Below, one piece after another: positions 1-64,000 of a stretch of DNA of 64,000 nucleotides. The stretch's first letter is position 1; each line of letters opens with the position of its first letter. The notes under the pieces were generated by a model that did not search any database, had not been told where the DNA came from, and was given only the letters and a program-made list of their open reading frames with translations. Position numbers and translations under genes: made by a program. Source of the DNA: Peristeroidobacter agariperforans (lineage in GTDB: Bacteria > Pseudomonadota > Gammaproteobacteria > Steroidobacterales > Steroidobacteraceae); contig NZ_RYFW01000002.1 in the NCBI RefSeq assembly GCF_004138335.1, positions 1,593,501-1,657,500 of the forward strand, in the 5' to 3' direction.

Positions 1-3000
1 AAGGTGACGTTCGGACCCGCCGTAGCAGCGGCAGGAGCGTGGTGCTGATGCCCGTGCACGTGCTGTTCAGAGGTTTCCGTATCGTCGGCGATCTCTGCGG
101 GCAAGGCCTGAGCGGTGAGATGCTGATGCTCTGCCGGCTGGTTCGCTGCCACGATTTCTCGCGTTGCCGCTTCATTTGCAACGAGGCGAGTCTCCTGTGT
201 CGGGATGGCGCGCATCGCGCTGCCACCGCCACCGCCGGCGAGCCAATCCTGAGAAATCAGATCCATGTATTCGTGCCAGCGCCAGAAGACAGGATCGACC
301 GGTGCGCCGGCGGTCGTCGCCATGTCGCCGCCGATACGGTTGTGCACGTTGCTGTGCATCGGCAGGTTCACCGCGCAACCCAAAGCATCGCGGTCCGGGA
401 AGTCGAGCAGATCATTCTGGCCGCCCCCGGTTTCGCACGCTGTGCCATTGCTCGGGCGCGCTGTTGCACCACCGGCCAGCGTGAAGTAGCTCGGTCGCGG
501 TGTCAGAACATACGTGCCGAGACGATTGGCGTGGTTCACGTCGGCGCCGGTGGGCAGCGGGGTACCTGGATCCCAGGGGACGACCAGCGGATAACCGAAC
601 TCCTGACGCCAGTTGTTGAAGCGATCCACGAACTCGCGATGGAAGTCGAACAGCGTGCTGCCGTAGTTCGGCACACCTGGCATCCAGTCGCGGTGCCATG
701 CGCTGTGATCGTTGCGTACGCGGCCTCTATTACCAGCACCCGGGTGATTGCTGGTGTAGAAGTCTTCCGCTTGTCTTCCGATGTTCGTCGAGTTGCGTTC
801 GACACTGACGATGATCTGAGCCGAGCAGCTCGCACCGCCGGCCTGAACGTTTACGGACACCGTACGGTCGGCAGGCCCGCTGTTCTGGGGGTGACGCTGG
901 CTCGCCAGCGGCTTCCAGTAGAAGTCGAGCTGCTGCGTCTGGAAGTTCGCCGGCGTCATTGCCGTGGCCGACCACGGCTGCGCCGTGCTTTCCTGATAGT
1001 CGCGAATGATGTCACCCGATACCGTCCACTGATAGGCGATCGGGGTGCCGCCGCCAGTGACATTCGCGGTGTAGACAGCGCGCTGTCCAACGTTCATGAC
1101 CGCAGCACCACCGGTGATCGACACGGTGCAGACGCCGCCCGCGCTAAGCGTTGTAGCGTTCACAGCGGCAGATTGCGCGGACTCATTGGCGGGGACGGCG
1201 TTGTCACGCGCGGAGACTCGGTAGCTGTACGTCGTGCTCGGCGCCCGACCTGAGTCGACGAACGTTGCCGTTGGCGAAGTGCCGACCTGTACGCCATCGC
1301 GGAACACGCGATAGCCGGCAAGCCCAGAGCCGCCGGTATCCGTCGACGCCTGCCACGACAGGGATACGGTGCTCGCGGTGGTGCTCGTGACCTGGAGGTT
1401 TTGAGGCACGCTCGGTGCAATTGTATCCACCGGAGCCGAGGTGGTTGTCCCAGTAACCGGGCCGGCAGGCGCGGACTCGTTCGCCGGCGAGGCGTTGTCG
1501 AACGCCACGACGGTATAGCTGTGCGATGTGTTCTGTGCGCGGCCGGAGTCCGTGAAGTTGGTGCTGCCGGTCGAGCCGATGGGGGCAACTCCGCTGTCGC
1601 GGAAGATGCGATAGCCAGCCAGCCCAGATCCACCCGTATCCGTTGAGGCCGACCAGCCGAGCGAAATCGAGGAGGAAGTGGTGCCAGTGACCGAGAGATT
1701 TTGAGGTGTCGTCGGCGCGGTCACATCGGCCGCGGGGCCGGTCGACACCGTGAGATTCACCGTCGTGCCGGTCGCAACGCTAGCGCCTGCGATCGGAGTC
1801 TGACTGATCACCGACCCGCTGGGCACTGAAGCACTGCTCTGTGAGGTGATGGTTCCGACGACCAGGCCTGCGGCTGTGATATTCGACTGGGCGGTGCTCT
1901 GCGTCTGGCCGACGACATTCGGTGTGAGGACGGTGGCAGCACCCGAACCGCTGACCCGGACGTTGTCGAACTCAGCAGTCGATACGGATCCGTCCAGACG
2001 GCTCGTGACCGCGAGGCCTACGTAGATCGTGGCAGGCATGGTTATCGTCGCCTGGCCGATCTGGGTCCAGTTGGTGCCATCCTGACCCGCGAATACGGTG
2101 AAGGTGTTATTGGCGCGGGTCAGGCGTATCCAGCCGGGCCGGGTGACGCGGGATGCAGCTTCCACGGTCGCCGAAGCGCCGCCGGTGTTTGCTCGAGAAA
2201 TCATGCCGGGGTAGCCGGCGCTGCGAATGTACGAGTAGGCGTGGCGCGAATTCGCGGTCAGCGATTCGCGCATCATGATGCCGGCTTTGGTGAGCGAAGA
2301 GTGCGCGGCAGTCAGGCCCGGCAGGCGAGCGGCGACGTCGACGTTTCCGGAAAGCTGGACGTAGCCGAAGTGCATTTCGTCCGCGGTGCCGCCAATGTCG
2401 GCGCCCGAACCAACGATCGTGATCACACCGTTGGCCTGTATCATCGAACCTGCGGCGCCGACCGCACCGACATCAGTGCTGGTGTTGAGCACCAAAGGCT
2501 GTGGCTCTGCCGGCGGTGTGCCGCCTGAACCCGACGAGACGACGAGATTGATCGATGAGCCTGAAGCGACGGATGCACCGGCCGCGGGGTTCTGACTGAT
2601 GACGGAACCGGCAGGCACCGAAGCACTGCTCTGGGTGGAGACGGTGCCCAACGACAAGCCAGCATTGTTGATAGCGAGTTCTGCCGCAGCCTGCGTCTGG
2701 CCAAGCACGTTCGGCACGGTGACGGAAGCCGAGGGCGTCGTCACGGACAACGAATTGCTCTGTGCGGACTGATTCGGCGGATTCGCCAGGTCAACTGCGC
2801 TCACGCCGTACGAATACGTGGTGTTCGGAGAGACGGTCGTGTCGTTGTATTGGGGCGTGCTGGTCGTACCGATCGGATTCATTCCGCCGTTACGGAATAC
2901 GTGGTACTCGGCCAGACCGGCGCCGCCAGTATCGTTCGACGCATCCCACTCGAGGCCCACGCTGTTGGAAAACACCGCGGTCGTGCGCAGATTCTGCGGA

Positions 3001-3656
3001 ACAGAGGGTGCGGCAGTATCGGGGATGGCCGAGGAGCCGCTCACCGTGATGTTGTCGAACACGGCGGTAGCGAGTGTCCCGTCGACTCGGCTGGTAACCG
3101 CCAGGCCGACGAACACGGAGGTGGGCAGTGAGAGCGTCGTCTGGCCAACCTGCGTCCACGTCGTGCCATCGGCGCCCGTGTACGCGGTGAATGTATTGCC
3201 AGCACGGGTCAGCCGCATCCAGCCCGGCCTTACAGCAGCCGGCCCGGCGACCGTGGTGGAAGCACCGCCCTGCGCACCACGGAAGATCAGCCCTGAGTAG
3301 CCTCCCGAGCGAATGAACGAATAGGCGTGCGGAGCATTGGCGGCCAGCGAGCCGCGAATCATCAGACCTGCCTTGGTCTGGGTCGAATGAGTGCGGGTCA
3401 TCTCGGGCAGGCGGCCGATGATCTCGACGTCGCCCGAGACTTCGATATAGGCAAAGTGCATCTCATCGGCAGTGCCGCCAATGTCGACTCCGGATGCGTT
3501 GATCGTGACCGTGCCGCTGCCGGTGGCCGTGGAGCCCGCGGCGCCAACGGCACCGACGTCGATTCCTGTCCATGACTGAGACCACGAAAGAGCCGGCAGG
3601 AAAAGGGCGAGTAATGCGATCGAAGCGAGAACTCGGATCGCCTTCAAACAATGCAT
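1..3656 (-). CDS. Secreted multidomain protein with tyrosinase-type copper domain (3' end outside window)
   Basis: The gene is open for 1218 codons and runs off the left edge, so the C-terminus is missing. The start at 3656 is followed by a signal peptide (about residues 1-26). Order seen: lectin-like/DUF1349-type domain (29-208), Fn3 (212-305), PASTA (308-375), a second lectin-like domain (384-565), PASTA (573-639), two Fn3 (643-835), an Ig/PKD-like stretch (836-950), a tyrosinase central domain (about 960-1135) and a His-rich tail. CuB-type ligands are H1101, H1105 and H1128 in an HxxxH...DPVFWRWH context, with the 4/23 spacing of tyrosinases. On the CuA side H1006 lies in FDFHREF, but the position nine residues upstream is Asn, so that half is less certain. 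Family knowledge suggests phenol oxidation or an oxygen-binding type-3 copper site; the modules suggest extracellular binding. Substrate unknown. Confidence 0.85.
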   Translation of the reverse strand, partial: MHCLKAIRVLASIALLALFLPALSWSQSWTGIDVGAVGAAGSTATGSGTVTINASGVDIGGTADEMHFAYIEVSGDVEIIGRLPEMTRTHSTQTKAGLMIRGSLAANAPHAYSFIRSGGYSGLIFRGAQGGASTTVAGPAAVRPGWMRLTRAGNTFTAYTGADGTTWTQVGQTTLSLPTSVFVGLAVTSRVDGTLATAVFDNITVSGSSAIPDTAAPSVPQNLRTTAVFSNSVGLEWDASNDTGGAGLAEYHVFRNGGMNPIGTTSTPQYNDTTVSPNTTYSYGVSAVDLANPPNQSAQSNSLSVTTPSASVTVPNVLGQTQAAAELAINNAGLSLGTVSTQSSASVPAGSVISQNPAAGASVASGSSINLVVSSGSGGTPPAEPQPLVLNTSTDVGAVGAAGSMIQANGVITIVGSGADIGGTADEMHFGYVQLSGNVDVAARLPGLTAAHSSLTKAGIMMRESLTANSRHAYSYIRSAGYPGMISRANTGGASATVEAASRVTRPGWIRLTRANNTFTVFAGQDGTNWTQIGQATITMPATIYVGLAVTSRLDGSVSTAEFDNVRVSGSGAATVLTPNVVGQTQSTAQSNITAAGLVVGTITSQSSASVPSGSVISQTPIAGASVATGTTVNLTVSTGPAADVTAPTTPQNLSVTGTTSSSISLGWSASTDTGGSGLAGYRIFRDSGVAPIGSTGSTNFTDSGRAQNTSHSYTVVAFDNASPANESAPAGPVTGTTTSAPVDTIAPSVPQNLQVTSTTASTVSLSWQASTDTGGSGLAGYRVFRDGVQVGTSPTATFVDSGRAPSTTYSYRVSARDNAVPANESAQSAAVNATTLSAGGVCTVSITGGAAVMNVGQRAVYTANVTGGGTPIAYQWTVSGDIIRDYQESTAQPWSATAMTPANFQTQQLDFYWKPLASQRHPQNSGPADRTVSVNVQAGGASCSAQIIVSVERNSTNIGRQAEDFYTSNHPGAGNRGRVRNDHSAWHRDWMPGVPNYGSTLFDFHREFVDRFNNWRQEFGYPLVVPWDPGTPLPTGADVNHANRLGTYVLTPRPSYFTLAGGATARPSNGTACETGGGQNDLLDFPDRDALGCAVNLPMHSNVHNRIGGDMATTAGAPVDPVFWRWHEYMDLISQDWLAGGGGGSAMRAIPTQETRLVANEAATREIVAANQPAEHQHLTAQALPAEIADDTETSEQHVHGHQHHAPAAATAGPNVT

Positions 3657-3849
3657 GAAACCTCTCCCGTACGCTCATTGAACGGCCGGAGCCGTATAAC
3701 ACGAACTAAACTGCACGAATCAAGCCAGGATTTCGAAACTACTTAGCGAGTCACGGTTTGCTGTCAACGGTAAAAGGAACATTGGAAAATCCTCCGACAC
3801 TTTTCGATGCGAAGTCTATTGGTCATGAGTGCCGACGGAGGTAACGTCA

Positions 3850-4026
3850 TTGGATCAGGCCAGCGCAGATCACGCTCGAAAGAAAGATCGGAACGAGCAA
3901 AGCGATGGACTCGGCATGCTGGCGTTCCAGTCGCGGGTCTTCGGCATCACCGGCAACTTTTTTTTTGACGATCCGGAAGCGGGATTTAGTAAAACAGGTG
4001 CACGTCGCGTGGCCCTCATCAGTTGA
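3850..4026 (+). CDS. Candidate small ORF, 58 codons (doubtful)
   Basis: A good Shine-Dalgarno sequence (GGAGGTAA at 3837-3844) stands 5-7 bases before a TTG at 3850 that opens a 58-codon frame ending in TGA. The product would be hydrophilic, with a FFFDD stretch encoded across the T9 run, and resembles nothing I know. The ribosome site is the only positive evidence. The TTG start, short length and position in a promoter region argue against it. The T run could make the frame slip-prone if it is real. Confidence 0.2.
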   Translation: MDQASADHARKKDRNEQSDGLGMLAFQSRVFGITGNFFFDDPEAGFSKTGARRVALIS

Positions 4027-4127
4027 GATTTGAGTGTCGACTCGCCTGACAACCGCGGCGCGCGGGGGCGATGCGGCGAAGTGTGCGTGAGCTATAACGT
4101 ACTGATAAACAAAGATAAAATCCCAGT

Positions 4128-4143
4128 TGGTCCACCCCTTGCA
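4128..4143 (+). promoter_or_regulatory. Sigma-54 (-24/-12) promoter of the PEP-CTERM gene
   Basis: TGGTCCACCCCTTGCA has the GG and GC dinucleotides separated by exactly ten bases and matches the TGG-N8-TTGC frame of sigma-54 promoters. It lies 72 bases before the PEP-CTERM start. Known from the family: PEP-CTERM genes in many proteobacteria are driven by sigma-54 with the PrsK/PrsR system. The activator for this site is not identified in the window. Confidence 0.6.
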
Positions 4144-4215
4144 ATACTTGGAACCAGACGGCATGCGAGGCGGGCATGCAACAAACGAATTCCACCTCCG
4201 CCGGGAGCAAAAAAA

Positions 4216-4782
4216 ATGTTGGTTAAATCTTTGGGTAAGAAGCTTGCGGTTCTTACTGCACTCATGATGGGTGCTGTGGGTACTGCACAGGCTGTCCCGC
4301 AGTACTGGAGCGATTGGCAGATTGATTTCGACAAGGTGAGCACGGGCAACAGCTACACCTACACGCACGACATCACCGATGGTCCTTTCGGTTACCGTCC
4401 AGGTGTCGACACACTGTCTTACGCGGCGCTGACCATCGTGCTGGGCGACGACGCTCTGGGTGGCGATCTGCCGAAGTGGCTGCTTGGCGACGAAAAGGAA
4501 ACGGCGGGTTTTCGTTTCGACGGCGCATGGCAGACAGTGAAGAATCCCTCGGTCGACCTGCTCAGCGTGTTCGACTTCGTGGTGACCAGCCTGCTCAGCG
4601 CGGATGGCATCCTGGAAGTGAAGATCACCGCGAACAAGGGTGACTTCCTGTTCGGCATTTCGCGCCTCGAGGCTTGGGGCGATCGCGCTACGGCTGAAGT
4701 GCCGGAGCCCGCGACGCTCGGCCTGCTGGGGCTCAGCCTGCTCGGCATGGGCTTTGCTGCTCGTCGCCGTACGAACGGCTAA
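4216..4782 (+). CDS. PEP-CTERM sorting-domain protein
   Basis: A secreted protein of 188 residues. An N-terminal signal peptide (about 1-27, cleavage near AQA-VP) precedes a soluble domain of about 130 residues with no recognised enzymatic motif. The C-terminus has the sorting signal: VPEPATLGL, a hydrophobic stretch, then ARRRTNG. In known systems such proteins are cut by exosortase (EpsH/XrtA) and moved to the envelope or exopolysaccharide matrix. No exosortase gene is in the window. The start is the ATG after GGGAG (4203-4207). The gene is monocistronic, with a sigma-54-type promoter upstream and a strong terminator downstream. It is sandwiched between a lectin/tyrosinase protein and nucleotide-sugar genes, which fits a role in matrix or surface biology, but the specific function is unknown. 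Confidence 0.85.
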   Translation: MLVKSLGKKLAVLTALMMGAVGTAQAVPQYWSDWQIDFDKVSTGNSYTYTHDITDGPFGYRPGVDTLSYAALTIVLGDDALGGDLPKWLLGDEKETAGFRFDGAWQTVKNPSVDLLSVFDFVVTSLLSADGILEVKITANKGDFLFGISRLEAWGDRATAEVPEPATLGLLGLSLLGMGFAARRRTNG

Positions 4783-4816
4783 CAGCGAGCGCGCTCCTCC
4801 AAGAGGGTGAGCGATA

Positions 4817-4850
4817 AGAGCCCCGGAACGATGTTCCGGGGCTCTTTTAT
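4817..4850 (+). terminator. Rho-independent terminator after the PEP-CTERM gene
   Basis: A perfect 13-bp stem (4817-4829 with 4833-4845, 3-base loop, GC-rich core CCCCGG) is followed by a T-rich run. It lies 35 bases after the stop codon. This is the clearest intrinsic terminator in the window. Confidence 0.92.
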
Positions 4851-5025
4851 TTTGACCCACAGCTCGACCGCCGGGCGGCGTAAGTAGAGCACCGACGGGC
4901 GCCTGCGCAGGAAGGCTGAGTTGGCAAGGACCTAGCGCTCTCGCTGCATCGAGGAACCGTTTTGTTGGCGGCAGATTGTGCTTGCGAGCGGCGGCAACTC
5001 GTCGCCTCCTGCAGCAGGGTCCGCC

Positions 5026-6057
5026 ATGAAACAGCTCGATACCAAGCGCATTCTGGTCACCGGCGGCGCCGGCTTCTTGGGCTCTCACCTATGCGAACGG
5101 CTGGTGGCGGACGGCCACGACGTGCTGTGCGTGGATAATTTTTTCACGGGCTCCAAGAGCAACCTCGCTCGGGTTGCCGAACGGCCGGGCTTCGAGTTGA
5201 TGCGCCACGATGTCACTTTTCCGCTGTACGTGGAGGTGGACGAGATCTACAACATGGCGTGTCCGGCATCGCCGATTCACTACCAGCACGATCCGGTGCA
5301 GACCACCAAGACCAGCGTGCACGGCGCCATCAACATGCTGGGGCTCGCCAAGCGCGTGCACGCCAGAATCCTGCAGGCATCGACCTCGGAAGTTTATGGC
5401 GATCCTTCGGTGCATCCGCAGGTGGAGGAGTACTGGGGCAACGTCAATCCCGTGGGGCTGCGCTCGTGTTACGACGAAGGCAAGCGCTGTGCGGAGACGC
5501 TGTTCTTCGATTATCACCGCCAGCACAAGCTGCAGATCAAGGTCGCTCGCATCTTCAACACGTATGGACCGCGCATGCACCCCAACGACGGTCGCGTGGT
5601 GTCGAACTTCATCGTGCAGGCGCTGCGCAGCGAGCCCATCACCATCTATGGCGACGGCAGCCAGACGCGCTCGTTCTGTTACGTGGACGACATGGTCGCG
5701 GCGTTGCTGGCGCTGATGGACAGTGTCGATCACGTCACCGGCCCAATCAACATCGGTAATCCCTGCGAGTTCACGATGCTGGAGCTGGCGCAGGCGGTGC
5801 TCGATATCACCGGCTCGAAATCGAAGATCGTGCGCCAGCCGCTACCGGTCGACGATCCGCGGCAGCGGCGTCCCGATATAGAAAAGGCTCAGCAGCTGCT
5901 CGGCTGGACGCCGAAGGTGTCGCTGAAGGATGGTCTGTCGCGAACGGTGGAATATTTCGACCAGTTGCTGGGTGCGCCGAAAATCGCCATTACGGCTTCG
6001 CGCGCACCCATACCTGTACCGGTCGAGATCGATGCCCGCGCGAGCGCGCGGGCGTGA
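5026..6057 (+). CDS. uxs: UDP-glucuronate decarboxylase (UDP-xylose synthase)
   Basis: An extended short-chain dehydrogenase/reductase of 343 residues that converts UDP-glucuronate to UDP-xylose in the cytosol, supplying xylose for surface glycans. The N-terminal GGAGFLGSH is the NAD-binding GxxGxxG. TSEVYGDP supplies the active-site Ser/Glu region and SCYDEGKR the catalytic YxxxK, both typical of UXS rather than GalE. There is no N-terminal membrane segment, as in bacterial enzymes. The chosen ATG (5026) places the Rossmann motif about 12 residues in; an upstream in-frame start at 4978 would add 16 atypical residues. It ends four bases from the convergent glrR. With galE at 9.7-10.7 kb it forms part of a nucleotide-sugar neighbourhood around the glrKR operon. 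dTDP-glucose dehydratase is less likely given the UXS motifs. Confidence 0.92.
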
Positions 6058-6061
6058 GGGC

Positions 6062-7411
6062 TCAACGCTGCTTGAAGTCTTCCGGCGTCAGCTGGTGACG
6101 CGCGAGCAGCTTGTAGAAGTCCGTGCGATTGCGCTTCGCCAGGCGAGCCGCCTGACTCACGTTGCCGCCGGTGATCTGCAGGATCTGAGACAGATAGTTG
6201 CGGGTGAACTCGTCACGGGCCTCGTCGAAGGAGGGCAGGCGGGTCGGACCGCCGCCCAACGCGGCCTGCACCAGCTCCGCGCTGATGATCGGGCTGGTGG
6301 CGAGCGCGACGTTCTGCCGAACCACGTTTTCCAGCTGACGCACATTACCCGGCCAATCGGCGCTGACCAGCAGCTCGACCGCTTCCGGCGCGTAGATGTG
6401 ACGCTGCTCGCTGGTCTCCTGCGCGACCTTCTCGAGGAAGTGCGACACCAGCAGCGGCACGTCTTCGCGACGCTTCGCGAGCGATGGCATTTCGATGTGC
6501 ACGACGTTCAAGCGGTAGTACAGGTCCTCGCGGAAGTGACCGCCCATGATCAGTTGTTTCAGATCGCGGTGCGTCGCCGAGATGATGCGAACGTTGACCG
6601 TGGTCGCTTCGGTGCTGCCCACCGGACGGACCTGGTTTTCCTGCAGGACGCGCAGCAGCTTCACCTGCAGCCGCATCGGCATGTCGCCGATTTCATCGAG
6701 CAGCAGCGTGCCGCCGTCGGCCGCCTGGAACAGGCCGCGATGCTCGCGGATGGCGCCGGTGAAGGCGCCTTTCACGTGGCCGAACAGCTCGCTTTCGAGC
6801 AGGTTTTCGGCCATGGCGCTGCAATTGATGGCAACGAACGGACGGTTACGGCGCGGGCTGGCCTTGTGGATGGCCCGAGCCAGCAGCTCTTTGCCAGTGC
6901 CGCTCTCGCCGGTGATCATGACGCGCGCGTCGGTGCCGGCCACCATGTGGGCCTGCGCCATGCGTTCTTCCATCACGGCGCTGCGAGTGATGATTTCGCT
7001 GCGCCAGTCTTCGGTGGTATCGGCGAAGCCGGAAACCTTCAGCGCCTTCTGCACCTGATCGAGCAGTTCCTGCTTGTCGACCGGCTTGGTGAGGAACGCG
7101 AACGCGCCGCTCTGGGTCGCCTGCACCGCATCCGGAATCGTGCCGTGGGCGGTGAGGATGATGACTCGCAGGCCGGGAGCCCGGCTCTGGATTTCCTTGA
7201 GCAGGCCGATGCCGTCCATCTGATCCATGCGCAGATCGGTGATCACCAGATCGGGACGGACCCGGGCGAGAGCAGCCAAAGCCGCGGCGGCGCTTTCCAC
7301 CGCGTCGACTTCGTAGTTCTCGGCGCGCAGACGAATCGTGAGCAGCCGGAGCAACCCCGGATCGTCGTCAACGACCAGCAGGCGGGCTTTGCGTTTCACT
7401 TGGGGCGGCAT
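6062..7411 (-). CDS. glrR: Sigma-54-dependent response regulator GlrR/QseF
   Basis: An NtrC-type response regulator of 449 residues. The receiver domain (about 8-120) has the acidic pocket VVDDD and phospho-acceptor D59. The AAA+ domain has Walker A GESGTGKE and an intact GAFTGA loop, so it should contact and remodel sigma-54 RNA polymerase. The C-terminus carries a Fis-type helix-turn-helix. The partner kinase is GlrK, two genes upstream in the same operon, with the lipoprotein QseG between them, as in Enterobacteriaceae. The ATG at 7411 is chosen because it puts the receiver at the N-terminus. It overlaps the end of qseG by 44 bases, so coupled translation is likely. In enterics GlrR activates glmY; its targets here are unknown. 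Confidence 0.93.
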   Translation of the reverse strand: MPPQVKRKARLLVVDDDPGLLRLLTIRLRAENYEVDAVESAAAALAALARVRPDLVITDLRMDQMDGIGLLKEIQSRAPGLRVIILTAHGTIPDAVQATQSGAFAFLTKPVDKQELLDQVQKALKVSGFADTTEDWRSEIITRSAVMEERMAQAHMVAGTDARVMITGESGTGKELLARAIHKASPRRNRPFVAINCSAMAENLLESELFGHVKGAFTGAIREHRGLFQAADGGTLLLDEIGDMPMRLQVKLLRVLQENQVRPVGSTEATTVNVRIISATHRDLKQLIMGGHFREDLYYRLNVVHIEMPSLAKRREDVPLLVSHFLEKVAQETSEQRHIYAPEAVELLVSADWPGNVRQLENVVRQNVALATSPIISAELVQAALGGGPTRLPSFDEARDEFTRNYLSQILQITGGNVSQAARLAKRNRTDFYKLLARHQLTPEDFKQR

Positions 7412-8048
7412 CGCGATTGCCAGGGGGCGTGGGACTGCGTTCAATGATAGACCTCTCGATTTCTTTGATCGCGTCCAGCTTCTGCTGGGCTTCGGCGAGG
7501 GCACGGCGCAAACGTGCGTTCTCTTCGATCTGCGCCTGAATGCGCTTATCCGAGTTTGCCTGCGACCGGTGACGGTCGTCGAGTGTCGCAAGCAAACGAC
7601 GATTTTCGGCCTCGAGCTTCAATCTAACATCGGTTTCGTGCAGCAACACAGAGGCGAGCGTCCGCTCATCCTGCGTGAGCCGTTCTGGTGTGGCCAGCAG
7701 TGTTTCCAGCAAACGTTTGCCCTCCGAGGGACTACTTGCGGGATGGCCAGGCGTGACCAGTGCAACGGCATATCTCAGCGTGCTCGCCGTCGTCGGCGCG
7801 CGTGTGTATTCGCGCTCGACTTCGTAAAACAAATCGGCCTGGCGGGCCGGATCCGGCGTGCTCAAACCATTCATGATGTCCAGATAAGCGGGCGTATTGC
7901 CGCTCATCGGCGCGGGTGAGGGGGGCGCGCTCGCCGCGGAGTTTGCTTCCGATTGCTGGCGGAATTGATCCATGACCTCGCAACCCTGTAACAACAGGGT
8001 GGCGGCGCACGCGCATAGCAGCCCGATGGTGTGTTTGAGCTTCATCAT
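7368..8048 (-). CDS. qseG: QseG-like lipoprotein of the glr operon
   Basis: A lipoprotein of 226 residues: a short signal peptide ends in the lipobox LLQGC, and the mature protein begins Cys-Glu-Val. The C-terminal half (about 140-205) is rich in charged heptads and likely forms a coiled coil; the tail is Pro/Ala-rich. Its place between the kinase and regulator genes identifies it as the QseG/YfhG counterpart, an outer-membrane lipoprotein that in enterics interacts with the kinase QseE. Sequence conservation in this family is low, so the assignment rests on synteny plus the lipobox. It starts six bases after the glrK stop; two adjacent ATG codons (8048, 8045) are possible starts. Its 3' end overlaps glrR. 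Confidence 0.8.
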   Translation of the reverse strand: MMKLKHTIGLLCACAATLLLQGCEVMDQFRQQSEANSAASAPPSPAPMSGNTPAYLDIMNGLSTPDPARQADLFYEVEREYTRAPTTASTLRYAVALVTPGHPASSPSEGKRLLETLLATPERLTQDERTLASVLLHETDVRLKLEAENRRLLATLDDRHRSQANSDKRIQAQIEENARLRRALAEAQQKLDAIKEIERSIIERSPTPPGNRDAAPSETQSPPAGR

Positions 8049-8054
8049 GCGCCG

Positions 8055-9509
8055 CTATGCCGGCTCGCCTTCGAGCGCGGGCGCCAGGGGCAGCCGGACG
8101 CGGAAATGGGCGCCAGGAAACATTCCGTCGAGAATCTCGATCGAGCCGCCGTGCGCCTGCACGAATTCCGAGACCACCGACAGGCCGATGCCGGTGCCTT
8201 TGAGATGGCCGGAGACCGGCGCGCGTCCCGAATAGAAGGCGTCGAAAATCGCGGAGCGCTCATCCTTGGAAATGCCGGGGCCGGTATCCGCGACATCGAG
8301 CACCAGTTGATCCTTGTCCGCTTTGGCATGAATGAAAATGGTCCCGCCCCGGGGGCTGTATTTGAGCGCGTTCGACAGCAAGTTATCCAAGATCAGCTTG
8401 AGCTTGGCGCGATCCGCGTGCAGCTCGATGTCTTGTACTTTCAGATCCAGGTGCACCCGCTGCGCGAGCAACGTCAGCTGATGCGTTTCCAAGGCCGACT
8501 TGATCAGGGGCCGCAGCCGGAACTCCGATATCTCCAATCCCGCGTGCCGTGCCTGCCAGGCGCTGAACTCCAGCAGATTCTCGATCAGCTGCTGCAGCTT
8601 GATGCCGTTGTCGCGCAGGATGGTGGTGACCTCCCGCTGCGCGCTGTCCAGCTCACCGACCGCACCATCCATCAGCAACTCCGTGCCTTCGCGAATACTG
8701 GCAAGGGGCGTCTTCAACTCATGCGACATATGTCGCAGGAATCGATTACGCTCCTGCGCCAATTCCAGCAAACGCACGCGTAGCCATTCCAGCTGCCGGC
8801 CGAGGTTCACCAGGTCGACCGGGCCGCGCACTGCGATCGACTTCGAGAAGGTGCCCTTGCCGAGCTGGCTGATCGCCAGGTCGATCTGACGAATCGGGCG
8901 CATCAGCAGGAACGTGAACACGCCCACCAGCATCGCGGTCAGCAGTATCAGCACCGCCGACTGCCAGAACAGATACTTCTGCGTATCGGACGTCGACTGC
9001 TGCAGCCGTGACAAACCGGTTTCGACCTGCTCGCCGGTCGCCGCCGTTAGCGCAAACGCCGCCTGCCACATCGGCTGGACGGCGTCGACGGCGTCGCGGA
9101 TCACTTCCGGCGAGGCCGGCGTCGGCGATAGCAGGGCGGCGTCGATGCGCCGAAGCGAGTTGCGGATGGCCTGCAACTGGACCGCGTGCTCCTGATCGGC
9201 CGCGGTCGTCTCGATGCTGGCCAGGGTCGCGAGCAATCGTTCGCGGCTGTCGCCATACACGTCGAGCAGCCCCGGGTCGTTCAGCACCTGGTACAGCTTG
9301 GCGCTACGCTCGATCGGCGCGATCTGCTGGAACAGCTGCTGGGTGTAGTGCGTGGTCTGCACGCCGCTGCGGACCAGCGTCGCGCTCTCCTCGGACAGGT
9401 TCCGCACTTTGGTCGCGGCAATGACCACCCCGAGCAGCAGCGGGATGGAAACCAGCGCGAAACCGGTCAGCATCAGGCTGTTCAGTGAGCTCGGGCGAGG
9501 CAAACGCAT
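8055..9509 (-). CDS. glrK: Sensor histidine kinase GlrK/QseE
   Basis: A membrane histidine kinase of 484 residues. Transmembrane segment 1 lies around residues 12-32. A mostly helical periplasmic sensor domain follows to about 180, then transmembrane segment 2 (about 183-203), a HAMP linker, the phosphoacceptor H263 in HMSHELKTPL, and an HATPase domain with N box (DNLLSNALKYSP), DTGPGIS and GTGIGLS motifs. All catalytic elements look intact. It is the first gene of the glrK-qseG-glrR operon and should phosphorylate GlrR at D59. In enterics the system answers cell-envelope stress. It diverges from a possible tiny ORF at 9576-9668; the promoter should lie in 9510-9660. Confidence 0.93.
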   Translation of the reverse strand: MRLPRPSSLNSLMLTGFALVSIPLLLGVVIAATKVRNLSEESATLVRSGVQTTHYTQQLFQQIAPIERSAKLYQVLNDPGLLDVYGDSRERLLATLASIETTAADQEHAVQLQAIRNSLRRIDAALLSPTPASPEVIRDAVDAVQPMWQAAFALTAATGEQVETGLSRLQQSTSDTQKYLFWQSAVLILLTAMLVGVFTFLLMRPIRQIDLAISQLGKGTFSKSIAVRGPVDLVNLGRQLEWLRVRLLELAQERNRFLRHMSHELKTPLASIREGTELLMDGAVGELDSAQREVTTILRDNGIKLQQLIENLLEFSAWQARHAGLEISEFRLRPLIKSALETHQLTLLAQRVHLDLKVQDIELHADRAKLKLILDNLLSNALKYSPRGGTIFIHAKADKDQLVLDVADTGPGISKDERSAIFDAFYSGRAPVSGHLKGTGIGLSVVSEFVQAHGGSIEILDGMFPGAHFRVRLPLAPALEGEPA

Positions 9510-9575
9510 GGTGGCGGATTCTAGCGCTCGAAGTACCGCGATGCGCGGAAACTGCGTAGGAGGGAGGTGGCATCC

Positions 9576-9668
9576 ATGTCATTTCCAGGCCGATCTCAGG
9601 GGCGACTGCAGGGCCGGTCTCATACCGGCTTCAGCAGCCGCCTCAGGGGCGTGCCGTCCGGTCGTTAG
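9576..9668 (+). CDS. Candidate 30-codon ORF with a near-perfect ribosome binding site
   Basis: AGGAGGGAGGTGG at 9558-9570 contains GGAGGTG, seven bases complementary to the 16S anti-SD, and sits six bases before an ATG at 9576. The frame has 30 codons and ends TAG at 9666-9668. The predicted peptide is basic and rich in Arg, Gly and Ser. It lies between glrK and galE, opposite to both, and its last codons overlap the galE stop. I know no homologue. The ribosome site is unusually strong for chance, but the size means this remains a candidate. Confidence 0.35.
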   Translation: MSFPGRSQGRLQGRSHTGFSSRLRGVPSGR

Positions 9669-10660
9669 TTCTTCTGCAAGCCCGGTTCCTGTTGCAGGCG
9701 GCGCTCCCAGGCCAGCTGCGAGCGGATGATGGCCTCGAGGTCATCGTGCTGCGGCACCCAGCCCAGCACTTCACGGACGCGCTTGGCCTTGGCAACGAGC
9801 GAGGGCGGGTCGCCCGCCCGGCGGGGCTCCTCGACCGTTTTCAGCGGCTGGCCGGTCAGGCGGTTCATGGTCGAGATCACCTCGCGGACGCTGTAACCGT
9901 GCCCGTACCCGCAATTGAGCGTCACCGATGCGCCATTGGCGCGCAGGTAATCGAGCGCCTTCAAGTGTGCGCTGGCCAGGTCTTCGACATGGATGTAGTC
10001 GCGCACGCCGGTGCCGTCGGCGGTCGGATAGTCAGTGCCGAAAATCGAAACGTGCGGCCGTTTGCCCACGGCGGTTTCGGCTGCCACCTTCGTGAGCAGC
10101 GTCGCCTTGAGGGTCGATTGGCCGATGCGCTGTTGCGGATCGCATCCGGCCACATTGAAGTAGCGCAGCACCACGTAGCGCAGCGGCGAGGCGGCGGCCA
10201 GGTCACGCAGCATCCATTCGCTCATCAGCTTCGATGTGCCGTAGGGATTGATCGGCTGCGTCGGGCTGTCCTCGGCGGCGACGCCGCTCTCGGGAATGCC
10301 ATACACCGCAGCGGTGGAGGAGAACACGAAATGTTTGACGCCGGCTTCCTGAGCACATTGCAGCAGGTTGCGAGTCGAGCAAGTGTTATTGCCGTAGAAC
10401 TTCAGCGGATTCGACACCGACTCGGGAACGATGGTGTTGGCGGCGAAGTGCATGATGGTTTCGATGCGATGCTCGCGCAGGATGCGGCCGACCAGCTCGC
10501 GATCGCCGGTGTCGCCCACCACCAGCTCACCGTGCAACACCGCGGAGCGGAAGCCGGTGGACAGGTTGTCCAGCACCACTACTTTTTCCTGGCGCTCACC
10601 GAGCTGCCGAACCACGTGACTGCCGATGTAGCCGGCGCCGCCGGTGACGAGGATGGTCAT
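9665..10660 (-). CDS. galE: UDP-glucose 4-epimerase
   Basis: A GalE-type extended SDR of 331 residues interconverting UDP-glucose and UDP-galactose (some members also UDP-GlcNAc/GalNAc). The N-terminal GGAGYIGSH binds NAD. The catalytic set SSTAAVYG and NPYGTSK (YxxxK) is present, followed by the family segment LRYFNVAGC and, near the C-terminus, the substrate-binding RRAGDPP. Length is typical. No clear Shine-Dalgarno precedes the ATG at 10660. It could feed galactose into surface polysaccharide together with UXS at 5.0-6.1 kb. It diverges from srkA. Confidence 0.95.
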   Translation of the reverse strand: MTILVTGGAGYIGSHVVRQLGERQEKVVVLDNLSTGFRSAVLHGELVVGDTGDRELVGRILREHRIETIMHFAANTIVPESVSNPLKFYGNNTCSTRNLLQCAQEAGVKHFVFSSTAAVYGIPESGVAAEDSPTQPINPYGTSKLMSEWMLRDLAAASPLRYVVLRYFNVAGCDPQQRIGQSTLKATLLTKVAAETAVGKRPHVSIFGTDYPTADGTGVRDYIHVEDLASAHLKALDYLRANGASVTLNCGYGHGYSVREVISTMNRLTGQPLKTVEEPRRAGDPPSLVAKAKRVREVLGWVPQHDDLEAIIRSQLAWERRLQQEPGLQKN

Positions 10661-10852
10661 AGTCGATGTCGATCCAGTGTTGATAGGGAACGTTGTGCCG
10701 ATTCTAGCAGTTGCTCTGCGTCAGTAGCTCATCGGTAGTCCATTCATGGCGCACGCGTCGCTCGAATCAGACAGCCCGTCAATCTGCAATGGACTTCAGT
10801 CGCTGCCGCCGGTCACCATGGGCGCTGCCAGAGCATTGCCTTGTCGAACTTC

Positions 10853-11842
10853 ATGCCCAGACCCGACCCGCACCCCTACGACCGACTGACGCCCGACGTG
10901 ATCATTGCCGCCGTGGAATCGCTTGGCCGCGATTCCGACCGTCGCATCCTGGCACTGAATAGTTACGAGAATCGTGTCTATCAGGTGGGCATGGAGCAGA
11001 GCGCGCCGCTGATCGTGAAGTTTTATCGGCCGGGCCGCTGGTCCGACGCGGCGATTCATGAAGAACATGGCTTCGCGCTGGAGCTGGCCGCGGCCGAAGT
11101 ACCGGTGGTGCCGCCGTTGGTGCGCGATGGCCGCACGCTGTTCGAGTACGAAGGTTTTCGTTTCGCGCTGTTCGAGCGCCGCGGCGGTCGCTGGCCGGAG
11201 CTGGGCTCGGCCACCGAGCGCGAATGGATGGGGCGTTTCCTCGGGCGCATTCATATGATCGGACGCCGGCAGCGCTTTCGTCATCGCGAGCGCATCGACA
11301 TCGAGCGCATGGGCGAACAGTCACGCGAGTTCCTGCTGACCAACGGCTGGATTCCGTCGCACCTGGAAGCTGCTTACGAGTCGCTGACGCGCGATCTGCT
11401 CGAGGCGGTGAGTGAAACATTCGACAACGCGCACGGCGTGGCCGAGCTGCGGCTGCACGGCGATTGTCATCGCGGCAATGTGCTGTGGACCGACGACGGG
11501 CCGCACTTCGTGGATCTGGATGACTGCGCGATGGGGCCGGCGATCCAGGATCTATGGATGCTGCTGTCTGGAAATCGCAATGACATGGGCGAGCAGTTGT
11601 CACAACTGCTCGAGGGCTATTCGCAGTTCGCGGACTTCGACTATCGCGAGCTGGTGCTGGTGGAGAGCTTGCGTACGTTGCGGATGATTCACTATTCGGC
11701 GTGGCTGGCGCGGCGCTGGTCCGACCCGGCATTTCCCGCGGCCTTTCCCTGGTTCGTCGAGCCGCGCTATTGGGAGAACCAGGTGCTGTCGCTGCGCGAG
11801 CAGTTGGGCGCGATTGCCGAAGGGCCGCTCGACTTGCGCTGA
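10853..11842 (+). CDS. srkA: Stress-response serine/threonine kinase SrkA (YihE)
   Basis: A cytosolic aminoglycoside-phosphotransferase-fold kinase of 329 residues matching SrkA/YihE. Family signatures include LNSYENRVYQ near the N-terminus, an ATP-binding Lys in IVKFYRPGRW, the catalytic loop LHGDCHRGNVLW and metal-binding FVDLDDC. In E. coli this kinase protects stressed cells from MazF-mediated death and works with the Cpx system. The ATG at 10853 gives a normal N-terminus; a TTG twelve bases upstream is an alternative. Neither has a strong ribosome site. It is apparently monocistronic, and no dsbA follows, unlike in enterics. Confidence 0.92.
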   Translation: MPRPDPHPYDRLTPDVIIAAVESLGRDSDRRILALNSYENRVYQVGMEQSAPLIVKFYRPGRWSDAAIHEEHGFALELAAAEVPVVPPLVRDGRTLFEYEGFRFALFERRGGRWPELGSATEREWMGRFLGRIHMIGRRQRFRHRERIDIERMGEQSREFLLTNGWIPSHLEAAYESLTRDLLEAVSETFDNAHGVAELRLHGDCHRGNVLWTDDGPHFVDLDDCAMGPAIQDLWMLLSGNRNDMGEQLSQLLEGYSQFADFDYRELVLVESLRTLRMIHYSAWLARRWSDPAFPAAFPWFVEPRYWENQVLSLREQLGAIAEGPLDLR

Positions 11843-12057
11843 ACGCATGCTGAATAACGTCATCCCGCTCCACGGCTGCACCGTCGCGTCAATCGGGAAT
11901 GCGAACGCATCGACTTTTTGCAGTTCCGACGCTGTGATAGCGTCCCGCGCCAAGTCGGCAGCTCGTGTGCTGAGACGGGCAAGAAACGAATAGCCGTTAC
12001 GGATATCTTTTGAGCATCGTAAACATCGCCCGGCAGGGGCGCTCGAGTACCGAACAA

Positions 12058-13824
12058 ATGCCGCAGGAATTCTCCCGTCTCGCTCGCCTGATCACCACGC
12101 TGGCCGGTTTCACGGTGCTCGCCGCATGCGGTGGCGGCGGCAGCGGTCCGGGCGACGACGATGGGAATCCTCCTCCGAGCGGCGGCAGCGTCACGGTGAG
12201 CGGCAAGATCACTTTCGACCGCCTGGTGTTCTCGACCACGCCCGACGCGGGCCTGAACCCCAACGCTCCCGTCGAGTCGCCGGCGCGTCAGATTATCGTG
12301 CAGGCGGTATCCGGCAGCGCGACCGTGGCCACGACGACCACCGACGCCAATGGCGATTACACTTTCTCGGTGCCGGCGAATACAAACATCTTCATTCGTG
12401 CGCGCGCCGAGATGACCAAAACGGGCAGCGCGCCGACGTGGGCGTTCGCAGTTCGTGACAACACCAGCGCCGATGCGGTCTATGTGCTGGACGGCTCGAG
12501 CTTCAACAGCGGCACGGCCAATGTGACTCGCAATCTGCGCGCGCCATCGGACTGGAATGGCAATGGCTATAACGCGGGCCGTCGAGCGGCGCCCTTTGCC
12601 ATTCTCGACACCGTGTATCAGGCCAAACAGCTCGTCCTGAGCGCGAACCCTAACGCACAGTTTCCGGAGCTGGATCTATTCTGGAGCGAGGACAACAAGG
12701 GCACCGATACGTTTTGTCCCGACACCGGCGATATCGGCACGTCGTTCTATTTCCGCGATCCGTCACGCGAGACGACGGATGGGTGTGCCGGCGCGCAGCG
12801 TCCGCCGCTTCCGGACGGCATTTATATCCTCGGTTACTTTGCAGAGGACGCCCTCGGCGACACGGATGAATACGACGCGCACGTGATCGCGCACGAATTC
12901 GGTCACTATTTCGAAGACCGTTTCAGCCGCTCCGATTCCATCGGCGGCCAGCACCAGATCGGCGATCGTCTCGACCTGCGCGTCGCGTTCGGCGAAGGCT
13001 GGGGCAATGCGTTCGGCGCGATGTCGTTGAACGATCCGCAGTACCGCGATTCTTCGCGCGGTGTCAGCCAGGACTTCGGATTCAATCTCGAAAGCGACCA
13101 GGGCGCCGCTGAAGGTTGGTTCTCGGAAACCTCAGTGGGCGAGTTCCTGTGGGACGTGTTCGATTCGACGGCGGATGGCGGCGATAACGTTGCGCTCGGC
13201 TTTACGCCGATCTACACCGTGATGACGACCGATCAGGTCGACACCGATGCATTGACGAGCATCTATTCGTTCGCCACGGCGCTGCGCTCGCAGAACTCGG
13301 GCTCGGCGGGCGCGATCGCCAACCTGCTCAACAATGAGGACATCGAGAGCACGCCCGACGCCTTTGGCACGGGTGAGACGAATAACGGCGGCGATATCGA
13401 TCCACGGGCGCTGCCGGTTTACGGCGAGCTCGTGCTGAATCAGCTGCAGAGCGGCGTCTGCAGCGTCTCGTTTGCGGGCAGCAAGGACCCGATCGAGGAG
13501 CCCGAGGCCAATCCGAACAAGCTGGGCAATCATCGTTTCTTCCGCTTCGTCAACAACACGACTCGCTTGGTGACCATCAGAGCGCAGGGGGCGGCGGCGC
13601 CTACACCGACTCCGCTCGCTCCTACCGTGCCGGCAACCGATCCGGACATCTACGTGTTCCGGCAGGGGGAGCTGGCGTTGGCGGGTACGAGTACCGGCAC
13701 CAGCGTGGAAACGGTCTCCGGAGAACTGGCTGCGGGCACTTACATCATCGACGTGTCCGACTTCGACACCGCGGGCACCAACCAGCCGCCGCGTTGCATG
13801 ACCGTCAGCATCACCGGCAACTGA
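12058..13824 (+). CDS. Secreted lipoprotein with HExxH metalloprotease-like domain
   Basis: A 588-residue exported lipoprotein. The signal peptide ends in a lipobox-like TVLAACG followed by a Gly/Asp/Pro/Ser linker. A carboxypeptidase-regulatory or Ig-like domain follows (consistent with TTTDANGDYTFSVPA). The central catalytic-looking region carries HVIAHEFGHYFEDRF, a HExGHxxE-type zinc motif, and about 40 residues on an AFGEGWGNAFGA segment that could supply the third ligand Glu. The C-terminal 100 residues resemble a prepeptidase (PPC-like) beta domain. An extracellular or outer-membrane zinc peptidase is the best guess; no named family is certain. The ATG at 12058 is chosen because it gives a proper lipoprotein signal; a TTG at 12010 would extend it by 16 residues. 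The next gene, also a lipoprotein, follows about 55 bases later. Confidence 0.75.
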   Translation: MPQEFSRLARLITTLAGFTVLAACGGGGSGPGDDDGNPPPSGGSVTVSGKITFDRLVFSTTPDAGLNPNAPVESPARQIIVQAVSGSATVATTTTDANGDYTFSVPANTNIFIRARAEMTKTGSAPTWAFAVRDNTSADAVYVLDGSSFNSGTANVTRNLRAPSDWNGNGYNAGRRAAPFAILDTVYQAKQLVLSANPNAQFPELDLFWSEDNKGTDTFCPDTGDIGTSFYFRDPSRETTDGCAGAQRPPLPDGIYILGYFAEDALGDTDEYDAHVIAHEFGHYFEDRFSRSDSIGGQHQIGDRLDLRVAFGEGWGNAFGAMSLNDPQYRDSSRGVSQDFGFNLESDQGAAEGWFSETSVGEFLWDVFDSTADGGDNVALGFTPIYTVMTTDQVDTDALTSIYSFATALRSQNSGSAGAIANLLNNEDIESTPDAFGTGETNNGGDIDPRALPVYGELVLNQLQSGVCSVSFAGSKDPIEEPEANPNKLGNHRFFRFVNNTTRLVTIRAQGAAAPTPTPLAPTVPATDPDIYVFRQGELALAGTSTGTSVETVSGELAAGTYIIDVSDFDTAGTNQPPRCMTVSITGN

Positions 13825-13881
13825 TAACAAAGAATGGCGAGCGTTGACCTTCGGGCGCGTCATAATAGAGGCATGATCAGA

Positions 13882-14484
13882 ATGAAGCTTTCATCGCGGC
13901 AGTTGCGGGCTTGTTTGCCAATGGCCACCCTCGTAATGCTGGGAGCGTGCGGTTCCGAGCCCGAGCCGCAGGCGACTGCGCCCGCGGCGCCGGAGCAGGC
14001 CAAGCCGGCCGTAGCGGCGGCGCCGAAGGATGAGACGGCAAACTTCGCCAGAGCCGTGGGCGACGGCAAGCCCGGCGCGGCGGTGAACATCCGCTACGAA
14101 TTCAGCAGCAAGCCCACCCTCGGTGTGCCGACCGAGCTCGATGTGGTGTTCATCCCCAGTGCCGGCGTCGATTCGATGGATGCCAAGCTGGGCGGCATGG
14201 AAGGCATCACACTCGCGGGCACGCTGATCGCGAACTTTGCGCCGGTGGAAGCCGGCAAGCCCTACCATCACAAGATATCGGTGCTGCCGGATCGCACCGG
14301 CGTGTTCTACATCACCGCCTCGGTGAACACCCAGATCGCCGGCTCCGCGTTGAACCGCACCTTCTCGATTCCATTCGTCGTCGGTAACGTCGCCGCTCAG
14401 CAGAAGCCGACGCCGCCCAAGGACGACAAGGGCGAGTCCATCAAGTCGATGCCGGCCGAAGAAAGCTCCGAGCCGAAGCGGTAA
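13882..14484 (+). CDS. Small lipoprotein of unknown function
   Basis: About 200 residues. A signal peptide ends in the lipobox VMLGACG. An Ala/Pro/Glu-rich linker (about 25-55) leads to a single beta-rich domain (about 65-175), and the tail is charged and Lys/Glu-rich. I recognise no catalytic motif. AGAGG (13867-13871) is ten bases before the ATG at 13882 but only one base before the alternative ATG at 13873, so the later start is preferred. It follows the metalloprotease-like lipoprotein closely and may be cotranscribed. A strong hairpin follows the stop. Confidence 0.7.
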   Translation: MKLSSRQLRACLPMATLVMLGACGSEPEPQATAPAAPEQAKPAVAAAPKDETANFARAVGDGKPGAAVNIRYEFSSKPTLGVPTELDVVFIPSAGVDSMDAKLGGMEGITLAGTLIANFAPVEAGKPYHHKISVLPDRTGVFYITASVNTQIAGSALNRTFSIPFVVGNVAAQQKPTPPKDDKGESIKSMPAEESSEPKR

Positions 14485-14497
14485 TCTCTGCTCTGCA

Positions 14498-14524
14498 AAC
14501 GGACGCGGCGCGGCCGCGTCCGTT
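14498..14524 (+). terminator. Hairpin after the lipoprotein gene
   Basis: Perfect 11-bp arms (14498-14508 with 14514-14524, core GGACGCGG/CCGCGTCC, 5-base loop) begin 13 bases after the stop. There is no T run, so it may act as a transcript end stabiliser or a weak intrinsic terminator. It separates this gene from the AraC-controlled unit. Confidence 0.55.
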
Positions 14525-14543
14525 CCAATCTGTTGAAATCAAC

Positions 14544-14563
14544 TAGCTAAAGATTTCGACAGC
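14544..14563 (+). promoter_or_regulatory. Putative AraC-regulator box upstream of the DUF4331 operon
   Basis: TAGCTAAAGATTTCGACAGC ends 55 bases before the ATG at 14619. A copy with 18 of 20 identical bases occurs at 17414-17433, 58 bases before the Cys-rich gene. The GACA part could overlap a -35 element, a usual place for a class II activator site. The AraC gene lies in this operon, so it is the natural candidate protein; that link is inference. Confidence 0.6.
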
Positions 14564-14618
14564 CCCGCCAGCGCGCCGCGCCTACCGTCTCGTCCATCTT
14601 TTGCGATGGATGGAACGT

Positions 14619-15752
14619 ATGACGCAACGAATTCGGAATCGCGCCTTGACTCTGACGGCGATGCTCGCCGCCAGCCCGTTGTTCGCAGCGGATCATCTCG
14701 ACACGCCCAGCGTAATCGCAGACCCACGGGCCGACATCGGCGATCTGTATGCATGGACCTCTTACGACGGCCGTCAGCTCAACCTGGCGATGACGATCGT
14801 CGGGCACACGTTCTCCGACCAGCTGCAGTACGTGTTTCACATCGATAGCGGCAAACGGTTTGGCGAAACGACTGCCACGACCGATATCGTGTGTCGGATT
14901 GCCAGCGCCGGCAACGTCCTTTGCAAGGTGGGCAATACCGCTGTCGCGCGTGTGTTTGCCGGGTTGCGGGACGATCCGTTTTACAACAACGTGAAGGGCA
15001 CTCGAGAGGCATATGCCGTGGCCGCGGACGCGATGATGGGCAGCGCAAAGAGCGATGCGGCCGGCTGTCCCATGTTCAGCGAGACGACGTCCAAATTGAT
15101 CCTGGAAACGTGGCGGCACACCGGCGGTGGGCCGGCGAAGAATTTTCTGGCCGGTTGGACGCCGGCGTCGCTGGTGGTCTCGGTGGATCTGAATGTCATC
15201 AATCGCGGCGGAACGATGCTCGGCGTTTGGGCGACGACGGTGCTAGCAAGCAAACAGATCGACCGTATGGGCCGTCCGCTCACCGGCAATGCGCTCCTGG
15301 GTTCGTTCGCCGAGGAGGAGACGAGCGATCGACTCAAGGAGCGTTACAACAGCGCGACTCCTGCCACGGGCGCGGAATTCATTCCCGAAATGGAAAGAAC
15401 GTTGGGCATCTACGATGGCTTCGATGGGAAGTGCGGCAATCAGCTGCTCGCCGACCCCAAAGCGGCCTCGCCCGCGCGATATCGTGCGTTGGCCACGGTG
15501 CTCGCGGACGATCGGCTGTGGATCAACAGTGAATCCAGCATCTGCGGTGAGTTCTTCTCGGTCGAGTTCACCGCGCTGGGCGGTGACGATGCGAAAGTGA
15601 TCTATTGCGGAGGCCGCACACCGAACGACGACGCCATCGACGTGTATCGCTCGGTGTTGTCGATGGGGCAGGCGCAGGGCATCGATGACGGCGTCGATCG
15701 CGACGACCGCGAACACTCGATCAGTGACTTTCCTTTCCTGGCGGCGCCATGA
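14619..15752 (+). CDS. Exported DUF4331-family protein
   Basis: A 377-residue exported protein. The signal peptide (about 1-23, ending LFA-ADH) is followed directly by the DUF4331 hallmark ADHLDTP...DIGDLYAW. The rest is beta-rich with Cys residues that could form disulfides. The family has no agreed function. The ATG at 14619 is preferred over 14601 (TTG) and 14610: it gives a compact signal peptide and puts the upstream box at nearly the same distance as in the other boxed gene. It overlaps the DUF4198 gene by an ATGA, so the three genes form one translationally coupled unit ending with the AraC regulator. A role in periplasmic metal or redox handling is possible but unproven. Confidence 0.8.
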   Translation: MTQRIRNRALTLTAMLAASPLFAADHLDTPSVIADPRADIGDLYAWTSYDGRQLNLAMTIVGHTFSDQLQYVFHIDSGKRFGETTATTDIVCRIASAGNVLCKVGNTAVARVFAGLRDDPFYNNVKGTREAYAVAADAMMGSAKSDAAGCPMFSETTSKLILETWRHTGGGPAKNFLAGWTPASLVVSVDLNVINRGGTMLGVWATTVLASKQIDRMGRPLTGNALLGSFAEEETSDRLKERYNSATPATGAEFIPEMERTLGIYDGFDGKCGNQLLADPKAASPARYRALATVLADDRLWINSESSICGEFFSVEFTALGGDDAKVIYCGGRTPNDDAIDVYRSVLSMGQAQGIDDGVDRDDREHSISDFPFLAAP

Positions 15753-16573
15753 GCGGTCCTGGCATTGTCACAGCTACGCTGCTGGCCGGGCTCGTCCTCG
15801 CACCCGCGGTGCACGCGCATGACTTCTGGATCCAGCCGCAAGCTTACTGGTCGGAAGTCAACGCCTCGATTCCAATCACGCTACAAGTCGGGCACGGCAT
15901 GCAGCGGCAACGATCGCAGATTCGATCGAGTCGCATTGCTCGGATCGTCGTGTTTGCTCCAGATGGGACGGTGCGTGATCTGCGTGAAAACTTGCATCTG
16001 CGTGGCGCAAGCGACGACGGTCATTTGCACTTCGAGACTTCAGGCACCCATGTCGTCGTGCTGGAAACAGATAATCGCGGTCGAAGTGCGTTGCCTGCGG
16101 AGCGGTTCAATAAGTACGTACAGGAGGAGGGTTTGACGGCAGCGCTCGATTACCGCCAGCGCACGAGCAAGATGGCAATGGATGCCGCCGAGAGCTATCG
16201 CCGTGTGACGAAGTCGATCGTTCAGGTGGGCAAGCTAGGTACGCCCTGCGGATCTCACATTACGTCACCGTTGGGACTGCCGCTGGAAATCGTCCTCGAG
16301 CAGAATCCCTACGCCGAGGCCCGCAGCGACCTGCCAGTCCGTGTGTTCTTCGAGGGGCAGCCGTTGGCGGGAGCCCTTGTGAAACTGACGCGGCTCGAAC
16401 ATGACGAGGTGCCGGTCGAGGCGCGTCGGACGGATCCGTCTGGCCGCGCCAGTTTTCGGCTGACTCCCACCGGTGCCTGGTTGCTAAATGTGGTCTGGAC
16501 GAAGCCTGTGACCGGACCGTCCGATGTAGACTTCGACACGACCTTCTCCAGTCTCACCTTCGGCTTTCCATGA
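15749..16573 (+). CDS. Periplasmic DUF4198-family protein
   Basis: A 274-residue exported protein with a signal peptide ending VHA-HDFW. The exposed N-terminal His-Asp-Phe-Trp after cleavage is characteristic of the DUF4198 group. This group is often found next to metal (nickel or cobalt) uptake or TonB systems and is thought to bind metal through the new N-terminal His; that is family knowledge, not shown here. The C-terminal half has an Ig-like domain. Start and stop overlap both neighbours (ATGA in each case), so it is cotranscribed with the DUF4331 and AraC genes. Confidence 0.8.
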   Translation: MSGPGIVTATLLAGLVLAPAVHAHDFWIQPQAYWSEVNASIPITLQVGHGMQRQRSQIRSSRIARIVVFAPDGTVRDLRENLHLRGASDDGHLHFETSGTHVVVLETDNRGRSALPAERFNKYVQEEGLTAALDYRQRTSKMAMDAAESYRRVTKSIVQVGKLGTPCGSHITSPLGLPLEIVLEQNPYAEARSDLPVRVFFEGQPLAGALVKLTRLEHDEVPVEARRTDPSGRASFRLTPTGAWLLNVVWTKPVTGPSDVDFDTTFSSLTFGFP

Positions 16574-17400
16574 CGGAGCTCGCCATACAGGACTTGCTGG
16601 ACACGCAGACCGTCGCGATTCGCGACATCGTTTGCGACGGCAAGTGCCGTCACAAGAGTGCGGAGGAGTGTCCCAGCTCGACCTATCTGGTGTTCCCGTA
16701 TCGCGGCGTGTACCTGCGGCACTTAGGCAGCGAGGATGCTGTCGCCGAAGCGAACCAGGTGCTGTTTTTCAACCAGGCGGAAGGCTATCGCATCAGCCAT
16801 CCGGTGCAGGGCGGCGATGCCTGTCTTTCGATCTCTGTGCGAGAGGAGCTGTTGCGAGAGCTGGCGCCGAAAGAACATCTGCATGACAACACTGCAGTGA
16901 TGTTTCGTAAGCAGCGCTGGCAAATAGATCCGCGAGCGCAGGTACTGGTCGCACTGCTGCGTCATAGCTTGCTGAACAATTCGATCGAGATGCTGGAAGC
17001 GGAAACATTGACGTTGACGCTGATTCGACGCGCCCTCGGCGAACGAGCTTCTCGAGCCACGCGTACCACCTATGGCCGGCAGAAGCTCGTCGATCGCGCG
17101 AAGCTGGTGCTTTCTACGGAGCTGTCGCGTCGTTGGACACTCGCCGAGATCGCGGCGGAGGTGGGTGTGTCGCCTGTCTATCTGACCCAGGCATTCGCAC
17201 AAGTCGAAGGCGTGCCGTTGTATCGATATCAATTGCGCCTGCGCCTGGCGCGCGCCTTGGATCTGCTCGGCAGTTACGACGACCTGTCAGCGCTGGGCTT
17301 GGAGCTCGGCTTCTCCAGTCACAGTCATTTCACTGCAGCGTTTCGGCAAGCGTATGGGCGGACCCCGGCGCAATTTCAACGGTCCGCCAATTTGCGCTGA
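16570..17400 (+). CDS. AraC-family transcriptional regulator
   Basis: A 276-residue regulator with a cupin-like N-terminal sensor half and the AraC double helix-turn-helix at about 180-275 (WTLAEIAAEVGVSPVYLTQAF, then LGLELGFSSHSHFTAAFRQ with the family ending YGRTPAQF). The N-terminus has a Cys cluster (C23, C27 and C35, in CDGKC and EEC), and the mid-part has GGDACLS. Such Cys residues could sense metal or redox state; this is inference. It is the last gene of the coupled DUF4331-DUF4198 unit and probably controls it and the downstream Cys-rich gene through the shared 20-bp box. The box near the Cys-rich gene begins 13 bases after this stop codon. Confidence 0.9.
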   Translation: MTELAIQDLLDTQTVAIRDIVCDGKCRHKSAEECPSSTYLVFPYRGVYLRHLGSEDAVAEANQVLFFNQAEGYRISHPVQGGDACLSISVREELLRELAPKEHLHDNTAVMFRKQRWQIDPRAQVLVALLRHSLLNNSIEMLEAETLTLTLIRRALGERASRATRTTYGRQKLVDRAKLVLSTELSRRWTLAEIAAEVGVSPVYLTQAFAQVEGVPLYRYQLRLRLARALDLLGSYDDLSALGLELGFSSHSHFTAAFRQAYGRTPAQFQRSANLR

Positions 17401-17413
17401 CGACCAAAAATCG

Positions 17414-17433
17414 TAGCTAAAGATTGTGACAGC
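17414..17433 (+). promoter_or_regulatory. Second copy of the putative AraC box, upstream of the Cys-rich gene
   Basis: TAGCTAAAGATTGTGACAGC differs from the copy at 14544-14563 only at two adjacent positions. Its distance to the ATG is 58 bases, against 55 for the first copy. Similar sequence and geometry at two genes strongly suggest a shared regulator. Confidence 0.6.
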
Positions 17434-17491
17434 GCGGCCCGGTCGCGCCGGAAAAGAATGCGCCCCAGGTTAGTGCGTGGAGGGCGAGATC

Positions 17492-17662
17492 ATGACTCAC
17501 AAAACCTGTGCCGCTTGTGACTGCAGGATCGAGGGCGATTCGATCAAAGTGACGGTGGGGGGCGAGACGGTCGATGTCTGTTGCGACGACTGCGCCCGGG
17601 CCTTGAACGAGGCCCATGCCCCGGCGACAACTCCTGCGGCAGCCGAGCGCTCGGGCGCCTGA
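17492..17662 (+). CDS. Small Cys-rich putative metal-binding protein
   Basis: A 56-residue cytosolic protein. A CxxCxC motif (TCAACDC) lies at the N-terminus and a VCCDDC motif about 30 residues on; between them is a GGETVDV strand. This is the pattern of TRASH/YHS-like metal-binding minidomains. The tail is Ala/Thr-rich and probably disordered. GGAGGG at 17479-17484, seven bases before the ATG, makes the start clear. It is probably controlled with the DUF4331 operon through the shared box. A metal chaperone, buffer or sensor role (copper, zinc or nickel) is plausible; which metal cannot be told. Confidence 0.8.
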   Translation: MTHKTCAACDCRIEGDSIKVTVGGETVDVCCDDCARALNEAHAPATTPAAAERSGA

Positions 17663-17736
17663 ACGGGTAGGGAGCGGCCGCCCCGGCGTAGGGAAGCCCC
17701 CTCCGGGGAGGGCCTATCCGGGCATCAGCCTTGAGT

Positions 17737-17748
17737 ATTTAGCTAAAT
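17737..17748 (+). promoter_or_regulatory. 12-bp palindrome containing the AraC-box core, upstream of typA
   Basis: ATTTAGCTAAAT is a perfect palindrome that includes the TAGCTAAA-type core of the two boxes described above. It lies 83 bases before the typA start. It may be coincidence: only the TAGCTAA core is shared, and typA is a housekeeping gene. Confidence 0.25.
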
Positions 17749-17830
17749 AATGCGGCGGAGGTGGCCGGAACCCCCGCCGTGCCTCTACAATGCGCGCCTT
17801 TTTGCCCTCCCACCGGTTCCCAATCCCTGC

Positions 17831-19669
<1,839 letters not shown>

Positions 19670-19678
19670 TCCCCCTGG

Positions 19679-19706
19679 GGCGCCGGGCGTTTTTGCCGCC
19701 GGCGCC
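19679..19706 (+). terminator. Possible terminator hairpin after typA
   Basis: Perfect 8-bp arms GGCGCCGG/CCGGCGCC (19679-19686 with 19699-19706) enclose a 12-base loop containing TTTTT. It starts ten bases after the stop. No T run follows, so its strength as an intrinsic terminator is uncertain. Confidence 0.4.
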
Positions 19707-19899
19707 TCCCGGTCTGCCACATCAGACATAACCCTCGCTGCCCCCTCGGTGCTTTGCCTTGCTTTCACATAAAACCGGGAGCTGTTTCACACCTCCTTAA
19801 TCGTCAACGCCTTACGATGCCTCGCAACGGTAGTGGTTCACACTAACAATGCGGGGACGAGACGACGCGCGCCAGCGTCGTACAACGTCGGAAGGACAA

Positions 19900-22800
19900 A
19901 TGCATCGACTGCTCGAACAGCAAGTCAGGGACGCTACGTCGGATGGAGAGCTGGATCTCGGTAAGCTGCTTGCCGCGATCGGTGCTGCCTATAGCAAGAC
20001 CGATGAGGAACGCCGGGGCATCGTGCGTTCCATGCAGCTCATGTCCGATGAGGCCACCGCGCTGACTCGCGAGCTGCGGGAGAGCACCGCGAGCCAATTG
20101 CAGGCAGTGCTCGATCACGTGAAGGACGTGATCATGACCGTCGACGCTGCCGGCCACATCGCTTCCATCAACGCCACCGGCCAGCGCGTGTTCGGTCACG
20201 CCGAATCCGACGCCATCGGCCGGCCACTCAGTTTCCTGCTGCCGCAAGTCACCGCAAAGCAATCCGTCGCTGCCGAGTTGGAACAACTCGCCGCGCGGCT
20301 CGACGATACACAAGTCGACCTTGCGCCCCACGAGACGCTCGGCCAGCGCAGCGACGGCACACAGTTCTCCGCCGAGATCGCGGTGAGCAAGACGAAAATG
20401 AACCGTCGCGAAGTGTTCGTCGTCTGTTTGCGCGATACCAGCGATCGCAAGATGGCCGAAGCGGCGCTGCGTGACAGCGAGGCTCGTTATCGCACGCTCG
20501 TCGAGCACGCACCCGAAATCATCGTCGTCGTCGATCTAGATCAGAACCGACTGGTCGATGTGAACGAAAACGCGGTGCGCTTCTTCAAGATGGATCGCGA
20601 GGCGCTGCTCAAGAGCAGCCCCGATACGATATGCCCGCCGCACCAACCGGACGGTGCGCTGTCGTCGCACGCCAATCGGGCGCAGTTCGATCGCACGTTG
20701 GCGGGCGAGGCGCCGGTGCTCGAATGGATGTTCCGCGACAGCTTCGGCAACGACATTCCTTGTGAAGTGCGATGGGTGCGGCTGCAATCGCACGGGCAGC
20801 GCCTGGTTCGCGGCAGCATCACCGATATCACCGAACGCAAGCGCGCTGAATTGCTCGCTGCCGGCGAGCGTCGCGTGTTCGAGCGTCTGGCCGCTAACGT
20901 CGATTTGCGTATCACGCTGCAAGCCATCACCGACGTCGTCGAGCGCGTTGCGCCGGATTGCGTGTGTGCGATTCGCATGCTCGACGATACCGGCAAGCAT
21001 CTGAATCTTTGCTCGGGGCCGCGCTTGCCGGCGGTGTACGCGCAGGCGATGGAAGGCATCGCGATTGCGGCTCGCAACGGCTCATGCGCGGCTGCCGTTT
21101 ATCTGCAACGACAAGTTATCGTCGCGGACATCGCCCGCGATGCGCTGTGGGAGAACACTCGCGACTCTGTGCTCGCCGCCGGGTTGCGCAGCTGCTGGTC
21201 CACGCTGATTCATTCATCCGACGGCCGCATCCTCGGCACTCTGGCGCTGTACTTCCGCACGCCAAAGAGCCCGTTGCGCCGTGATTTCGAATTGATGTCG
21301 CGCATGACGCAGCTGGCCGGCATCGCCATCGAGCGACGCTTTGCTGAAAACGCGCTGCGTGACAGCGAGGCGCGCTATCGACGCTTGTTCGACAACGTCA
21401 TGGAAGGCGTGTACAGCTCGACCAGCGATGGCCGTTTCGTGTCGGTGAACCCGGCCTTGGCCCGCATGATCGGTTATTCCTCGCCGGGCGAGCTGCTCGC
21501 GCTGCCGCCTGCAAGCATGTATCGCGATCCTGCCGAGCGTGCAGCCATCATCGCTGCCATTCAACGCGACGGTGAAGTTCGCAACGCCGAGTTCCAGTTG
21601 CAGCGCCTGGACGGCACGGTGCTGACCGTGATCGAAAGCGCTCGAGCCGTCCGTGATAAGAACGGGCAGCTGATCGGCTACGAAGGCACGATCTCCGACA
21701 TCAGCGAGCGCAAGCGGGCTGAGACCGCGGTGTTCGAGGAGAAGGAAAAGGCGCAGGTCACGCTGCAGTCGATCGGTGACGGTGTCATCACGACCGATGC
21801 CAACGGCTGCATCGAGACGCTGAATCCCGTCGCCGAAAATCTCACGGGCTGTGAAGCGACCGAGGCGAAAGGCAAGAAGCTGCAGGAAGTCTTCAACATC
21901 CTGAACGAAGCAACTCGCGAGCCGTTGGAAGATCCCGTCACTCGCGCGATTCGCGAAGGGCAGGTCATCGCGGTCGCGGACCACACGGTGCTCGTGAACC
22001 GGCGGGGCCAGGAAATCGCGATCCAGGACTCTGCCGCGCCGATCCGGGATCGCAGCGGCAAGATCATCGGCGCGGTGATGGTGTTCCACGATGTGAGCAA
22101 GGAACGTCGGCTGCGTCGCGCGCTGGCGTACCAGGCGAGCCACGATGCCCTGACCGGTTTGATCAATCGTCGTGAGTTCGAGAACCGCCTCAACGAAGCA
22201 TTGCTGACGGCGCGCTCGGACGAGGGCACGACGCACGCGTTGATGTACCTCGACCTCGATCAATTCAAGCTGGTGAACGATACGTGCGGCCACCAGGCCG
22301 GCGATCGCCTGCTCAAGCAGATCACCGGACTGCTGCAAACGCGGATTCGCACCAGCGACACGATTGCGCGCTTGGGCGGCGATGAGTTCGGCGTGCTGCT
22401 GCAGGACTGCACCGCCGATCGAGCGGCGAAGATCGCTGACAACCTGCGACAGGCGATTCGTGAGTATCGCTTTGAATGGCAGGACGGCGCGATGAACGTC
22501 GGCGTCAGCATCGGCATCGTCGAAATCAACAGTGCCAGCGAGAGCATCGCAAGCGTCATGGCCGCGGCCGACGTGGCGTGCTACGCGGCCAAGGACTCGG
22601 GGCGCAATCGCGTCCACATGTATCAGTATGGCTCGGCGCCGGAGCGGCATCGCGAGATGCAGTGGGTGTCGCGCCTGACGCGCGCCTGCGAAGAGAACCG
22701 GCTCGAGCTTTACTACCAGCCCATCGTGCCGATCGGCGCGACTCGCGACACGCGAGGTCATTACGAGCTGCTGCTGCGCATGCGCGGCGAGCACGGCGAA

Positions 22801-23457
22801 CTGGTGCAGCCGGCGGAGTTCATCCCGGCGGCGGAACGATACAACGTGATGCCGATGATCGATCGTTGGGTGGTGAGCCAGGCGCTCGGGGCGCTTGCGC
22901 ATTACCGCGCCGACGGCGATCCGCGTCACGGCTATACGTTATCCATCAACCTGTCGGGCACATCGCTGAACGACGATCGTTTCCTGGAGTTCTTGATCAA
23001 CGAGTTGCAGGCCTACGATCTCAGTCCCGGGGCGGTGTGCTTCGAGATCACCGAGACCGCGGCGATTTCCAATCTCGCCAACGTCGTGCACTTCATGCGC
23101 GAGTTCCGCGCGCGTGGCTGCTTGTTCTCGCTGGACGACTTCGGCAGCGGCTTGTCCTCGTTCATGTATTTGAAGAACCTGCCGGTGGACTTCCTGAAGA
23201 TCGACGGCTCGTTCATCCAGAACGTCACCACCGATCATGTCGATCGCAGCATGGTGGAGGCGATCACCCAGATCGGCCGGGCCATGGGCTTGAAAACAGT
23301 CGCCGAACGCGTCGAGAGCGCCGAAGTGCTCAAGTGTCTCGCAGAGATCGGCGTCGAGTATGCGCAGGGTATTTATATCGCCATGCCGGAATCGGTGGAG
23401 TCGCTGAGCCGGATCACGCGGACGCATCCGCAATTGAGACTGGTGCACTCGGCCTGA
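19900..23457 (+). CDS. PAS/GAF-containing diguanylate cyclase/phosphodiesterase (GGDEF-EAL)
   Basis: A soluble signalling enzyme of 1185 residues. Order: helical N-terminus, PAS (about 70-190), PAS (195-315), GAF (330-490), PAS (495-610), PAS (625-745), GGDEF (750-915), EAL (930-1175). The GGDEF motif (LGGDEFGVLL, about 825) is intact, so c-di-GMP synthesis is possible. In the EAL domain the signature reads Y-E-L-L-L-R (E956): the catalytic Glu is kept but EAL has become ELL. DDFGSG (about 1079), KIDGSFI and AERVES, which hold further metal and catalytic residues, are present, so hydrolysis is also plausible. No membrane segment is seen. The ATG at 19900 follows GGAAGGA (19890-19896); an in-frame ATG at 19849 lacks such a site. 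It ends seven bases from the convergent CapK-like gene. Confidence 0.93.
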   Translation: MHRLLEQQVRDATSDGELDLGKLLAAIGAAYSKTDEERRGIVRSMQLMSDEATALTRELRESTASQLQAVLDHVKDVIMTVDAAGHIASINATGQRVFGHAESDAIGRPLSFLLPQVTAKQSVAAELEQLAARLDDTQVDLAPHETLGQRSDGTQFSAEIAVSKTKMNRREVFVVCLRDTSDRKMAEAALRDSEARYRTLVEHAPEIIVVVDLDQNRLVDVNENAVRFFKMDREALLKSSPDTICPPHQPDGALSSHANRAQFDRTLAGEAPVLEWMFRDSFGNDIPCEVRWVRLQSHGQRLVRGSITDITERKRAELLAAGERRVFERLAANVDLRITLQAITDVVERVAPDCVCAIRMLDDTGKHLNLCSGPRLPAVYAQAMEGIAIAARNGSCAAAVYLQRQVIVADIARDALWENTRDSVLAAGLRSCWSTLIHSSDGRILGTLALYFRTPKSPLRRDFELMSRMTQLAGIAIERRFAENALRDSEARYRRLFDNVMEGVYSSTSDGRFVSVNPALARMIGYSSPGELLALPPASMYRDPAERAAIIAAIQRDGEVRNAEFQLQRLDGTVLTVIESARAVRDKNGQLIGYEGTISDISERKRAETAVFEEKEKAQVTLQSIGDGVITTDANGCIETLNPVAENLTGCEATEAKGKKLQEVFNILNEATREPLEDPVTRAIREGQVIAVADHTVLVNRRGQEIAIQDSAAPIRDRSGKIIGAVMVFHDVSKERRLRRALAYQASHDALTGLINRREFENRLNEALLTARSDEGTTHALMYLDLDQFKLVNDTCGHQAGDRLLKQITGLLQTRIRTSDTIARLGGDEFGVLLQDCTADRAAKIADNLRQAIREYRFEWQDGAMNVGVSIGIVEINSASESIASVMAAADVACYAAKDSGRNRVHMYQYGSAPERHREMQWVSRLTRACEENRLELYYQPIVPIGATRDTRGHYELLLRMRGEHGELVQPAEFIPAAERYNVMPMIDRWVVSQALGALAHYRADGDPRHGYTLSINLSGTSLNDDRFLEFLINELQAYDLSPGAVCFEITETAAISNLANVVHFMREFRARGCLFSLDDFGSGLSSFMYLKNLPVDFLKIDGSFIQNVTTDHVDRSMVEAITQIGRAMGLKTVAERVESAEVLKCLAEIGVEYAQGIYIAMPESVESLSRITRTHPQLRLVHSA

Positions 23458-23464
23458 CCTCGGC

Positions 23465-24844
23465 TCAGTGCACCGACTCAGGAAGCCGGCGGTAATAGCG
23501 GTACTTGCCGGATTTTTCGCGAGGTACCAGCGCAACGCGCTCGATATCGACCCGGCAACTCTCGCCGAACGTCGACTGCACGATCTGGCGCAGCTGTGCC
23601 GCGAGTTCATCGTTGAAGCCGGCCGCGCTTTCGACCAGCACGTTCCAGTGCGACGAATTCGTTTGTTGAAACAGCACCTGGCCGACCGAGCCGAGCGGCG
23701 CCTGCGAAAGAAACAATTGCAGGCGGCGCCCGATCTCCGAGCCGTGTACCAGCTTGCCATCAGCCGTTACGAACATATCCGCTGCGCGTCCCACGAGCTC
23801 GGATAACACCGGATGCGGCAGTCCGCACGGGCAAGGATCGGGCGACAGCCGGCCGCGGTCGCCGATCCGACAGCGCACGAGTGGCATGGCGCGATTGAAC
23901 AATGACGTGAGCACCAGATCACCGAACTCGCCCGGCCGTGCGGGCTCATCGCCATTGAATATTTCCAGGTGCACGTGGTCCGCCATGATGTGACGCGATC
24001 CGGCCGGACATTCGTGGGCAATCGGCCCCATCTCGGTCGAGCCGTACGACTCGAACACGCGGGCGCCGAAGTGTTGTGCGATCTCGTCGCGTTGGAAGGG
24101 ATAAACCTGTTCGCCGCCAAGCTTGACGAACGGCACGAGTTGCGCGGGCGCTGCCGGCCGGTGTGCACGCACGTGCCGGGCGAGCTGCGCAATCGCCGAG
24201 GGCAGGCCCATGCAAAGCATCGGACGTTGCTCCAGTAGATAGTTGGTCGCGCGCTCCAGCTGTTCGAACGTCAGGTTCTTGGTCGAGAACACTCGACAGT
24301 TGCGTACCCAGTCGAGCATCGGGTGGCCGCCGCCCCACAACAGCAGAGTGCGACTGCCGGTGGGAATGCCGAACCAGTGCATGGAGCGATATTCCTGGGC
24401 CCAGCTCCATCCGCCGGCGTGAGGGTTGTATCGAACCGTAACGATCTCGCCCGTCGAGCCGGAGCTGTGTCGCGGGAAAACGCCGAGAGCGAAGCGACGT
24501 GCCTGCAGCTGCGTGCGATGTGTGATCAACATTTTTCTTTCGAGCACGGGCCAGGCGCTCAACTCGTCGGTGCGAGCGTGCGACAGCGACGCTTGCCATG
24601 CGCCGGAGGAGTAGAGAGGAACCCGCGAGCGCGCATAACTCAAAGCGTCGCGTAGTAGCATCCGTGTAAGGTGCTCGAACGATGCCCGATCGAGCTGCTC
24701 CCAAGACTGCAAGCGGCGAACGAAGGGACCGACGTGCCGGCCACGCAGCGATTGCAGCGTGTAGTAGAGATTCTTGTGGAATCGTTGCTCGGCTTGCCGT
24801 TTCACGTGTGATGAATGCAGGCATTCCAGAATCTGTTCCGTCAC
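23465..24844 (-). CDS. CapK/PaaK-like adenylate-forming enzyme
   Basis: A 459-residue protein of the phenylacetate-CoA ligase/CapK group. The P-loop-like SSGSTGE (for AMP binding) and the later ESYGSTEMG and CRIGDRG motifs mark an adenylate-forming fold. CapK-type members sit in capsule, exopolysaccharide and lipid loci and are presumed to activate a carboxylic acid for transfer to a carrier or sugar; the substrate here is unknown. The start is uncertain. GTG at 24844 leaves 31 bases to the divergent membrane-protein gene at 24876, while the open frame upstream overlaps that gene and would be unlikely. It is the leftmost gene of the putative glycan/lipid locus. Confidence 0.8.
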   Translation of the reverse strand: MTEQILECLHSSHVKRQAEQRFHKNLYYTLQSLRGRHVGPFVRRLQSWEQLDRASFEHLTRMLLRDALSYARSRVPLYSSGAWQASLSHARTDELSAWPVLERKMLITHRTQLQARRFALGVFPRHSSGSTGEIVTVRYNPHAGGWSWAQEYRSMHWFGIPTGSRTLLLWGGGHPMLDWVRNCRVFSTKNLTFEQLERATNYLLEQRPMLCMGLPSAIAQLARHVRAHRPAAPAQLVPFVKLGGEQVYPFQRDEIAQHFGARVFESYGSTEMGPIAHECPAGSRHIMADHVHLEIFNGDEPARPGEFGDLVLTSLFNRAMPLVRCRIGDRGRLSPDPCPCGLPHPVLSELVGRAADMFVTADGKLVHGSEIGRRLQLFLSQAPLGSVGQVLFQQTNSSHWNVLVESAAGFNDELAAQLRQIVQSTFGESCRVDIERVALVPREKSGKYRYYRRLPESVH

Positions 24845-24875
24845 GGTACGATGGATCCGCGCATCGAGGATCGTT

Positions 24876-25859
24876 ATGAAGCTGCGGATCGGACCGAGGA
24901 TTCGGGTGGCTTTGCAGCTTGGCGCAAGCGTGGGATTGCTTGCGTATCTGCTCTCCCGGCTGGACTGGCAGCAAAGCCGGACACTGATCGCCGGCGCCAA
25001 TCCGTTGCTGCTGGCAGCGATCGTGATGATCCACGTCGCAGACCGGGTCTTGATGGCTTTGAAGTGGCATCAGCTGCTGCGTGTGCTCGACGATCGGCTG
25101 TCGCGCTGGAGTGCGATTGGCGTCTATTACGAGAGCACGTTCATCGGCTTCGCCTTGCCGCTCGGCGGCCTGGGCCCGGATATCGTGCGTTTCCTGCGGC
25201 TGAAGGCTCGCGGCATCGATCCATCCGTGACGCTGTCCTCCATGGTGATGGAGCGCCTGAACGGCGTGATTGCGACGTTGGCGCTCATCGTGGCCGGAAG
25301 TGTCGTGCTTGCGCAGCTGGCGCCACAGCCGACCTTACGAAATTTTGCACTCGCCTCGGCCGCCGGTGCTGGCGTTGCGGGGATCATCGGCGCGACCTTG
25401 ATCTTCTATCCAGCGCTGGCTCGGAGCCTCTGCAAACTCGTCAAATGGCCTGTGGCCGTCGAGAGCGGGCGCTTCGCCAAGTACGTGGTGGCGGCACGCG
25501 CGTATTCCCGGCGGCCTCTCACCCTTGCCATCAACCTCGGCCTGTCGATGATCGAGCAGACGGTGTCGGTGTTTACGATGTGGGTCGGCTCTCACGCGAT
25601 CGGCATGCATTTGCCCTGGCTGGTGTGTCTCGCCGTTGCCCCCGTGGCGGTGATCATTCAGCGTTTGCCGCTGACCTACGGCGGGTTGGGGCTGCGCGAA
25701 GGAAGTGCGGCCGCGTTGCTCGTGGCGCTCGGCTACGACTATTCAACGGCGCTGGTCCTGCTGATGACCATGGTCGTGATGTTCTTGATTTCGTTGCTGC
25801 CCGGCGCGATTGTACTGGCGACGAGCGGGCGCCCGCTGCCCAAGGGCGCATCGGCATAG
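24876..25859 (+). CDS. LPG-synthase-type (UPF0104) integral membrane protein
   Basis: A 327-residue inner-membrane protein with about eight hydrophobic helices. It has the pattern of the lysylphosphatidylglycerol-synthase transmembrane/flippase-like family (PF03706): an N-terminal RIRVALQLGASVGLLAYLL helix, a conserved GGLGPD loop after the second helices, and RLPLTYGGLGLREG near the C-terminus. There is no aminoacyltransferase domain. Family members are proposed to move lipids or lipid-linked sugars. GAGGA at 24866-24870 fixes the ATG. It heads a three-gene operon with the small kinase and the methyltransferase and diverges from the CapK-like gene. Confidence 0.85.
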   Translation: MKLRIGPRIRVALQLGASVGLLAYLLSRLDWQQSRTLIAGANPLLLAAIVMIHVADRVLMALKWHQLLRVLDDRLSRWSAIGVYYESTFIGFALPLGGLGPDIVRFLRLKARGIDPSVTLSSMVMERLNGVIATLALIVAGSVVLAQLAPQPTLRNFALASAAGAGVAGIIGATLIFYPALARSLCKLVKWPVAVESGRFAKYVVAARAYSRRPLTLAINLGLSMIEQTVSVFTMWVGSHAIGMHLPWLVCLAVAPVAVIIQRLPLTYGGLGLREGSAAALLVALGYDYSTALVLLMTMVVMFLISLLPGAIVLATSGRPLPKGASA

Positions 25860-25873
25860 CGTCGGAGGAGCAT

Positions 25874-26563
25874 GTGGCCGAGCCTGCCTGTTTCAGTAAG
25901 CGCTTCACCGAGGAATGGTTGTTTCGTGCGACTCTGCGGAATTCGCTGCGCGCATGGGTGGCCTCGCAGCGCTCGTCCTGGCTGCGGGTCCCACAGGTGC
26001 TGCGCGCGGACGATCGCGAGCTGCGCATCGACTATGAGTTCCTCGACGGCTGGCATCCGTTGCACACGGTGCTGCGCGATCGCGCTTTCGCCGGTCTGAC
26101 CGAGGGGGAGCTGACTCGCACGTTCTGGATGGTCGGCGCTGCGTTGGAAGAGCTCCATCGGCGCACGCATCGAATTCACGGCGACTTCGATTTCGACAAC
26201 ATCCTGGTGAAGCGAGGCGAAGAGCGCGTCGCATTCGTGGATTTCACACCTCCCGCGTACAACGCCATCCGCCGTTACAACCAGCAGAATCCGTATCGAG
26301 ACATCGCCACGTTCGTCATCTTCGTGCGGGCCAAGTATCCACCGCAACTGCTCTATCTTGCATTCAGGCCGCAGCTGCCAGAGCTCGCGCGCAGGTTCAT
26401 GTCCGGCTATTTCCGAGATGCACCCGCCGAGTACGACCGGCGCATGCTCGAACGTCACATGAACGAGCTGCTGCGGAACACTTATCTCGGAAAAACGTTC
26501 AGCGCTAGGTATCTACGGCGCAGCCGACTGTTCCGAACCGACGATCTAGCACCAGAGCCGTGA
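25874..26563 (+). CDS. Small protein-kinase-fold protein (LPS-kinase/RIO-like)
   Basis: A 229-residue kinase-like protein. The catalytic loop HGDFDFDNILV and the metal-binding VDF of AFVDF match the HGDxxxxN and DFG equivalents of the Kdo/heptose kinase and RIO groups. The N-lobe is short, with no clear glycine-rich loop, so activity is not certain. The start is a GTG at 25874 after GGAGGAG (25864-25870); an ATG two bases earlier is in the wrong frame. It may phosphorylate a sugar or lipid made by this locus. Its stop overlaps the next start (GTGA), so the genes are coupled. Confidence 0.7.
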   Translation: MAEPACFSKRFTEEWLFRATLRNSLRAWVASQRSSWLRVPQVLRADDRELRIDYEFLDGWHPLHTVLRDRAFAGLTEGELTRTFWMVGAALEELHRRTHRIHGDFDFDNILVKRGEERVAFVDFTPPAYNAIRRYNQQNPYRDIATFVIFVRAKYPPQLLYLAFRPQLPELARRFMSGYFRDAPAEYDRRMLERHMNELLRNTYLGKTFSARYLRRSRLFRTDDLAPEP

Positions 26564-27297
26564 AGCACGGGCGAGACTACAGAAGATCTCACCTCGGGCC
26601 AGAGTCCTGGGCCAAGGACTATGACGCCAAGCTGTTCTCGCCGGGCTCGTTCGACGCGCTCCTGTGGCAGCGAGAGCAGCAGCTGCTGGATCGTATCTTG
26701 CAACAGCATGTCCCTGGCCGCGACAGCTATCTGGATTTCGCATGCGGCACCGGGCGAGTGCTCGCGCATGTCGAGCCTCATTTTCGGCAGGCGGTGGGCC
26801 TCGACATCTCGGAGACGATGCTGGCCGTCGCGAAACAGCGCGTCCGCACCACGGCACTGGTCGAGGGCGACGCGACCAGAGATCCGATGGTGCTCGGCGG
26901 CCAACAATTCGATTTCATCACTGCCTTCCGGTTCTTCCTCAACGCCCAACCTTCGCTGCGTGAGGAAGCGATGGGCTTCATTGCATCTGCGTTGAAGAAC
27001 GAGCAATCGCGATTGCTGTTCAACGTCCATGGAAATCGCTACAGCACTCGCATGCTCGTAGCCGCGAAGGCGGGCTTAACGCGCGAGCAGTTCGCCTCCA
27101 TGTCGGTGAGTGAGTGCATCGAGCTGGCCGCACGCCATGGACTCGAGGTGGTCGAGTGGTATGGCATCGGCTCCTACGACAAAGCGCTGCTGCGACTGAT
27201 GCCGCTGAGCGCGTGGCGCTGGGCCGAGCGTGTCGCCGCGCTGCCGAAGCACCTATCTGTCTATCTTTATTTCGTGTGCCGAAGGGGCAGGCGCTAG
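26560..27297 (+). CDS. Class I SAM-dependent methyltransferase
   Basis: A 245-residue cytosolic protein. Motif I is YLDFACGTGRVLAHV, followed by the acidic end of strand 2 (GLDISETML) and EGDAT, the standard Rossmann methyltransferase pattern. The acceptor is unknown, probably a sugar or lipid product of the surrounding locus. The GTG start lies inside the stop of the kinase gene. The last 45 bases overlap, tail to tail, the end of the convergent glycosyltransferase gene. Confidence 0.85.
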   Translation: MKHGRDYRRSHLGPESWAKDYDAKLFSPGSFDALLWQREQQLLDRILQQHVPGRDSYLDFACGTGRVLAHVEPHFRQAVGLDISETMLAVAKQRVRTTALVEGDATRDPMVLGGQQFDFITAFRFFLNAQPSLREEAMGFIASALKNEQSRLLFNVHGNRYSTRMLVAAKAGLTREQFASMSVSECIELAARHGLEVVEWYGIGSYDKALLRLMPLSAWRWAERVAALPKHLSVYLYFVCRRGRR

Positions 27298-28470
27298 CTG
27301 CATCGAGGTTTGAAGTGGGACGAGCTCGTTGAATACCGCCAGCGTACGCCGGGCCGTTTCCTTCCAGGTCAACGTCCGCGCTCGCTGGATTCCCAGCTCG
27401 CGCAGGCGACCCCGCAGCTGTTCCGACTCCGTGACTTCGGTAAAGGCGCGTGCGATATCTACTTCATCGCGCGGATTGATCAGGAACGCCGCGCCGCCTG
27501 CGATCTCCGGAGCGGCGCAGGTATTCGGCACGATGGCAGGGCAGCCGCATGCGAAGGCCTCCACGATTGGAATGCCAAAGCTTTCGCACAGGGTGGCCAG
27601 CACGAAACAATCCGCCAGCTGATAGGCGAGGTGCAGCCGCTGGTTCGGCACGAAACCCAAGAACTGCACGTCCTCAAGATCCGCATCGGAGAAGGATCGG
27701 GCGCGCAAATATTCCTCTACGTGACGGCCAACCACGACCAGCGGCAGATCGCCGCCGTCCCGCCGATAGCGCCGATAGGCGCGAATCAACCTTTCGTTGT
27801 TGCCGCCCGGATATTCGCGCACCTGCTTCTGCCCGCCGTGCAAGACGCGGGCGACGGTCAGGATGAAACGCTCCGGCAAGCGATGTTCCGCGCGGAATTG
27901 TTCCAGCGCGCGTGGGTCGCGCTCCACAGTGAAGTTCGCACCGATGCCTGCATAGCTCACCACAGAATCCCGCACGTCGATCGAGGTGTAGTTGGCGAGA
28001 TCGTCGAGAGTCTGTTGCGAGATCGCGAGGGTACGGCTCGCCTTCCAGCTGTACAGCGGCAGCATCAGGCGGATGTATAAATTGTCCCACCATGGATAAT
28101 TCTGCGGGTTGACGTACCAGTCCGATCCCTGCTGCACGAACACACACGGCCGGCGCGTGAAGAACGGCAATGAGAACTTCGGGTTGAAGATCAAGTCCGC
28201 ATTGAACTCGCGCGCCGCTCGCGGCACGCGCACCTGATCCCAGTAGAGCTTGCTTCGGGCGGGCATCACCACCACGTGGGCGTTGCTGTAATCCCGAAAC
28301 ATCTGCTCGCAGGTCGGCGTCTCGAGCAGGATGACGTAGCGTGTTTCGGGGTCGGCCAGCAGCAGTTCGCGCAACAGATACTGTCCATAGATGCCTATGC
28401 CGTCCTTTTGATCCACCAGTCGAGCCATTACTGCGATGGTTCGCTTCGACGTCATCTTCCGCTTCGACAT
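27253..28470 (-). CDS. Family 4 glycosyltransferase
   Basis: A 405-residue cytosolic GT-B enzyme. The N-terminal half carries DGIGIYGQYLLREL (acceptor-side G loop); the C-terminal half has VARVLHGGQKQVREYPGGNNERLIRAY and the GT4 nucleotide-sugar motif ESFGIPIVEAFACGCPAIVPN (E-x7-E), typical of retaining mannosyl- or glucosyltransferases. The ATG at 28470 begins ten bases after the stop of the deacetylase, so the two are an operon; a second ATG at 28455 is possible. It should add a sugar to a lipid-linked glycan; donor and acceptor are unknown. Confidence 0.88.
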   Translation of the reverse strand: MSKRKMTSKRTIAVMARLVDQKDGIGIYGQYLLRELLLADPETRYVILLETPTCEQMFRDYSNAHVVVMPARSKLYWDQVRVPRAAREFNADLIFNPKFSLPFFTRRPCVFVQQGSDWYVNPQNYPWWDNLYIRLMLPLYSWKASRTLAISQQTLDDLANYTSIDVRDSVVSYAGIGANFTVERDPRALEQFRAEHRLPERFILTVARVLHGGQKQVREYPGGNNERLIRAYRRYRRDGGDLPLVVVGRHVEEYLRARSFSDADLEDVQFLGFVPNQRLHLAYQLADCFVLATLCESFGIPIVEAFACGCPAIVPNTCAAPEIAGGAAFLINPRDEVDIARAFTEVTESEQLRGRLRELGIQRARTLTWKETARRTLAVFNELVPLQTSMQLAPAPSAHEIKIDR

Positions 28471-28480
28471 TATCGTCAGC

Positions 28481-29593
28481 TCAATGTGCCAGATGTTGAA
28501 CCGTCCCAAATCCCGCGACCTTGCGTCGTAGTGCGCCCAGGATGCTGGCGCGTTGTTTTCCAGGCAAAAACTGCAGCCAATCGGACTTCAGCCGGCCGTA
28601 GGCCGGGATCGGCAATCGGCAGCGGTGCCGCTCGGCGCGATAGTCCATCGCGACGCCAAAGGCGACCTGATAGCCCGTGCGCCGGGCCTGCTGCATCGAG
28701 GGTGTCGAGCCGAGGTGCCAGGGGTAGGCGATGCAATGAGGCGCATAGCCGAGATGACGCTTGAACTCGTCACGGCACAGCTCGAATTCGGAGGCGACCA
28801 GGCTTTCGAATGCGTTCGCGTCCATGTATCGCCCGGGAGCGCGTCGCGCACGCTCCTCAACAATGCGATCGAGCTGCATGCGCCAGTCCGGCTGAGCAAA
28901 GAAATCGGGCCCACCGTGGCCGTCGACGAATTCGCGACACGCGCGAGTCACGTCGCCATTCTCCAGATAGCGCCGCTGCGCCGACAGCAGTGGCGCGGCT
29001 CGATAGACGGGCGTGCCCAATGCCGGCTTGCCCAACTCGTCCTTGGAGTCGATGAAGCGTATGGGCCAGTCATAGATGTCGAAGCGCGCGAGCGCCGACG
29101 GATTCGCGAAATCGACCACCTGCGGCGAAGTGGCCACGAGTGCATGGCGATGAGCGTGCGACTGCACGTCCACATGACCTGATTCGACGCAGGCACGCAG
29201 CTGCTTCCAGGACATGAACAGATCGTCCGCGGCACACTGCGGACTCTGCATCCAATAGGTCGGTGCGAAGAGCACTGCCCGGGCATCGAACTGGCGTAGC
29301 AACGGCAGTGCGACTGACCCGAAGCTCTTGCGGGCGTCATCGAACGTCAGCAGCACGGAGCGCCCGGGCCGAACTCGACCTTCGCGTGCGGCAAGGTACT
29401 CCTCCAGTCCCAATGTCCGGTAGCTGTTCCGCCGCAGGAACTCGAGGTCGCGCGCGAACGTGGCCGCTTCGACATCGTGGTAGATGAATACGGGAATTTC
29501 CCGGCGCGAGAGCGGCAAGCCGAAAACGAATCCCGGATAGCGCGTTCGCGAGATTCGACCCAAGGTCCGCATCAACCGTCCGAACCCACTCAT
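28481..29593 (-). CDS. Polysaccharide deacetylase (NodB-type)
   Basis: A 370-residue carbohydrate esterase family 4 protein. Its metal motifs are present: VFIYHDV near residue 36, LLTFDDA (the TFDD motif with catalytic and metal Asp) and SHAHRH (the HxxxH metal pair). The C-terminal part has AYPWHLGSTPSMQQARRTGYQVAFGVA, typical of the fold's later motifs. No clear signal peptide is seen. It removes acetyl groups from a glycan in the same locus (inference) and forms an operon with the downstream GT4 gene. Confidence 0.85.
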   Translation of the reverse strand: MSGFGRLMRTLGRISRTRYPGFVFGLPLSRREIPVFIYHDVEAATFARDLEFLRRNSYRTLGLEEYLAAREGRVRPGRSVLLTFDDARKSFGSVALPLLRQFDARAVLFAPTYWMQSPQCAADDLFMSWKQLRACVESGHVDVQSHAHRHALVATSPQVVDFANPSALARFDIYDWPIRFIDSKDELGKPALGTPVYRAAPLLSAQRRYLENGDVTRACREFVDGHGGPDFFAQPDWRMQLDRIVEERARRAPGRYMDANAFESLVASEFELCRDEFKRHLGYAPHCIAYPWHLGSTPSMQQARRTGYQVAFGVAMDYRAERHRCRLPIPAYGRLKSDWLQFLPGKQRASILGALRRKVAGFGTVQHLAH

Positions 29594-29818
29594 GGACCCG
29601 CCTTAATGTTCGCCGCGACTGTGCGCAGGCCGGTTCGCCAGATTTAAACTTTTGCGCCGCTGCGCCGCCATCGGATTAATCAAGCGGTAACCAACGCGTT
29701 CGAGAAAGAGCGGGTTCCTGGCAGGACGGGCGCGTGCTTTGACCCATCGCCGCAAGACTCGGAGTGTGACGATGTCTGCTTAGGCTTAGTCTGAGTGCAG
29801 TTGATTCAGCAGGGTTCG

Positions 29819-30571
29819 ATGATGGTCGCTACGGTTGCAAACAATGTCTCCAGGGGCACGGGTCGCGATTTGTCGGATCGGATCGGTGCACTCGATTGGC
29901 AGCGTCTCTCCGATGAGTTAGGCGAGCAGGGGCATGCGATTATTCCCAGTCTACTGCAGCCGCAGCAGTGCTCGGCGCTTGCCGATGTGTACGGGTCGGC
30001 GGATCTGTTTCGCAGTCGCGTGGTCATGAGTCGCCATGGTTTCGGGCGGGGCGAGTATCAGTATTTCAAGTACCCGCTGCCTGAGCTGGTCGGTTCGCTG
30101 CGACGTTTCCTGTATCCGCACTTGGCGCCGATCGCAAATCGCTGGAACGAGTTGCTGCGCATCGACGTGCGATACCCCAGCAGGCACGACGAATTCATCG
30201 TTCGATGTCATGAGGCGGGGCAGTCGCGACCCACGCCGTTGCTGCTTCAGTACCAGGCGGATGACTACAACTGTCTCCATCAAGACTTGTATGGAGAGCA
30301 CGTGTTTCCACTGCAGGTGGCCGTGTTGTTGTCGCAACCGGGACGGGATTTCACCGGCGGCGAGTTCGTGCTCACCGAGCAGCGGCCACGCATGCAGTCG
30401 CGGGCGGAGGTGGTGCCGCTAGAGCAGGGCGATGCGGTGGTGTTCGCGGTTCATCATCGACCGGTGCAGGGAACGCGCGGCATCTATCGAGTGAACATGC
30501 GGCACGGCGTGAGTCGCCTGCGATCAGGTCACAGGCACACGCTCGGCGTCATCTTTCACGATGCCACTTAG
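29819..30571 (+). CDS. 2-oxoglutarate/Fe(II)-dependent oxygenase
   Basis: A 250-residue cytosolic oxygenase. Iron ligands are read as H and D of LHQDLYG, with a distal His in the MRHGVSRLRSGHRHTLG segment whose Arg and His also bind 2-oxoglutarate. The segment FPLQVAVLLSQPGRDFTGGEFVL is typical of prolyl-hydroxylase-like (P4Hc) proteins of the COG3826 group. The substrate is unknown. ATG at 29819 follows CAGCAGGG; a GTG at 29795 is an alternative. It stands alone, converging with the Lys-rich gene after four bases. Confidence 0.85.
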   Translation: MMVATVANNVSRGTGRDLSDRIGALDWQRLSDELGEQGHAIIPSLLQPQQCSALADVYGSADLFRSRVVMSRHGFGRGEYQYFKYPLPELVGSLRRFLYPHLAPIANRWNELLRIDVRYPSRHDEFIVRCHEAGQSRPTPLLLQYQADDYNCLHQDLYGEHVFPLQVAVLLSQPGRDFTGGEFVLTEQRPRMQSRAEVVPLEQGDAVVFAVHHRPVQGTRGIYRVNMRHGVSRLRSGHRHTLGVIFHDAT

Positions 30572-30575
30572 TTCA

Positions 30576-31232
30576 CTACGCAGCCGCTGCCGGACGATGG
30601 GTGTCTTTCAGCGCAGCCTTGGCGGTCGCGGGTTCGATGGTCTCGCCAGCTTCGCGAGCGATGGCGCATAAAAGTCGCACGGCGTCGCCCGGCTTCTTGT
30701 CCGTGCCGGCGGCGAGCTTCAGTTTGTGATGTTCGAACGTGGCGCGAAGTCCTTCGGCCGCGATTCGCAGGGCGTCGTCGCCGCCGCCTTGCTTCATTTC
30801 GATCGCGGTGGCGTCAGCGGCTGCGCTCGCGCGGGTCAGCCAATCGAGCGCTTGCGTGCTCGGCGGCCGGGCTAGCACGGGCGAACCGTAGAGCTTCGTG
30901 CCGAAGGCATCGAAGGCTTTACGTTCGATCGCCGTCGCCTTGCCATTGTTCGCTTGCTCCAGCCACTCGGCGAGCGCGCTGGCGTGTTTGTGGAACGTGC
31001 GCAGCGACTGCCGCAATTCCGCCTGGGCATCGCCGACCCGCAGGGCCTGTTCGCGCCGAAAGCGCTTGGCCAGGCCGGCGACGTGCTCGACGAAGTCGTC
31101 GGCGTCCTTGATCTCCCGGGCGACCGACTCCAGGCGCTTGCCGATCTTGACGACCTTGGCGGGAGCGGCTGCCGGCTTGGCAGCGAGCGGAGCAGGGTGG
31201 CGCTTGGCGGCGGACTTGGACTTGGCGGGCAT
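30576..31232 (-). CDS. Conserved-looking hypothetical protein, Lys/Ala-rich N-terminus
   Basis: A 218-residue protein. The first 30 residues are Lys/Ala/Pro-rich, like the tails of nucleic-acid-binding proteins. The rest is predicted to be mostly helical, with many Lys, Glu and Ala. I recognise no motif or family. It may be a nucleoid or stress protein, but this rests only on composition. It follows the halogenase gene on the same strand with 59 bases between; a hairpin lies in that gap. Confidence 0.6.
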   Translation of the reverse strand: MPAKSKSAAKRHPAPLAAKPAAAPAKVVKIGKRLESVAREIKDADDFVEHVAGLAKRFRREQALRVGDAQAELRQSLRTFHKHASALAEWLEQANNGKATAIERKAFDAFGTKLYGSPVLARPPSTQALDWLTRASAAADATAIEMKQGGGDDALRIAAEGLRATFEHHKLKLAAGTDKKPGDAVRLLCAIAREAGETIEPATAKAALKDTHRPAAAA

Positions 31233-31291
31233 GGGGCGGCGTTCGGCTTTCGTAGAAAGCCGCTATTTTGCACCAAGCCTGCCGGATGTTG

Positions 31292-32773
31292 TTAAGCCGT
31301 CGTCCGGCAGTAGCTGTTGATGAAGTCCTGATGCTTCGGCAGCTTGGCGACGGCCTGGGCGACGCCGGCCCGGAGGCTGCTCAATACCCGCGCCAGCTCC
31401 TGTTCCTGCATGCCGCGCGGTAAAGGGTGATAGTGCTTGGGCACGATGCCCTGACCCAGCAGCACCTGGATCCAGGAGTCCACGCGAAATAGCTCGCCGG
31501 CGTCCTGATAGGCGTGCGCGCCCTCCTTGAACATCTCGACGCGATGGGCGAGCGCTTCGGGGATCTCCATGTTCCTGCAATAGCGCCAGAACGCCGAGTC
31601 GTCCCGGTCGGTGGTCTTGTAGTGCAGGATGATGAAGTCGCGGATCTTCTCGAGCTCGACGCGCGACTCCTCGTTGAATTGATCGACCAGCGGCTGGCTG
31701 ACGCCGTCGAAAGGAAACATCTGCATCAAGCGCGTCGCCGCCGTAATGATGACGTGGATGCTGGTGGACTCGAGCGGCTCGACGAAGCCGCTGGACAGTC
31801 CGATCGCGACGACATTCTTGTTCCAGGTCTTGCGGCGGCGGCCCGGCTGGAACTTCAGAGTGAACGGCGGTCGCACCGGTGCGCCGCTGACTGCCTGCAT
31901 CAGCTTTTGTTTGGCGTCATCATCGGAGATATAGCGGCTGCAATACACGAAGCCGTTGCCCATGCGGTGCTGCAACGGAATCATCCAGCGCCAGCCAGCT
32001 TCGTGCGCGAACGCGCAGGTATATGGATTCGGCGGACCGGTGATCTCCGTCTGCACCGCTGCCGCACTGTCGCACGGCAGCCAGTGCGACCAATCCTCGA
32101 AGCCCGTGTGCAATGTTTGTTCGATCAGCAGGGCGCGGAAGCCGGTGCAGTCGATGAACAGATCGCCCGGGACGACGCGATCCGAGGCCAGCGTGAGCGA
32201 TTCGACGAAGCCGGTCGTCGCGTGCTGCTGGACAGATTTGATCTTGCCCTCGACGCGCTTGACGCCGCGGTTCTCGGCGAAGCGCCGCAGGAACCTCGCG
32301 TAAGCGGTTGCATCGATGTGATATGCGTAGTTGATGTCGGATTGCGGCGAGGTGCCGAAACGGCCTTGCTTGGCCGCGAGCCACTCGACGCAATACTCGC
32401 CGAGCTCCGAGTTCATGCCGGAGCGCAGGCCGTGCAGCCAGAAGTGGTGAAACTCGGCGAGCCAGGTGGGCTTGCCGTGCCGGCCGAACGGATGGATGTA
32501 ACGATCGCCAATCTGACCCCAGTTCTCGAACCAGATGCCGAGCTTGAAGGTCGCCGACACGCTGCGCATGAATTCCTGCTCGTCGATGCCGAGCAGCTGA
32601 TGAAAGACGCGGATCGGCGGCACCGTCGATTCGCCGACGCCGATGGTGCCGATGTCGTCGGATTCGACCAGGGTGATGTCGAGGATCTGACCGAGCTGGT
32701 GCGACAGCGCAGCGGCAGTGACCCAGCCGGCGGTGCCGCCGCCAGCGATGACCACTCGTTTGATTGGCGTCAT
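31292..32773 (-). CDS. Flavin-dependent tryptophan-halogenase-family protein
   Basis: A 493-residue FAD-dependent halogenase-fold enzyme. The N-terminal VVIAGGGTAGWVTA binds FAD. K77 aligns with the lysine that carries the hypohalous acid intermediate in PrnA. The halogenase signature WxWxIP is present as GWRWMIP (about 262), and GFVEPLES (about 328) carries the partner Glu region. A functional halogenase is therefore possible, probably using FADH2 from a separate reductase. It is the last gene of the TonB receptor-SapC-cupin operon, a recurrent arrangement in Caulobacterales, Xanthomonadales and related bacteria whose substrates are mostly unknown; it is not an antibiotic cluster by context. 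Confidence 0.9.
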   Translation of the reverse strand: MTPIKRVVIAGGGTAGWVTAAALSHQLGQILDITLVESDDIGTIGVGESTVPPIRVFHQLLGIDEQEFMRSVSATFKLGIWFENWGQIGDRYIHPFGRHGKPTWLAEFHHFWLHGLRSGMNSELGEYCVEWLAAKQGRFGTSPQSDINYAYHIDATAYARFLRRFAENRGVKRVEGKIKSVQQHATTGFVESLTLASDRVVPGDLFIDCTGFRALLIEQTLHTGFEDWSHWLPCDSAAAVQTEITGPPNPYTCAFAHEAGWRWMIPLQHRMGNGFVYCSRYISDDDAKQKLMQAVSGAPVRPPFTLKFQPGRRRKTWNKNVVAIGLSSGFVEPLESTSIHVIITAATRLMQMFPFDGVSQPLVDQFNEESRVELEKIRDFIILHYKTTDRDDSAFWRYCRNMEIPEALAHRVEMFKEGAHAYQDAGELFRVDSWIQVLLGQGIVPKHYHPLPRGMQEQELARVLSSLRAGVAQAVAKLPKHQDFINSYCRTTA

Positions 32774-32783
32774 GGTCGCTCCA

Positions 32784-33806
32784 TCAGCGATTCAAATTGT
32801 TGAGCAGCATCGCCCGAATGCGACGCGCGCTGCTGTCATCCATCGGCCCGAGCGCGCCACGGGCCTGCTCGGGCAAGTGCTCGCCAGCTTGCTCGGCCGG
32901 GCCGAAGACGTAGTAGTCGAAAATACTCTTCCATGCGCGCTTCTCGCGCTCCGGCCGATCGCGCAACGCCCAGATGGCGTGATAGAGCGCATTCATCGGC
33001 GACGGCATGAACTTCGGCGACGTGCTCCACCAATAGTTGATCAGCGTATTGAACGGGCTCAGCGCTTCGACGTGATGCCACCACAGGCTCGGAATGAACA
33101 CCGCATCGCCGGGCTCGACTTCCACGGACTGCCCGGCTTCCAATGCTTCACGGAAGCGCGGGAAGCGCTCGAAGTCGGGGTTCGAGAAATCCACCAGGCT
33201 GACGGCCTGGCCGCCGGGCGTCGGCTCGAGCGGGCCGGGATACAAGTTGAAGATCTGCTCGGGAGGAAACATCGTGAAGCGCCGGCGCCCGACGGCGCAG
33301 CACGCGAGATTGTTGGGCGCATCGTAGTGGCAGGATGCGATCGTGCGGTTGCCGATCCAGATGCTCGCCAGCGGCTCGTAGCCTTGCGCGGCGAACGGTA
33401 CATCGTTGTCGCGCCGGAAGCCGGGGAGGCAGGCGTCGATGGTCGTCGAGGCGATGTAGTTGGTCGGCGGGCGCTCGTCCTCGAGATGTTTCTCGATGTC
33501 CATCAGCACGTGATCGAGCGGCGCACGCTGGCTGAGGAAATTCAGTTGAGTGTAGTCGTCGTTGTAGAACAACCGGCCCTTGATCTGCGGATCGCCGCGT
33601 GAGGCGCCGACCGTCTTGCCGTTGTAGAAGGAGCGCAGATAACTCATCGCCTCGTGATGCGAGCGCAGGCCGGCTTGTACCAGCGGCCACTGCGCGACGA
33701 GGCCTTTCAGCACGACCGGCTCGTCGCCGGCCAACAGTTCTTGCAAGGGAATCGTATCGGCCGTGTAGCCGTGCAGCTCGCGAGTGCGCTTCAGTTCGCC
33801 GGTCAT
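32784..33806 (-). CDS. Cupin-like (JmjC-type) Fe(II)/2-oxoglutarate enzyme
   Basis: A 340-residue JmjC/cupin_8 protein. N-terminal segment EPVVLKGLVAQWP is typical of the family. The iron triad is H and D in CHYDAPNN plus a distal His in SLWWHHVEAL. Members hydroxylate protein or small-molecule targets; the target here is unknown. The ATG at 33806 overlaps the SapC stop as ATGA, and the stop lies ten bases before the halogenase start, so the genes are cotranscribed. This enzyme is a fixed partner of halogenase/SapC clusters. Confidence 0.85.
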   Translation of the reverse strand: MTGELKRTRELHGYTADTIPLQELLAGDEPVVLKGLVAQWPLVQAGLRSHHEAMSYLRSFYNGKTVGASRGDPQIKGRLFYNDDYTQLNFLSQRAPLDHVLMDIEKHLEDERPPTNYIASTTIDACLPGFRRDNDVPFAAQGYEPLASIWIGNRTIASCHYDAPNNLACCAVGRRRFTMFPPEQIFNLYPGPLEPTPGGQAVSLVDFSNPDFERFPRFREALEAGQSVEVEPGDAVFIPSLWWHHVEALSPFNTLINYWWSTSPKFMPSPMNALYHAIWALRDRPEREKRAWKSIFDYYVFGPAEQAGEHLPEQARGALGPMDDSSARRIRAMLLNNLNR

Positions 33807-34588
33807 GATGCCGCGGCCACCCCCGCCTGCTGCCGGCGCCGATGTTTCATGTCGATGAGCTTCTTCATGTTGTTGAGCGAGGCGATCACCAGGAATGCGC
33901 CCTGCAGGAAGCCGGCGCTGTTCAATTGAAACAAGGCGTCGCCGCTCAAGCCACGCAGCTTTTCTTCGCTGATCGTGTACAGCCCACGCAGGTTGAACTG
34001 CTCTTCGGCATTGAACTTGATCTCGACATTCACCGGTTCGATCAGCTGGTGCGCCGAGAAGGCTTCGAACATGGCCTTGCTGACGGCGAGCCCTTGATGG
34101 ATGCCGTGCAGAACGGCCGTGATGCGCTCGAGATAGCGCGTGTTGCCGCCTTGAGGCAGGAACACCGGCTCGCCCTCGGTGGTGCTGATGCGGGGACTGT
34201 CCAGATCGACGTGGATCACGGGCTCCCTGCGCATCTCGCCGTCCACCTCCTGATTCTGGAAGCCGATCAGAAACGGCCCGCGAGCGATGATCCCGGGAAT
34301 ATAGGCGGCGTTCCAACCGTGCTGGTCGAGGAAAAGATTTTCGTCCTGCTGAAAGCCGAGCAGGGCGATCGATTGAAACTCGCCGCTCTGCGGATCCTTG
34401 CGAAAGAATATCGGGTACTCCCGCTGCACATCCCCGTATTCGGTGGGGAAGGTGAGTACCGTTCCGAGATTGTCGCCGAATTCGGCGCCGTGGCGAGCGA
34501 TCACCCGCAAATCCTTGTGGGCGACGTTATTGAGCATCACATGCCTGGCCAAGACTTCCCCCAGATCAACTTCAGGTCGCCCGGGCAT
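33803..34588 (-). CDS. sapC: SapC-family protein
   Basis: A 261-residue SapC-like protein (PF07277), not the ABC permease of the same name. Family features: NVAHKDLRV near the start, EYPIFFRKD, LLGFQQDENLFLD and AYIPGIIARGPF. The cellular role is undefined; the name comes from S-layer work in Campylobacter. ATG at 34588 is chosen; an alternative ATG at 34537 begins closer to the conserved LNNVAHK. The gene overlaps the cupin gene by ATGA and follows the TonB receptor after a hairpin-rich gap. Confidence 0.85.
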   Translation of the reverse strand: MPGRPEVDLGEVLARHVMLNNVAHKDLRVIARHGAEFGDNLGTVLTFPTEYGDVQREYPIFFRKDPQSGEFQSIALLGFQQDENLFLDQHGWNAAYIPGIIARGPFLIGFQNQEVDGEMRREPVIHVDLDSPRISTTEGEPVFLPQGGNTRYLERITAVLHGIHQGLAVSKAMFEAFSAHQLIEPVNVEIKFNAEEQFNLRGLYTISEEKLRGLSGDALFQLNSAGFLQGAFLVIASLNNMKKLIDMKHRRRQQAGVAAAS

Positions 34589-34642
34589 TATGCTGCGCCA
34601 TCCTGCTCCGCATAAGCCCTGGGTGCACATCCTTGTCCACCC

Positions 34643-34734
34643 GCTCGACGGAGCGAAGCTCCGCTTCGCTGTAAGACACCGTCGAGCCCTGCCACGACCG
34701 AAGGGGCGGGCCGGATACCCTCGAGTACCCGGCC
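34643..34734. terminator. Nested hairpins between the TonB receptor and sapC
   Basis: An outer stem GCTCGACGG/CCGTCGAGC (34643-34651 with 34679-34687) encloses an inner stem AGCGAAGC/GCTTCGCT (34652-34659 with 34663-34670). A second hairpin, GGCCGG/CCGGCC with a further TAC/GTA pair, lies at 34709-34734. Neither has a T run. They lie just after the receptor stop on the minus strand and could attenuate or protect the transcript, allowing more receptor than SapC. Confidence 0.45.
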
Positions 34735-34746
34735 GCCTGATCGACT

Positions 34747-37700
34747 TTAGAACTTATACCGCGCGCCCAGTGCGTAGCGCGCTCCCTGATCTTCCACGTA
34801 CCAGGGCTGGTTGATGGAACGGCCGTGCCAGCGGATGTCCTCCTCGGTGAGGTTCAGGCCTTCCAGCGACAGCGAGAGGTTCTCGTTGACCTCGTAGCCG
34901 ACGCTCAAGTCGACCTGGTAGTACTCCTCGACGTACTCCGGATTGTGGTCGTTGCCACGGTTGGTGTTTTGCAGGAATTCGTCGCGCCAGTTGTAGGCCA
35001 GACGCACCTGGAAGCCGTAGTTCTCGTACATCAGGATCAGGTTGGCCGAGTCGCTCAGGCCGAGCAGGGCAAACTGATTGAGGCTCTGAGCGCCGGCATC
35101 GTTGAAGCTCACGTCACCCTTGACGATGGTGTAGTTCGCCTGGATGCCGAAGCCGCTCTGACCGAAGAAGTGCTGACCGCCCAGCTCCCAGCCGTGGATC
35201 TTGGCGTCCTTGTTGTTGGTCGGACGGGTCACATCGAACTGGTATTCCGGATCGTCGGCATTCGGCAGCAGATCGTACTGGGTGGCCCACGCCAGATGCT
35301 GCGCTTCGGTGCCGTTGAAGGCTGCGGCGCCGCCATCCCAACGGACACCGTTCTTGTCGGTGAATCCGTCCGGGTGCTCCATCATGGCCATCATCACGAA
35401 CAGATTGGTGTCGTCCGTGCTGAGGCTGCGAGCCTGCAGCGCTGCAACCGCCGCCTGCGCGCGCGGGCCCGAAGTTTGATCGGTGATGCCGAACAGGCCT
35501 TCCGTGACTACTTCGTTGCCGATGAAGTTCGCCACCTTCTTGTGGAAGAAGCCCGCGGACAGGTAGCTCGCGTCGCCGAAGTACCACTCCATCGACAGAT
35601 CGATGTTGTCGGATTCCAGCGGCTCCAGTTGCGGGTTCGCCGCGTTCGCCGTCGGATTGAATCCGTTGAGCGAGGAACCTTGCGAGCCGCCTACGTCCAC
35701 GGCTGCACGCAGCTGGTTGTATTGCGCGCGAGCAATGGTCTTGCTGTAAGAGAAGCGCGCCTTGACGTTGTCGATGACTTCGATGTCGAAGTCCAGATTC
35801 GGCAGGAGATAATCGTAGTCGTTCTCCTCCTTAACCTGCGACATGGTCGAGCCTTGCAACTCGGAGAAGTCGTTGTTGTCTTGCCAGATCAGGCCGAGCG
35901 GCACGATCTGATTGGAGACCGCTTCCAGGTCGGTCTTCTCATACCGCACGCCCACCAACAGGTTGGCATTGCGCGAGAACAGATCGAAGTTCATGCCGTA
36001 CTGAACGTACGCGGAGACCGTGTCCTCGGAAACAGTGTGGTTCTGATCGAACGCGGGGTTGTAGCCCAGCACGCCAGTGGTATTGGTCGGATCGCGCCAC
36101 ACGCCATAGGTGTCGACGGCCCACTGCGCGAGTGCGTTTGCATTGCCTTTCCAGCCGGAGCGCGGCACGCCCGCAGTCGAGAAGTCATTGAACTCGCCGA
36201 CCAGGCTGAACGGCTGCAACAGGTTGGCAGGCAATTCGCCCGGACTTGCAACGCCCCAGTCGCCCAAGGTCATTTGCGCGCCGGAAGCACGTTGACGCGA
36301 TTCCATCGCACGCGTTTCGACACCGAACTGCACGCGGCTGTCGTTCTCGAACTTCAGGTTGCCATCGATACGCGCTTGCGTGATGTCGCTGGTCTGTTCC
36401 TGATAGTTGATACGCAGGTACTGACTGCCCAGGTCGTTGATCGTGAATGCATAGTTCGGGTCGCCGCCGCTGCCCGGAATGCCCGTGGTCGGATCTCTGA
36501 ACAGCGTGCGCATCGCGAGCGGCAGGCCGTCGTTGAAGCGGAACGTTTGCTGGAAGCGGTTGGTGCAGAGACTCGTGTTGACGGTATCGCAAGTGCTCGG
36601 CACGCGTGCGGCAAAGCTGAACAGCGTTTCGCCGCCACCGGTGACCGGATCGTTCGGCAAGCTCTCCGCCTTCGAGTCGTGCACGTCCAACGCCAGCGAG
36701 AAGTTGTCGGTCACGTGCCACTCGGCGTTGAAGCCGATCGAGTTAAGCTCGTTCTTCTGCTGCCGGTGCTGTTGCTCGAAGCCGAAGTCCTTGGCCGTGC
36801 CTTCGTCTTCCTGCAGGACCATCGGCGTTGCGACCGCGTGGCCGGTGTCGAATTCGACGTAGCTGTAGCGGTTCGCGTTCATCCACAACGTCTGGTCGCC
36901 GCGATCTTCCGTCAGATCGGTCTCCGCGTACGTGTAGTCGGCGGTGAGGGTGAGGGTATCGGTCGGCGCGAACTGCACGGTCAACTGTGCATTCGTGCGC
37001 TCACGCTCGCGATCGGAGAAGTGATAGCGGATATCGTTCGGAATGGCATACAGCGCGCCGACGGCCGGTGCATTGACGACGACGGCGTCCGGCGAGAACT
37101 TCGTCGTCTGGTTGCCCGGCGTCCAGTTGCGGATGTTCCAGTCGTTGACGGTGGAGCTGGAGGAGCCGCTGTCGCGCTTCTGATAGCTCGCGGACAGGCC
37201 GACGCCCCAGGTCTTGTCGTCATTGGCAAAGCTGAAGATGCCGGACACTTCCGGGGTGATGTCGTCGCCGACGCGATTGGTGGTGTCGGTCACTGCCTTG
37301 ACGCCCACGTTCATCACCGGCTCGTCGCTGTCGAACGGCCGTGCGGTACGGACGTTCAGGGTGGCGCCGATACCGCCGGTGGCCTGGTCGGCGCGGCCGG
37401 TCTTGTAGACCTCGATCGCGCTGATGCTTTCGCTGGCGAGGTTCGCGAAGTTGAAAGCGCGCGACTGGCCGGCGACGCCGCCGTCACCCGAGTTGCCGCC
37501 GGCGAACGCGTCGGCCGCAGGCATGGTGCGGCCATTCAACGTCACCATGTTGTATTGAGCGCCGAAGCCGCGTGCCGTCACCAATGCGCCTTCGCCGTTG
37601 CGACGGTCGATGGAGATGCCGGTGATACGCTGCAGCGATTCGGAAAGGTTGCTGTCCGGAAACTTGCCGATGTCTTCGGCGCTGATGGCATCGACGACGC

Positions 37701-37896
37701 CGATCGCGTCGCGCTTCATGTCCATCGAGGTTTCCAGGCTGGCTCTCATGCCAGTCACGACCACTTCTTCCAGCTCGGTCTGGCCGGGCGTAGAGGCGCT
37801 TGCTGCGGCGGCCTCCTGGGCGCTCGCGCCGTGCAAAGGCGCAACCGAAGCCAGCGCCGCGGCGATGGCTATCGCGAGCCTGTTATTTCTCATCAT
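34747..37896 (-). CDS. TonB-dependent receptor of the halogenase/SapC cluster
   Basis: A 1049-residue outer-membrane receptor. Signal peptide (about 1-27), then TonB box ELEEVVVTGMRAS, a plug domain with IGKFPDSNLSESLQRITGISID and TLNGRTMP, and a long beta-barrel ending in aromatic YALGARYKF. Plug motifs and length are typical of the large carbohydrate-type receptors (TIGR01782-like), not small siderophore receptors. An AGGGGGA site precedes two tandem ATGs at 37896 and 37893. It heads the operon receptor, SapC, cupin, halogenase. The imported substrate is unknown, possibly a complex glycan or aromatic glycoconjugate. The upstream gap has two operator-like repeats. Confidence 0.93.
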   Translation of the reverse strand: MMRNNRLAIAIAAALASVAPLHGASAQEAAAASASTPGQTELEEVVVTGMRASLETSMDMKRDAIGVVDAISAEDIGKFPDSNLSESLQRITGISIDRRNGEGALVTARGFGAQYNMVTLNGRTMPAADAFAGGNSGDGGVAGQSRAFNFANLASESISAIEVYKTGRADQATGGIGATLNVRTARPFDSDEPVMNVGVKAVTDTTNRVGDDITPEVSGIFSFANDDKTWGVGLSASYQKRDSGSSSSTVNDWNIRNWTPGNQTTKFSPDAVVVNAPAVGALYAIPNDIRYHFSDRERERTNAQLTVQFAPTDTLTLTADYTYAETDLTEDRGDQTLWMNANRYSYVEFDTGHAVATPMVLQEDEGTAKDFGFEQQHRQQKNELNSIGFNAEWHVTDNFSLALDVHDSKAESLPNDPVTGGGETLFSFAARVPSTCDTVNTSLCTNRFQQTFRFNDGLPLAMRTLFRDPTTGIPGSGGDPNYAFTINDLGSQYLRINYQEQTSDITQARIDGNLKFENDSRVQFGVETRAMESRQRASGAQMTLGDWGVASPGELPANLLQPFSLVGEFNDFSTAGVPRSGWKGNANALAQWAVDTYGVWRDPTNTTGVLGYNPAFDQNHTVSEDTVSAYVQYGMNFDLFSRNANLLVGVRYEKTDLEAVSNQIVPLGLIWQDNNDFSELQGSTMSQVKEENDYDYLLPNLDFDIEVIDNVKARFSYSKTIARAQYNQLRAAVDVGGSQGSSLNGFNPTANAANPQLEPLESDNIDLSMEWYFGDASYLSAGFFHKKVANFIGNEVVTEGLFGITDQTSGPRAQAAVAALQARSLSTDDTNLFVMMAMMEHPDGFTDKNGVRWDGGAAAFNGTEAQHLAWATQYDLLPNADDPEYQFDVTRPTNNKDAKIHGWELGGQHFFGQSGFGIQANYTIVKGDVSFNDAGAQSLNQFALLGLSDSANLILMYENYGFQVRLAYNWRDEFLQNTNRGNDHNPEYVEEYYQVDLSVGYEVNENLSLSLEGLNLTEEDIRWHGRSINQPWYVEDQGARYALGARYKF

Positions 37897-37973
37897 CTCG
37901 AGTCCCCCTGATTAACGAACGTCGAACCCAGTCACTATTGAAAGTGGCTCAAACAAGTGTGGGCGAGGGAGCG

Positions 37974-37987
37974 GATACCGCTACCAT
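37974..37987 (+). promoter_or_regulatory. LacI-type operator-like element, copy 1
   Basis: GATACCGCTACCAT lies 78 bases upstream of the receptor start. It matches copy 2 at 13 of 14 positions. The GGTA/TACC-like half-sites round a central CG resemble operators of LacI-family regulators of TonB-receptor loci (for example the xyl-box type of Xanthomonas). No LacI gene is in the window. Confidence 0.45.
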
Positions 37988-38228
37988 CGCCACTGTCTCG
38001 CCGTGCGCCCATGGCTCTTGCTTCACTGGCTGCGTTGAAGAAAAAGTGTGGCGCGACGGGTGGTTAGATGCTGGCTGCACGAGTCAGCCAACATCAAAAT
38101 AGGATCACGGCTGCAGGCCGGGGCATAGGAGGCGGAGCGACCAGAGGCACTTTGTGGCTCTGACATCGCTGTCAATCGGCGGCGCTCGATTTGTCGTTCC
38201 ACCCTGTACGACACGTGTATCCCCTGGT

Positions 38229-38242
38229 GATACCGCTATCAT
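38229..38242 (+). promoter_or_regulatory. LacI-type operator-like element, copy 2
   Basis: GATACCGCTATCAT contains TGATA/TATCA arms (38228-38241) round a 4-base centre, the more symmetric of the two copies. It lies in the middle of the divergent region, 264 bases before the second sapC. Same orientation as copy 1, 255 bases apart. Confidence 0.5.
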
Positions 38243-38505
38243 TATTGCCCCATAAGATGAGCCAGTCCGCGCCGGTTTGCAACACCTATTGCTACATCGT
38301 TGGCGAGCGATGGTCATGGCGGCTCCGAATCATGTCCGACAATAAGCCGCTCGAGGATCGCAAGTCTCGGCTTTTGTTGCGGTCCATGACGTGCGGCACA
38401 GTTCGTGATCGTGGCGGAAAGACGACGCCGCCGTCGTCAATTTAGCGTTGCCGCGCGCTGGCCGGGGGTTCAGAATGCGCCGCCTTTTATGGATACGGAA
38501 CGCTC

Positions 38506-39273
38506 ATGACTGACGCCGCTGCCGCGCCCGCCGCGCCTTTGCCGATGTTCTACAAGAACCCTGTGCCGTTGGAGCCCGCGCGCCACGCACAAGCCGGGCT
38601 GAAGCCGGAGGTCGAATTCAGTTTTGCCGCCAATACCAACGCCGTTCCCTTGACGGCATCCGAGATGCCGCACGCGGCGCGCACCTATCCGATCGTGTTT
38701 TCGGTGAATGCCCCGATCGTGCCGTTCGCGGTCGTGGGGCTGCGCGACGGTGAAAATCTGTTCGTCAACGCTCAGGGCGCATGGCGGGACGACAGCTACA
38801 TCCCGGCGTACGTGCGCCGCTATCCCTTCATTTTCTCGGAAGTTCCCGAGTCGCAGCGCCTGGTGTTGTGCATCGACGAAAGCGCGGCCAATTTCGAGAC
38901 CAACTCGGCCCAGCCGCTGTTCACGGACGGCAAGCCGTCCGAAGCCCTGCAGCGCGCTCTTCAATTCAACGAGACTTTCCAGCAGCATTACATGGACACG
39001 CGCCGCTTCGGCGAGTGGCTGGATAAGAACAACATGCTCGAGGACCGCATGGCGCGCGCCGATCTCGGCGGCGGTCAGACGTTCACGCTGCGTGGCTTCA
39101 AGCTGCTGAACCCGGATCGTCTGCGCACTCTGGAAGACGCTCAGGTGCTCGAGCTGCACAAGAGAGGTTGGCTGCCGCTGCTGCATTTCCACCTGCAGTC
39201 GTTGCAGAACTGGGGTCTGCTCGGTCATCTGACGCGCACGCGCGCCGCTGCCGCTGCCAACGAGCCGTCGTAA
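38506..39273 (+). CDS. SapC-family protein, second copy
   Basis: A 255-residue SapC-like protein, clearly related to but diverged from the one at 33.8-34.6 kb: ARTYPIVFSVN, VVGLRDGENLFVNAQG and SYIPAYVRRYPFIFSE align with the same family segments. It lacks a signal peptide. It is divergent from the TonB receptor operon across the shared control region, and its stop codon abuts the stop of the convergent amidohydrolase with no gap. Function unknown; the two SapC proteins might pair or act on different partners. Confidence 0.85.
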   Translation: MTDAAAAPAAPLPMFYKNPVPLEPARHAQAGLKPEVEFSFAANTNAVPLTASEMPHAARTYPIVFSVNAPIVPFAVVGLRDGENLFVNAQGAWRDDSYIPAYVRRYPFIFSEVPESQRLVLCIDESAANFETNSAQPLFTDGKPSEALQRALQFNETFQQHYMDTRRFGEWLDKNNMLEDRMARADLGGGQTFTLRGFKLLNPDRLRTLEDAQVLELHKRGWLPLLHFHLQSLQNWGLLGHLTRTRAAAAANEPS

Positions 39274-40761
39274 TCATCGATTTGCCGCGAGCTCTGCGCG
39301 GTCGATGACACGGCCGCGCAGGATGACCGTCACGATTTCATCGTAAGCGTCGACGGTCTCCGCCGGATTCTTTCTCAACAGCAGCAGGTTGGCGATCCGG
39401 CCGGCCTGCACGCTGCCCACCTCGCGTTCCAATCCCAACGCCGCCGCATTCGACAGCGTCGCAGCTTTGAAAATCTGTGCGGGCGTGAGCCCGGCCTCGA
39501 CCTGCCGCTGCATTTCGATCCAGCCATTGAGTCCTGGCGGGTTTGCGTAAGTCGGCGAGCTCGGCGTATCAGTGCCAAACAGGAAGCGGGCGTTGCGTGC
39601 GGCCAGATAGCCCGTCGCGTTCCGATTCCGTGCGAGATAAGAAGCGTAGAAGGCGCGAGCTTTATTCAATGCGGCTTCGGGATCTTTTTCGCCAGAGAAC
39701 TGCGCCGCCGCGATGTGATCTCGGTACGCTTGGCCCTCCGTGGTGCGATACCAGTCGATCAGGCTCTTGGGCAGCACGCGCGACAGCCTGGAGTCTGCGA
39801 GATAGCCCGGATCGAAAACATCGAGCTCGCCGTACAGCACCTGTATGGTCGGTTGCCAGCCGATGTTGGCTTTGACGATGCGGTCCAGGACCGGGTTGGG
39901 ATCCGCACCGTCGTCTGCGTGCCAAAGGCCGTGAGCGATTACGTCGACGCCGGCGTTGACCGCCGCTTCCTGCGCCACCAGTGAATTCGCGTGCATGAAC
40001 ACCGGCAAGCCTGCAGCGTGCGCGGCGCTGATCAGCTCCTGCAAGGTGTCGGGGCGCGGCGTGGGCAGAAGATTCTTCTGCAAACCGAAGCCGGGCTCGA
40101 AGAAGGTTTTCACACACGATGCGCCGTCGGCTTTGATCCGTGCGACTACTGCAGTGGGCGTATGTTTGGCGGGATCGAATCCCGATGGCGCGGCGGCCTC
40201 GTCGCCACGCTGGATGATCATGTACGGTTGATGCTCATAACGTTGTGGCTTTGGCGTCCAGGTCATGGGATAGCCGTCTTGGACTGGAGTCGAGCCGCAG
40301 AAGTAGGTATCCGGTCGCAGCTCGTGCTTCTGCCAGTGGCGCATCTCCTCTGGGGTGGAGAGCAGATCGAGCAGGCCAGTGAAACCAAAATAGAGAAAGC
40401 TGCGCGGAATTTGTTTCTCGGCGGTTGCCGCAATCTGCGGATGTGCCTGCACGTGTTCGGGAAACATGCCTGGCACTCCGGTCAGGTGCACATGACTGTC
40501 GATCAACCCGGGTGACAGATACAAACCAGCGCCATCGATGACCGTGGTGGTCGATGCTGCTTTGGCGGCCTTGCCATCGGTGATCGAGACGATGCGCTCG
40601 TGCTTGATGTGAACGGTGGCATTGCGTCGAGGCGCGGATTGCTCCGGCGAGACGATGGTGACGTTATCGATGCGTAGCTCGGCGCCCTGCGCAACGGTAC
40701 TGCTCAGCACGCAAAGAGCCGTCGTTACGGCCAAGATCCGGCCGGCGCTGCCAATAGTCAT
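39274..40761 (-). CDS. Exported amidohydrolase (metal-dependent hydrolase superfamily)
   Basis: A 495-residue secreted amidohydrolase. Signal peptide (about 1-27), then a beta-sandwich start ELRIDNVTIVSP and the metal motif LIDSHVHL (HxH). A later MHANSL supplies a His, IAHGLWH another, and LFGTDTPS the catalytic Asp. This is the imidazolonepropionase/prolidase-like group that opens cyclic amides or dipeptides; substrate not predictable. GGAGAAGGA before the ATG at 40761 fixes the start. It diverges from pilU. Confidence 0.85.
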   Translation of the reverse strand: MTIGSAGRILAVTTALCVLSSTVAQGAELRIDNVTIVSPEQSAPRRNATVHIKHERIVSITDGKAAKAASTTTVIDGAGLYLSPGLIDSHVHLTGVPGMFPEHVQAHPQIAATAEKQIPRSFLYFGFTGLLDLLSTPEEMRHWQKHELRPDTYFCGSTPVQDGYPMTWTPKPQRYEHQPYMIIQRGDEAAAPSGFDPAKHTPTAVVARIKADGASCVKTFFEPGFGLQKNLLPTPRPDTLQELISAAHAAGLPVFMHANSLVAQEAAVNAGVDVIAHGLWHADDGADPNPVLDRIVKANIGWQPTIQVLYGELDVFDPGYLADSRLSRVLPKSLIDWYRTTEGQAYRDHIAAAQFSGEKDPEAALNKARAFYASYLARNRNATGYLAARNARFLFGTDTPSSPTYANPPGLNGWIEMQRQVEAGLTPAQIFKAATLSNAAALGLEREVGSVQAGRIANLLLLRKNPAETVDAYDEIVTVILRGRVIDRAELAANR

Positions 40762-40869
40762 TCGTCCTTCTCCCGTGTGAGGCACAGGGCTTGCGACGAG
40801 CGTCGCAGGCAAAAGGTTGCGCCTTGGCTAGCATCCTGGACTTTGCGACAGCTTCGACGCGGGTGGGCA

Positions 40870-42033
40870 ATGGGCACGCTGACGGAAGAACAGGCCAAGT
40901 CGTATATCGTCAAGCTCTTGACGGCCATGAGCCAGGCGGGCGGTTCGGATCTTTTCGTCTCGAAAGATTTTCCGCCGTCGATGAAGCTGCAGGGCGCGAT
41001 GAAGCCCATGACCAACCAGAAGCTCACCGGCGAGGTGACGCGTGCGCTGGCGAATTCGCTCATGAACGAGCGGCAGCGCGAAGAGTTCACCCGGGACCTG
41101 GAGTGCAATTTCGCGATCTCCGTGCCGGGGGTCTCGCGTTTCCGAGTGAACGTATTCGTGCAGCAGCAGAACGTCGGCATGGTGATTCGAACCATCGCCA
41201 ACGACATTCCGGATCTGGCCAAGCTCGGGCTGCCCGAAACGCTCAAGGACATCATCATGACCAAGCGGGGTCTGGTGCTGGTCGTGGGCGCGACCGGCTC
41301 GGGTAAATCGACCTCGCTGGCGGCGATGATCGATCATCGCAATCGCACTTCGCCCGGGCACATCGTAACCGTGGAAGATCCGGTGGAGTTCGTGCATCAA
41401 TCGAAGCAGTCGCTGATCACTCATCGCGAAGTGGGCATCGACACCCACTCGTGGCACAACGCGCTGAAGAACACGCTGCGACAAGCGCCGGACGTGATCC
41501 TGATCGGCGAGATCCGCGACACCGAAACGATGGAGCACGCCATCACGTTCGCCGAAACCGGCCACCTGTGTCTGGGCACGCTGCACTCGAACAGCGCCAA
41601 TCAGACCCTGGATCGCATCATCAATTTCTTTTCCGAGGATCGTCGCAAGCAGCTGCTGATGGATCTTTCCAGCAATCTGCGCGCCATCATTTCGCAGCGA
41701 CTGGTGCGGACCGCGGACGGCAAGGGCCGGCGCGCTGCCGTCGAGATCCTGCTGAATACACCGATCATTGCGGACAAGCTGCTCAAGGGCGAGTTCCACG
41801 AGATCAAGGCCATCATGAGCAAGTCGCAGGAACTGGGCATGCGCACCTTCGATGCATCCCTGTTCGAGCTGTACAACGAGGGCGTGATTTCGTTCGACGA
41901 GGCGATCCGCAACGCGGATTCGGCGAACGAGCTGCGCCTGAACATCAAGCTCAACGGCCGCCCGCAGACCGCCGAAACGTTATCTCTGGCCCCGAGCGAG
42001 CCCGACAAGAAGGACGACGCCGCGGCCGCTTAA
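40870..42033 (+). CDS. pilU: Type IV pilus retraction ATPase PilU
   Basis: A 387-residue PilT/PilU-family ATPase that powers pilus retraction for twitching and DNA uptake. Walker A GATGSGKST, the Asp box EDPVEFVHQ, Walker B ILIGEIRDTETME and the His box GHLCLGTLHSNSA are present. The C-terminal extension after the PilT-length core and the LGMRTFDASLFELYNEG segment favour PilU over PilT. The partner PilT is not in the window, although the two are usually adjacent in gammaproteobacteria. The ATG at 40870 follows GGGTGGG. The next gene (DUF4112) lies 76 bases downstream. Confidence 0.9.
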   Translation: MGTLTEEQAKSYIVKLLTAMSQAGGSDLFVSKDFPPSMKLQGAMKPMTNQKLTGEVTRALANSLMNERQREEFTRDLECNFAISVPGVSRFRVNVFVQQQNVGMVIRTIANDIPDLAKLGLPETLKDIIMTKRGLVLVVGATGSGKSTSLAAMIDHRNRTSPGHIVTVEDPVEFVHQSKQSLITHREVGIDTHSWHNALKNTLRQAPDVILIGEIRDTETMEHAITFAETGHLCLGTLHSNSANQTLDRIINFFSEDRRKQLLMDLSSNLRAIISQRLVRTADGKGRRAAVEILLNTPIIADKLLKGEFHEIKAIMSKSQELGMRTFDASLFELYNEGVISFDEAIRNADSANELRLNIKLNGRPQTAETLSLAPSEPDKKDDAAAA

Positions 42034-42109
42034 TTGCTTCATGTCGCCGGTGTAAGCTCGGCATCGGCGTGGACCGGAACCAGCATATCCGGTGCGCGTT
42101 CCAACAGAC

Positions 42110-42604
42110 ATGAAGACAGTCACCGGTACATTGATCACGGCCCGAGAGGTCGACAGCGCCGAGCGCACCAAGCGGCTGCGTACGCTGGCCTGGTTGATGG
42201 ACAACTCGATCCCGCTGCCGGGCGGCTTCCGGATCGGCCTCGACGCCATCATCGGCCTGGTGCCCGGCATCGGCGATGCCGTTGGCGCGGTGATCTCGGC
42301 GTACATCATCAATGAAGCCCGCCAGATGGGCGCGCCGCGCAGCGTTCTGTACCGGATGATGAGCAATGTAATGATCGAGACCGTCGTGGGCGCGATCCCG
42401 TTCGCCGGCGACGTGTTCGATGCCGCCTACAAGGCCAACATGCGGAATCTGGCGTTGCTCGCCCGATATCAGCTGGACCCCGTCGGCAGCCGGCGGGGCA
42501 GTCGCTGGTTCGTCGCGGGCTTCTTTCTCTTGCTGACCTTGATGGTGCTGCTGCTGATCGCGATTCCGGTGCTGGTCATCTATGGCATCGTGCAGCTGTT
42601 CTGA
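42110..42604 (+). CDS. DUF4112 membrane protein
   Basis: A 164-residue protein with the DUF4112 core: LAWLMDNSIPLPGG, GLDAIIGLVPGIGDAVG and a repeated ETVVGAIPFAGDVFDAAYKANMRN segment. It has two or three hydrophobic helices, the last (about 135-162) a clear C-terminal anchor. Function unknown. It starts 76 bases after pilU and ends four bases from the convergent aga repressor. The ATG at 42110 is preferred to a GTG six codons upstream. Confidence 0.85.
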   Translation: MKTVTGTLITAREVDSAERTKRLRTLAWLMDNSIPLPGGFRIGLDAIIGLVPGIGDAVGAVISAYIINEARQMGAPRSVLYRMMSNVMIETVVGAIPFAGDVFDAAYKANMRNLALLARYQLDPVGSRRGSRWFVAGFFLLLTLMVLLLIAIPVLVIYGIVQLF

Positions 42605-42607
42605 ATC

Positions 42608-43414
42608 TCACACCAGCTGAACGTCGACGCCTTGGGCGCGGATCGCTTCGACGCAGGCCGCATCTGCGCCGCTGTCCGTGATCAAGACGTCCATCTGATC
42701 CACCGGTGCGATCACCGAAAGATTCCGCCGCAGCAGCTTCGATGAGTCCGTGACCGCGACGACGCGTTGCGAGATGCGGATCATCTGCGCATTCAACTGA
42801 GCCTCCAGCACGTACGGCGTCATCAGTCCGATCTGCGGATCCAGGCTGTCGACGCCGAGAAACAGTACATCGGCGTGCAGCGTGCTCAGCGCCTGCTCGG
42901 CCTGCGGGCCGGATAAAGAAAACGATTTCTGACGCAGCACGCCGCCCGGAATGATCACATTGACGTGCGAAGAGTTCGCGAGCAGCACCGCGATGTTCAG
43001 CGCGTTCGTGATCACGTTGATGGAGCCGAGCTTCAACGTTCGAATCTGTTTCGCGATCTCGGCCGTGGTCGTGCCGGAGTCGAGGATGACGGTTTCGCCA
43101 TCGCGAATCATTTCGGCCGCTGCCGCGGCGATGCGCACCTTCTCGGCTCGGTGCAATGTTTGTTTGACGTTGATCGGCAGCTCATCGCTGTCGCCGCGCG
43201 GCAGGGCCCCGCCATGCGTGCGAACCACGACCCCCATGTGCTCGAGCGCCGTCAAATCCGTGCGGATGGTGACGGCGGAGACGCCAAAGCTCTCGGCGAG
43301 CTCGGCGACCGTGCCTTGAGTGTTGGTCTCGATGAGCGAGCGAATGTGGCGCCGACGCTCTTCCATCGACAGGGCGCCGTGGCCGGCGCGGGCGCTTTTC
43401 TTGGGCTTGGCCAT
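42608..43414 (-). CDS. agaR: DeoR-family repressor, AgaR-like
   Basis: A 268-residue DeoR-type regulator. The N-terminal winged helix has EERRRHIRSLIE and VAELAESFGVSAVTIRTDL; the wing has VRTHGGAL. The C-terminal sensor domain (DeoRC, isomerase-like) contains DSGTTTAEIA, NALNIA and FLGVDSLD, and should bind a phosphosugar. Divergent position next to AgaZ, AgaS and kinase genes points to AgaR. The ATG at 43414 is chosen; an upstream GTG at 43453 would lie within the operator region. It probably represses itself and the divergent receptor operon through CGAAAG repeats at 43438-43535. Confidence 0.85.
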   Translation of the reverse strand: MAKPKKSARAGHGALSMEERRRHIRSLIETNTQGTVAELAESFGVSAVTIRTDLTALEHMGVVVRTHGGALPRGDSDELPINVKQTLHRAEKVRIAAAAAEMIRDGETVILDSGTTTAEIAKQIRTLKLGSINVITNALNIAVLLANSSHVNVIIPGGVLRQKSFSLSGPQAEQALSTLHADVLFLGVDSLDPQIGLMTPYVLEAQLNAQMIRISQRVVAVTDSSKLLRRNLSVIAPVDQMDVLITDSGADAACVEAIRAQGVDVQLV

Positions 43415-43437
43415 GGTTGCGTTCGGTAGGTGAGTAG

Positions 43438-43535
43438 CTTTCGTTTGTGTCACGAGCGAAAGAATAGCTCCTTAATTCTTGCGGTCAAGCTGAAAACGAA
43501 AGTAAACGAAAGTTTCTTGTGCTTTCGATTTTCGT
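43438..43535. promoter_or_regulatory. Putative AgaR operator region with five CGAAAG/CTTTCG elements
   Basis: CTTTCGTTT at 43438, CGAAAG at 43457, a perfect tandem repeat of AAACGAAAGT at 43494-43513, and CTTTCGATTTTCGT at 43522 lie within 98 bases between the repressor and the TonB receptor. Direct repeats are usual for DeoR-family operators, and CTTTC-containing repeats have been reported for AgaR (from memory). Confidence 0.7.
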
Positions 43536-43579
43536 CGCATAGGATGACAGCGCCTGGCCAAAGAACATGCGGTGAACCC

Positions 43580-46369
43580 ATGTCACACATATATAAAGCC
43601 GTCTCCCTCGCCCTGATCGGCGTCACGCTCGGCGCGGCAGCGCTGGGCGAAGAAACGTCCTCCTCGGATCCGCTCGAAGAAATCGTCGTATCCGGCACGC
43701 GTGCCGCGCTTGCCGAGTCCCTCGATAAGAAGCGCGAGGCGCCGATCGTGCAGGACTCGATCGTCGCCGAAGACCTCGGACGATTTCCGGACGACAACGT
43801 CGCCGACTCGCTGTCTCATATCACTGGCATCACCTTGCAACGTACCCGGGGCGGTGAAGGGCAGTACGTCAATGTGCGGGGCCTGGGCCCCGAATTCAGC
43901 ATCGTCACGTTGAACAATCGCATCCTCGCGACCGATGGCGACGGCCGCGAATTCGCGTTCGATGTGTTGCCCTCCGAAATCATCGCCGGGGCGGACGTGT
44001 TCAAGTCCGCCAACGCCGTCAATCTCGAGGGCAGCATCGGCGGGGCGATCAATCTCACTTCGGCGCGGCCGCTCGATCGGCCTGGGCTGCGTACGTCGTT
44101 ATCAGTCGAAGGCGATTACAACGACCTGTCCGAGAACACGGGCTACAAAGTCAGCGGCGTGCTCAGCGATACCTTTGCCGAGGATCGTATGGGCGTGCTG
44201 CTCACCGCGGTGTATCAAGATACCGAGGTCCGCTCGGACGCCGTGCACGAATTCTTCATCACGCCGGATTCGCCGGGCGAGTTCGACGCCAACGGCGATG
44301 GCGAAATCTCCGATGCCGAGAGCGAGCTGCTCGGATTGTGCTGTACCAGCTTCGGCACGCGCATCCAGGAGAAGAAGCGCACCGGTCTCACGGGCATCTG
44401 GCAGTGGCAAGTCAACGATGCCTTTCAAATGACCGTGGACGGCATGTTTACGCGCCTGGATGCGCCGACCGTCGGCTATCACCAGTCGTACTATGTCGAA
44501 GACTCCATCCTCGATGAGGACACCGGCCTGCACCGCTGGAGCAATGTGAGTATTCGCGACCACTGGGTCACGGGCATGGATATCGATCAGCTGGTGCCGG
44601 AGGTTTCCACGATCACCGAAGATCGGGTCGTCGACACCACGCAGTTCGGCTGGAATGCGGCCTGGCAGGCGACCGACCAGCTCAAGCTCACATTCGATGC
44701 CTATCGCTCCAAGGCCGAGCGCGACTCCGGCGGCAAGGACACCTGGATGGTGTCAGGCATCGGCGGTCATCACACCGGGCGTGTCGACATGCGCAGCGGC
44801 GGCGTGCCGAACATCGCAGTGACGCTCGAAGACGGCCGCGACCTTGCGACGGCACTGCAGAGTGGGGCGCTGGGCGATGCCGATTACGGACTGCATTTCA
44901 TCGGCCTGTCCGGCACCGATGTGACGGACGAAGTCACCGGCCTGTCCATCGGCGGCGAGCTGAAGCTCGAGTTCGGTACGCTCGAAACCGTGCAGTTCGG
45001 TGTGTCCAGCACCGATCGCAACAAGGTCCGCAACACCCTCGAGAACGACACCAACGGCGGCTCGTGCCAGTACTGCAACATGTACGACACGACCTTCGAA
45101 AGTCTCGGGGCGCACGTGGTCCGGCCGGTCTCGCTACCGAACTTCATGCGCAATGCCGGCGGCAGCTATCCGCGGCGTTTCGTATCGATCCGGGCGAGCG
45201 AATATCTGAATGCGTTGCGCGCGCTCGATGGCCAACCCATCTTAGATGAGAACGGCGATCCCACGGGCAATGTCTTCGACTCTTCCTTGACGGCGCCCGA
45301 GTTCAATCCGGTGCAGTCCTACGATGTGGACGAAGAGACCACGGCGCTGTATTTGAATGCGAACTTCCGCGGCAACGCGTGGTTCGCGAGCGCCGGCGTG
45401 CGTTGGATCTCCACCGATACGACGGCCAAGACGGCGGTCGACAGCATCGAGTTCGTCGACGATCCGACGCCCGGGATTCCCACCTCCAGCCCCGATGTCA
45501 CATACAGCCCGGCCGAGCCGCTGACTCAGAAGGGCAGCTACGACAAATTCCTGCCCGCGCTCAACGTCGGTTATTGGCTGCGTGAGGACCTGTTGCTGCG
45601 CTTTGCAACGGCCAAGGTGATGGCGCGGCCGTCGCTCAATCAGCTCGCGCCCACGCGTATCGATAACACCCTCGATCGCAGCTACCTCGTGGTCTACGAC
45701 GGCAACGCGGACCTGCAGCCGGTCGAAGCGGATCAAGCGGACCTGTCGGCGGAATGGTACTTCGCCGACAAGTCGGTGCTGAGCGGCGCCGTGTTCTGGA
45801 AGAACATCACGAACTTCATTACGACCGAGTTGCAGGAGAACGTCGATATCGGCGTCGTCGGCGACATCGGCGGGGCGGGTGAGGCGCCGGTGCTGTACGA
45901 CGTGACTCGTCCCATCAACGGCGACAAAGCCAAGGTGCTGGGCGCGGAGCTCGGGCTCCAGCACTTCTTCGACAATGGCTTCGGCGTGCGCGCCAATTAC
46001 ACATACACCGATACAAAAGCTTATGTCGGCGGCGTGCACGTCGGCCCGCTCGAGAATGTTTCCGAGTCGGCGTATTCGGTCGCGCTGATGTTCGAGAACG
46101 ATCGCTGGGACGTGCAGCTCGCCGCCGACTACAGCGGTGAGTACACCGAAGTGAGCGATTCGATCGCCGACCGCTCGCAACAGGTCGAGCCCATCACCTG
46201 GGTAACCGCTTCGGTCGCTTACAAGATCACCGAAGGGCTGATGGTTTCGCTGGAAGGGCGCAACCTGCTCGACGAGTACTACGTCGCGTATCTCGGTCGC
46301 AACGACATGCTGGCCGGTTTCGAGACCTGGGGACGTTCGTACCTGTTGGGCGCCAGCGCGAAGTTCTGA
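43580..46369 (+). CDS. TonB-dependent receptor of the aga-type locus
   Basis: A 929-residue outer-membrane receptor. Signal peptide, then TonB box LEEIVVSGTRAAL, a plug with GRFPDDNVADSLSHITGITLQ and VNVRGLGPEFSIVTLNNR, and a barrel ending LLGASAKF. The plug pattern belongs to the carbohydrate-type family, as with the receptor at 34.7 kb. It is the first gene of the aga-type operon, twelve bases before the GH27 gene, and probably brings GalNAc- or galactose-containing oligosaccharides into the periplasm (inference). The ATG at 43580 gives a compact signal peptide; the frame stays open to 43430 but would cross the operator. Confidence 0.92.
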   Translation: MSHIYKAVSLALIGVTLGAAALGEETSSSDPLEEIVVSGTRAALAESLDKKREAPIVQDSIVAEDLGRFPDDNVADSLSHITGITLQRTRGGEGQYVNVRGLGPEFSIVTLNNRILATDGDGREFAFDVLPSEIIAGADVFKSANAVNLEGSIGGAINLTSARPLDRPGLRTSLSVEGDYNDLSENTGYKVSGVLSDTFAEDRMGVLLTAVYQDTEVRSDAVHEFFITPDSPGEFDANGDGEISDAESELLGLCCTSFGTRIQEKKRTGLTGIWQWQVNDAFQMTVDGMFTRLDAPTVGYHQSYYVEDSILDEDTGLHRWSNVSIRDHWVTGMDIDQLVPEVSTITEDRVVDTTQFGWNAAWQATDQLKLTFDAYRSKAERDSGGKDTWMVSGIGGHHTGRVDMRSGGVPNIAVTLEDGRDLATALQSGALGDADYGLHFIGLSGTDVTDEVTGLSIGGELKLEFGTLETVQFGVSSTDRNKVRNTLENDTNGGSCQYCNMYDTTFESLGAHVVRPVSLPNFMRNAGGSYPRRFVSIRASEYLNALRALDGQPILDENGDPTGNVFDSSLTAPEFNPVQSYDVDEETTALYLNANFRGNAWFASAGVRWISTDTTAKTAVDSIEFVDDPTPGIPTSSPDVTYSPAEPLTQKGSYDKFLPALNVGYWLREDLLLRFATAKVMARPSLNQLAPTRIDNTLDRSYLVVYDGNADLQPVEADQADLSAEWYFADKSVLSGAVFWKNITNFITTELQENVDIGVVGDIGGAGEAPVLYDVTRPINGDKAKVLGAELGLQHFFDNGFGVRANYTYTDTKAYVGGVHVGPLENVSESAYSVALMFENDRWDVQLAADYSGEYTEVSDSIADRSQQVEPITWVTASVAYKITEGLMVSLEGRNLLDEYYVAYLGRNDMLAGFETWGRSYLLGASAKF

Positions 46370-46381
46370 CGAGGGCTGTTT

Positions 46382-47701
46382 GTGATCAATCGAAAACAAC
46401 AATCGGCGCGTTTCGCCTGGATGCTCGCGATCCTGTCGCTGGCGGTTGCCAGTGCGTCGCCAGCGTCGCAGCCGGCGCCTCGCAGCAACGGCCTGGCGCA
46501 AACACCGCCGGTGGGCTGGAGCAGCTGGAACAACTTTGGCGACGACATCAACGAGCAGATCGTCATCGAGACCATCGATGCCATGATCGCGAACGGAATG
46601 CGTGACGCCGGTTACGTGTTCGTCAACCTGGATGACGGTTGGCAGCGCTACAAAGGCGCGCGTCGGGATCATCCGCTCGAGGTCGATCCGAAGAAATTCC
46701 CACGCGGCATCAGCTATCTCGCCGACTATGCCCATCAGCGGGGCATGAAGCTCGGCATCTACTCCGGGCCCGGACAGACGACCTGCGCGGGCTATACCGG
46801 CAGCGAAGGGCACGAAGCCGAAGACGCCAGGATGTTCGCCAGTTGGGGCGTCGATCATCTCAAATACGACAGCTGCTGCTCGCACCGTGAAGCGCCCAAG
46901 GAAGAGCTGCAAAAGATCTTCCGGACCATGTCGAACGCGCTGATGGCGCAGAAGCGCGGCATCGTGCTGCACGCCTGCCATTGCGGCTGGGGCGACATCT
47001 GGGAATGGGCGGCCGGGCTCGGCGTCAATCACTGGCGCATCGGGCAAGACATCTCCGATGACTTCAACTATCCGGGCAATCGCGAGCAATATTACTTCGA
47101 CGTGCTCGATCAGCTGGATCGCGGCGTTGGCCTGGAGAAGTACGCCGGCCCGGGCCACTGGAACGATTACGACATGCTCATCGTCGGTCTCGATGGTAAG
47201 AGCAAGCAACTGGTCGGCACTGGCGCCTCGAACACCGAATACCGAACTCACTTCAGCCTGTGGGCCATGGTGTCTTCGCCCATGCTCGTGGGTGCGGATG
47301 TGCGCAAGCTCGATCCGTACTCGTTGCAGACGCTAACGAACAAAGAAATCGTTGCTCTCAATCAGGATCCGGCCGGCAACGTCGCTCACAAGGTGCGCGA
47401 CGACGGCGATCTGGAAGTGTTCGCCAAGGAGCTGGCCGATGGCAGTCACGCCGTATTGCTGCTCAATCGAGGCGCCGCGACGGCGACGATGACCTTCAGC
47501 CCGCGCGCGGATCTGCAAGCACCGATGGATCGCTACAGCATCCGCGATCTGTGGAAACATCGCGATCTCGGCACGTACGACATTCCTTTCACGACCGAAG
47601 TGCAGAGTCATGAAGCGCGCGTGTTCCGCATTCGTCAGCTGGCGACCAGTGCGAACGGCCGTTCCGTGAGCGACGCTGCCGAGCAAGAGTCGGCTCGATG
47701 A
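46382..47701 (+). CDS. GH27 alpha-galactosidase / alpha-N-acetylgalactosaminidase, exported
   Basis: A 439-residue glycoside hydrolase family 27 enzyme. Signal peptide (about 1-27), then TPPVGWSSWNNFG and FVNLDDGWQ. Nucleophile D163 lies in LKYDSC; acid/base D223 in WRIGQDI (60 residues apart, close to the human alpha-galactosidase pair). C-terminal beta-sandwich domain present. The specificity loop reads HCGWG (C201, G202, W203), where alpha-galactosidases usually have C-E/N/Q-W-G. Cys and Trp are kept as in plant alpha-galactosidases, but the operon points to GalNAc; specificity is left open. It starts with GTG at 46382 and overlaps the permease gene by ATGA. It should act in the periplasm. 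Confidence 0.9.
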   Translation: MINRKQQSARFAWMLAILSLAVASASPASQPAPRSNGLAQTPPVGWSSWNNFGDDINEQIVIETIDAMIANGMRDAGYVFVNLDDGWQRYKGARRDHPLEVDPKKFPRGISYLADYAHQRGMKLGIYSGPGQTTCAGYTGSEGHEAEDARMFASWGVDHLKYDSCCSHREAPKEELQKIFRTMSNALMAQKRGIVLHACHCGWGDIWEWAAGLGVNHWRIGQDISDDFNYPGNREQYYFDVLDQLDRGVGLEKYAGPGHWNDYDMLIVGLDGKSKQLVGTGASNTEYRTHFSLWAMVSSPMLVGADVRKLDPYSLQTLTNKEIVALNQDPAGNVAHKVRDDGDLEVFAKELADGSHAVLLLNRGAATATMTFSPRADLQAPMDRYSIRDLWKHRDLGTYDIPFTTEVQSHEARVFRIRQLATSANGRSVSDAAEQESAR

Positions 47702-48576
47702 AGCCTTGGCTGCTCTATGCGTTGACCACGCTGCTCCTGTGGGGAGTGTGGGGCGCGTTCGCCGGGCTGCCGAGCGCCAACGGTTTGCCGGAGACGCTGA
47801 ATTACGTCGTGTGGTCGCTGACGATGATTCCGCCGGCGCTGCTGGTGTTGAGCCGCAGCGGCCAACCGTTACAGCGTGATCGCCGCTCCGTCACGTTGGG
47901 ATTGGCCATCGGACTGCTCGGCGCGGGTGGGCAGCTGCTGTTGTTTCATGCGGTCCGGATCGGTCCGCCCTATCTCATTTTTCCAATCATCTCGTTGTCG
48001 CCGGCACTCACGATCGCGCTCTCATTTGCGCTCCTGCGCGAGCGCACGGGCCTGCTTGGGCTGGTGGGCATCGTGCTCGCACTGCTGTCGCTGCCGTTGT
48101 TCGACTATCGCGCCGAGGGCGAACCCGCCGGTTATGGCAGTTGGTTCGCGATGGCGCTTGCGGTGCTCGCCGCCTGGGGCGTGCAGGCGTATGTGATCAA
48201 GCTGGCGAACGCGAGCATGGATGCGGCGAGCATCTTCTTCTACATGATGCTCAGTGGTTTGCTGCTGACTCCCGTGGCGCTGGCGATGACGGATTTCTCG
48301 CAGCCTATCAATTATTCCCTGGATGGCCCGGGCCTCGCCGCTGCGATTCAGTTGTTGAACGCCGTGGGTGCGCTCACGCTCGTGTTCGCTTTCCGTTACG
48401 GCAAGGCAATCATTGTGTCTCCGTTGGTGAATGCCGGCGCGCCGTTGTTGACCGCGCTACTGTCACTCTTGCTGGCGGGGGCGATGCCGACCTCATACAA
48501 GATCGCAGGAATCGTGCTGGCACTTACGGCGGCGTTGCTGTTGGCGGTGCAGCCCGAGGAGCCGGCGCAGCGATGA
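47698..48576 (+). CDS. DMT-superfamily (EamA-type) permease
   Basis: A 292-residue inner-membrane protein with about ten helices in two EamA-type repeats (LLLWGVWGAFAGL at the start, GKAIIVSPLVNAGAPLLTALLSLLLAG near the end). It is the only inner-membrane transporter of the operon. It probably moves the freed sugar into the cytosol in place of the PTS (enterics) or AgaP permease (other proteobacteria); a transport role for this sugar is inference. Overlaps with both neighbours (ATGA) show translational coupling. Confidence 0.85.
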   Translation: MKPWLLYALTTLLLWGVWGAFAGLPSANGLPETLNYVVWSLTMIPPALLVLSRSGQPLQRDRRSVTLGLAIGLLGAGGQLLLFHAVRIGPPYLIFPIISLSPALTIALSFALLRERTGLLGLVGIVLALLSLPLFDYRAEGEPAGYGSWFAMALAVLAAWGVQAYVIKLANASMDAASIFFYMMLSGLLLTPVALAMTDFSQPINYSLDGPGLAAAIQLLNAVGALTLVFAFRYGKAIIVSPLVNAGAPLLTALLSLLLAGAMPTSYKIAGIVLALTAALLLAVQPEEPAQR

Positions 48577-49868
48577 ATACGTTGCTCGACATCGTGGCGC
48601 GGCACAAGCGAGGCGAGCAGGCCGGTGTTTATTCCTTGTGCTCGGCGCATCCTCGGGTTATTGAAAGCGCGATGCGAGAGGCGAGCGCCAGCAATGCGCC
48701 ACTGCTCGTCGAGGCTACGTCGAATCAAGTGAATCAGTTCGGCGGGTACACGGGGATGACGCCAGTCGACTTCCGCCGCTTCGTGCTCGACATCGCGCAG
48801 CAAGTCGGCTTGCGCGAGCAGATGTTGTGGCTGGGCGGGGATCATCTCGGCCCGAACGCCTGGCGCCATGAGCCTGCGGACGTGGCATTGGCGAAGTCCG
48901 CCGAAATGATTCGGCAATATGTCGGGGCCGGCTTCCGCAAGATTCATCTCGATTGTTCCATGGCGTGTGGCGGCGATCCGGAGCCATTGCCGGAATCCAT
49001 CATCGCCCGACGCGCGGCGCGGCTTTGTGCCGTCGCCGAAAACACCTGGCGCGAGGTGGGCGGTGAGCCACCGGTCTATGTCATTGGCACCGAAGTGCCG
49101 GTGCCGGGGGGCGCAACGGAATCTCTCGGGGAGTTGGCGGTTACCAGCCCCGACGCCGCGCGCGCGACCATCCAGGCCCATCAGGCGGCGTTCGCCGATA
49201 TCGGTCTCGATACGGCGTGGTCGCGGGTCATCGCATTGGTGGTCCAACCCGGCGTCGAGTTCGATCATCACAAGGTGATCGACTACCGACCCAACAAAGC
49301 ACAGGCCTTGAGCGCCTTCATCGCCGACGATCGCCAGTTCATTTTCGAAGCGCATTCGACCGACTATCAAACGGCGCCGAATCTCCAGGCGCTGGTGCGC
49401 GATCACTTCGCCATCCTCAAGGTCGGTCCGGGCGCGACGTACGCGCTTCGCGAAACCTTGTGGGGCCTGGCGGCCATCGCGCACGAGTTGCCCGGGGGCG
49501 CGGATCAGGAAGATCTGCGCGCGACAGCAATCGAGGTCATGCGCAGCGATCCGAAGTATTGGCGCAGCTACTACCACGACTCCGAGCGCGAGACGCTCGA
49601 TCTGCAGTTCAGTCTCAGCGACCGCATTCGTTACTACTGGCCGCATCCCCGAGTGAAACAGGCCTACGAATCTCTGCTGGCTCGGCTGCGGGGCGTGTCT
49701 TTGCCGCTCACGTTGCTGAGTCAATTCTTACCCCATCAATACGAGGCAGTGCGCGCCGGCCGAGTGCAGGCCGAGGTCGACGCGCTACTCAACGAAGGCA
49801 TCGCGCTGGCGCTGCGTCCATACATGCGCGCCTGCGGTGTCTCAGGAGTAATGGTCAATGGCGACTGA
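48573..49868 (+). CDS. agaZ: GatZ/KbaZ/AgaZ-family protein (tagatose pathway)
   Basis: A 431-residue GatZ/KbaZ family protein. Family segments include SLCSAHPRVIE, LVEATSNQVNQFGGYTGM, LGGDHLGPN, FRKIHLDCSM and VIGTEVPVPGG. In enterics these are chaperone-like subunits of tagatose-1,6-bisphosphate aldolase. Comparative work on other proteobacteria proposed a tagatose-6-phosphate kinase function (from memory). The catalytic aldolase subunit AgaY/GatY is absent here, which makes the second option worth considering. The ATG overlaps the permease stop; its 3' end overlaps agaS by 11 bases. Confidence 0.9.
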   Translation: MNTLLDIVARHKRGEQAGVYSLCSAHPRVIESAMREASASNAPLLVEATSNQVNQFGGYTGMTPVDFRRFVLDIAQQVGLREQMLWLGGDHLGPNAWRHEPADVALAKSAEMIRQYVGAGFRKIHLDCSMACGGDPEPLPESIIARRAARLCAVAENTWREVGGEPPVYVIGTEVPVPGGATESLGELAVTSPDAARATIQAHQAAFADIGLDTAWSRVIALVVQPGVEFDHHKVIDYRPNKAQALSAFIADDRQFIFEAHSTDYQTAPNLQALVRDHFAILKVGPGATYALRETLWGLAAIAHELPGGADQEDLRATAIEVMRSDPKYWRSYYHDSERETLDLQFSLSDRIRYYWPHPRVKQAYESLLARLRGVSLPLTLLSQFLPHQYEAVRAGRVQAEVDALLNEGIALALRPYMRACGVSGVMVNGD

Positions 49869-51039
49869 TTTTCCCGGCGTGGGGCAGGCAGAGCTGCAAG
49901 CCCGCGGCGCCGAATGGACTGCTCGCGAGATTGCGCAGCAGCCTTATGTTTGGCCGCAGGTCGAGCGGCTCGTGTCTGGACAGCGTGCCGAGCTGGATCG
50001 ATTTCTGCAGCCGCTGCTGACCAAGTCTTCGTTGCGCGTGGTGATGAGCGGCGCGGGCACGTCGTCGTTCATCGGCGAGTGTCTGGTGCCGATGTTGTCC
50101 GTCCGGTTGCAACGTCGCGTCGAGTCGATTGCGACCACCGACCTCGTCAGCGGTCCGCATCTGCGCCTGCAGGGCGATGTGCCGACGCTGCTCGTGTCTT
50201 TTGCGCGTTCTGGCAACAGCCCGGAGAGTGTCGCTGCCGTCGATCTTGCCGAGCGCGCCGTGACCGACGTGCACCACCTGATCATCACCTGCAATGCTGA
50301 AGGCGAGCTGGCGAAACGCGTGCACCGGCTGCGCAGTGCCCACTTGATCGTACTGCCGGAGGCCACCAACGATCGAAGCTTTGCAATGACGTCGAGCTTT
50401 ACGTCGATGCTGCTGACGGCCGCATTGGCTTTCGGCGTCGTGCGCTCGGAAGCCGTCTCGTCTGTAGCGAACGCGGCGGCCAAGGTGTTACAACGGGCGT
50501 CGCCGGTGGCGCTGCGCCTGGTCGCTCGCGAGTTTCAGCGGGTCGTGTATCTTGGCAGCAATGAGCTGCGAGGGTTGGCGTCGGAGGCGGCGCTCAAGCT
50601 GCTGGAGCTGACCGATGGCAAGGTCGTTGCGTTGGCCGATTCGACGCTCGGTTTCCGCCATGGTCCGAAGACGGTGATCGACGGCAAAACGCTGGTCGTC
50701 GTCATGGTCTCGAACGACGCGTACACGCGCGCTTACGATCTGGATCTGCTCGCCGAATTGCGGCGGGACAAGCGCGCCGGCGCTATCCTTGCGCTCAGTG
50801 CCCGGAACGATGACTTGCCCGAGGGAGATAACGTGGTCTACGACGACCTGCGCGAGCACGCCGATTTCGAGATGGCGTTCGCGCACATTCTGGTGGCTCA
50901 GAGCTTCGCGCTGCTGCAATCGCTGGCGCTCGGCCTGACGCCGGATCGTCCCAATGCGGCGGGCGTCGTGAATCGGGTGGTTCAGGGAGTGATCATTCAT
51001 CCTTGGTCGGAGCAACGAGAGCATGTTTCTCGGCGTTGA
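49858..51039 (+). CDS. agaS: SIS-domain aldose-ketose isomerase/deaminase AgaS
   Basis: A 393-residue protein with two SIS sugar-isomerase domains (GAGTSSFIGECL; SFARSGNSPESVAAV; later YLGSNELRGLASEAALKLLELTDGK and FRHGPKTVID). This pattern matches AgaS, which deaminates galactosamine-6-phosphate to tagatose-6-phosphate and ammonia. It is cytosolic. It overlaps agaZ by 11 bases and the kinase by 17 bases. AgaS is the most specific marker that this locus handles an amino-galactose. Confidence 0.9.
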   Translation: MATDFPGVGQAELQARGAEWTAREIAQQPYVWPQVERLVSGQRAELDRFLQPLLTKSSLRVVMSGAGTSSFIGECLVPMLSVRLQRRVESIATTDLVSGPHLRLQGDVPTLLVSFARSGNSPESVAAVDLAERAVTDVHHLIITCNAEGELAKRVHRLRSAHLIVLPEATNDRSFAMTSSFTSMLLTAALAFGVVRSEAVSSVANAAAKVLQRASPVALRLVAREFQRVVYLGSNELRGLASEAALKLLELTDGKVVALADSTLGFRHGPKTVIDGKTLVVVMVSNDAYTRAYDLDLLAELRRDKRAGAILALSARNDDLPEGDNVVYDDLREHADFEMAFAHILVAQSFALLQSLALGLTPDRPNAAGVVNRVVQGVIIHPWSEQREHVSRR

Positions 51040-51991
51040 TGGCGGCGGCACCAAGACGGCGTATGCGCTGATCGACGCGAGCGGTCGCCTTCGCGCCCGG
51101 CATATCGGTCCGAGCGTCAGCCATCTGGCCGAAGGCTTCGCGCGCGCCACGGAGTTGCTGATCGGGGGGATCGCGGCAACCTTGGAGAAGGCGGCCAGCG
51201 CGCCTGCCAACCTCACATTTGCGTTCGTTGGCTTGCCCGCCTATGGGGAAGACAGCGCGACAACTTCAACGATGGACGCGATGCCTGCGGCGCTGCTCGA
51301 CGCGAACCGCTATCGCTGTGGCAACGACACAGTCTGCAGCTGGGCGGGATCTTTGGCCTGCGAGGATGGCGTCAGCGTCATCGCGGGCACGGGCTCCATC
51401 GCTTACGGCGAGTACGGCGCGCGCAATGCGCGTGCGGGCGGGTGGGGCGAGTTGATCGGCGATGAGGGCTCGGCCTACTGGATTGCTCGGGAAGGTTTGA
51501 ACCTGTTCTCTCGCATGAGTGACGGACGGGCCCCGCGAGGCCCGCTCTACGAGCTCGTGCGTGCGCGCTTTGGATTGACCATCGACTTGGACCTGTGTTC
51601 TCGCATCTATGGCGAGTCGGGCAGCGTGCGCAGGGTGTTCGCTCAGTTTGCAACGCTGGTGCATGAAGCCGCGCAGGCGGGAGATGGTCAGGCATTGGCG
51701 ATCTTCGATCGCGGCACGAAGGAGCTGGTCGAGTGCGTGATCGCCGTGCGTCGCGCGCTTGCGGTGCCGGAAGAAGCAGTCATCCCGGTCTCGCACAGTG
51801 GCGGCGTGTTCAACGGGACGACCTTCTTGCGCGACGCCTTCCGCTCGGCACTGGACGGGGCAGGCCAGGGCTTCCAATACCGCACCCCGGTCTACGCACC
51901 GGATATCGGCGCTGCGCTGTATGCTGCCCAGCTCGCCTCGCGGCCGCTCGATGAATCAGCGAAACAAACATTGAGGCAGCAGTGCGCGTAG
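51023..51991 (+). CDS. agaK: BadF/BcrA-type hexosamine kinase (AgaK-like)
   Basis: A 322-residue ASKHA kinase of the BadF/BadG/BcrA/BcrD group, like GlcNAc and GalNAc kinases. Phosphate 1 motif FLGVDGGGTKT, adenosine/phosphate 2 IAGTGSIAYG, GGWGELIGDEGSAYWIAREGL and a C-terminal HSGGVFNG are present. It should phosphorylate the imported amino sugar at O6, giving the substrate for deacetylation/deamination (AgaS). Position between agaS and the amidohydrolase, with overlaps on both sides, supports AgaK. Confidence 0.87.
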   Translation: MFLGVDGGGTKTAYALIDASGRLRARHIGPSVSHLAEGFARATELLIGGIAATLEKAASAPANLTFAFVGLPAYGEDSATTSTMDAMPAALLDANRYRCGNDTVCSWAGSLACEDGVSVIAGTGSIAYGEYGARNARAGGWGELIGDEGSAYWIAREGLNLFSRMSDGRAPRGPLYELVRARFGLTIDLDLCSRIYGESGSVRRVFAQFATLVHEAAQAGDGQALAIFDRGTKELVECVIAVRRALAVPEEAVIPVSHSGGVFNGTTFLRDAFRSALDGAGQGFQYRTPVYAPDIGAALYAAQLASRPLDESAKQTLRQQCA

Positions 51992-53103
51992 CCACCGGCT
52001 GCGGGTGGCTGGCGATTTTGCTCGCGGCGTCGGCCCCACGTGCAGAGCAGCCGCCCTATCAGGCCAGCGACTTCACCAATGTCGAGAAAATCGATGCGCA
52101 CGTCCATTTGCACGGAACGCTGCCCACGTTCATGTCGTTCGCCGCGACGAGTAACGTCCGCCTGCTGACCATCAACGTCAACTACAGCGATTTCCCGCCG
52201 CTCGCTGAACAGCACCGCGATGCTTTGGCGCTGCGAGCCGCTCATCCTGATCGCGTGGCGTTTGCGACGACCTTCGACGCGCGCGGCAGCGAGCAGCCGG
52301 GGTGGGGGCAGGGCGTAAAGCGCCAGCTGACGGATGCGCTCGATGCCGGAGCAGTCGCTGTGAAAGTATGGAAGGACATCGGCATGCAGCAGCGTGACGC
52401 CAACGGTCGCGCGGTGATGATCGACGACCCGCGCTTCACTCCGATCTTCCGCATGCTCGAGGAGCGGGGCGCCGTGGTGCTCGGTCACCTGGGGGAGCCA
52501 CGCAATGCCTGGTTGCCGTTATCGGAAATGACGATCAATGGCGATCGCCAGTACTTCAAGGAACATCCTCAGTACCACATGGCCGTGCACGCGGAGTGGC
52601 CCACCTATGAGCAACAGATCGCCGCGCGCGATCGACTGCTCGAGCGTCATCCGAAGCTGCGCTTCGTTGGCGTCCACCTGGCCTCGCTCGAATGGAGCGT
52701 TGATCGAGTCACGGAGTTCTTGAATCGTTATCCCAACGCCTCGGTGGATCTCGCGGCTCGCCTGTCACATCTGCAACTGCAAGCGAGCGTGGATCGCGAC
52801 AAGGTGCGACGCTTCTTCCTGCAGTTTCAAGATCGCATCCTGTACGCCACCGACATCGCATGCCAGGGTCCGCAGGAAGACAGCGCCTGCGTAGCTCAGG
52901 CGGACGAGGCGTGGCATGACGACTGGCGCTTTCTCACGGGCGCAGACACGCTGCGCTCGACGGAGTTTGCGGCGTCTTTCCGTGGCCTGGCCTTACCGCG
53001 CGACGTGATCGACAAGATCTACAGCGGCAACGCCCGTCGCCTGTTTCCAACGGCGTGGTCATCGCCGAATGGCAGCACGCCGCCAAGCGGCCGCGCCCGG
53101 TAG
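51982..53103 (+). CDS. Exported amidohydrolase (amidohydro-rel / PF04909-like)
   Basis: A 373-residue exported protein: short signal peptide (about 1-22), then VEKIDAHVHLHG (HxH metal motif). Other family metal positions are plausible at VVLGHLGEP and FVGVHLASL, with YATDIAC providing the final Asp. The group includes decarboxylases and lactonases. It is not the NagA/AgaA type of deacetylase, and its signal peptide would place it in the periplasm, so it does not fill the missing deacetylase step. The GTG start at 51982 overlaps agaK by ten bases. Role in the locus unknown. Confidence 0.8.
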   Translation: MRVATGCGWLAILLAASAPRAEQPPYQASDFTNVEKIDAHVHLHGTLPTFMSFAATSNVRLLTINVNYSDFPPLAEQHRDALALRAAHPDRVAFATTFDARGSEQPGWGQGVKRQLTDALDAGAVAVKVWKDIGMQQRDANGRAVMIDDPRFTPIFRMLEERGAVVLGHLGEPRNAWLPLSEMTINGDRQYFKEHPQYHMAVHAEWPTYEQQIAARDRLLERHPKLRFVGVHLASLEWSVDRVTEFLNRYPNASVDLAARLSHLQLQASVDRDKVRRFFLQFQDRILYATDIACQGPQEDSACVAQADEAWHDDWRFLTGADTLRSTEFAASFRGLALPRDVIDKIYSGNARRLFPTAWSSPNGSTPPSGRAR

Positions 53104-53125
53104 GGCTCGTGGTGGGCCTCTGAAG

Positions 53126-55345
53126 CTACGCTTTCAATGATGTCGCCGTGACGGGCAATTTGCGTAGCCGCTGCCCAGTGGCAGCAAAGATCGCATTGGT
53201 CAAAGCCGGCGCGATCGCCGACGTGCCGGGCTCGCCAATGCCGCCGGGCGCATCGTTGCTCTTGACCATGTAGACCTCGATGGCGGGCGCTTCGTTGATT
53301 CGCATCACGCGATAATCGGTGAAGTTGTTCTGCTGCACGCGGCCTTTGTCGAAGGTGACTTCATTCCAGAGCGCGGCGCCGAGACCGAAGACGACGCCGC
53401 TTTCGATCTGCGCAATGACCGTGTCGGGGTTGACGATCTGCCCACAGTCGACCGCGCACACCACGCGATGGACCTGCACCTCGCCATCGGCGCCGACAGA
53501 AATCTCAGCGACCTGACTCATGTAGCTGCCGAACGCGAACTGCACTGAGATGCCGCGTCCCACGCGCCGCCCTTCAATCGCGCGCAGGGGTTTGGACCAT
53601 CCCGCTTTGTTGGCGGCGAGATCGAGCACGGTGCGCATGCGAGGCTGATCTTTCAACAAGCCCTGCCGGTAGGCGAGTGGATCCTGCTTGGCGGCCGCGG
53701 CCAGTTCGTCGATGAAACTTTCGACGACCCAGATGTTATGCGTCGCGCCCACACCGCGCCAGAAAGCGGTCGGTACCGGCGACTCGTGCCTGACATACTC
53801 GACACGCACATTGGGAATGGCATAGGGCTGATCTTTCGCGCCCTCGACGGCGTCGGCGTCGATGCCATTCTGAACGGCTGCGGGTGCGAAGCGCGCCATG
53901 ATGGAAGAGCCAACAATGCGGTGAAACCAGCCCACGGGCAGGTACTTGTCGTCGAGGCCCGCGGACATGCGATCGAGATAGTAAGGACGATACATATCGT
54001 GCTGGATGTCGTCCTCGCGCGAATAAACGACCTTCACCGGTCCACGCGCCTGCTTGGCGATCTCCACCGCCAGCGCAATGAAGTCGGTCTCGAGCCGCCG
54101 ACCGAAGCCGCCGCCGAGATAATGATTGTGGACGCGCACTTTATCCAAGGGCAGGCCGGTCAACTTGGCGGCAGTGCCTTGAGCAAGCGCGGGCACTTGG
54201 GTGCCAACCCACAGTTCGCACAGCCCATTGCGCAAATCGACGGTGCAGTTCATGGGCTCCATCGTGGCGTGCGCGAGATAGGGCATTTCGTAGATCGCTT
54301 CGATCTTGCGAGGCGCCGCGCCAATGGCCTTCTCCGTATTGCCGTCGTTACGCGCGACGGCGCCTTGTTTCTCTGAAGCGGCACGCAAGCCAGCCACCAG
54401 GCTTGCCGTCGTGAGCGTGGCGTTCGGGCCTTCGTTCCACTTCGGCGAGAGCGCGGCGAGTCCTTGCTTGGCGGCCCACATGTGATCTCCGAGCACAGCG
54501 AGCGCGCGGTCGAGCTTGATCACCTGACGAACGCCCTTGACGGCCATCGCTTTCTTGTCCTCGACCGCCTGCAACTTGCCACCGGGCACCGGCGAGATTG
54601 CGATGGCCGCGACACTCATGTTCGGCAATCTCACATCGATGCCGAACTGCGCCTTGCCGTCGATTTTGTCGGGCGAGTCGAGTCGATGGTGCGCCTTGCC
54701 GATGAGTGTGAAATCTTTCGGCTGCTTCAACGCGACGTCCTTGGGCACGGGAAGTTTGGCCGCCGCGTCGACCAGTTCGCCGTACTTCAGTGATCGATTG
54801 CTGCCTTGGTGTGTCACCACACCATTGCGCGCGGTGCAGGTGCTGGGGTCGACCTTCCACCGCTGGGCCGCTGCGGAGACGAGCATGGTTCGCGCGGTGG
54901 CGCCCGCCTGGCGCAGGGGGTTCCAACTAGCGCGAATCGATGTGCTGCCGCCGGTGACCTGACCGCCCAGCAATGGATCGCCAAAGCGTTCGTTGTCCGC
55001 CGGCGCCTGTTCCAGCTTCACCTGCTGCAGATCGACTTCCAGTTCCTCGGCAAGCAGCATGGGCAGGGAGGTGAACGTTCCCTGGCCCATTTCCACTTTG
55101 TGGATGATCAAAGTCACCGCGCTGGCGCGATCGATGCGAATGAACGCATTGGGCTCCAGGCCCGACGACTCTTGTGTCATCGCGCGGGTGGCGTGGCCGA
55201 CAGCCGCCTCCGGCGGCTTCTCGTTGCGAGACTGTTCCGCACCGAAGCCGGGCAATGCAAATCCGAGCAGCAGGCCGCCGCCACCTTGCAGAAACCGTCG
55301 TCGAGAGGTGCTCTGTTCGCCGAGCGCGCGGACGACTGCGTTCAT
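53126..55345 (-). CDS. Molybdopterin-binding large subunit of an aldehyde/isoquinoline-type oxidoreductase
   Basis: A 739-residue subunit of the xanthine-dehydrogenase family, closest in pattern to isoquinoline 1-oxidoreductase beta (IorB). The twin-arginine signal [12 protein letters not shown] shows export as a folded protein. Cofactor motifs: [12 protein letters not shown], and GGIGEPGT near the C-terminus carrying the catalytic Glu. It hydroxylates N-heterocycles or oxidises aldehydes with water; substrate unknown. It overlaps the Fe-S subunit gene by ATGA. The pair probably passes the membrane together because only this subunit has the Tat signal. No cytochrome c subunit is encoded next to it. 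Confidence 0.88.
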
Positions 55346-55797
55346 GTCGACTCCGCCGCACGTTTGATGGCGGTGCGAATGCGTCCGTACGTGCCGCATC
55401 GGCAAATATTCCCAGCCATCGCCGCATCGATGTCGGCGTCCGACGGCCGCGGCTTGGCGGCGAGCAGGGCGGCGGCCGCCATGATTTGCCCGGACTGGCA
55501 ATAACCGCACTGGACGACGTCAGCCTCACGCCACGCGGTCTGCACTCTGCGACCGACCGGATCCTGGTCCATCGCCTCGATGGTGACAATCTTTTTGCCG
55601 ACGACGGCCGCAACCGGTGTGACGCAGGAAGGAGTGGGTTGGCCGTCGACGTGCACCATACAGGCGCCGCAAGCGGCGATCCCGCAGCCAAACTTGGTCC
55701 CCGTCAGTCCGATGACGTCGCGCAGCGCCCATAGCAGGGGCATGTCGGGCGGCACATCGAGGGAATGGGATTTGCCATTGACGGTGAGCGCGGGCAT
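55342..55797 (-). CDS. 2Fe-2S small subunit of the molybdenum hydroxylase
   Basis: A 151-residue IorA-type ferredoxin-domain subunit. The plant-type 2Fe-2S cluster has [12 protein letters not shown] plus a later Cys (SC); the C-terminal cluster has [10 protein letters not shown] and [12 protein letters not shown]. It transfers electrons from the molybdenum subunit. It has no signal peptide and should ride with the Tat-exported large subunit. ATG at 55797 chosen; the open frame extends upstream without family sequence. First gene of the two-gene operon. Confidence 0.9.
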
Positions 55798-56007
55798 ACA
55801 GACTCCGTGACGACGCCAAAGCTGGCGAGGCCGGCACAAGGACGGACCGTGTCGCAGGCTGGTTCCTGGTTTTGCCGTGGCGTGCGCGAAGTACTGAGCC
55901 TACGATGCGCAACCTGAGCGCCACGACAGTCAATCGATGACGCTCTTGTCGGTGAACTTTCCTGGGCCGCACCGCGTTGACTCAGATCGTCCGAGGGAGG
56001 ATCAAAC

Positions 56008-56862
56008 ATGCCGATGTCGACTCGTCATCGTTTGCAATGTGCCTGGAGTCTCGGGCTGCTGCTGGTCGGCGGCGTCGCCGCTCAGGCGCTCGGCGCCGGG
56101 ACCTCACGCGAGGACTGCGAAAAATCATACAAGCCTTCCACCGGCCAGCCCGGCAAGGACGTGGTCTGGGTGCCGACCAACGATCCGCTGGTCACGCGCA
56201 TGCTCGAGATGGCGCAGGTCGGTAAGGGCGATCTGGTGTACGACCTGGGCGCCGGCGACGGCAAAATCGCCATCGCGGCCGCGAAACAGTTCGGCGCTCG
56301 AGCCGTGGGCGTGGAATACAACCCCGAAATGGCGCAGTGCCTGGTCCGCGCCGAAGGGGTCGACGACAAGGTCAAAGTCATCCAGGGCGACATCTTCGAG
56401 ACGGACTTCAGCGCCGCCAACGTGGTCACGCTGTACCTGCTGCCGGAACTGAACCTGAAACTGCGGCCCACGATACTGAAAATGAAACCGGGCACGCGCG
56501 TCGTGTCGCATTCGTTCCTCATGGACGACTGGCGCCCGGATGAAAGCTCCGTGTCCAGCGACGGCTCGGCTTATCTGTGGATCGTTCCTGCCGATGTTTC
56601 GGGCAAGTGGACGTTCAAGCAGCAGCGCGGCAATGACAGCTTCGACGTAAATCTGGTGCAAACATTCCAGAAGCTGTCCGGCAAGGTGGGCAAGGGCAGC
56701 GACGACATCACCAATGCCGAGGTGCGCGGCAACCAGGTTGAGATGATGTTTTCGGAGGGCGATGTCCACACGCGCCTGAAAGGGGAGCTGAAAGGCAATC
56801 GCATCGAGGCGCAGGTCACCCGCAACGACGCGACCGCCACCTACGTCGGTACGCGTAGCTAG
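56008..56862 (+). CDS. Methyltransferase-fold protein with export signal
   Basis: A 284-residue protein. The N-terminus (about 1-30) is a convincing signal peptide or anchor (LGLLLVGGVAAQALGA). A class I methyltransferase domain follows, with motif I LVYDLGAGDGKIAIAA and acidic VGVEYNPEM. The C-terminal 90 residues form a separate beta-rich domain. Homologues annotated as SAM methyltransferases exist, but SAM is not expected in the periplasm, so the fold may have another role, or the protein may stay on the cytosolic side. GGAGGATCAAAC precedes the ATG. The next gene, a permease, begins three bases after the stop. Confidence 0.75.
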   Translation: MPMSTRHRLQCAWSLGLLLVGGVAAQALGAGTSREDCEKSYKPSTGQPGKDVVWVPTNDPLVTRMLEMAQVGKGDLVYDLGAGDGKIAIAAAKQFGARAVGVEYNPEMAQCLVRAEGVDDKVKVIQGDIFETDFSAANVVTLYLLPELNLKLRPTILKMKPGTRVVSHSFLMDDWRPDESSVSSDGSAYLWIVPADVSGKWTFKQQRGNDSFDVNLVQTFQKLSGKVGKGSDDITNAEVRGNQVEMMFSEGDVHTRLKGELKGNRIEAQVTRNDATATYVGTRS

Positions 56863-56865
56863 CGC

Positions 56866-58251
56866 ATGAGCATGTCCCTCGAAGGCGATCGAGCATCAGA
56901 GGGATTTGCAGCGCCGCTGACCGCCCGGGGCGTTCCGACCCCGACACTGAGCGTCTTCGATGCGACCATGATCACGGTCGGCATCGTGATCGGCGCCGGG
57001 ATTTTCCAGACGCCGTCTCTGGTCGCCGGCATCGCGGGCTCACCGGCGCTGATGTTGTGGGCGTGGGTTCTGGGCGGCGTGCTGTCATTGATCGGTGCGC
57101 TCACGTATGCGGAGCTGGCCGCGACCTATCCGAGCGCCGGCGGCGACTACACCTTTCTCACGCGCGCCTATGGCAAGAATGTGAGTTTTCTATTTGCCTG
57201 GGCGCGCAGCGCCGTGATCTGCACCGGCTCGATTGCCTTGCTCGGCTTCATTCTCGGGGACTATCTCACACGCCTGTTCAGCCTCGGCGAATATTCCTCA
57301 GCGATGTACGCGGCGCTGGCGGTGGTGCTGTTGACGATCATCAACCTCATCGGGCTGCGCGGCTCCTCGCGAATGCAAAATGCACTGACGTTGATCGAGA
57401 TCACGGGCGTGCTGTTGGTCGCCGTGGCGGGGATGACGCTCGAATCGTCGGCGCCTGTCGCGGCCGCGGCGTCGTCGGAGGGAGCGGGCGCGTTCGGCCT
57501 TGCAATGGTCTTCGTGTTACTGACGTTCGGTGGCTGGAATGAAGCGGCGTATGTCTCTGCCGAGGTTCGTGGCGGGCCGCGTGCGATTGTACGGGCCCTG
57601 GTCATTGCGATCGGCATCATCACGCTCGCCTATCTGATCTTCGTCGCCAGCGTCCTGCAGGGCCTGGGCTTCGAGCAGCTCAAGTCCAGTCAAGCCGTCG
57701 GCATCGATGTGATCGAGCGAGCGTTGGGGCCGTTGGGCGGTCAGCTGCTCGGCGTGATCGTCGCCATCGCGGCGTTGACTTCGATGAATTCGACCATGAT
57801 CGTCGGTGCGCGCAGCAACTATTCGGTGGCGCAGGACTGGTCGGCGCTGCGCTTCATGGGGCAGTGGCAGGGCGAGCGTCATGCACCCGTCGTGGGCTTC
57901 ATCGTTCAGGCCGCGGTCGCGCTGGCGCTGATCGTGTTCGGCGCGCTGGAGAAGGATGGTTTCTCCACGATGGTTGAATTCACCGCGCCGGTATTCTGGT
58001 TCTTCTTCATGCTCAGCGGCATCGCGTTGCTGGTGCTGCGTCGGCGAGATCCGGAGCGCCCTCGACCGTTTCGCGTGCCGCTGTATCCAGTGCTTCCGCT
58101 GCTCTTCATCGCGACCTGCGCCTATCTGCTCTATTCGAGCATCACTTACGCACAGTCGCAGCACGCGAGTTACGTCGCGCTCGTCGTGATGATCAGCGGT
58201 GCGCTCGTGCTGCTGGGCTTGCGCCTTCGTCTCAAAGCTGCGGCTTCGTGA
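56866..58251 (+). CDS. APC-family amino-acid permease
   Basis: A 461-residue inner-membrane protein with about twelve helices. The first helix carries GIVIGAGIFQTP, the APC-superfamily consensus for substrate binding, and YPSAGGDYTFLTRAYG is also typical. Substrate unknown (amino acid, amine or similar). It begins three bases after the methyltransferase-like gene and is probably cotranscribed with it. It ends overlapping the convergent ThuA-like gene by 20 bases. Confidence 0.9.
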   Translation: MSMSLEGDRASEGFAAPLTARGVPTPTLSVFDATMITVGIVIGAGIFQTPSLVAGIAGSPALMLWAWVLGGVLSLIGALTYAELAATYPSAGGDYTFLTRAYGKNVSFLFAWARSAVICTGSIALLGFILGDYLTRLFSLGEYSSAMYAALAVVLLTIINLIGLRGSSRMQNALTLIEITGVLLVAVAGMTLESSAPVAAAASSEGAGAFGLAMVFVLLTFGGWNEAAYVSAEVRGGPRAIVRALVIAIGIITLAYLIFVASVLQGLGFEQLKSSQAVGIDVIERALGPLGGQLLGVIVAIAALTSMNSTMIVGARSNYSVAQDWSALRFMGQWQGERHAPVVGFIVQAAVALALIVFGALEKDGFSTMVEFTAPVFWFFFMLSGIALLVLRRRDPERPRPFRVPLYPVLPLLFIATCAYLLYSSITYAQSQHASYVALVVMISGALVLLGLRLRLKAAAS

Positions 58252-59002
58252 GGCCTTTGCCGGTCGCGGCCCAATAGATGCCGCCGTACAGATGATGCGT
58301 GAAGAACGGGTCTGAGTAGGTGGCCGGCAGATGTCCTAGCGCTGTGTAGAAGGCGCGTCCACCGTCGTACGGTTGATACCAGCTGATCGGGTGCAGCGGC
58401 GCCGATTTGGCCTCGGTTCTGCGTTGCGCGGACGGCTCATACGTGGACTCATCCACCGACAACAGATACTTCAGCGCCGGCGAGCGAGACGCGTCGAACT
58501 CATACCATTCCTCGGTCGCGAGGAAGCGCTGTGCGAAGCGCTCCATGCCGGGAAAGTCGCGGCTCTCCACGTTCACCATCGCGGTTTGAATGGCGGGATG
58601 GCGACGGAACATGTGCCCGACCATCTTGGTGTACCAGGGCCATTGATATTCGGTGTCCGCGGCGCTGTGCACGCCGACGAAGCCACGACCCTGGCGGATG
58701 TAGCGCTCGAACGTGGCTTGCTGCTGATCGTTCAATGCGTCGCCGGTCGTGAGCAGGAACACGACGGCGGCGTGCTTGGACAGCTCCTCGTCCTTGAACA
58801 GACGATTCGGATCTTCGGTCCAGAACACGTCGAAGTGGTGCAGCTTGCCGAGCTGCCGGATCGCGGTCACGCCTTCATTGATGGCCTCGTGATGCCAGCC
58901 CGCGGTCTTGCTGAATACTGCGACACTGAACTGCTGCGCAAACGTGATCGGCGCGATCAGGCAGCCGAGCACAGCCAACCACCAGACTCTCGAATGTTTC
59001 AT
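58232..59002 (-). CDS. Exported ThuA-like protein
   Basis: A 256-residue exported protein with a signal peptide (about 1-22, ending FAQ). The ThuA-type class I glutamine-amidotransferase-like fold is suggested by SKTAGWHHEAINEG near the start, FVGVHSAADTEY in the middle and WYQPYDGGRAFYTALGH near the end. The family is linked to trehalose and other sugar metabolism in some bacteria, but activity is unclear. The 3' end overlaps the APC permease gene. It starts twelve bases downstream of the TetR stop and could be cotranscribed with the TetR gene. Confidence 0.85.
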   Translation of the reverse strand: MKHSRVWWLAVLGCLIAPITFAQQFSVAVFSKTAGWHHEAINEGVTAIRQLGKLHHFDVFWTEDPNRLFKDEELSKHAAVVFLLTTGDALNDQQQATFERYIRQGRGFVGVHSAADTEYQWPWYTKMVGHMFRRHPAIQTAMVNVESRDFPGMERFAQRFLATEEWYEFDASRSPALKYLLSVDESTYEPSAQRRTEAKSAPLHPISWYQPYDGGRAFYTALGHLPATYSDPFFTHHLYGGIYWAATGKGLTKPQL

Positions 59003-59014
59003 AGGTAATGGCCT

Positions 59015-59626
59015 TCAAGTCGCGCTCAGCGCGCGCTCGATGAACGTTGTGATGTTATGAACCAGTTTTGCCCGATTGATCTTCTTGCTGTCGGCGATGG
59101 CAGCATCGACACCGCCGTGCAGGGCGTGAAAGAACATGACCGCAGTGGAACGAGGCTCCTCGGCGAGCCAGGCGCCGGCGCGGGCGCCGTTGTCCAGCAG
59201 CGTCGTCAACTGATCGATCACCGAATTGCTGCTCATCGCGTGCCGATCGTACGGCTGGGTCTCGTGGAAGATCACGTCGTGCAGCCGGACATTGTCGAGG
59301 TAGCCCTCGATGAGGGTTCTCACCCAAGCTTGCAGCTTCGGGCGCCAACGCTCCGGGCCGCAACTCTCCATGGCGAGTTCGAGACGCTCCAGGAAGCCGG
59401 CGACGAACCTTTCCTGGAGCGCATGGAGCAGCGCTTCCTTGGAAGGGAAGTATAGATAGAAGGTGCCCTTGGCGACGTGCGCGGCGCTCGCGATGTCATC
59501 GATGCTGGTCGCACCGATGCCTTTGTCCAGAAAGAGCTGTTGAGCGGCGTCGAGCAGTTCTTCACGACGCAGCTCGGCAGGCTTGGTTCGGGGGCGGCCC
59601 CGCGCTCGAACCGGTGCTGCCGTCAC
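59015..59626 (-). CDS. TetR-family repressor
   Basis: A 203-residue TetR/AcrR repressor. HTH: REELLDAAQQLFLDKGIGATSIDDIASAAHVAKGTFYLYFPSKE, shown in part: key elements are the LDAAQQLF helix, the recognition segment AHVAKGTFYLYF and the trailing FPSKEALL. The C-terminal helical domain should bind a small ligand. The GTG at 59626 overlaps the last base of the upstream gene's stop, so translation is coupled. It could bind the TGACTG palindrome at 60071-60087 and control its own operon and the divergent TonB receptor; this is inferred from position. Confidence 0.85.
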   Translation of the reverse strand: MTAAPVRARGRPRTKPAELRREELLDAAQQLFLDKGIGATSIDDIASAAHVAKGTFYLYFPSKEALLHALQERFVAGFLERLELAMESCGPERWRPKLQAWVRTLIEGYLDNVRLHDVIFHETQPYDRHAMSSNSVIDQLTTLLDNGARAGAWLAEEPRSTAVMFFHALHGGVDAAIADSKKINRAKLVHNITTFIERALSAT

Positions 59627-60060
59627 TACGCGACACCGGCAAGCGTGGCTTCGACGGCGGCTCGATTGAACGCCAGATCGTGGGGGCGGAACGCCCGCGC
59701 CTCGAGCCAGCACAGTGCGGTGCTGATCGATGCGAACGTCGCCGTGGGGATGCCGAAGAACTCGTGCGTCCCCATGTGCGGCATCTTTTCATAATGAGCG
59801 CAGGGGATGACGGAGGCGAGGGCGACGACATTGCGTCGGATCTGGCGGCGCTGTGCATCGAGCCACCAGCTCAATACACGGTCGCGTTCCGTCAGCAGCC
59901 CTTCGTCGCAGGCACTGAAGATCTGCAGGGCCGCGAATGGCTCGTTCCAGCTCAGCCAGTCGCGCCAGCGCTCGGCGACTTCGCGCAGGTCGTCCTGCAA
60001 GGTATTGCTATCGATGATGGAAACGACCAGCGGCCACTGACTCACATCGTGCTGTGTCAT
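59626..60060 (-). CDS. Hypothetical protein coupled to TetR
   Basis: A 144-residue protein. It resembles SpoIIAA-like or STAS-fold proteins in length and in an opening LVVSII strand followed by a helix (LREVAERWRDWL), but I cannot assign a family with confidence. No signal peptide. It is the first gene of the TetR operon, overlapping the TetR start by one base. The TetR-like palindrome ends 11 bases upstream of its ATG. Confidence 0.6.
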   Translation of the reverse strand: MTQHDVSQWPLVVSIIDSNTLQDDLREVAERWRDWLSWNEPFAALQIFSACDEGLLTERDRVLSWWLDAQRRQIRRNVVALASVIPCAHYEKMPHMGTHEFFGIPTATFASISTALCWLEARAFRPHDLAFNRAAVEATLAGVA

Positions 60061-60070
60061 GGGTAAATAA

Positions 60071-60087
60071 TGACTGGCGGTCAGTCA
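60071..60087 (+). promoter_or_regulatory. TetR-like palindrome TGACTG-N5-CAGTCA
   Basis: Perfect 6-bp arms TGACTG and CAGTCA round a GCGGT spacer stand in the TetR operon promoter region, ten bases upstream of its first gene. This size and place fit autorepression by the TetR protein. Confidence 0.55.
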
Positions 60088-60095
60088 GTAGTCAA

Positions 60096-60120
60096 TCAAA
60101 TGCGAACGGCTCGCATTTGA
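60096..60120 (+). promoter_or_regulatory. Fur-box-like 25-bp palindrome upstream of the TonB receptor
   Basis: Perfect 10-bp arms TCAAATGCGA (60096-60105) and TCGCATTTGA (60111-60120) flank ACGGC. The inner 19 bases (60099-60117) match 13 of 19 positions of the Pseudomonas-type Fur box AATGAGAATCATTCTCATT. It is 54 bases before the receptor start. A different repressor or a hairpin remains possible. Confidence 0.5.
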
Positions 60121-60174
60121 TGCGACTCGAGCGTATGCTTCGCGCCGCACCCCTCTGAGCGACCACCCGCCGGC

Positions 60175-62331
60175 ATGTCGCGACCTCCGTTCGTGCGCAA
60201 ACCTGTCGGGAGATCGATTGTGGTCGGGAAAGAATACGTTGCCGTGTCCGCACTGGTCGTGACGGCATTCAGTGGCAATGTGCTCGCGGCGGACGCCGGC
60301 GGCGCGGAGCTGGAAGAGGTGATGGTGACCTCGAGCCGCATCGATCGGCCGCTGAGCACCATTCCCAACACCGTGACAGTCATCAGCCCGGTCGAGCTCG
60401 GGCAGCAGCTGGCCATCCACAACGACATCTCGACCGTGCTGGGCAATCTGATCCCGAGCTTTTCGCCGAGCCGTCAAAAGATGACCAACGCCGGCGAGAG
60501 CCTGCGCGGTCGCAAGCCGCTCTACATGATCGATGGCATCCCGCAGTCGAGCCCCCTGCGCGAGGGCGGGCGCGACGGACACATCATCGACTCCGCCGTG
60601 CTGTCGCGGGTCGAAGTGCTCCACGGTGCGAATGCCATCCACGGTCTGGGCGCCTCGGGCGGCATCATCAACCTGATCACCAAGCGGCCCTCGGAGAAGT
60701 TCGAGCAGAACGTTCGGGTCGACAGCACCTTCCAAACCGAGGATGTGGGCGAGAGCGCGGATTACGGCGTCACCTACAGTCTCTCGAATCGCTTCGGCAA
60801 TGCCGACGTGCTGGCGAGCTTGAGCTATCGCGAATCCGGCATCTCCTACGACGCCAATGGCGATGTGATCGGCTCCGACAACACGCAGGGCGACACGATG
60901 GACTCGCGCACCCTCAACGCGTTCCTCAAGACGGGATTCGACTGGGACGATCAGCGCGTCGAGCTGATGTTCAATCGCTACGACATCGAGGGCAACAACG
61001 ACTGGATTTCGGTGCCGGGCAGTGTGTCGAACGGGGTGCCGAGCACGGCAGTAAAAGGTTACATCGAGGGCGAGGGCGCTCGTAACAGGGTGACGAATCT
61101 CGCGCTGACTTACACCAACGAGGTGTTCCTCGGCCAGAACCTCAAAGCCCAGCTGTTCAGCCAGGACCTGGAAGCAACCTACGGAGCCGAGGCCACGCCG
61201 CTCGAAACGTTCCAGGATCCCGCTTACGGTCCGAACCTGATCGATCAGTCGCAGAACAACTCGGAGAAGCAGGGCCTCAAGGTGACCTTGTCGAAGCGAG
61301 ATGTTGCAGGAGTGCCGATCACGCTGGTGTACGGCTTCGACGTGCTGATCGATGAGACCTGGCAGGAGCTGATCCTGACCGGTCGCAGCTGGGTGCCGAA
61401 GTCGCGCTACGAGAATTACGCGCCATTCCTGCAAGTCGATTACACGGGCATCGATCGACTCACGGTGACCGGCGGCGTGCGTTATGAGAAAGCGAAGCTC
61501 GAGGTCGATGACTTCACGACCCTGGCCTCTGCAGGCAGTCGTTTCGTCCGTGGCGGCGAGCCGGATTTCTCGGAGACCCTGTACAACATCGGCGCCACCT
61601 ATCGATTGACCGATGCATGGCGTGTGTTTGCCAATCGCGCTGAAGCGTTCTCCATGCCTGATGTGGGCCGCGTGCTTCGAGGCATCAATATTCCCAATCA
61701 GAGTGTCGAGAGCTTTCTCGATCTGAAGCCGGTGCTGACCCGCAATGCCGAAGTCGGCCTCGAATTCAAAAGCTCGGCATTGGACGCACAGGTCGCATAC
61801 TTCCGCTCCAACTCCGATCTGGGCCAGCGCCTGCAACGGGGCAACGACGGCATCTACACGGTCCAGCGCGAGAAGACGGAGATCGACGGTTTCGAGTTCC
61901 GCACCTCGTGGCGTGCGACGGACGCCGACACGTTCGGTGTGCGCTATGCGCAGACCGACGGTCGCTATGACTCCAACGCCGACGGCCGCGTCGATTCGGA
62001 TCTCGGCGGCGCCAACATCGCGCCCGATCGCGTGAACGTGAGCTGGGATCGCGCCTTGACGCCGTCCATCACGTCGCGGTTGCAGGTGAATCATCTGTTG
62101 GACCGTGACTTTGAGAATCGCGCCGGGGTCACGATCAATGAGTTCGACGGCTATACGACCGTCGACCTGAGCGCAGATCTTGCGGCCCTCGGCGGCACCT
62201 TTACCGCGGCGGTCCAGAATCTGACGAATGAGGACTATTTCACCTACTACTCGCAGACCAGTCCGCTCGACGTGCGCTATTTCAAGGGAATCGGCCGCAC
62301 CTTTCGCGTGCTCTACCAAGTGGGTTTCTGA
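60175..62331 (+). CDS. TonB-dependent receptor, siderophore-sized
   Basis: A 718-residue outer-membrane receptor. Signal peptide around residues 20-38, TonB box LEEVMVTSSRID, plug with GRKPLYMIDGIPQ and VEVLHGANAIHGLGASGGIINLITKRP, barrel ending in IGRTFRVLYQVGF. Length and plug sequences fit siderophore/catecholate-type receptors rather than the 900-1050-residue carbohydrate type seen twice elsewhere in the window. A Fur-like palindrome and a TetR-like palindrome lie upstream. ATG at 60175; a GTG near 60223 is an alternative signal-peptide start. The TPR gene follows after 80 bases. Confidence 0.9.
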   Translation: MSRPPFVRKPVGRSIVVGKEYVAVSALVVTAFSGNVLAADAGGAELEEVMVTSSRIDRPLSTIPNTVTVISPVELGQQLAIHNDISTVLGNLIPSFSPSRQKMTNAGESLRGRKPLYMIDGIPQSSPLREGGRDGHIIDSAVLSRVEVLHGANAIHGLGASGGIINLITKRPSEKFEQNVRVDSTFQTEDVGESADYGVTYSLSNRFGNADVLASLSYRESGISYDANGDVIGSDNTQGDTMDSRTLNAFLKTGFDWDDQRVELMFNRYDIEGNNDWISVPGSVSNGVPSTAVKGYIEGEGARNRVTNLALTYTNEVFLGQNLKAQLFSQDLEATYGAEATPLETFQDPAYGPNLIDQSQNNSEKQGLKVTLSKRDVAGVPITLVYGFDVLIDETWQELILTGRSWVPKSRYENYAPFLQVDYTGIDRLTVTGGVRYEKAKLEVDDFTTLASAGSRFVRGGEPDFSETLYNIGATYRLTDAWRVFANRAEAFSMPDVGRVLRGINIPNQSVESFLDLKPVLTRNAEVGLEFKSSALDAQVAYFRSNSDLGQRLQRGNDGIYTVQREKTEIDGFEFRTSWRATDADTFGVRYAQTDGRYDSNADGRVDSDLGGANIAPDRVNVSWDRALTPSITSRLQVNHLLDRDFENRAGVTINEFDGYTTVDLSADLAALGGTFTAAVQNLTNEDYFTYYSQTSPLDVRYFKGIGRTFRVLYQVGF

Positions 62332-62411
62332 GGCTCGCCGACCCATTTGACCATTGCATCCGGCGCGCGGAGCGCCCAGGCTAGCCCCCAAATACAACGA
62401 CGGGGGCGAGC

Positions 62412-64000
62412 ATGGCGATGCGGCCGGACATGCGAAAAGCGTTGTTACCGATGGCGTGGCTGGCAGCCGTGGCGAGCGCCGCCGAGCATGATCATGCCTC
62501 GTTGGGCAAGGTCAACTTCCCGGTGTCCTGCTCGGCGCCGGCGCAGCAGCAGTTCAATGGCGCCATTACGCTGCTCCATCACATGACTTACCCGCAGGCG
62601 CGCCAGGCCTTCGAACAAATCACCCAGGCCGAGCCGGGCTGCGCCATGGCTCACTGGGGCGTGGCGATGACGTTGTTTCAGCCATTGTGGCCGACGCGTC
62701 CGAACGCCGCCGCGCTGTCTCGGGGATGGGACGAGGTGCAGAAGGCCAAGGCGCTGCAATCGAGCCCGCGTGAGCTGCAATTCATCAACGCAGCGGAAGC
62801 GTTCTACACACAACCCGAATCGACTGATTACTGGGCGCGAATACGCCGTTGGGAACAAGCTTCGCGCCAGGCCTACGAAACATTGCCCGGCGACGACGAA
62901 GCGGCAGCCTTCTACGCGTTGTCCCATCTGGCGACGACGCCCGCCGGCGGCAACCTTCGAGAACATGCCGACGAGTCGGCGGCGATTCTGCTCGAGGTGT
63001 ATCGGAAGCAGCCGGACCATCCGGGGGTGATGCACTATCTCGTGCACGCCAACGATGTGCCCGGGCGAGAGCGGGAGCTCTTGGAAATCACCAGAAAGTA
63101 CGATTCGATCGCGCCCGACAATCCACATGCGCTGCACATGCCGACGCACATCTATACGCGCCTGGGCGATTGGGACGGCGTGATCAAAGGCAACCTGCGT
63201 GCCGCCGATGCCGCGTTGTCACATCCAGCGGGCGAACAGGGCGAGCTGGTTTGGGACGAGTTCGCTCACGCCATCGAGTATATGGTCTACGCGTATCTGC
63301 AGCAGGGCGCGGACAGCGAAGCAGCAACGCAGCTGCACCGATTGCAGAGCACGCCGCGAATGGAGCCGACATTCAAGACGGCATTTCATCTCGCTTCCAC
63401 ACAAACTCGCTACGCGCTGGAACGGCGCGATTGGACTGCAGCGTTGCAGATCGAGCCACGCATGCCGACGTATCTCGATTGGGATCGTTTCATGTGGGCC
63501 GAAGCGACGGCGAGATTCGGCCGGGGTCTCGGTGCGGCTCATCTCGGCAAGAACGAAGAGGTGCAACTCGCACTGACGCGGCTCGATGAGCTGGAAGGCG
63601 TCGCACGCAAGGCCGGTGAGGATTTGTTCGCTCGTAATATCAACGTGCTCCAGCTCGAACTGGCTGCGTGGTCGGCGCATGCTCGAGGACAGGAGGCGAA
63701 GAGCATCGAGATCATGCGGCAGGCGGCCGAGCTGGAAGTCGCGACCCCGAAACATGCCGTGACGCCCGGGCCGACCGTGCCTGCGTACGAACTGCTGGGT
63801 GACCTGTACAGCGAACAAAAGAAACCGACCGAAGCACTCGCGGCCTATCAAAAATCGCTGCAGTTGTACCCGCGACGTTTCAACAGTCTGCTTGGCGCGG
63901 CCACGGCGGCGCGCGCCAGCGGCGATACCGCAAGGGCGCGTGCGTTCTACTCACAGCTGCTTGAGCTCGCGGCGCCGGATTCGCCGCGAACGGCGGTCAA
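62412..64000 (+). CDS. Exported TPR-repeat protein (truncated by window edge)
   Basis: Open to the right edge over about 529 codons. A short signal peptide or anchor (about 7-23) precedes a helical protein made of tetratricopeptide repeats. Repeat-like helices with the A-W/Y-x7-G-x3-A pattern are visible (for example AMAHWGVAMTLF; ALHMPTHIYTRLGDW; AYELLGDLYSEQKKPTEALAAYQKSLQLYP). The segment VMHYLVHANDVPG contains conserved His residues of one TPR-containing group. It could act as a periplasmic scaffold for the preceding TonB receptor. The function is unknown, and the C-terminus is outside the window. Confidence 0.75.
   Translation, partial: MAMRPDMRKALLPMAWLAAVASAAEHDHASLGKVNFPVSCSAPAQQQFNGAITLLHHMTYPQARQAFEQITQAEPGCAMAHWGVAMTLFQPLWPTRPNAAALSRGWDEVQKAKALQSSPRELQFINAAEAFYTQPESTDYWARIRRWEQASRQAYETLPGDDEAAAFYALSHLATTPAGGNLREHADESAAILLEVYRKQPDHPGVMHYLVHANDVPGRERELLEITRKYDSIAPDNPHALHMPTHIYTRLGDWDGVIKGNLRAADAALSHPAGEQGELVWDEFAHAIEYMVYAYLQQGADSEAATQLHRLQSTPRMEPTFKTAFHLASTQTRYALERRDWTAALQIEPRMPTYLDWDRFMWAEATARFGRGLGAAHLGKNEEVQLALTRLDELEGVARKAGEDLFARNINVLQLELAAWSAHARGQEAKSIEIMRQAAELEVATPKHAVTPGPTVPAYELLGDLYSEQKKPTEALAAYQKSLQLYPRRFNSLLGAATAARASGDTARARAFYSQLLELAAPDSPRTAV

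Follow-up and report, generated by a model that had tools for sequence, protein, structure and literature searches.

Locus and domain architecture

The window, i.e., the whole 64,000-nucleotide stretch of DNA analyzed here, carries at its left end a reading frame on the minus strand that is open without a break from the ATG at position 3656 to past the left edge. It encodes most of a large multidomain type-3 copper protein of a soil bacterium, which looks secreted (1..3656; residues 1–1218). Positions 3656 to 3 represent residues 1–1218 of a 1422-residue Steroidobacter protein, whose full gene in the source genome is located at G000:C10:1592888-1597156; the final 204 residues are encoded to the left of the window (G000:C10:1592888-1593500), and the stop lies 613 bases past its edge. 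An orthologue in another Steroidobacter (L014, genome G012) is 73% identical over its full length. Since this orthologue contains no inner stop and matches residues 1–1422, the integrity of the frame is supported against a stop or frameshift that would split the modules; on the same comparison, a fusion created during assembly is ruled out.

The modules follow the order signal-like segment, DUF1349, Fn3, PASTA, DUF1349, PASTA, Fn3, Fn3, Ig-like domain, type-3 copper domain, His-rich linker, Big-like part, and two TSP3 repeats. Pfam profiles were searched against the complete 1422-aa protein with gathering cut-offs (e.g., Tyrosinase 22.6, PASTA 23.2, and Big_12 27 bits), and those scoring above them were PASTA (106.9 bits, two stretches), fn3 (58.5, three), DUF1349 (51.2, two), Tyrosinase (36.5, one), and TSP3_bac (32.1, two). 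The original prediction, which had read two PASTA domains, Fn3 modules, lectin-like modules, and a type-3 copper domain in one protein, is thus borne out, with Tyrosinase and PASTA profiles both matching and the lectin-like part corresponding to DUF1349.

All features of the protein lie on the minus strand. The Sec-type signal-like segment, read by eye from the translation, comprises residues 1 to about 27 (3576..3656). It is followed by the first DUF1349 (concanavalin-like) module at residues about 29–210 (3027..3572), which shares 109 of 181 aligned residues with the second at residues about 389–572 (1941..2492), the latter assigned by Pfam and by alignment to the first. The three Fn3 modules matched by Pfam occupy residues about 211–308 (2733..3026; also a PDB match to residues 211–314), about 644–742 (1431..1727; limits by eye), and about 744–836 (1149..1427; best fn3 stretch 750–827). 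Their matches to titin are generic, and matches to PHROGs also sit on the Fn3 regions; the latter were not accepted as evidence of a phage origin.

PASTA 1 (residues 312–375; 2532..2723; 69.2 bits) and PASTA 2 (1740..1925; 61.3 bits) both exceed the cut-off of 23.2 bits, are identical in 41 of 66 aligned residues, and are the only PASTA matches in the genome (E up to 0.001). The profile also matches 9 of 14 control genomes, eight of them over the cut-off, and the nine include a Bacteroides and two archaea, so the earlier statement that PASTA domains are known mainly from Gram-positives holds only loosely. The likeness to PASTA kinases and penicillin-binding proteins (Stk1/PknB, SpoVD) consists of the PASTA domains and of incomplete hits to their models that stay under the respective cut-offs; unlike those proteins, the present one has no kinase or transpeptidase domain that could be found, and its PASTA domains are flanked by DUF1349 and Fn3 modules in a Gram-negative protein that looks secreted. 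Titles and abstract openings of the open-access literature (best 6 of 7) describe no comparable secreted Gram-negative PASTA protein.

Relatives and genomic neighborhood

Among 14 genomes of the genus, counting its own, two have the full architecture. A third gammaproteobacterium (G728) has a 512-residue version, L053, which is 60% identical in the Ig-like and copper region and keeps the order of signal-like segment, Ig-like domain, copper domain, Big-like part (under its cut-off), and TSP3, whereas the DUF1349, PASTA, and Fn3 scaffold and the His-rich linker after the copper domain are absent. When the family profile or the protein was compared with sampled whole genomes, matches over the whole query were found only in G000, G012, and G728. 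The sampled genomes were 60 relatives, two overlapping draws from the phylum (398 and 329), 296 genomes from the order, 369 from the class, and 2 from the order to which G728 belongs; since each screen sampled genomes and began with a permissive first step, the three family sequences are a count within them and not a measure of rarity.

The remaining matches are partial, with E-values of 2.5e-7 or worse, and those with the CuB pattern are ordinary tyrosinases. A pattern search of genome contigs returned 76 stretches that reduce to one distinct locus, and the 51 and 22 pattern stretches in viral contigs include no relatives. Neither plasmids (at 1e-5) nor phages gave a match; at E up to 10, 44 plasmid records appeared, and two among the matches listed (20 of 44) are ordinary tyrosinases. 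Titles and abstract openings of the open-access literature on tyrosinases with PASTA or Fn3, Steroidobacter tyrosinases, bacterial hemocyanin-like or beta-subclass proteins, and type-3 copper proteins in general (for the last, 20 of 24 papers) do not mention the family.

The gene is adjoined by a frame for a PEP-CTERM protein on the plus strand (4030..4782; listed frame, true start uncertain), recognized by Pfam PEP-CTERM and NCBIfam PEP_CTERM, and a counterpart in L068 adjoins the orthologue, with a 53.6% identical stretch over 196 columns. Further neighbors encode an amidotransferase resembling the XrtA/PEP-CTERM one (566.6 bits, below the cut-off of 816.9), an Acetyltransf_6 protein, a flippase-like protein, and a GT2. 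This polysaccharide-gene neighborhood is largely conserved in G012, except that the sugar-nucleotide dehydratase and small acetyltransferase of the own neighborhood are unmatched and the GT2 is inverted. The conserved neighbors look like genes for making and exporting polysaccharide, not for breaking it down. The amidotransferase is found in 6 of the 14 genus genomes (E up to 1e-150), of which only two contain the oxidase candidate, and in G728, L053 has an ABC-transport group on one side and a PfkB kinase on the other instead of polysaccharide genes. The copper protein itself ends in TSP3 repeats, and Pfam and NCBIfam searches of the complete sequence detected no C-terminal PEP-CTERM motif.

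The copper domain and its candidate ligands

Residues 842–1218 had been put forward for structure prediction; the copper domain occupies residues about 953–1140 of this part (237..800; Pfam Tyrosinase for the CuB part, and hhalign), while residues about 842–952 (801..1133) form a separate Ig-like beta-sandwich. In all three proteins, the latter and the copper domain are conserved together (alignment A4). The Ig-like part shows strands in both AF2 models; it has no Pfam match in the own protein and a weak Ig_3 match, below cut-off, in L053. Nor is the copper domain C-terminal, as was stated, given that a His-rich linker (residues 1176–1206; 39..131), a Big_12-like part (17.1 bits, cut-off 27), and the two TSP3 repeats come after it. 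The His richness of the linker was assessed by shuffling: seven histidines in residues 1173–1206 are reached by 1 of 500 shuffles and the eight of L014 by none of 500, whereas the three of L053 are reached by 483 of 500; L053 carries HSHTH near its C-terminus.

The Tyrosinase profile, whose sole match in the genome is this protein (E up to 0.001), scores 36.5 bits, over the cut-off of 22.6, and covers only positions 172–212 of 214, i.e., the CuB end. The relatives behave similarly (L014, 37.0 bits, positions 152–212; L053, 43.7 bits, positions 152–208), in contrast to an ordinary tyrosinase of G012, which reaches 145.8 bits over positions 2–213. The domain therefore departs from a standard tyrosinase, with only the CuB end matching and the CuA site apparently rearranged.

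The CuB motif, H1101-x3-H1105-x22-H1128 with FWRWH (273..356), was identified by Pfam, alignment, and PDB search. In the tyrosinase superfamily (PF00264), the CuB site has the form H(3)H(n)H, and its last His has a Phe four residues before it and an Asp four residues after it (Aguilera 2013); H1101, H1105, H1128, F1124, and D1132 occupy these places, and the same holds for L014 and L053. The proposed CuA motif, H984-x3-H988-x17-H1006 (639..707), is conserved in all three sequences. The place of the usual second CuA His, nine residues before H1006, is taken by Asn in the own protein and L014 and by Gly in L053, with His in none of the three. For type-3 copper proteins in general, a Phe is described at the fourth position ahead of the third CuA histidine (Aguilera 2013); it is present in L053 and replaced by Leu in the own protein and L014, where Phe occurs three residues and one residue before.

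H984, H988, and H1006 are most likely the CuA ligands and H1101, H1105, and H1128 the predicted CuB ligands. All nine histidines of the own 298-residue Ig-like and copper core are kept in both relatives, in favor of the oxidase proposed below; against this ligand set, H922, H971, and H1042 are conserved to the same degree. Structure prediction, which had been suggested for this region, yielded two AF2 models, the first from the single window sequence and the second from two sequences, with mean pLDDT values of 44.0 and 40.3. The Ig-like part scored best, and the copper domain remained below 50 in both; because both models are of low confidence, the ligand set is without geometric support.

Relationship to tyrosinases and hemocyanins

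The alpha-subclass of type-3 copper proteins (PF00264), which includes the bacterial tyrosinases of Streptomyces and Bacillus megaterium, shares with the present protein the CuB pattern HxxxH...DPxFW..H...D with similar spacing (x3, x22), and the helix that bears the third CuA His can be aligned as well. Against 16 bacterial tyrosinases (distinct frames, including two from plasmids and the second one of G012), hhalign gave a probability of 98.06 and a score of 89.6 over 131 columns, in which H1006 is aligned to the WHR histidine and the alignment continues through CuB; 30 column shuffles gave at most a probability of 8.5 and a score of 25.7. The CuA half alone reached a probability of only 20.9, via the H1006 helix, and its search against the PDB, with E allowed up to 10, returned two matches, the better one at 0.4, with no type-3 copper protein among them. 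In contrast to alpha-subclass tyrosinases, the family lacks the usual second CuA His and an Asn following the first CuB His, and its sixth ligand is preceded by WH in place of HH. The Trp directly before the last CuB His (WRWH) is shared by all three family proteins, compared with HH in 16 of 16 ordinary tyrosinases and Trp in none. The alpha-subclass CuA pattern H(n)H(8)H is found in none of the three; as H-x8-HR is present in 12 and missing in 4 of the 16, its absence is not unique.

The beta-subclass CuA pattern H(3)H(n)H is present in the sequence of all three, with the ligands being putative. Arthropod prophenoloxidases and hemocyanins of this subclass (PF00372) resemble the family in the CuA H-x3-H and in WH at CuB, but differ in spacing: based on published ligand numbers, AgPPO8 has x3/x24 and x3/x35 (PMC4700666), compared with x17 and x22 for the longer intervals here, while Streptomyces tyrosinase has x15/x8 and x3/x21 (PMC6312201) and site A of AsqI has x3/x27 (PMC6053404). 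The beta-subclass was present in no bacterium examined by the 2013 survey and is described as cytosolic and devoid of a signal peptide (Aguilera 2013); in the latter respect, the own protein and L053 differ, with a hydrophobic, signal-like N-terminus noted by eye. Hemocyanin_M (PF00372) does not match the copper protein; its silence in the own genome and 249 phylum genomes is shared by the controls and carries no information.

The first copper site thus seems to be arranged differently from that of ordinary bacterial tyrosinases, and two readings of it are considered. The protein may be an alpha-type tyrosinase whose second and third CuA His are separated by a loop that has grown from 8 to 17 residues, such that H988 is the ordinary second His displaced by an insertion and H-x3-H is convergent with, or superficially like, prophenoloxidase; its function would then be as in, and overlap with, the matrix oxidase proposed below. 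The chances of this are about even: the overall similarity favors tyrosinases (hhalign above; in the PDB search, tyrosinases up to 29.7 bits and a multi-unit molluscan hemocyanin 32.3, versus 22.9 for the best arthropod hemocyanin, 3ixv), Hemocyanin_M gives no match, and the loop varies within the comparison set (9 in L005, 11 in L006 and L020), but 17 lies beyond the 8 to 11 read by eye in 14 of 16 tyrosinases (L011 and L066 left out), and the Trp of WRWH speaks against it as well. Both 3ixv and prophenoloxidase 3wky (20.9 bits) match at CuB. More tentatively, the family could be an undescribed bacterial type-3 copper family with a hybrid center, in which a prophenoloxidase/hemocyanin-like CuA and WRWH are combined with a CuB spaced as in bacterial tyrosinases, either as a relative of the beta-subclass or because the same site evolved twice, and which in Steroidobacter would be wired to wall- or sugar-binding-type modules to crosslink the exopolysaccharide coat.

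Proposed function

We propose, with a probability of roughly 55%, that the protein belongs to the tyrosinase superfamily as a type-3 dicopper oxidase, is secreted and anchored to the surface or the matrix, and serves the exopolysaccharide coat. The Sec-like signal would export it, the DUF1349, Fn3, and PASTA modules would, judging from their families, tether it to polysaccharide or to the wall or matrix outside the cell, and the TSP3 repeats may bind calcium. As the scaffold-free L053 exists, the enzyme is presumed to be the core of Ig-like domain, copper domain, Big-like part, and TSP3. Within CuA, two of H984, H988, and H1006 would lie one helical turn apart, as in prophenoloxidase, and the His-rich linker may help to load copper. 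Phenols or catechols, perhaps tyrosyl groups or matrix phenolics, would be converted to quinones, which could crosslink or pigment the exopolysaccharide/PEP-CTERM layer. Because the first CuB His is not followed by Asn and the third is not preceded by His, a catechol oxidase-like activity is more likely than efficient tyrosine hydroxylation. The surface- or matrix-bound phenol oxidase of the original prediction thus remains plausible and fits the position beside polysaccharide genes, although L053 shows that the family does not always carry the scaffold.

Secreted proteins that act on carbohydrates often carry Fn3 and DUF1349 modules, and the Fn3 region here, a run of similar style, is like the one in exoglucanase CbhB (180.9 bits, well under the cut-off of 1950); unlike such enzymes, the protein has a type-3 copper domain in the catalytic position and no glycosidase domain found by Pfam. 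The scaffold might accordingly bind plant or fungal polysaccharide while the oxidase breaks down lignin-like phenolics to feed the cell, with no relation to its own coat; with the synthesis- and export-like neighbors pointing away from degradation, this appears improbable, at perhaps a one-in-four level. Slightly less probable still is a type-3-like fold with another task, either a single-metal (e.g., zinc) non-oxidative enzyme or an oxygen or copper binder that does not oxidize phenols. The hemocyanin-like fungal cyclopenase AsqI demonstrates that such a fold can work with zinc after loss of one site (PMC6053404), and the present protein lacks the residues associated with tyrosine hydroxylation; AsqI, however, lost its second site, whereas both candidate sites here keep all histidines in three of three sequences, and the linker looks metal-handling in two of them.

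If the ligand set is right, a bacterial dicopper center would combine both main type-3 layouts and bear on the origin of hemocyanin and prophenoloxidase and on the role of the second CuA His; the H-x3-H may reflect convergence, as the overall similarity favors tyrosinases. If the tethering is right, the protein would be a candidate for a Gram-negative enzyme that crosslinks an exopolysaccharide/PEP-CTERM matrix, and L053 would offer an easy form for assay. A bare Pfam Tyrosinase label can conceal a different CuA site. The open-access literature linking tyrosinase and exosortase concerns, by the opening of the abstract, the stieleriacines.

Domain Organization of the Copper Protein

The window spans G000:C10:1593501-1657500 of its genome. 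The minus-strand frame at window positions 3656..3 runs open past the left edge of the window, and the added sequence on that side (L002, the stretch reaching left of the window) places its stop at L002:12888, giving a protein of 1422 residues. Above the Pfam cut-offs, it contains two PASTA, three fn3, two DUF1349, one Tyrosinase and two TSP3_bac matches, and Big_12 scores 17.1 in the C-terminal part, below its cut-off of 27. The search of the complete protein thus bears out the fusion of tyrosinase, PASTA, Fn3 and lectin-like (here DUF1349) modules that had been observed in the sequence. That no stop splits these modules is supported by the orthologue in a second genome of the genus (G012), which is 73% identical over residues 1–1422 without inner stops. 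The two DUF1349 modules share 109 of 181 residues and the two PASTA modules 41 of 66, from which it follows that the scaffold derives partly from internal duplication. On the opposite strand, a 416-codon open frame (window 3–1253, +) overlaps the gene at its copper-domain end and is taken as a putative GC-rich shadow frame.

Relationship of the Copper Domain to Tyrosinases

The Tyrosinase match, the only one in the window's genome, covers only the last ~41 positions of the profile; the ordinary tyrosinase of G012, carried in a large 1028-codon frame (L006/L020, G012:C176), matches positions 2–213 of 214 with 145.8 bits. In profile–profile alignment (hhalign) with 16 ordinary bacterial tyrosinase frames, the copper domain aligned over 131 columns with a probability of 98.06 and a score of 89.6, against at most 8.47 and 25.7 in 30 column shuffles. 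The alignment pairs His1006 with the third CuA histidine of the tyrosinase "WHR" motif and then continues through CuB. The CuA half alone reached a score of 26.4 and a probability of 20.9, and its 30 shuffles at most 18.3 and 1.7. An ordinary tyrosinase on a Methylobacter plasmid (L022:2357-4168) is followed by about seven near-identical tandem repeats of ~50 residues each (VSHSSGVVEVFWVRPDG...).

The candidate ligands are His984, His988 and His1006 for CuA and His1101, His1105 and His1128 for CuB. The motif H-x8-HR, with the second CuA histidine 8 residues before the third, occurs in 12 of the 16 ordinary tyrosinases and is absent from four; judged by eye, the spacing widens to 9 residues in L005 and to 11 in L006/L020 (L011 and L066 were left out). 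In the three family sequences, the residue 9 before His1006 is N, N or G, the alignment places no histidine among the 17 residues between His988 and His1006 in any of the three, and the nearest histidines upstream of this gap are His988 and His984. Reported ligands are His38, 54, 63 and 190, 194, 216 in Streptomyces tyrosinase (PMC6312201), H223, 227, 252 and H379, 383, 419 in mosquito prophenoloxidase (PMC4700666), and His176, 180, 208 at site A of AsqI (PMC6053404). The candidate CuA site therefore resembles prophenoloxidase in pattern, whereas the candidate CuB site resembles tyrosinase in spacing; the residue preceding the sixth ligand is Trp rather than His.

In the PDB, the core profile (Ig-like plus copper domain) matches tyrosinases at no more than 29.7 bits and arthropod hemocyanins and prophenoloxidases at no more than 22.9 bits, and the strongest part of both kinds of match falls in CuB; a multi-unit molluscan hemocyanin collects 32.3 bits in total from weak pieces. 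With the related protein of the gammaproteobacterium G728, the groups scored alike (tyrosinase 21.5 bits, a "TK receptor"-labelled chain containing the RWH motif 19.6 bits, prophenoloxidase 3wky 18.9 bits). Among the bacteria examined by Aguilera et al. (2013, PMC3658974), only the alpha-subclass was detected, and the second CuA histidine of beta-subclass proteins is said there to be differently placed. Judged from sequence, the overall similarity of the copper domain favours the alpha-subclass, whereas its site layout looks like that of the beta-subclass; between common descent and convergence as the origin of the beta-like site, neither is preferred. The architecture had been called unusual; what is odd about it lies in the CuA site and the conserved Ig and copper core, and not in the PASTA modules alone.

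Two structure predictions, with mean pLDDT values of 44.0 and 40.3, were poor over this domain. Both low-confidence models, two runs of one network, place a beta sandwich at ~842–952 and helices over 957–970, 984–990, 1002–1019 and 1128–1139, and only the second has a helix over His1101/His1105; their agreement on secondary structure lends weak support.

Relatives and Conservation

A whole-protein search found some match in nine of 14 genus genomes, own included, and most of the matches listed cover Fn3 or DUF1349 stretches; end-to-end matches occur only in the own genome and G012. In the orthologue (L014, G012:C276, Steroidobacter sp. isolate TY_HY_2_bin.4), two PASTA, three fn3 and two DUF1349 stretches clear the Pfam cut-off, as does Tyrosinase; TSP3, at 20.0, stays below its cut-off of 25. 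A profile search of the class (369 genomes) with the Ig and copper core added G728 (E 9.9e-135). In its 512-residue protein (L053), the Ig-like domain immediately follows an N-terminal signal-like segment, and Big-like and TSP3 stretches make up the end (Big_12 22.8, below the cut-off of 27). The cores of the two relatives are 76% and 60% identical to the own 298-residue core, all nine histidines of which (922, 971, 984, 988, 1006, 1042, 1101, 1105 and 1128) are kept in both. Two other genus genomes carry PASTA pairs as well (G003:C4:761253-761633 and G009:C227:9162-9542), within frames 2209 and 2247 codons long, and besides the two of the orthologue, a third PASTA lies elsewhere in G012 (G012:C15).

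Genomic Neighbourhood

A polysaccharide gene group at L002:3661-12794, left of the window, directly adjoins the gene. Besides a protein with a weak, below-cut-off ATP-grasp-like match, it encodes a flippase-like protein, a small acetyltransferase, a GT2 and an amidotransferase, which scores 566.6 bits against the XrtA/PEP-CTERM model, whose cut-off is 816.9. A 719-aa Acetyltransf_6 protein with a FemAB-like match below cut-off also belongs to the group. To the right, a PEP-CTERM protein (window 4030–4782, +), which has a counterpart beside the orthologue, lies between the copper protein and a sugar-nucleotide dehydratase/epimerase-type gene, and a two-component pair is also present. The order flippase, GT2, amidotransferase, Acetyltransf_6 protein, copper protein, PEP-CTERM region and response regulator is kept in G012, with GT2 inverted; counterparts of the small acetyltransferase and the dehydratase were not found in that neighbourhood. 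The polysaccharide-gene neighbourhood is thus largely conserved in two genomes. However, the amidotransferase occurs in six of 14 genus genomes (E up to 1e-150) and the oxidase in only two of these six, and the G728 relative is flanked by a PfkB kinase and ABC-transport genes that look molybdate-type from their SBP_bac_11 and TOBE/HTH_1 matches, which together argue against a strict oxidase–polysaccharide link.

Elsewhere in the window lie consecutive DUF4331, DUF4198 and AraC-type regulator genes (14601–17400, +), a 1202-aa protein with GAF, several PAS, GGDEF and EAL domains (19849–23457, +), and a tryptophan halogenase (31292–32773) near TonB-dependent receptors (34747–37896, 43430–46369) and an amidohydrolase (39274–40812).

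Predicted Function

The original prediction of a secreted, matrix-bound phenol oxidase finds partial support: it fits the conserved modular protein, its signal-like start and two conserved tri-histidine motifs, and its polysaccharide neighbours, and export, copper binding and crosslinking are predicted from family membership. By analogy with these families, the protein would be exported and tethered by its DUF1349, PASTA and Fn3 modules, the TSP3 repeats would bind calcium, and the copper domain would bind copper and oxidise phenols or catechols, by which the oxidase may crosslink the matrix. Residues 1173–1206 hold seven histidines, a count reached in 1 of 500 shuffles, and the linker of the orthologue holds eight (0 of 500); L053 has no significant cluster there (483 of 500 shuffles reach its count) and has HSHTH near its end. 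Copper loading in Streptomyces involves a separate caddie protein (PMC6312201), and as a guess, the His-rich linker might help in a similar manner. The residue after the first CuB histidine is Ser in the own protein and the orthologue and Gly in L053; at this position, Streptomyces has Asn191, and a change of its counterpart to Gly lowers activity (PMC6312201). The lack of Asn here points to an enzyme closer to a catechol oxidase than to a strong hydroxylase of tyrosine; the ordinary-looking L005 has Gly at this position as well.
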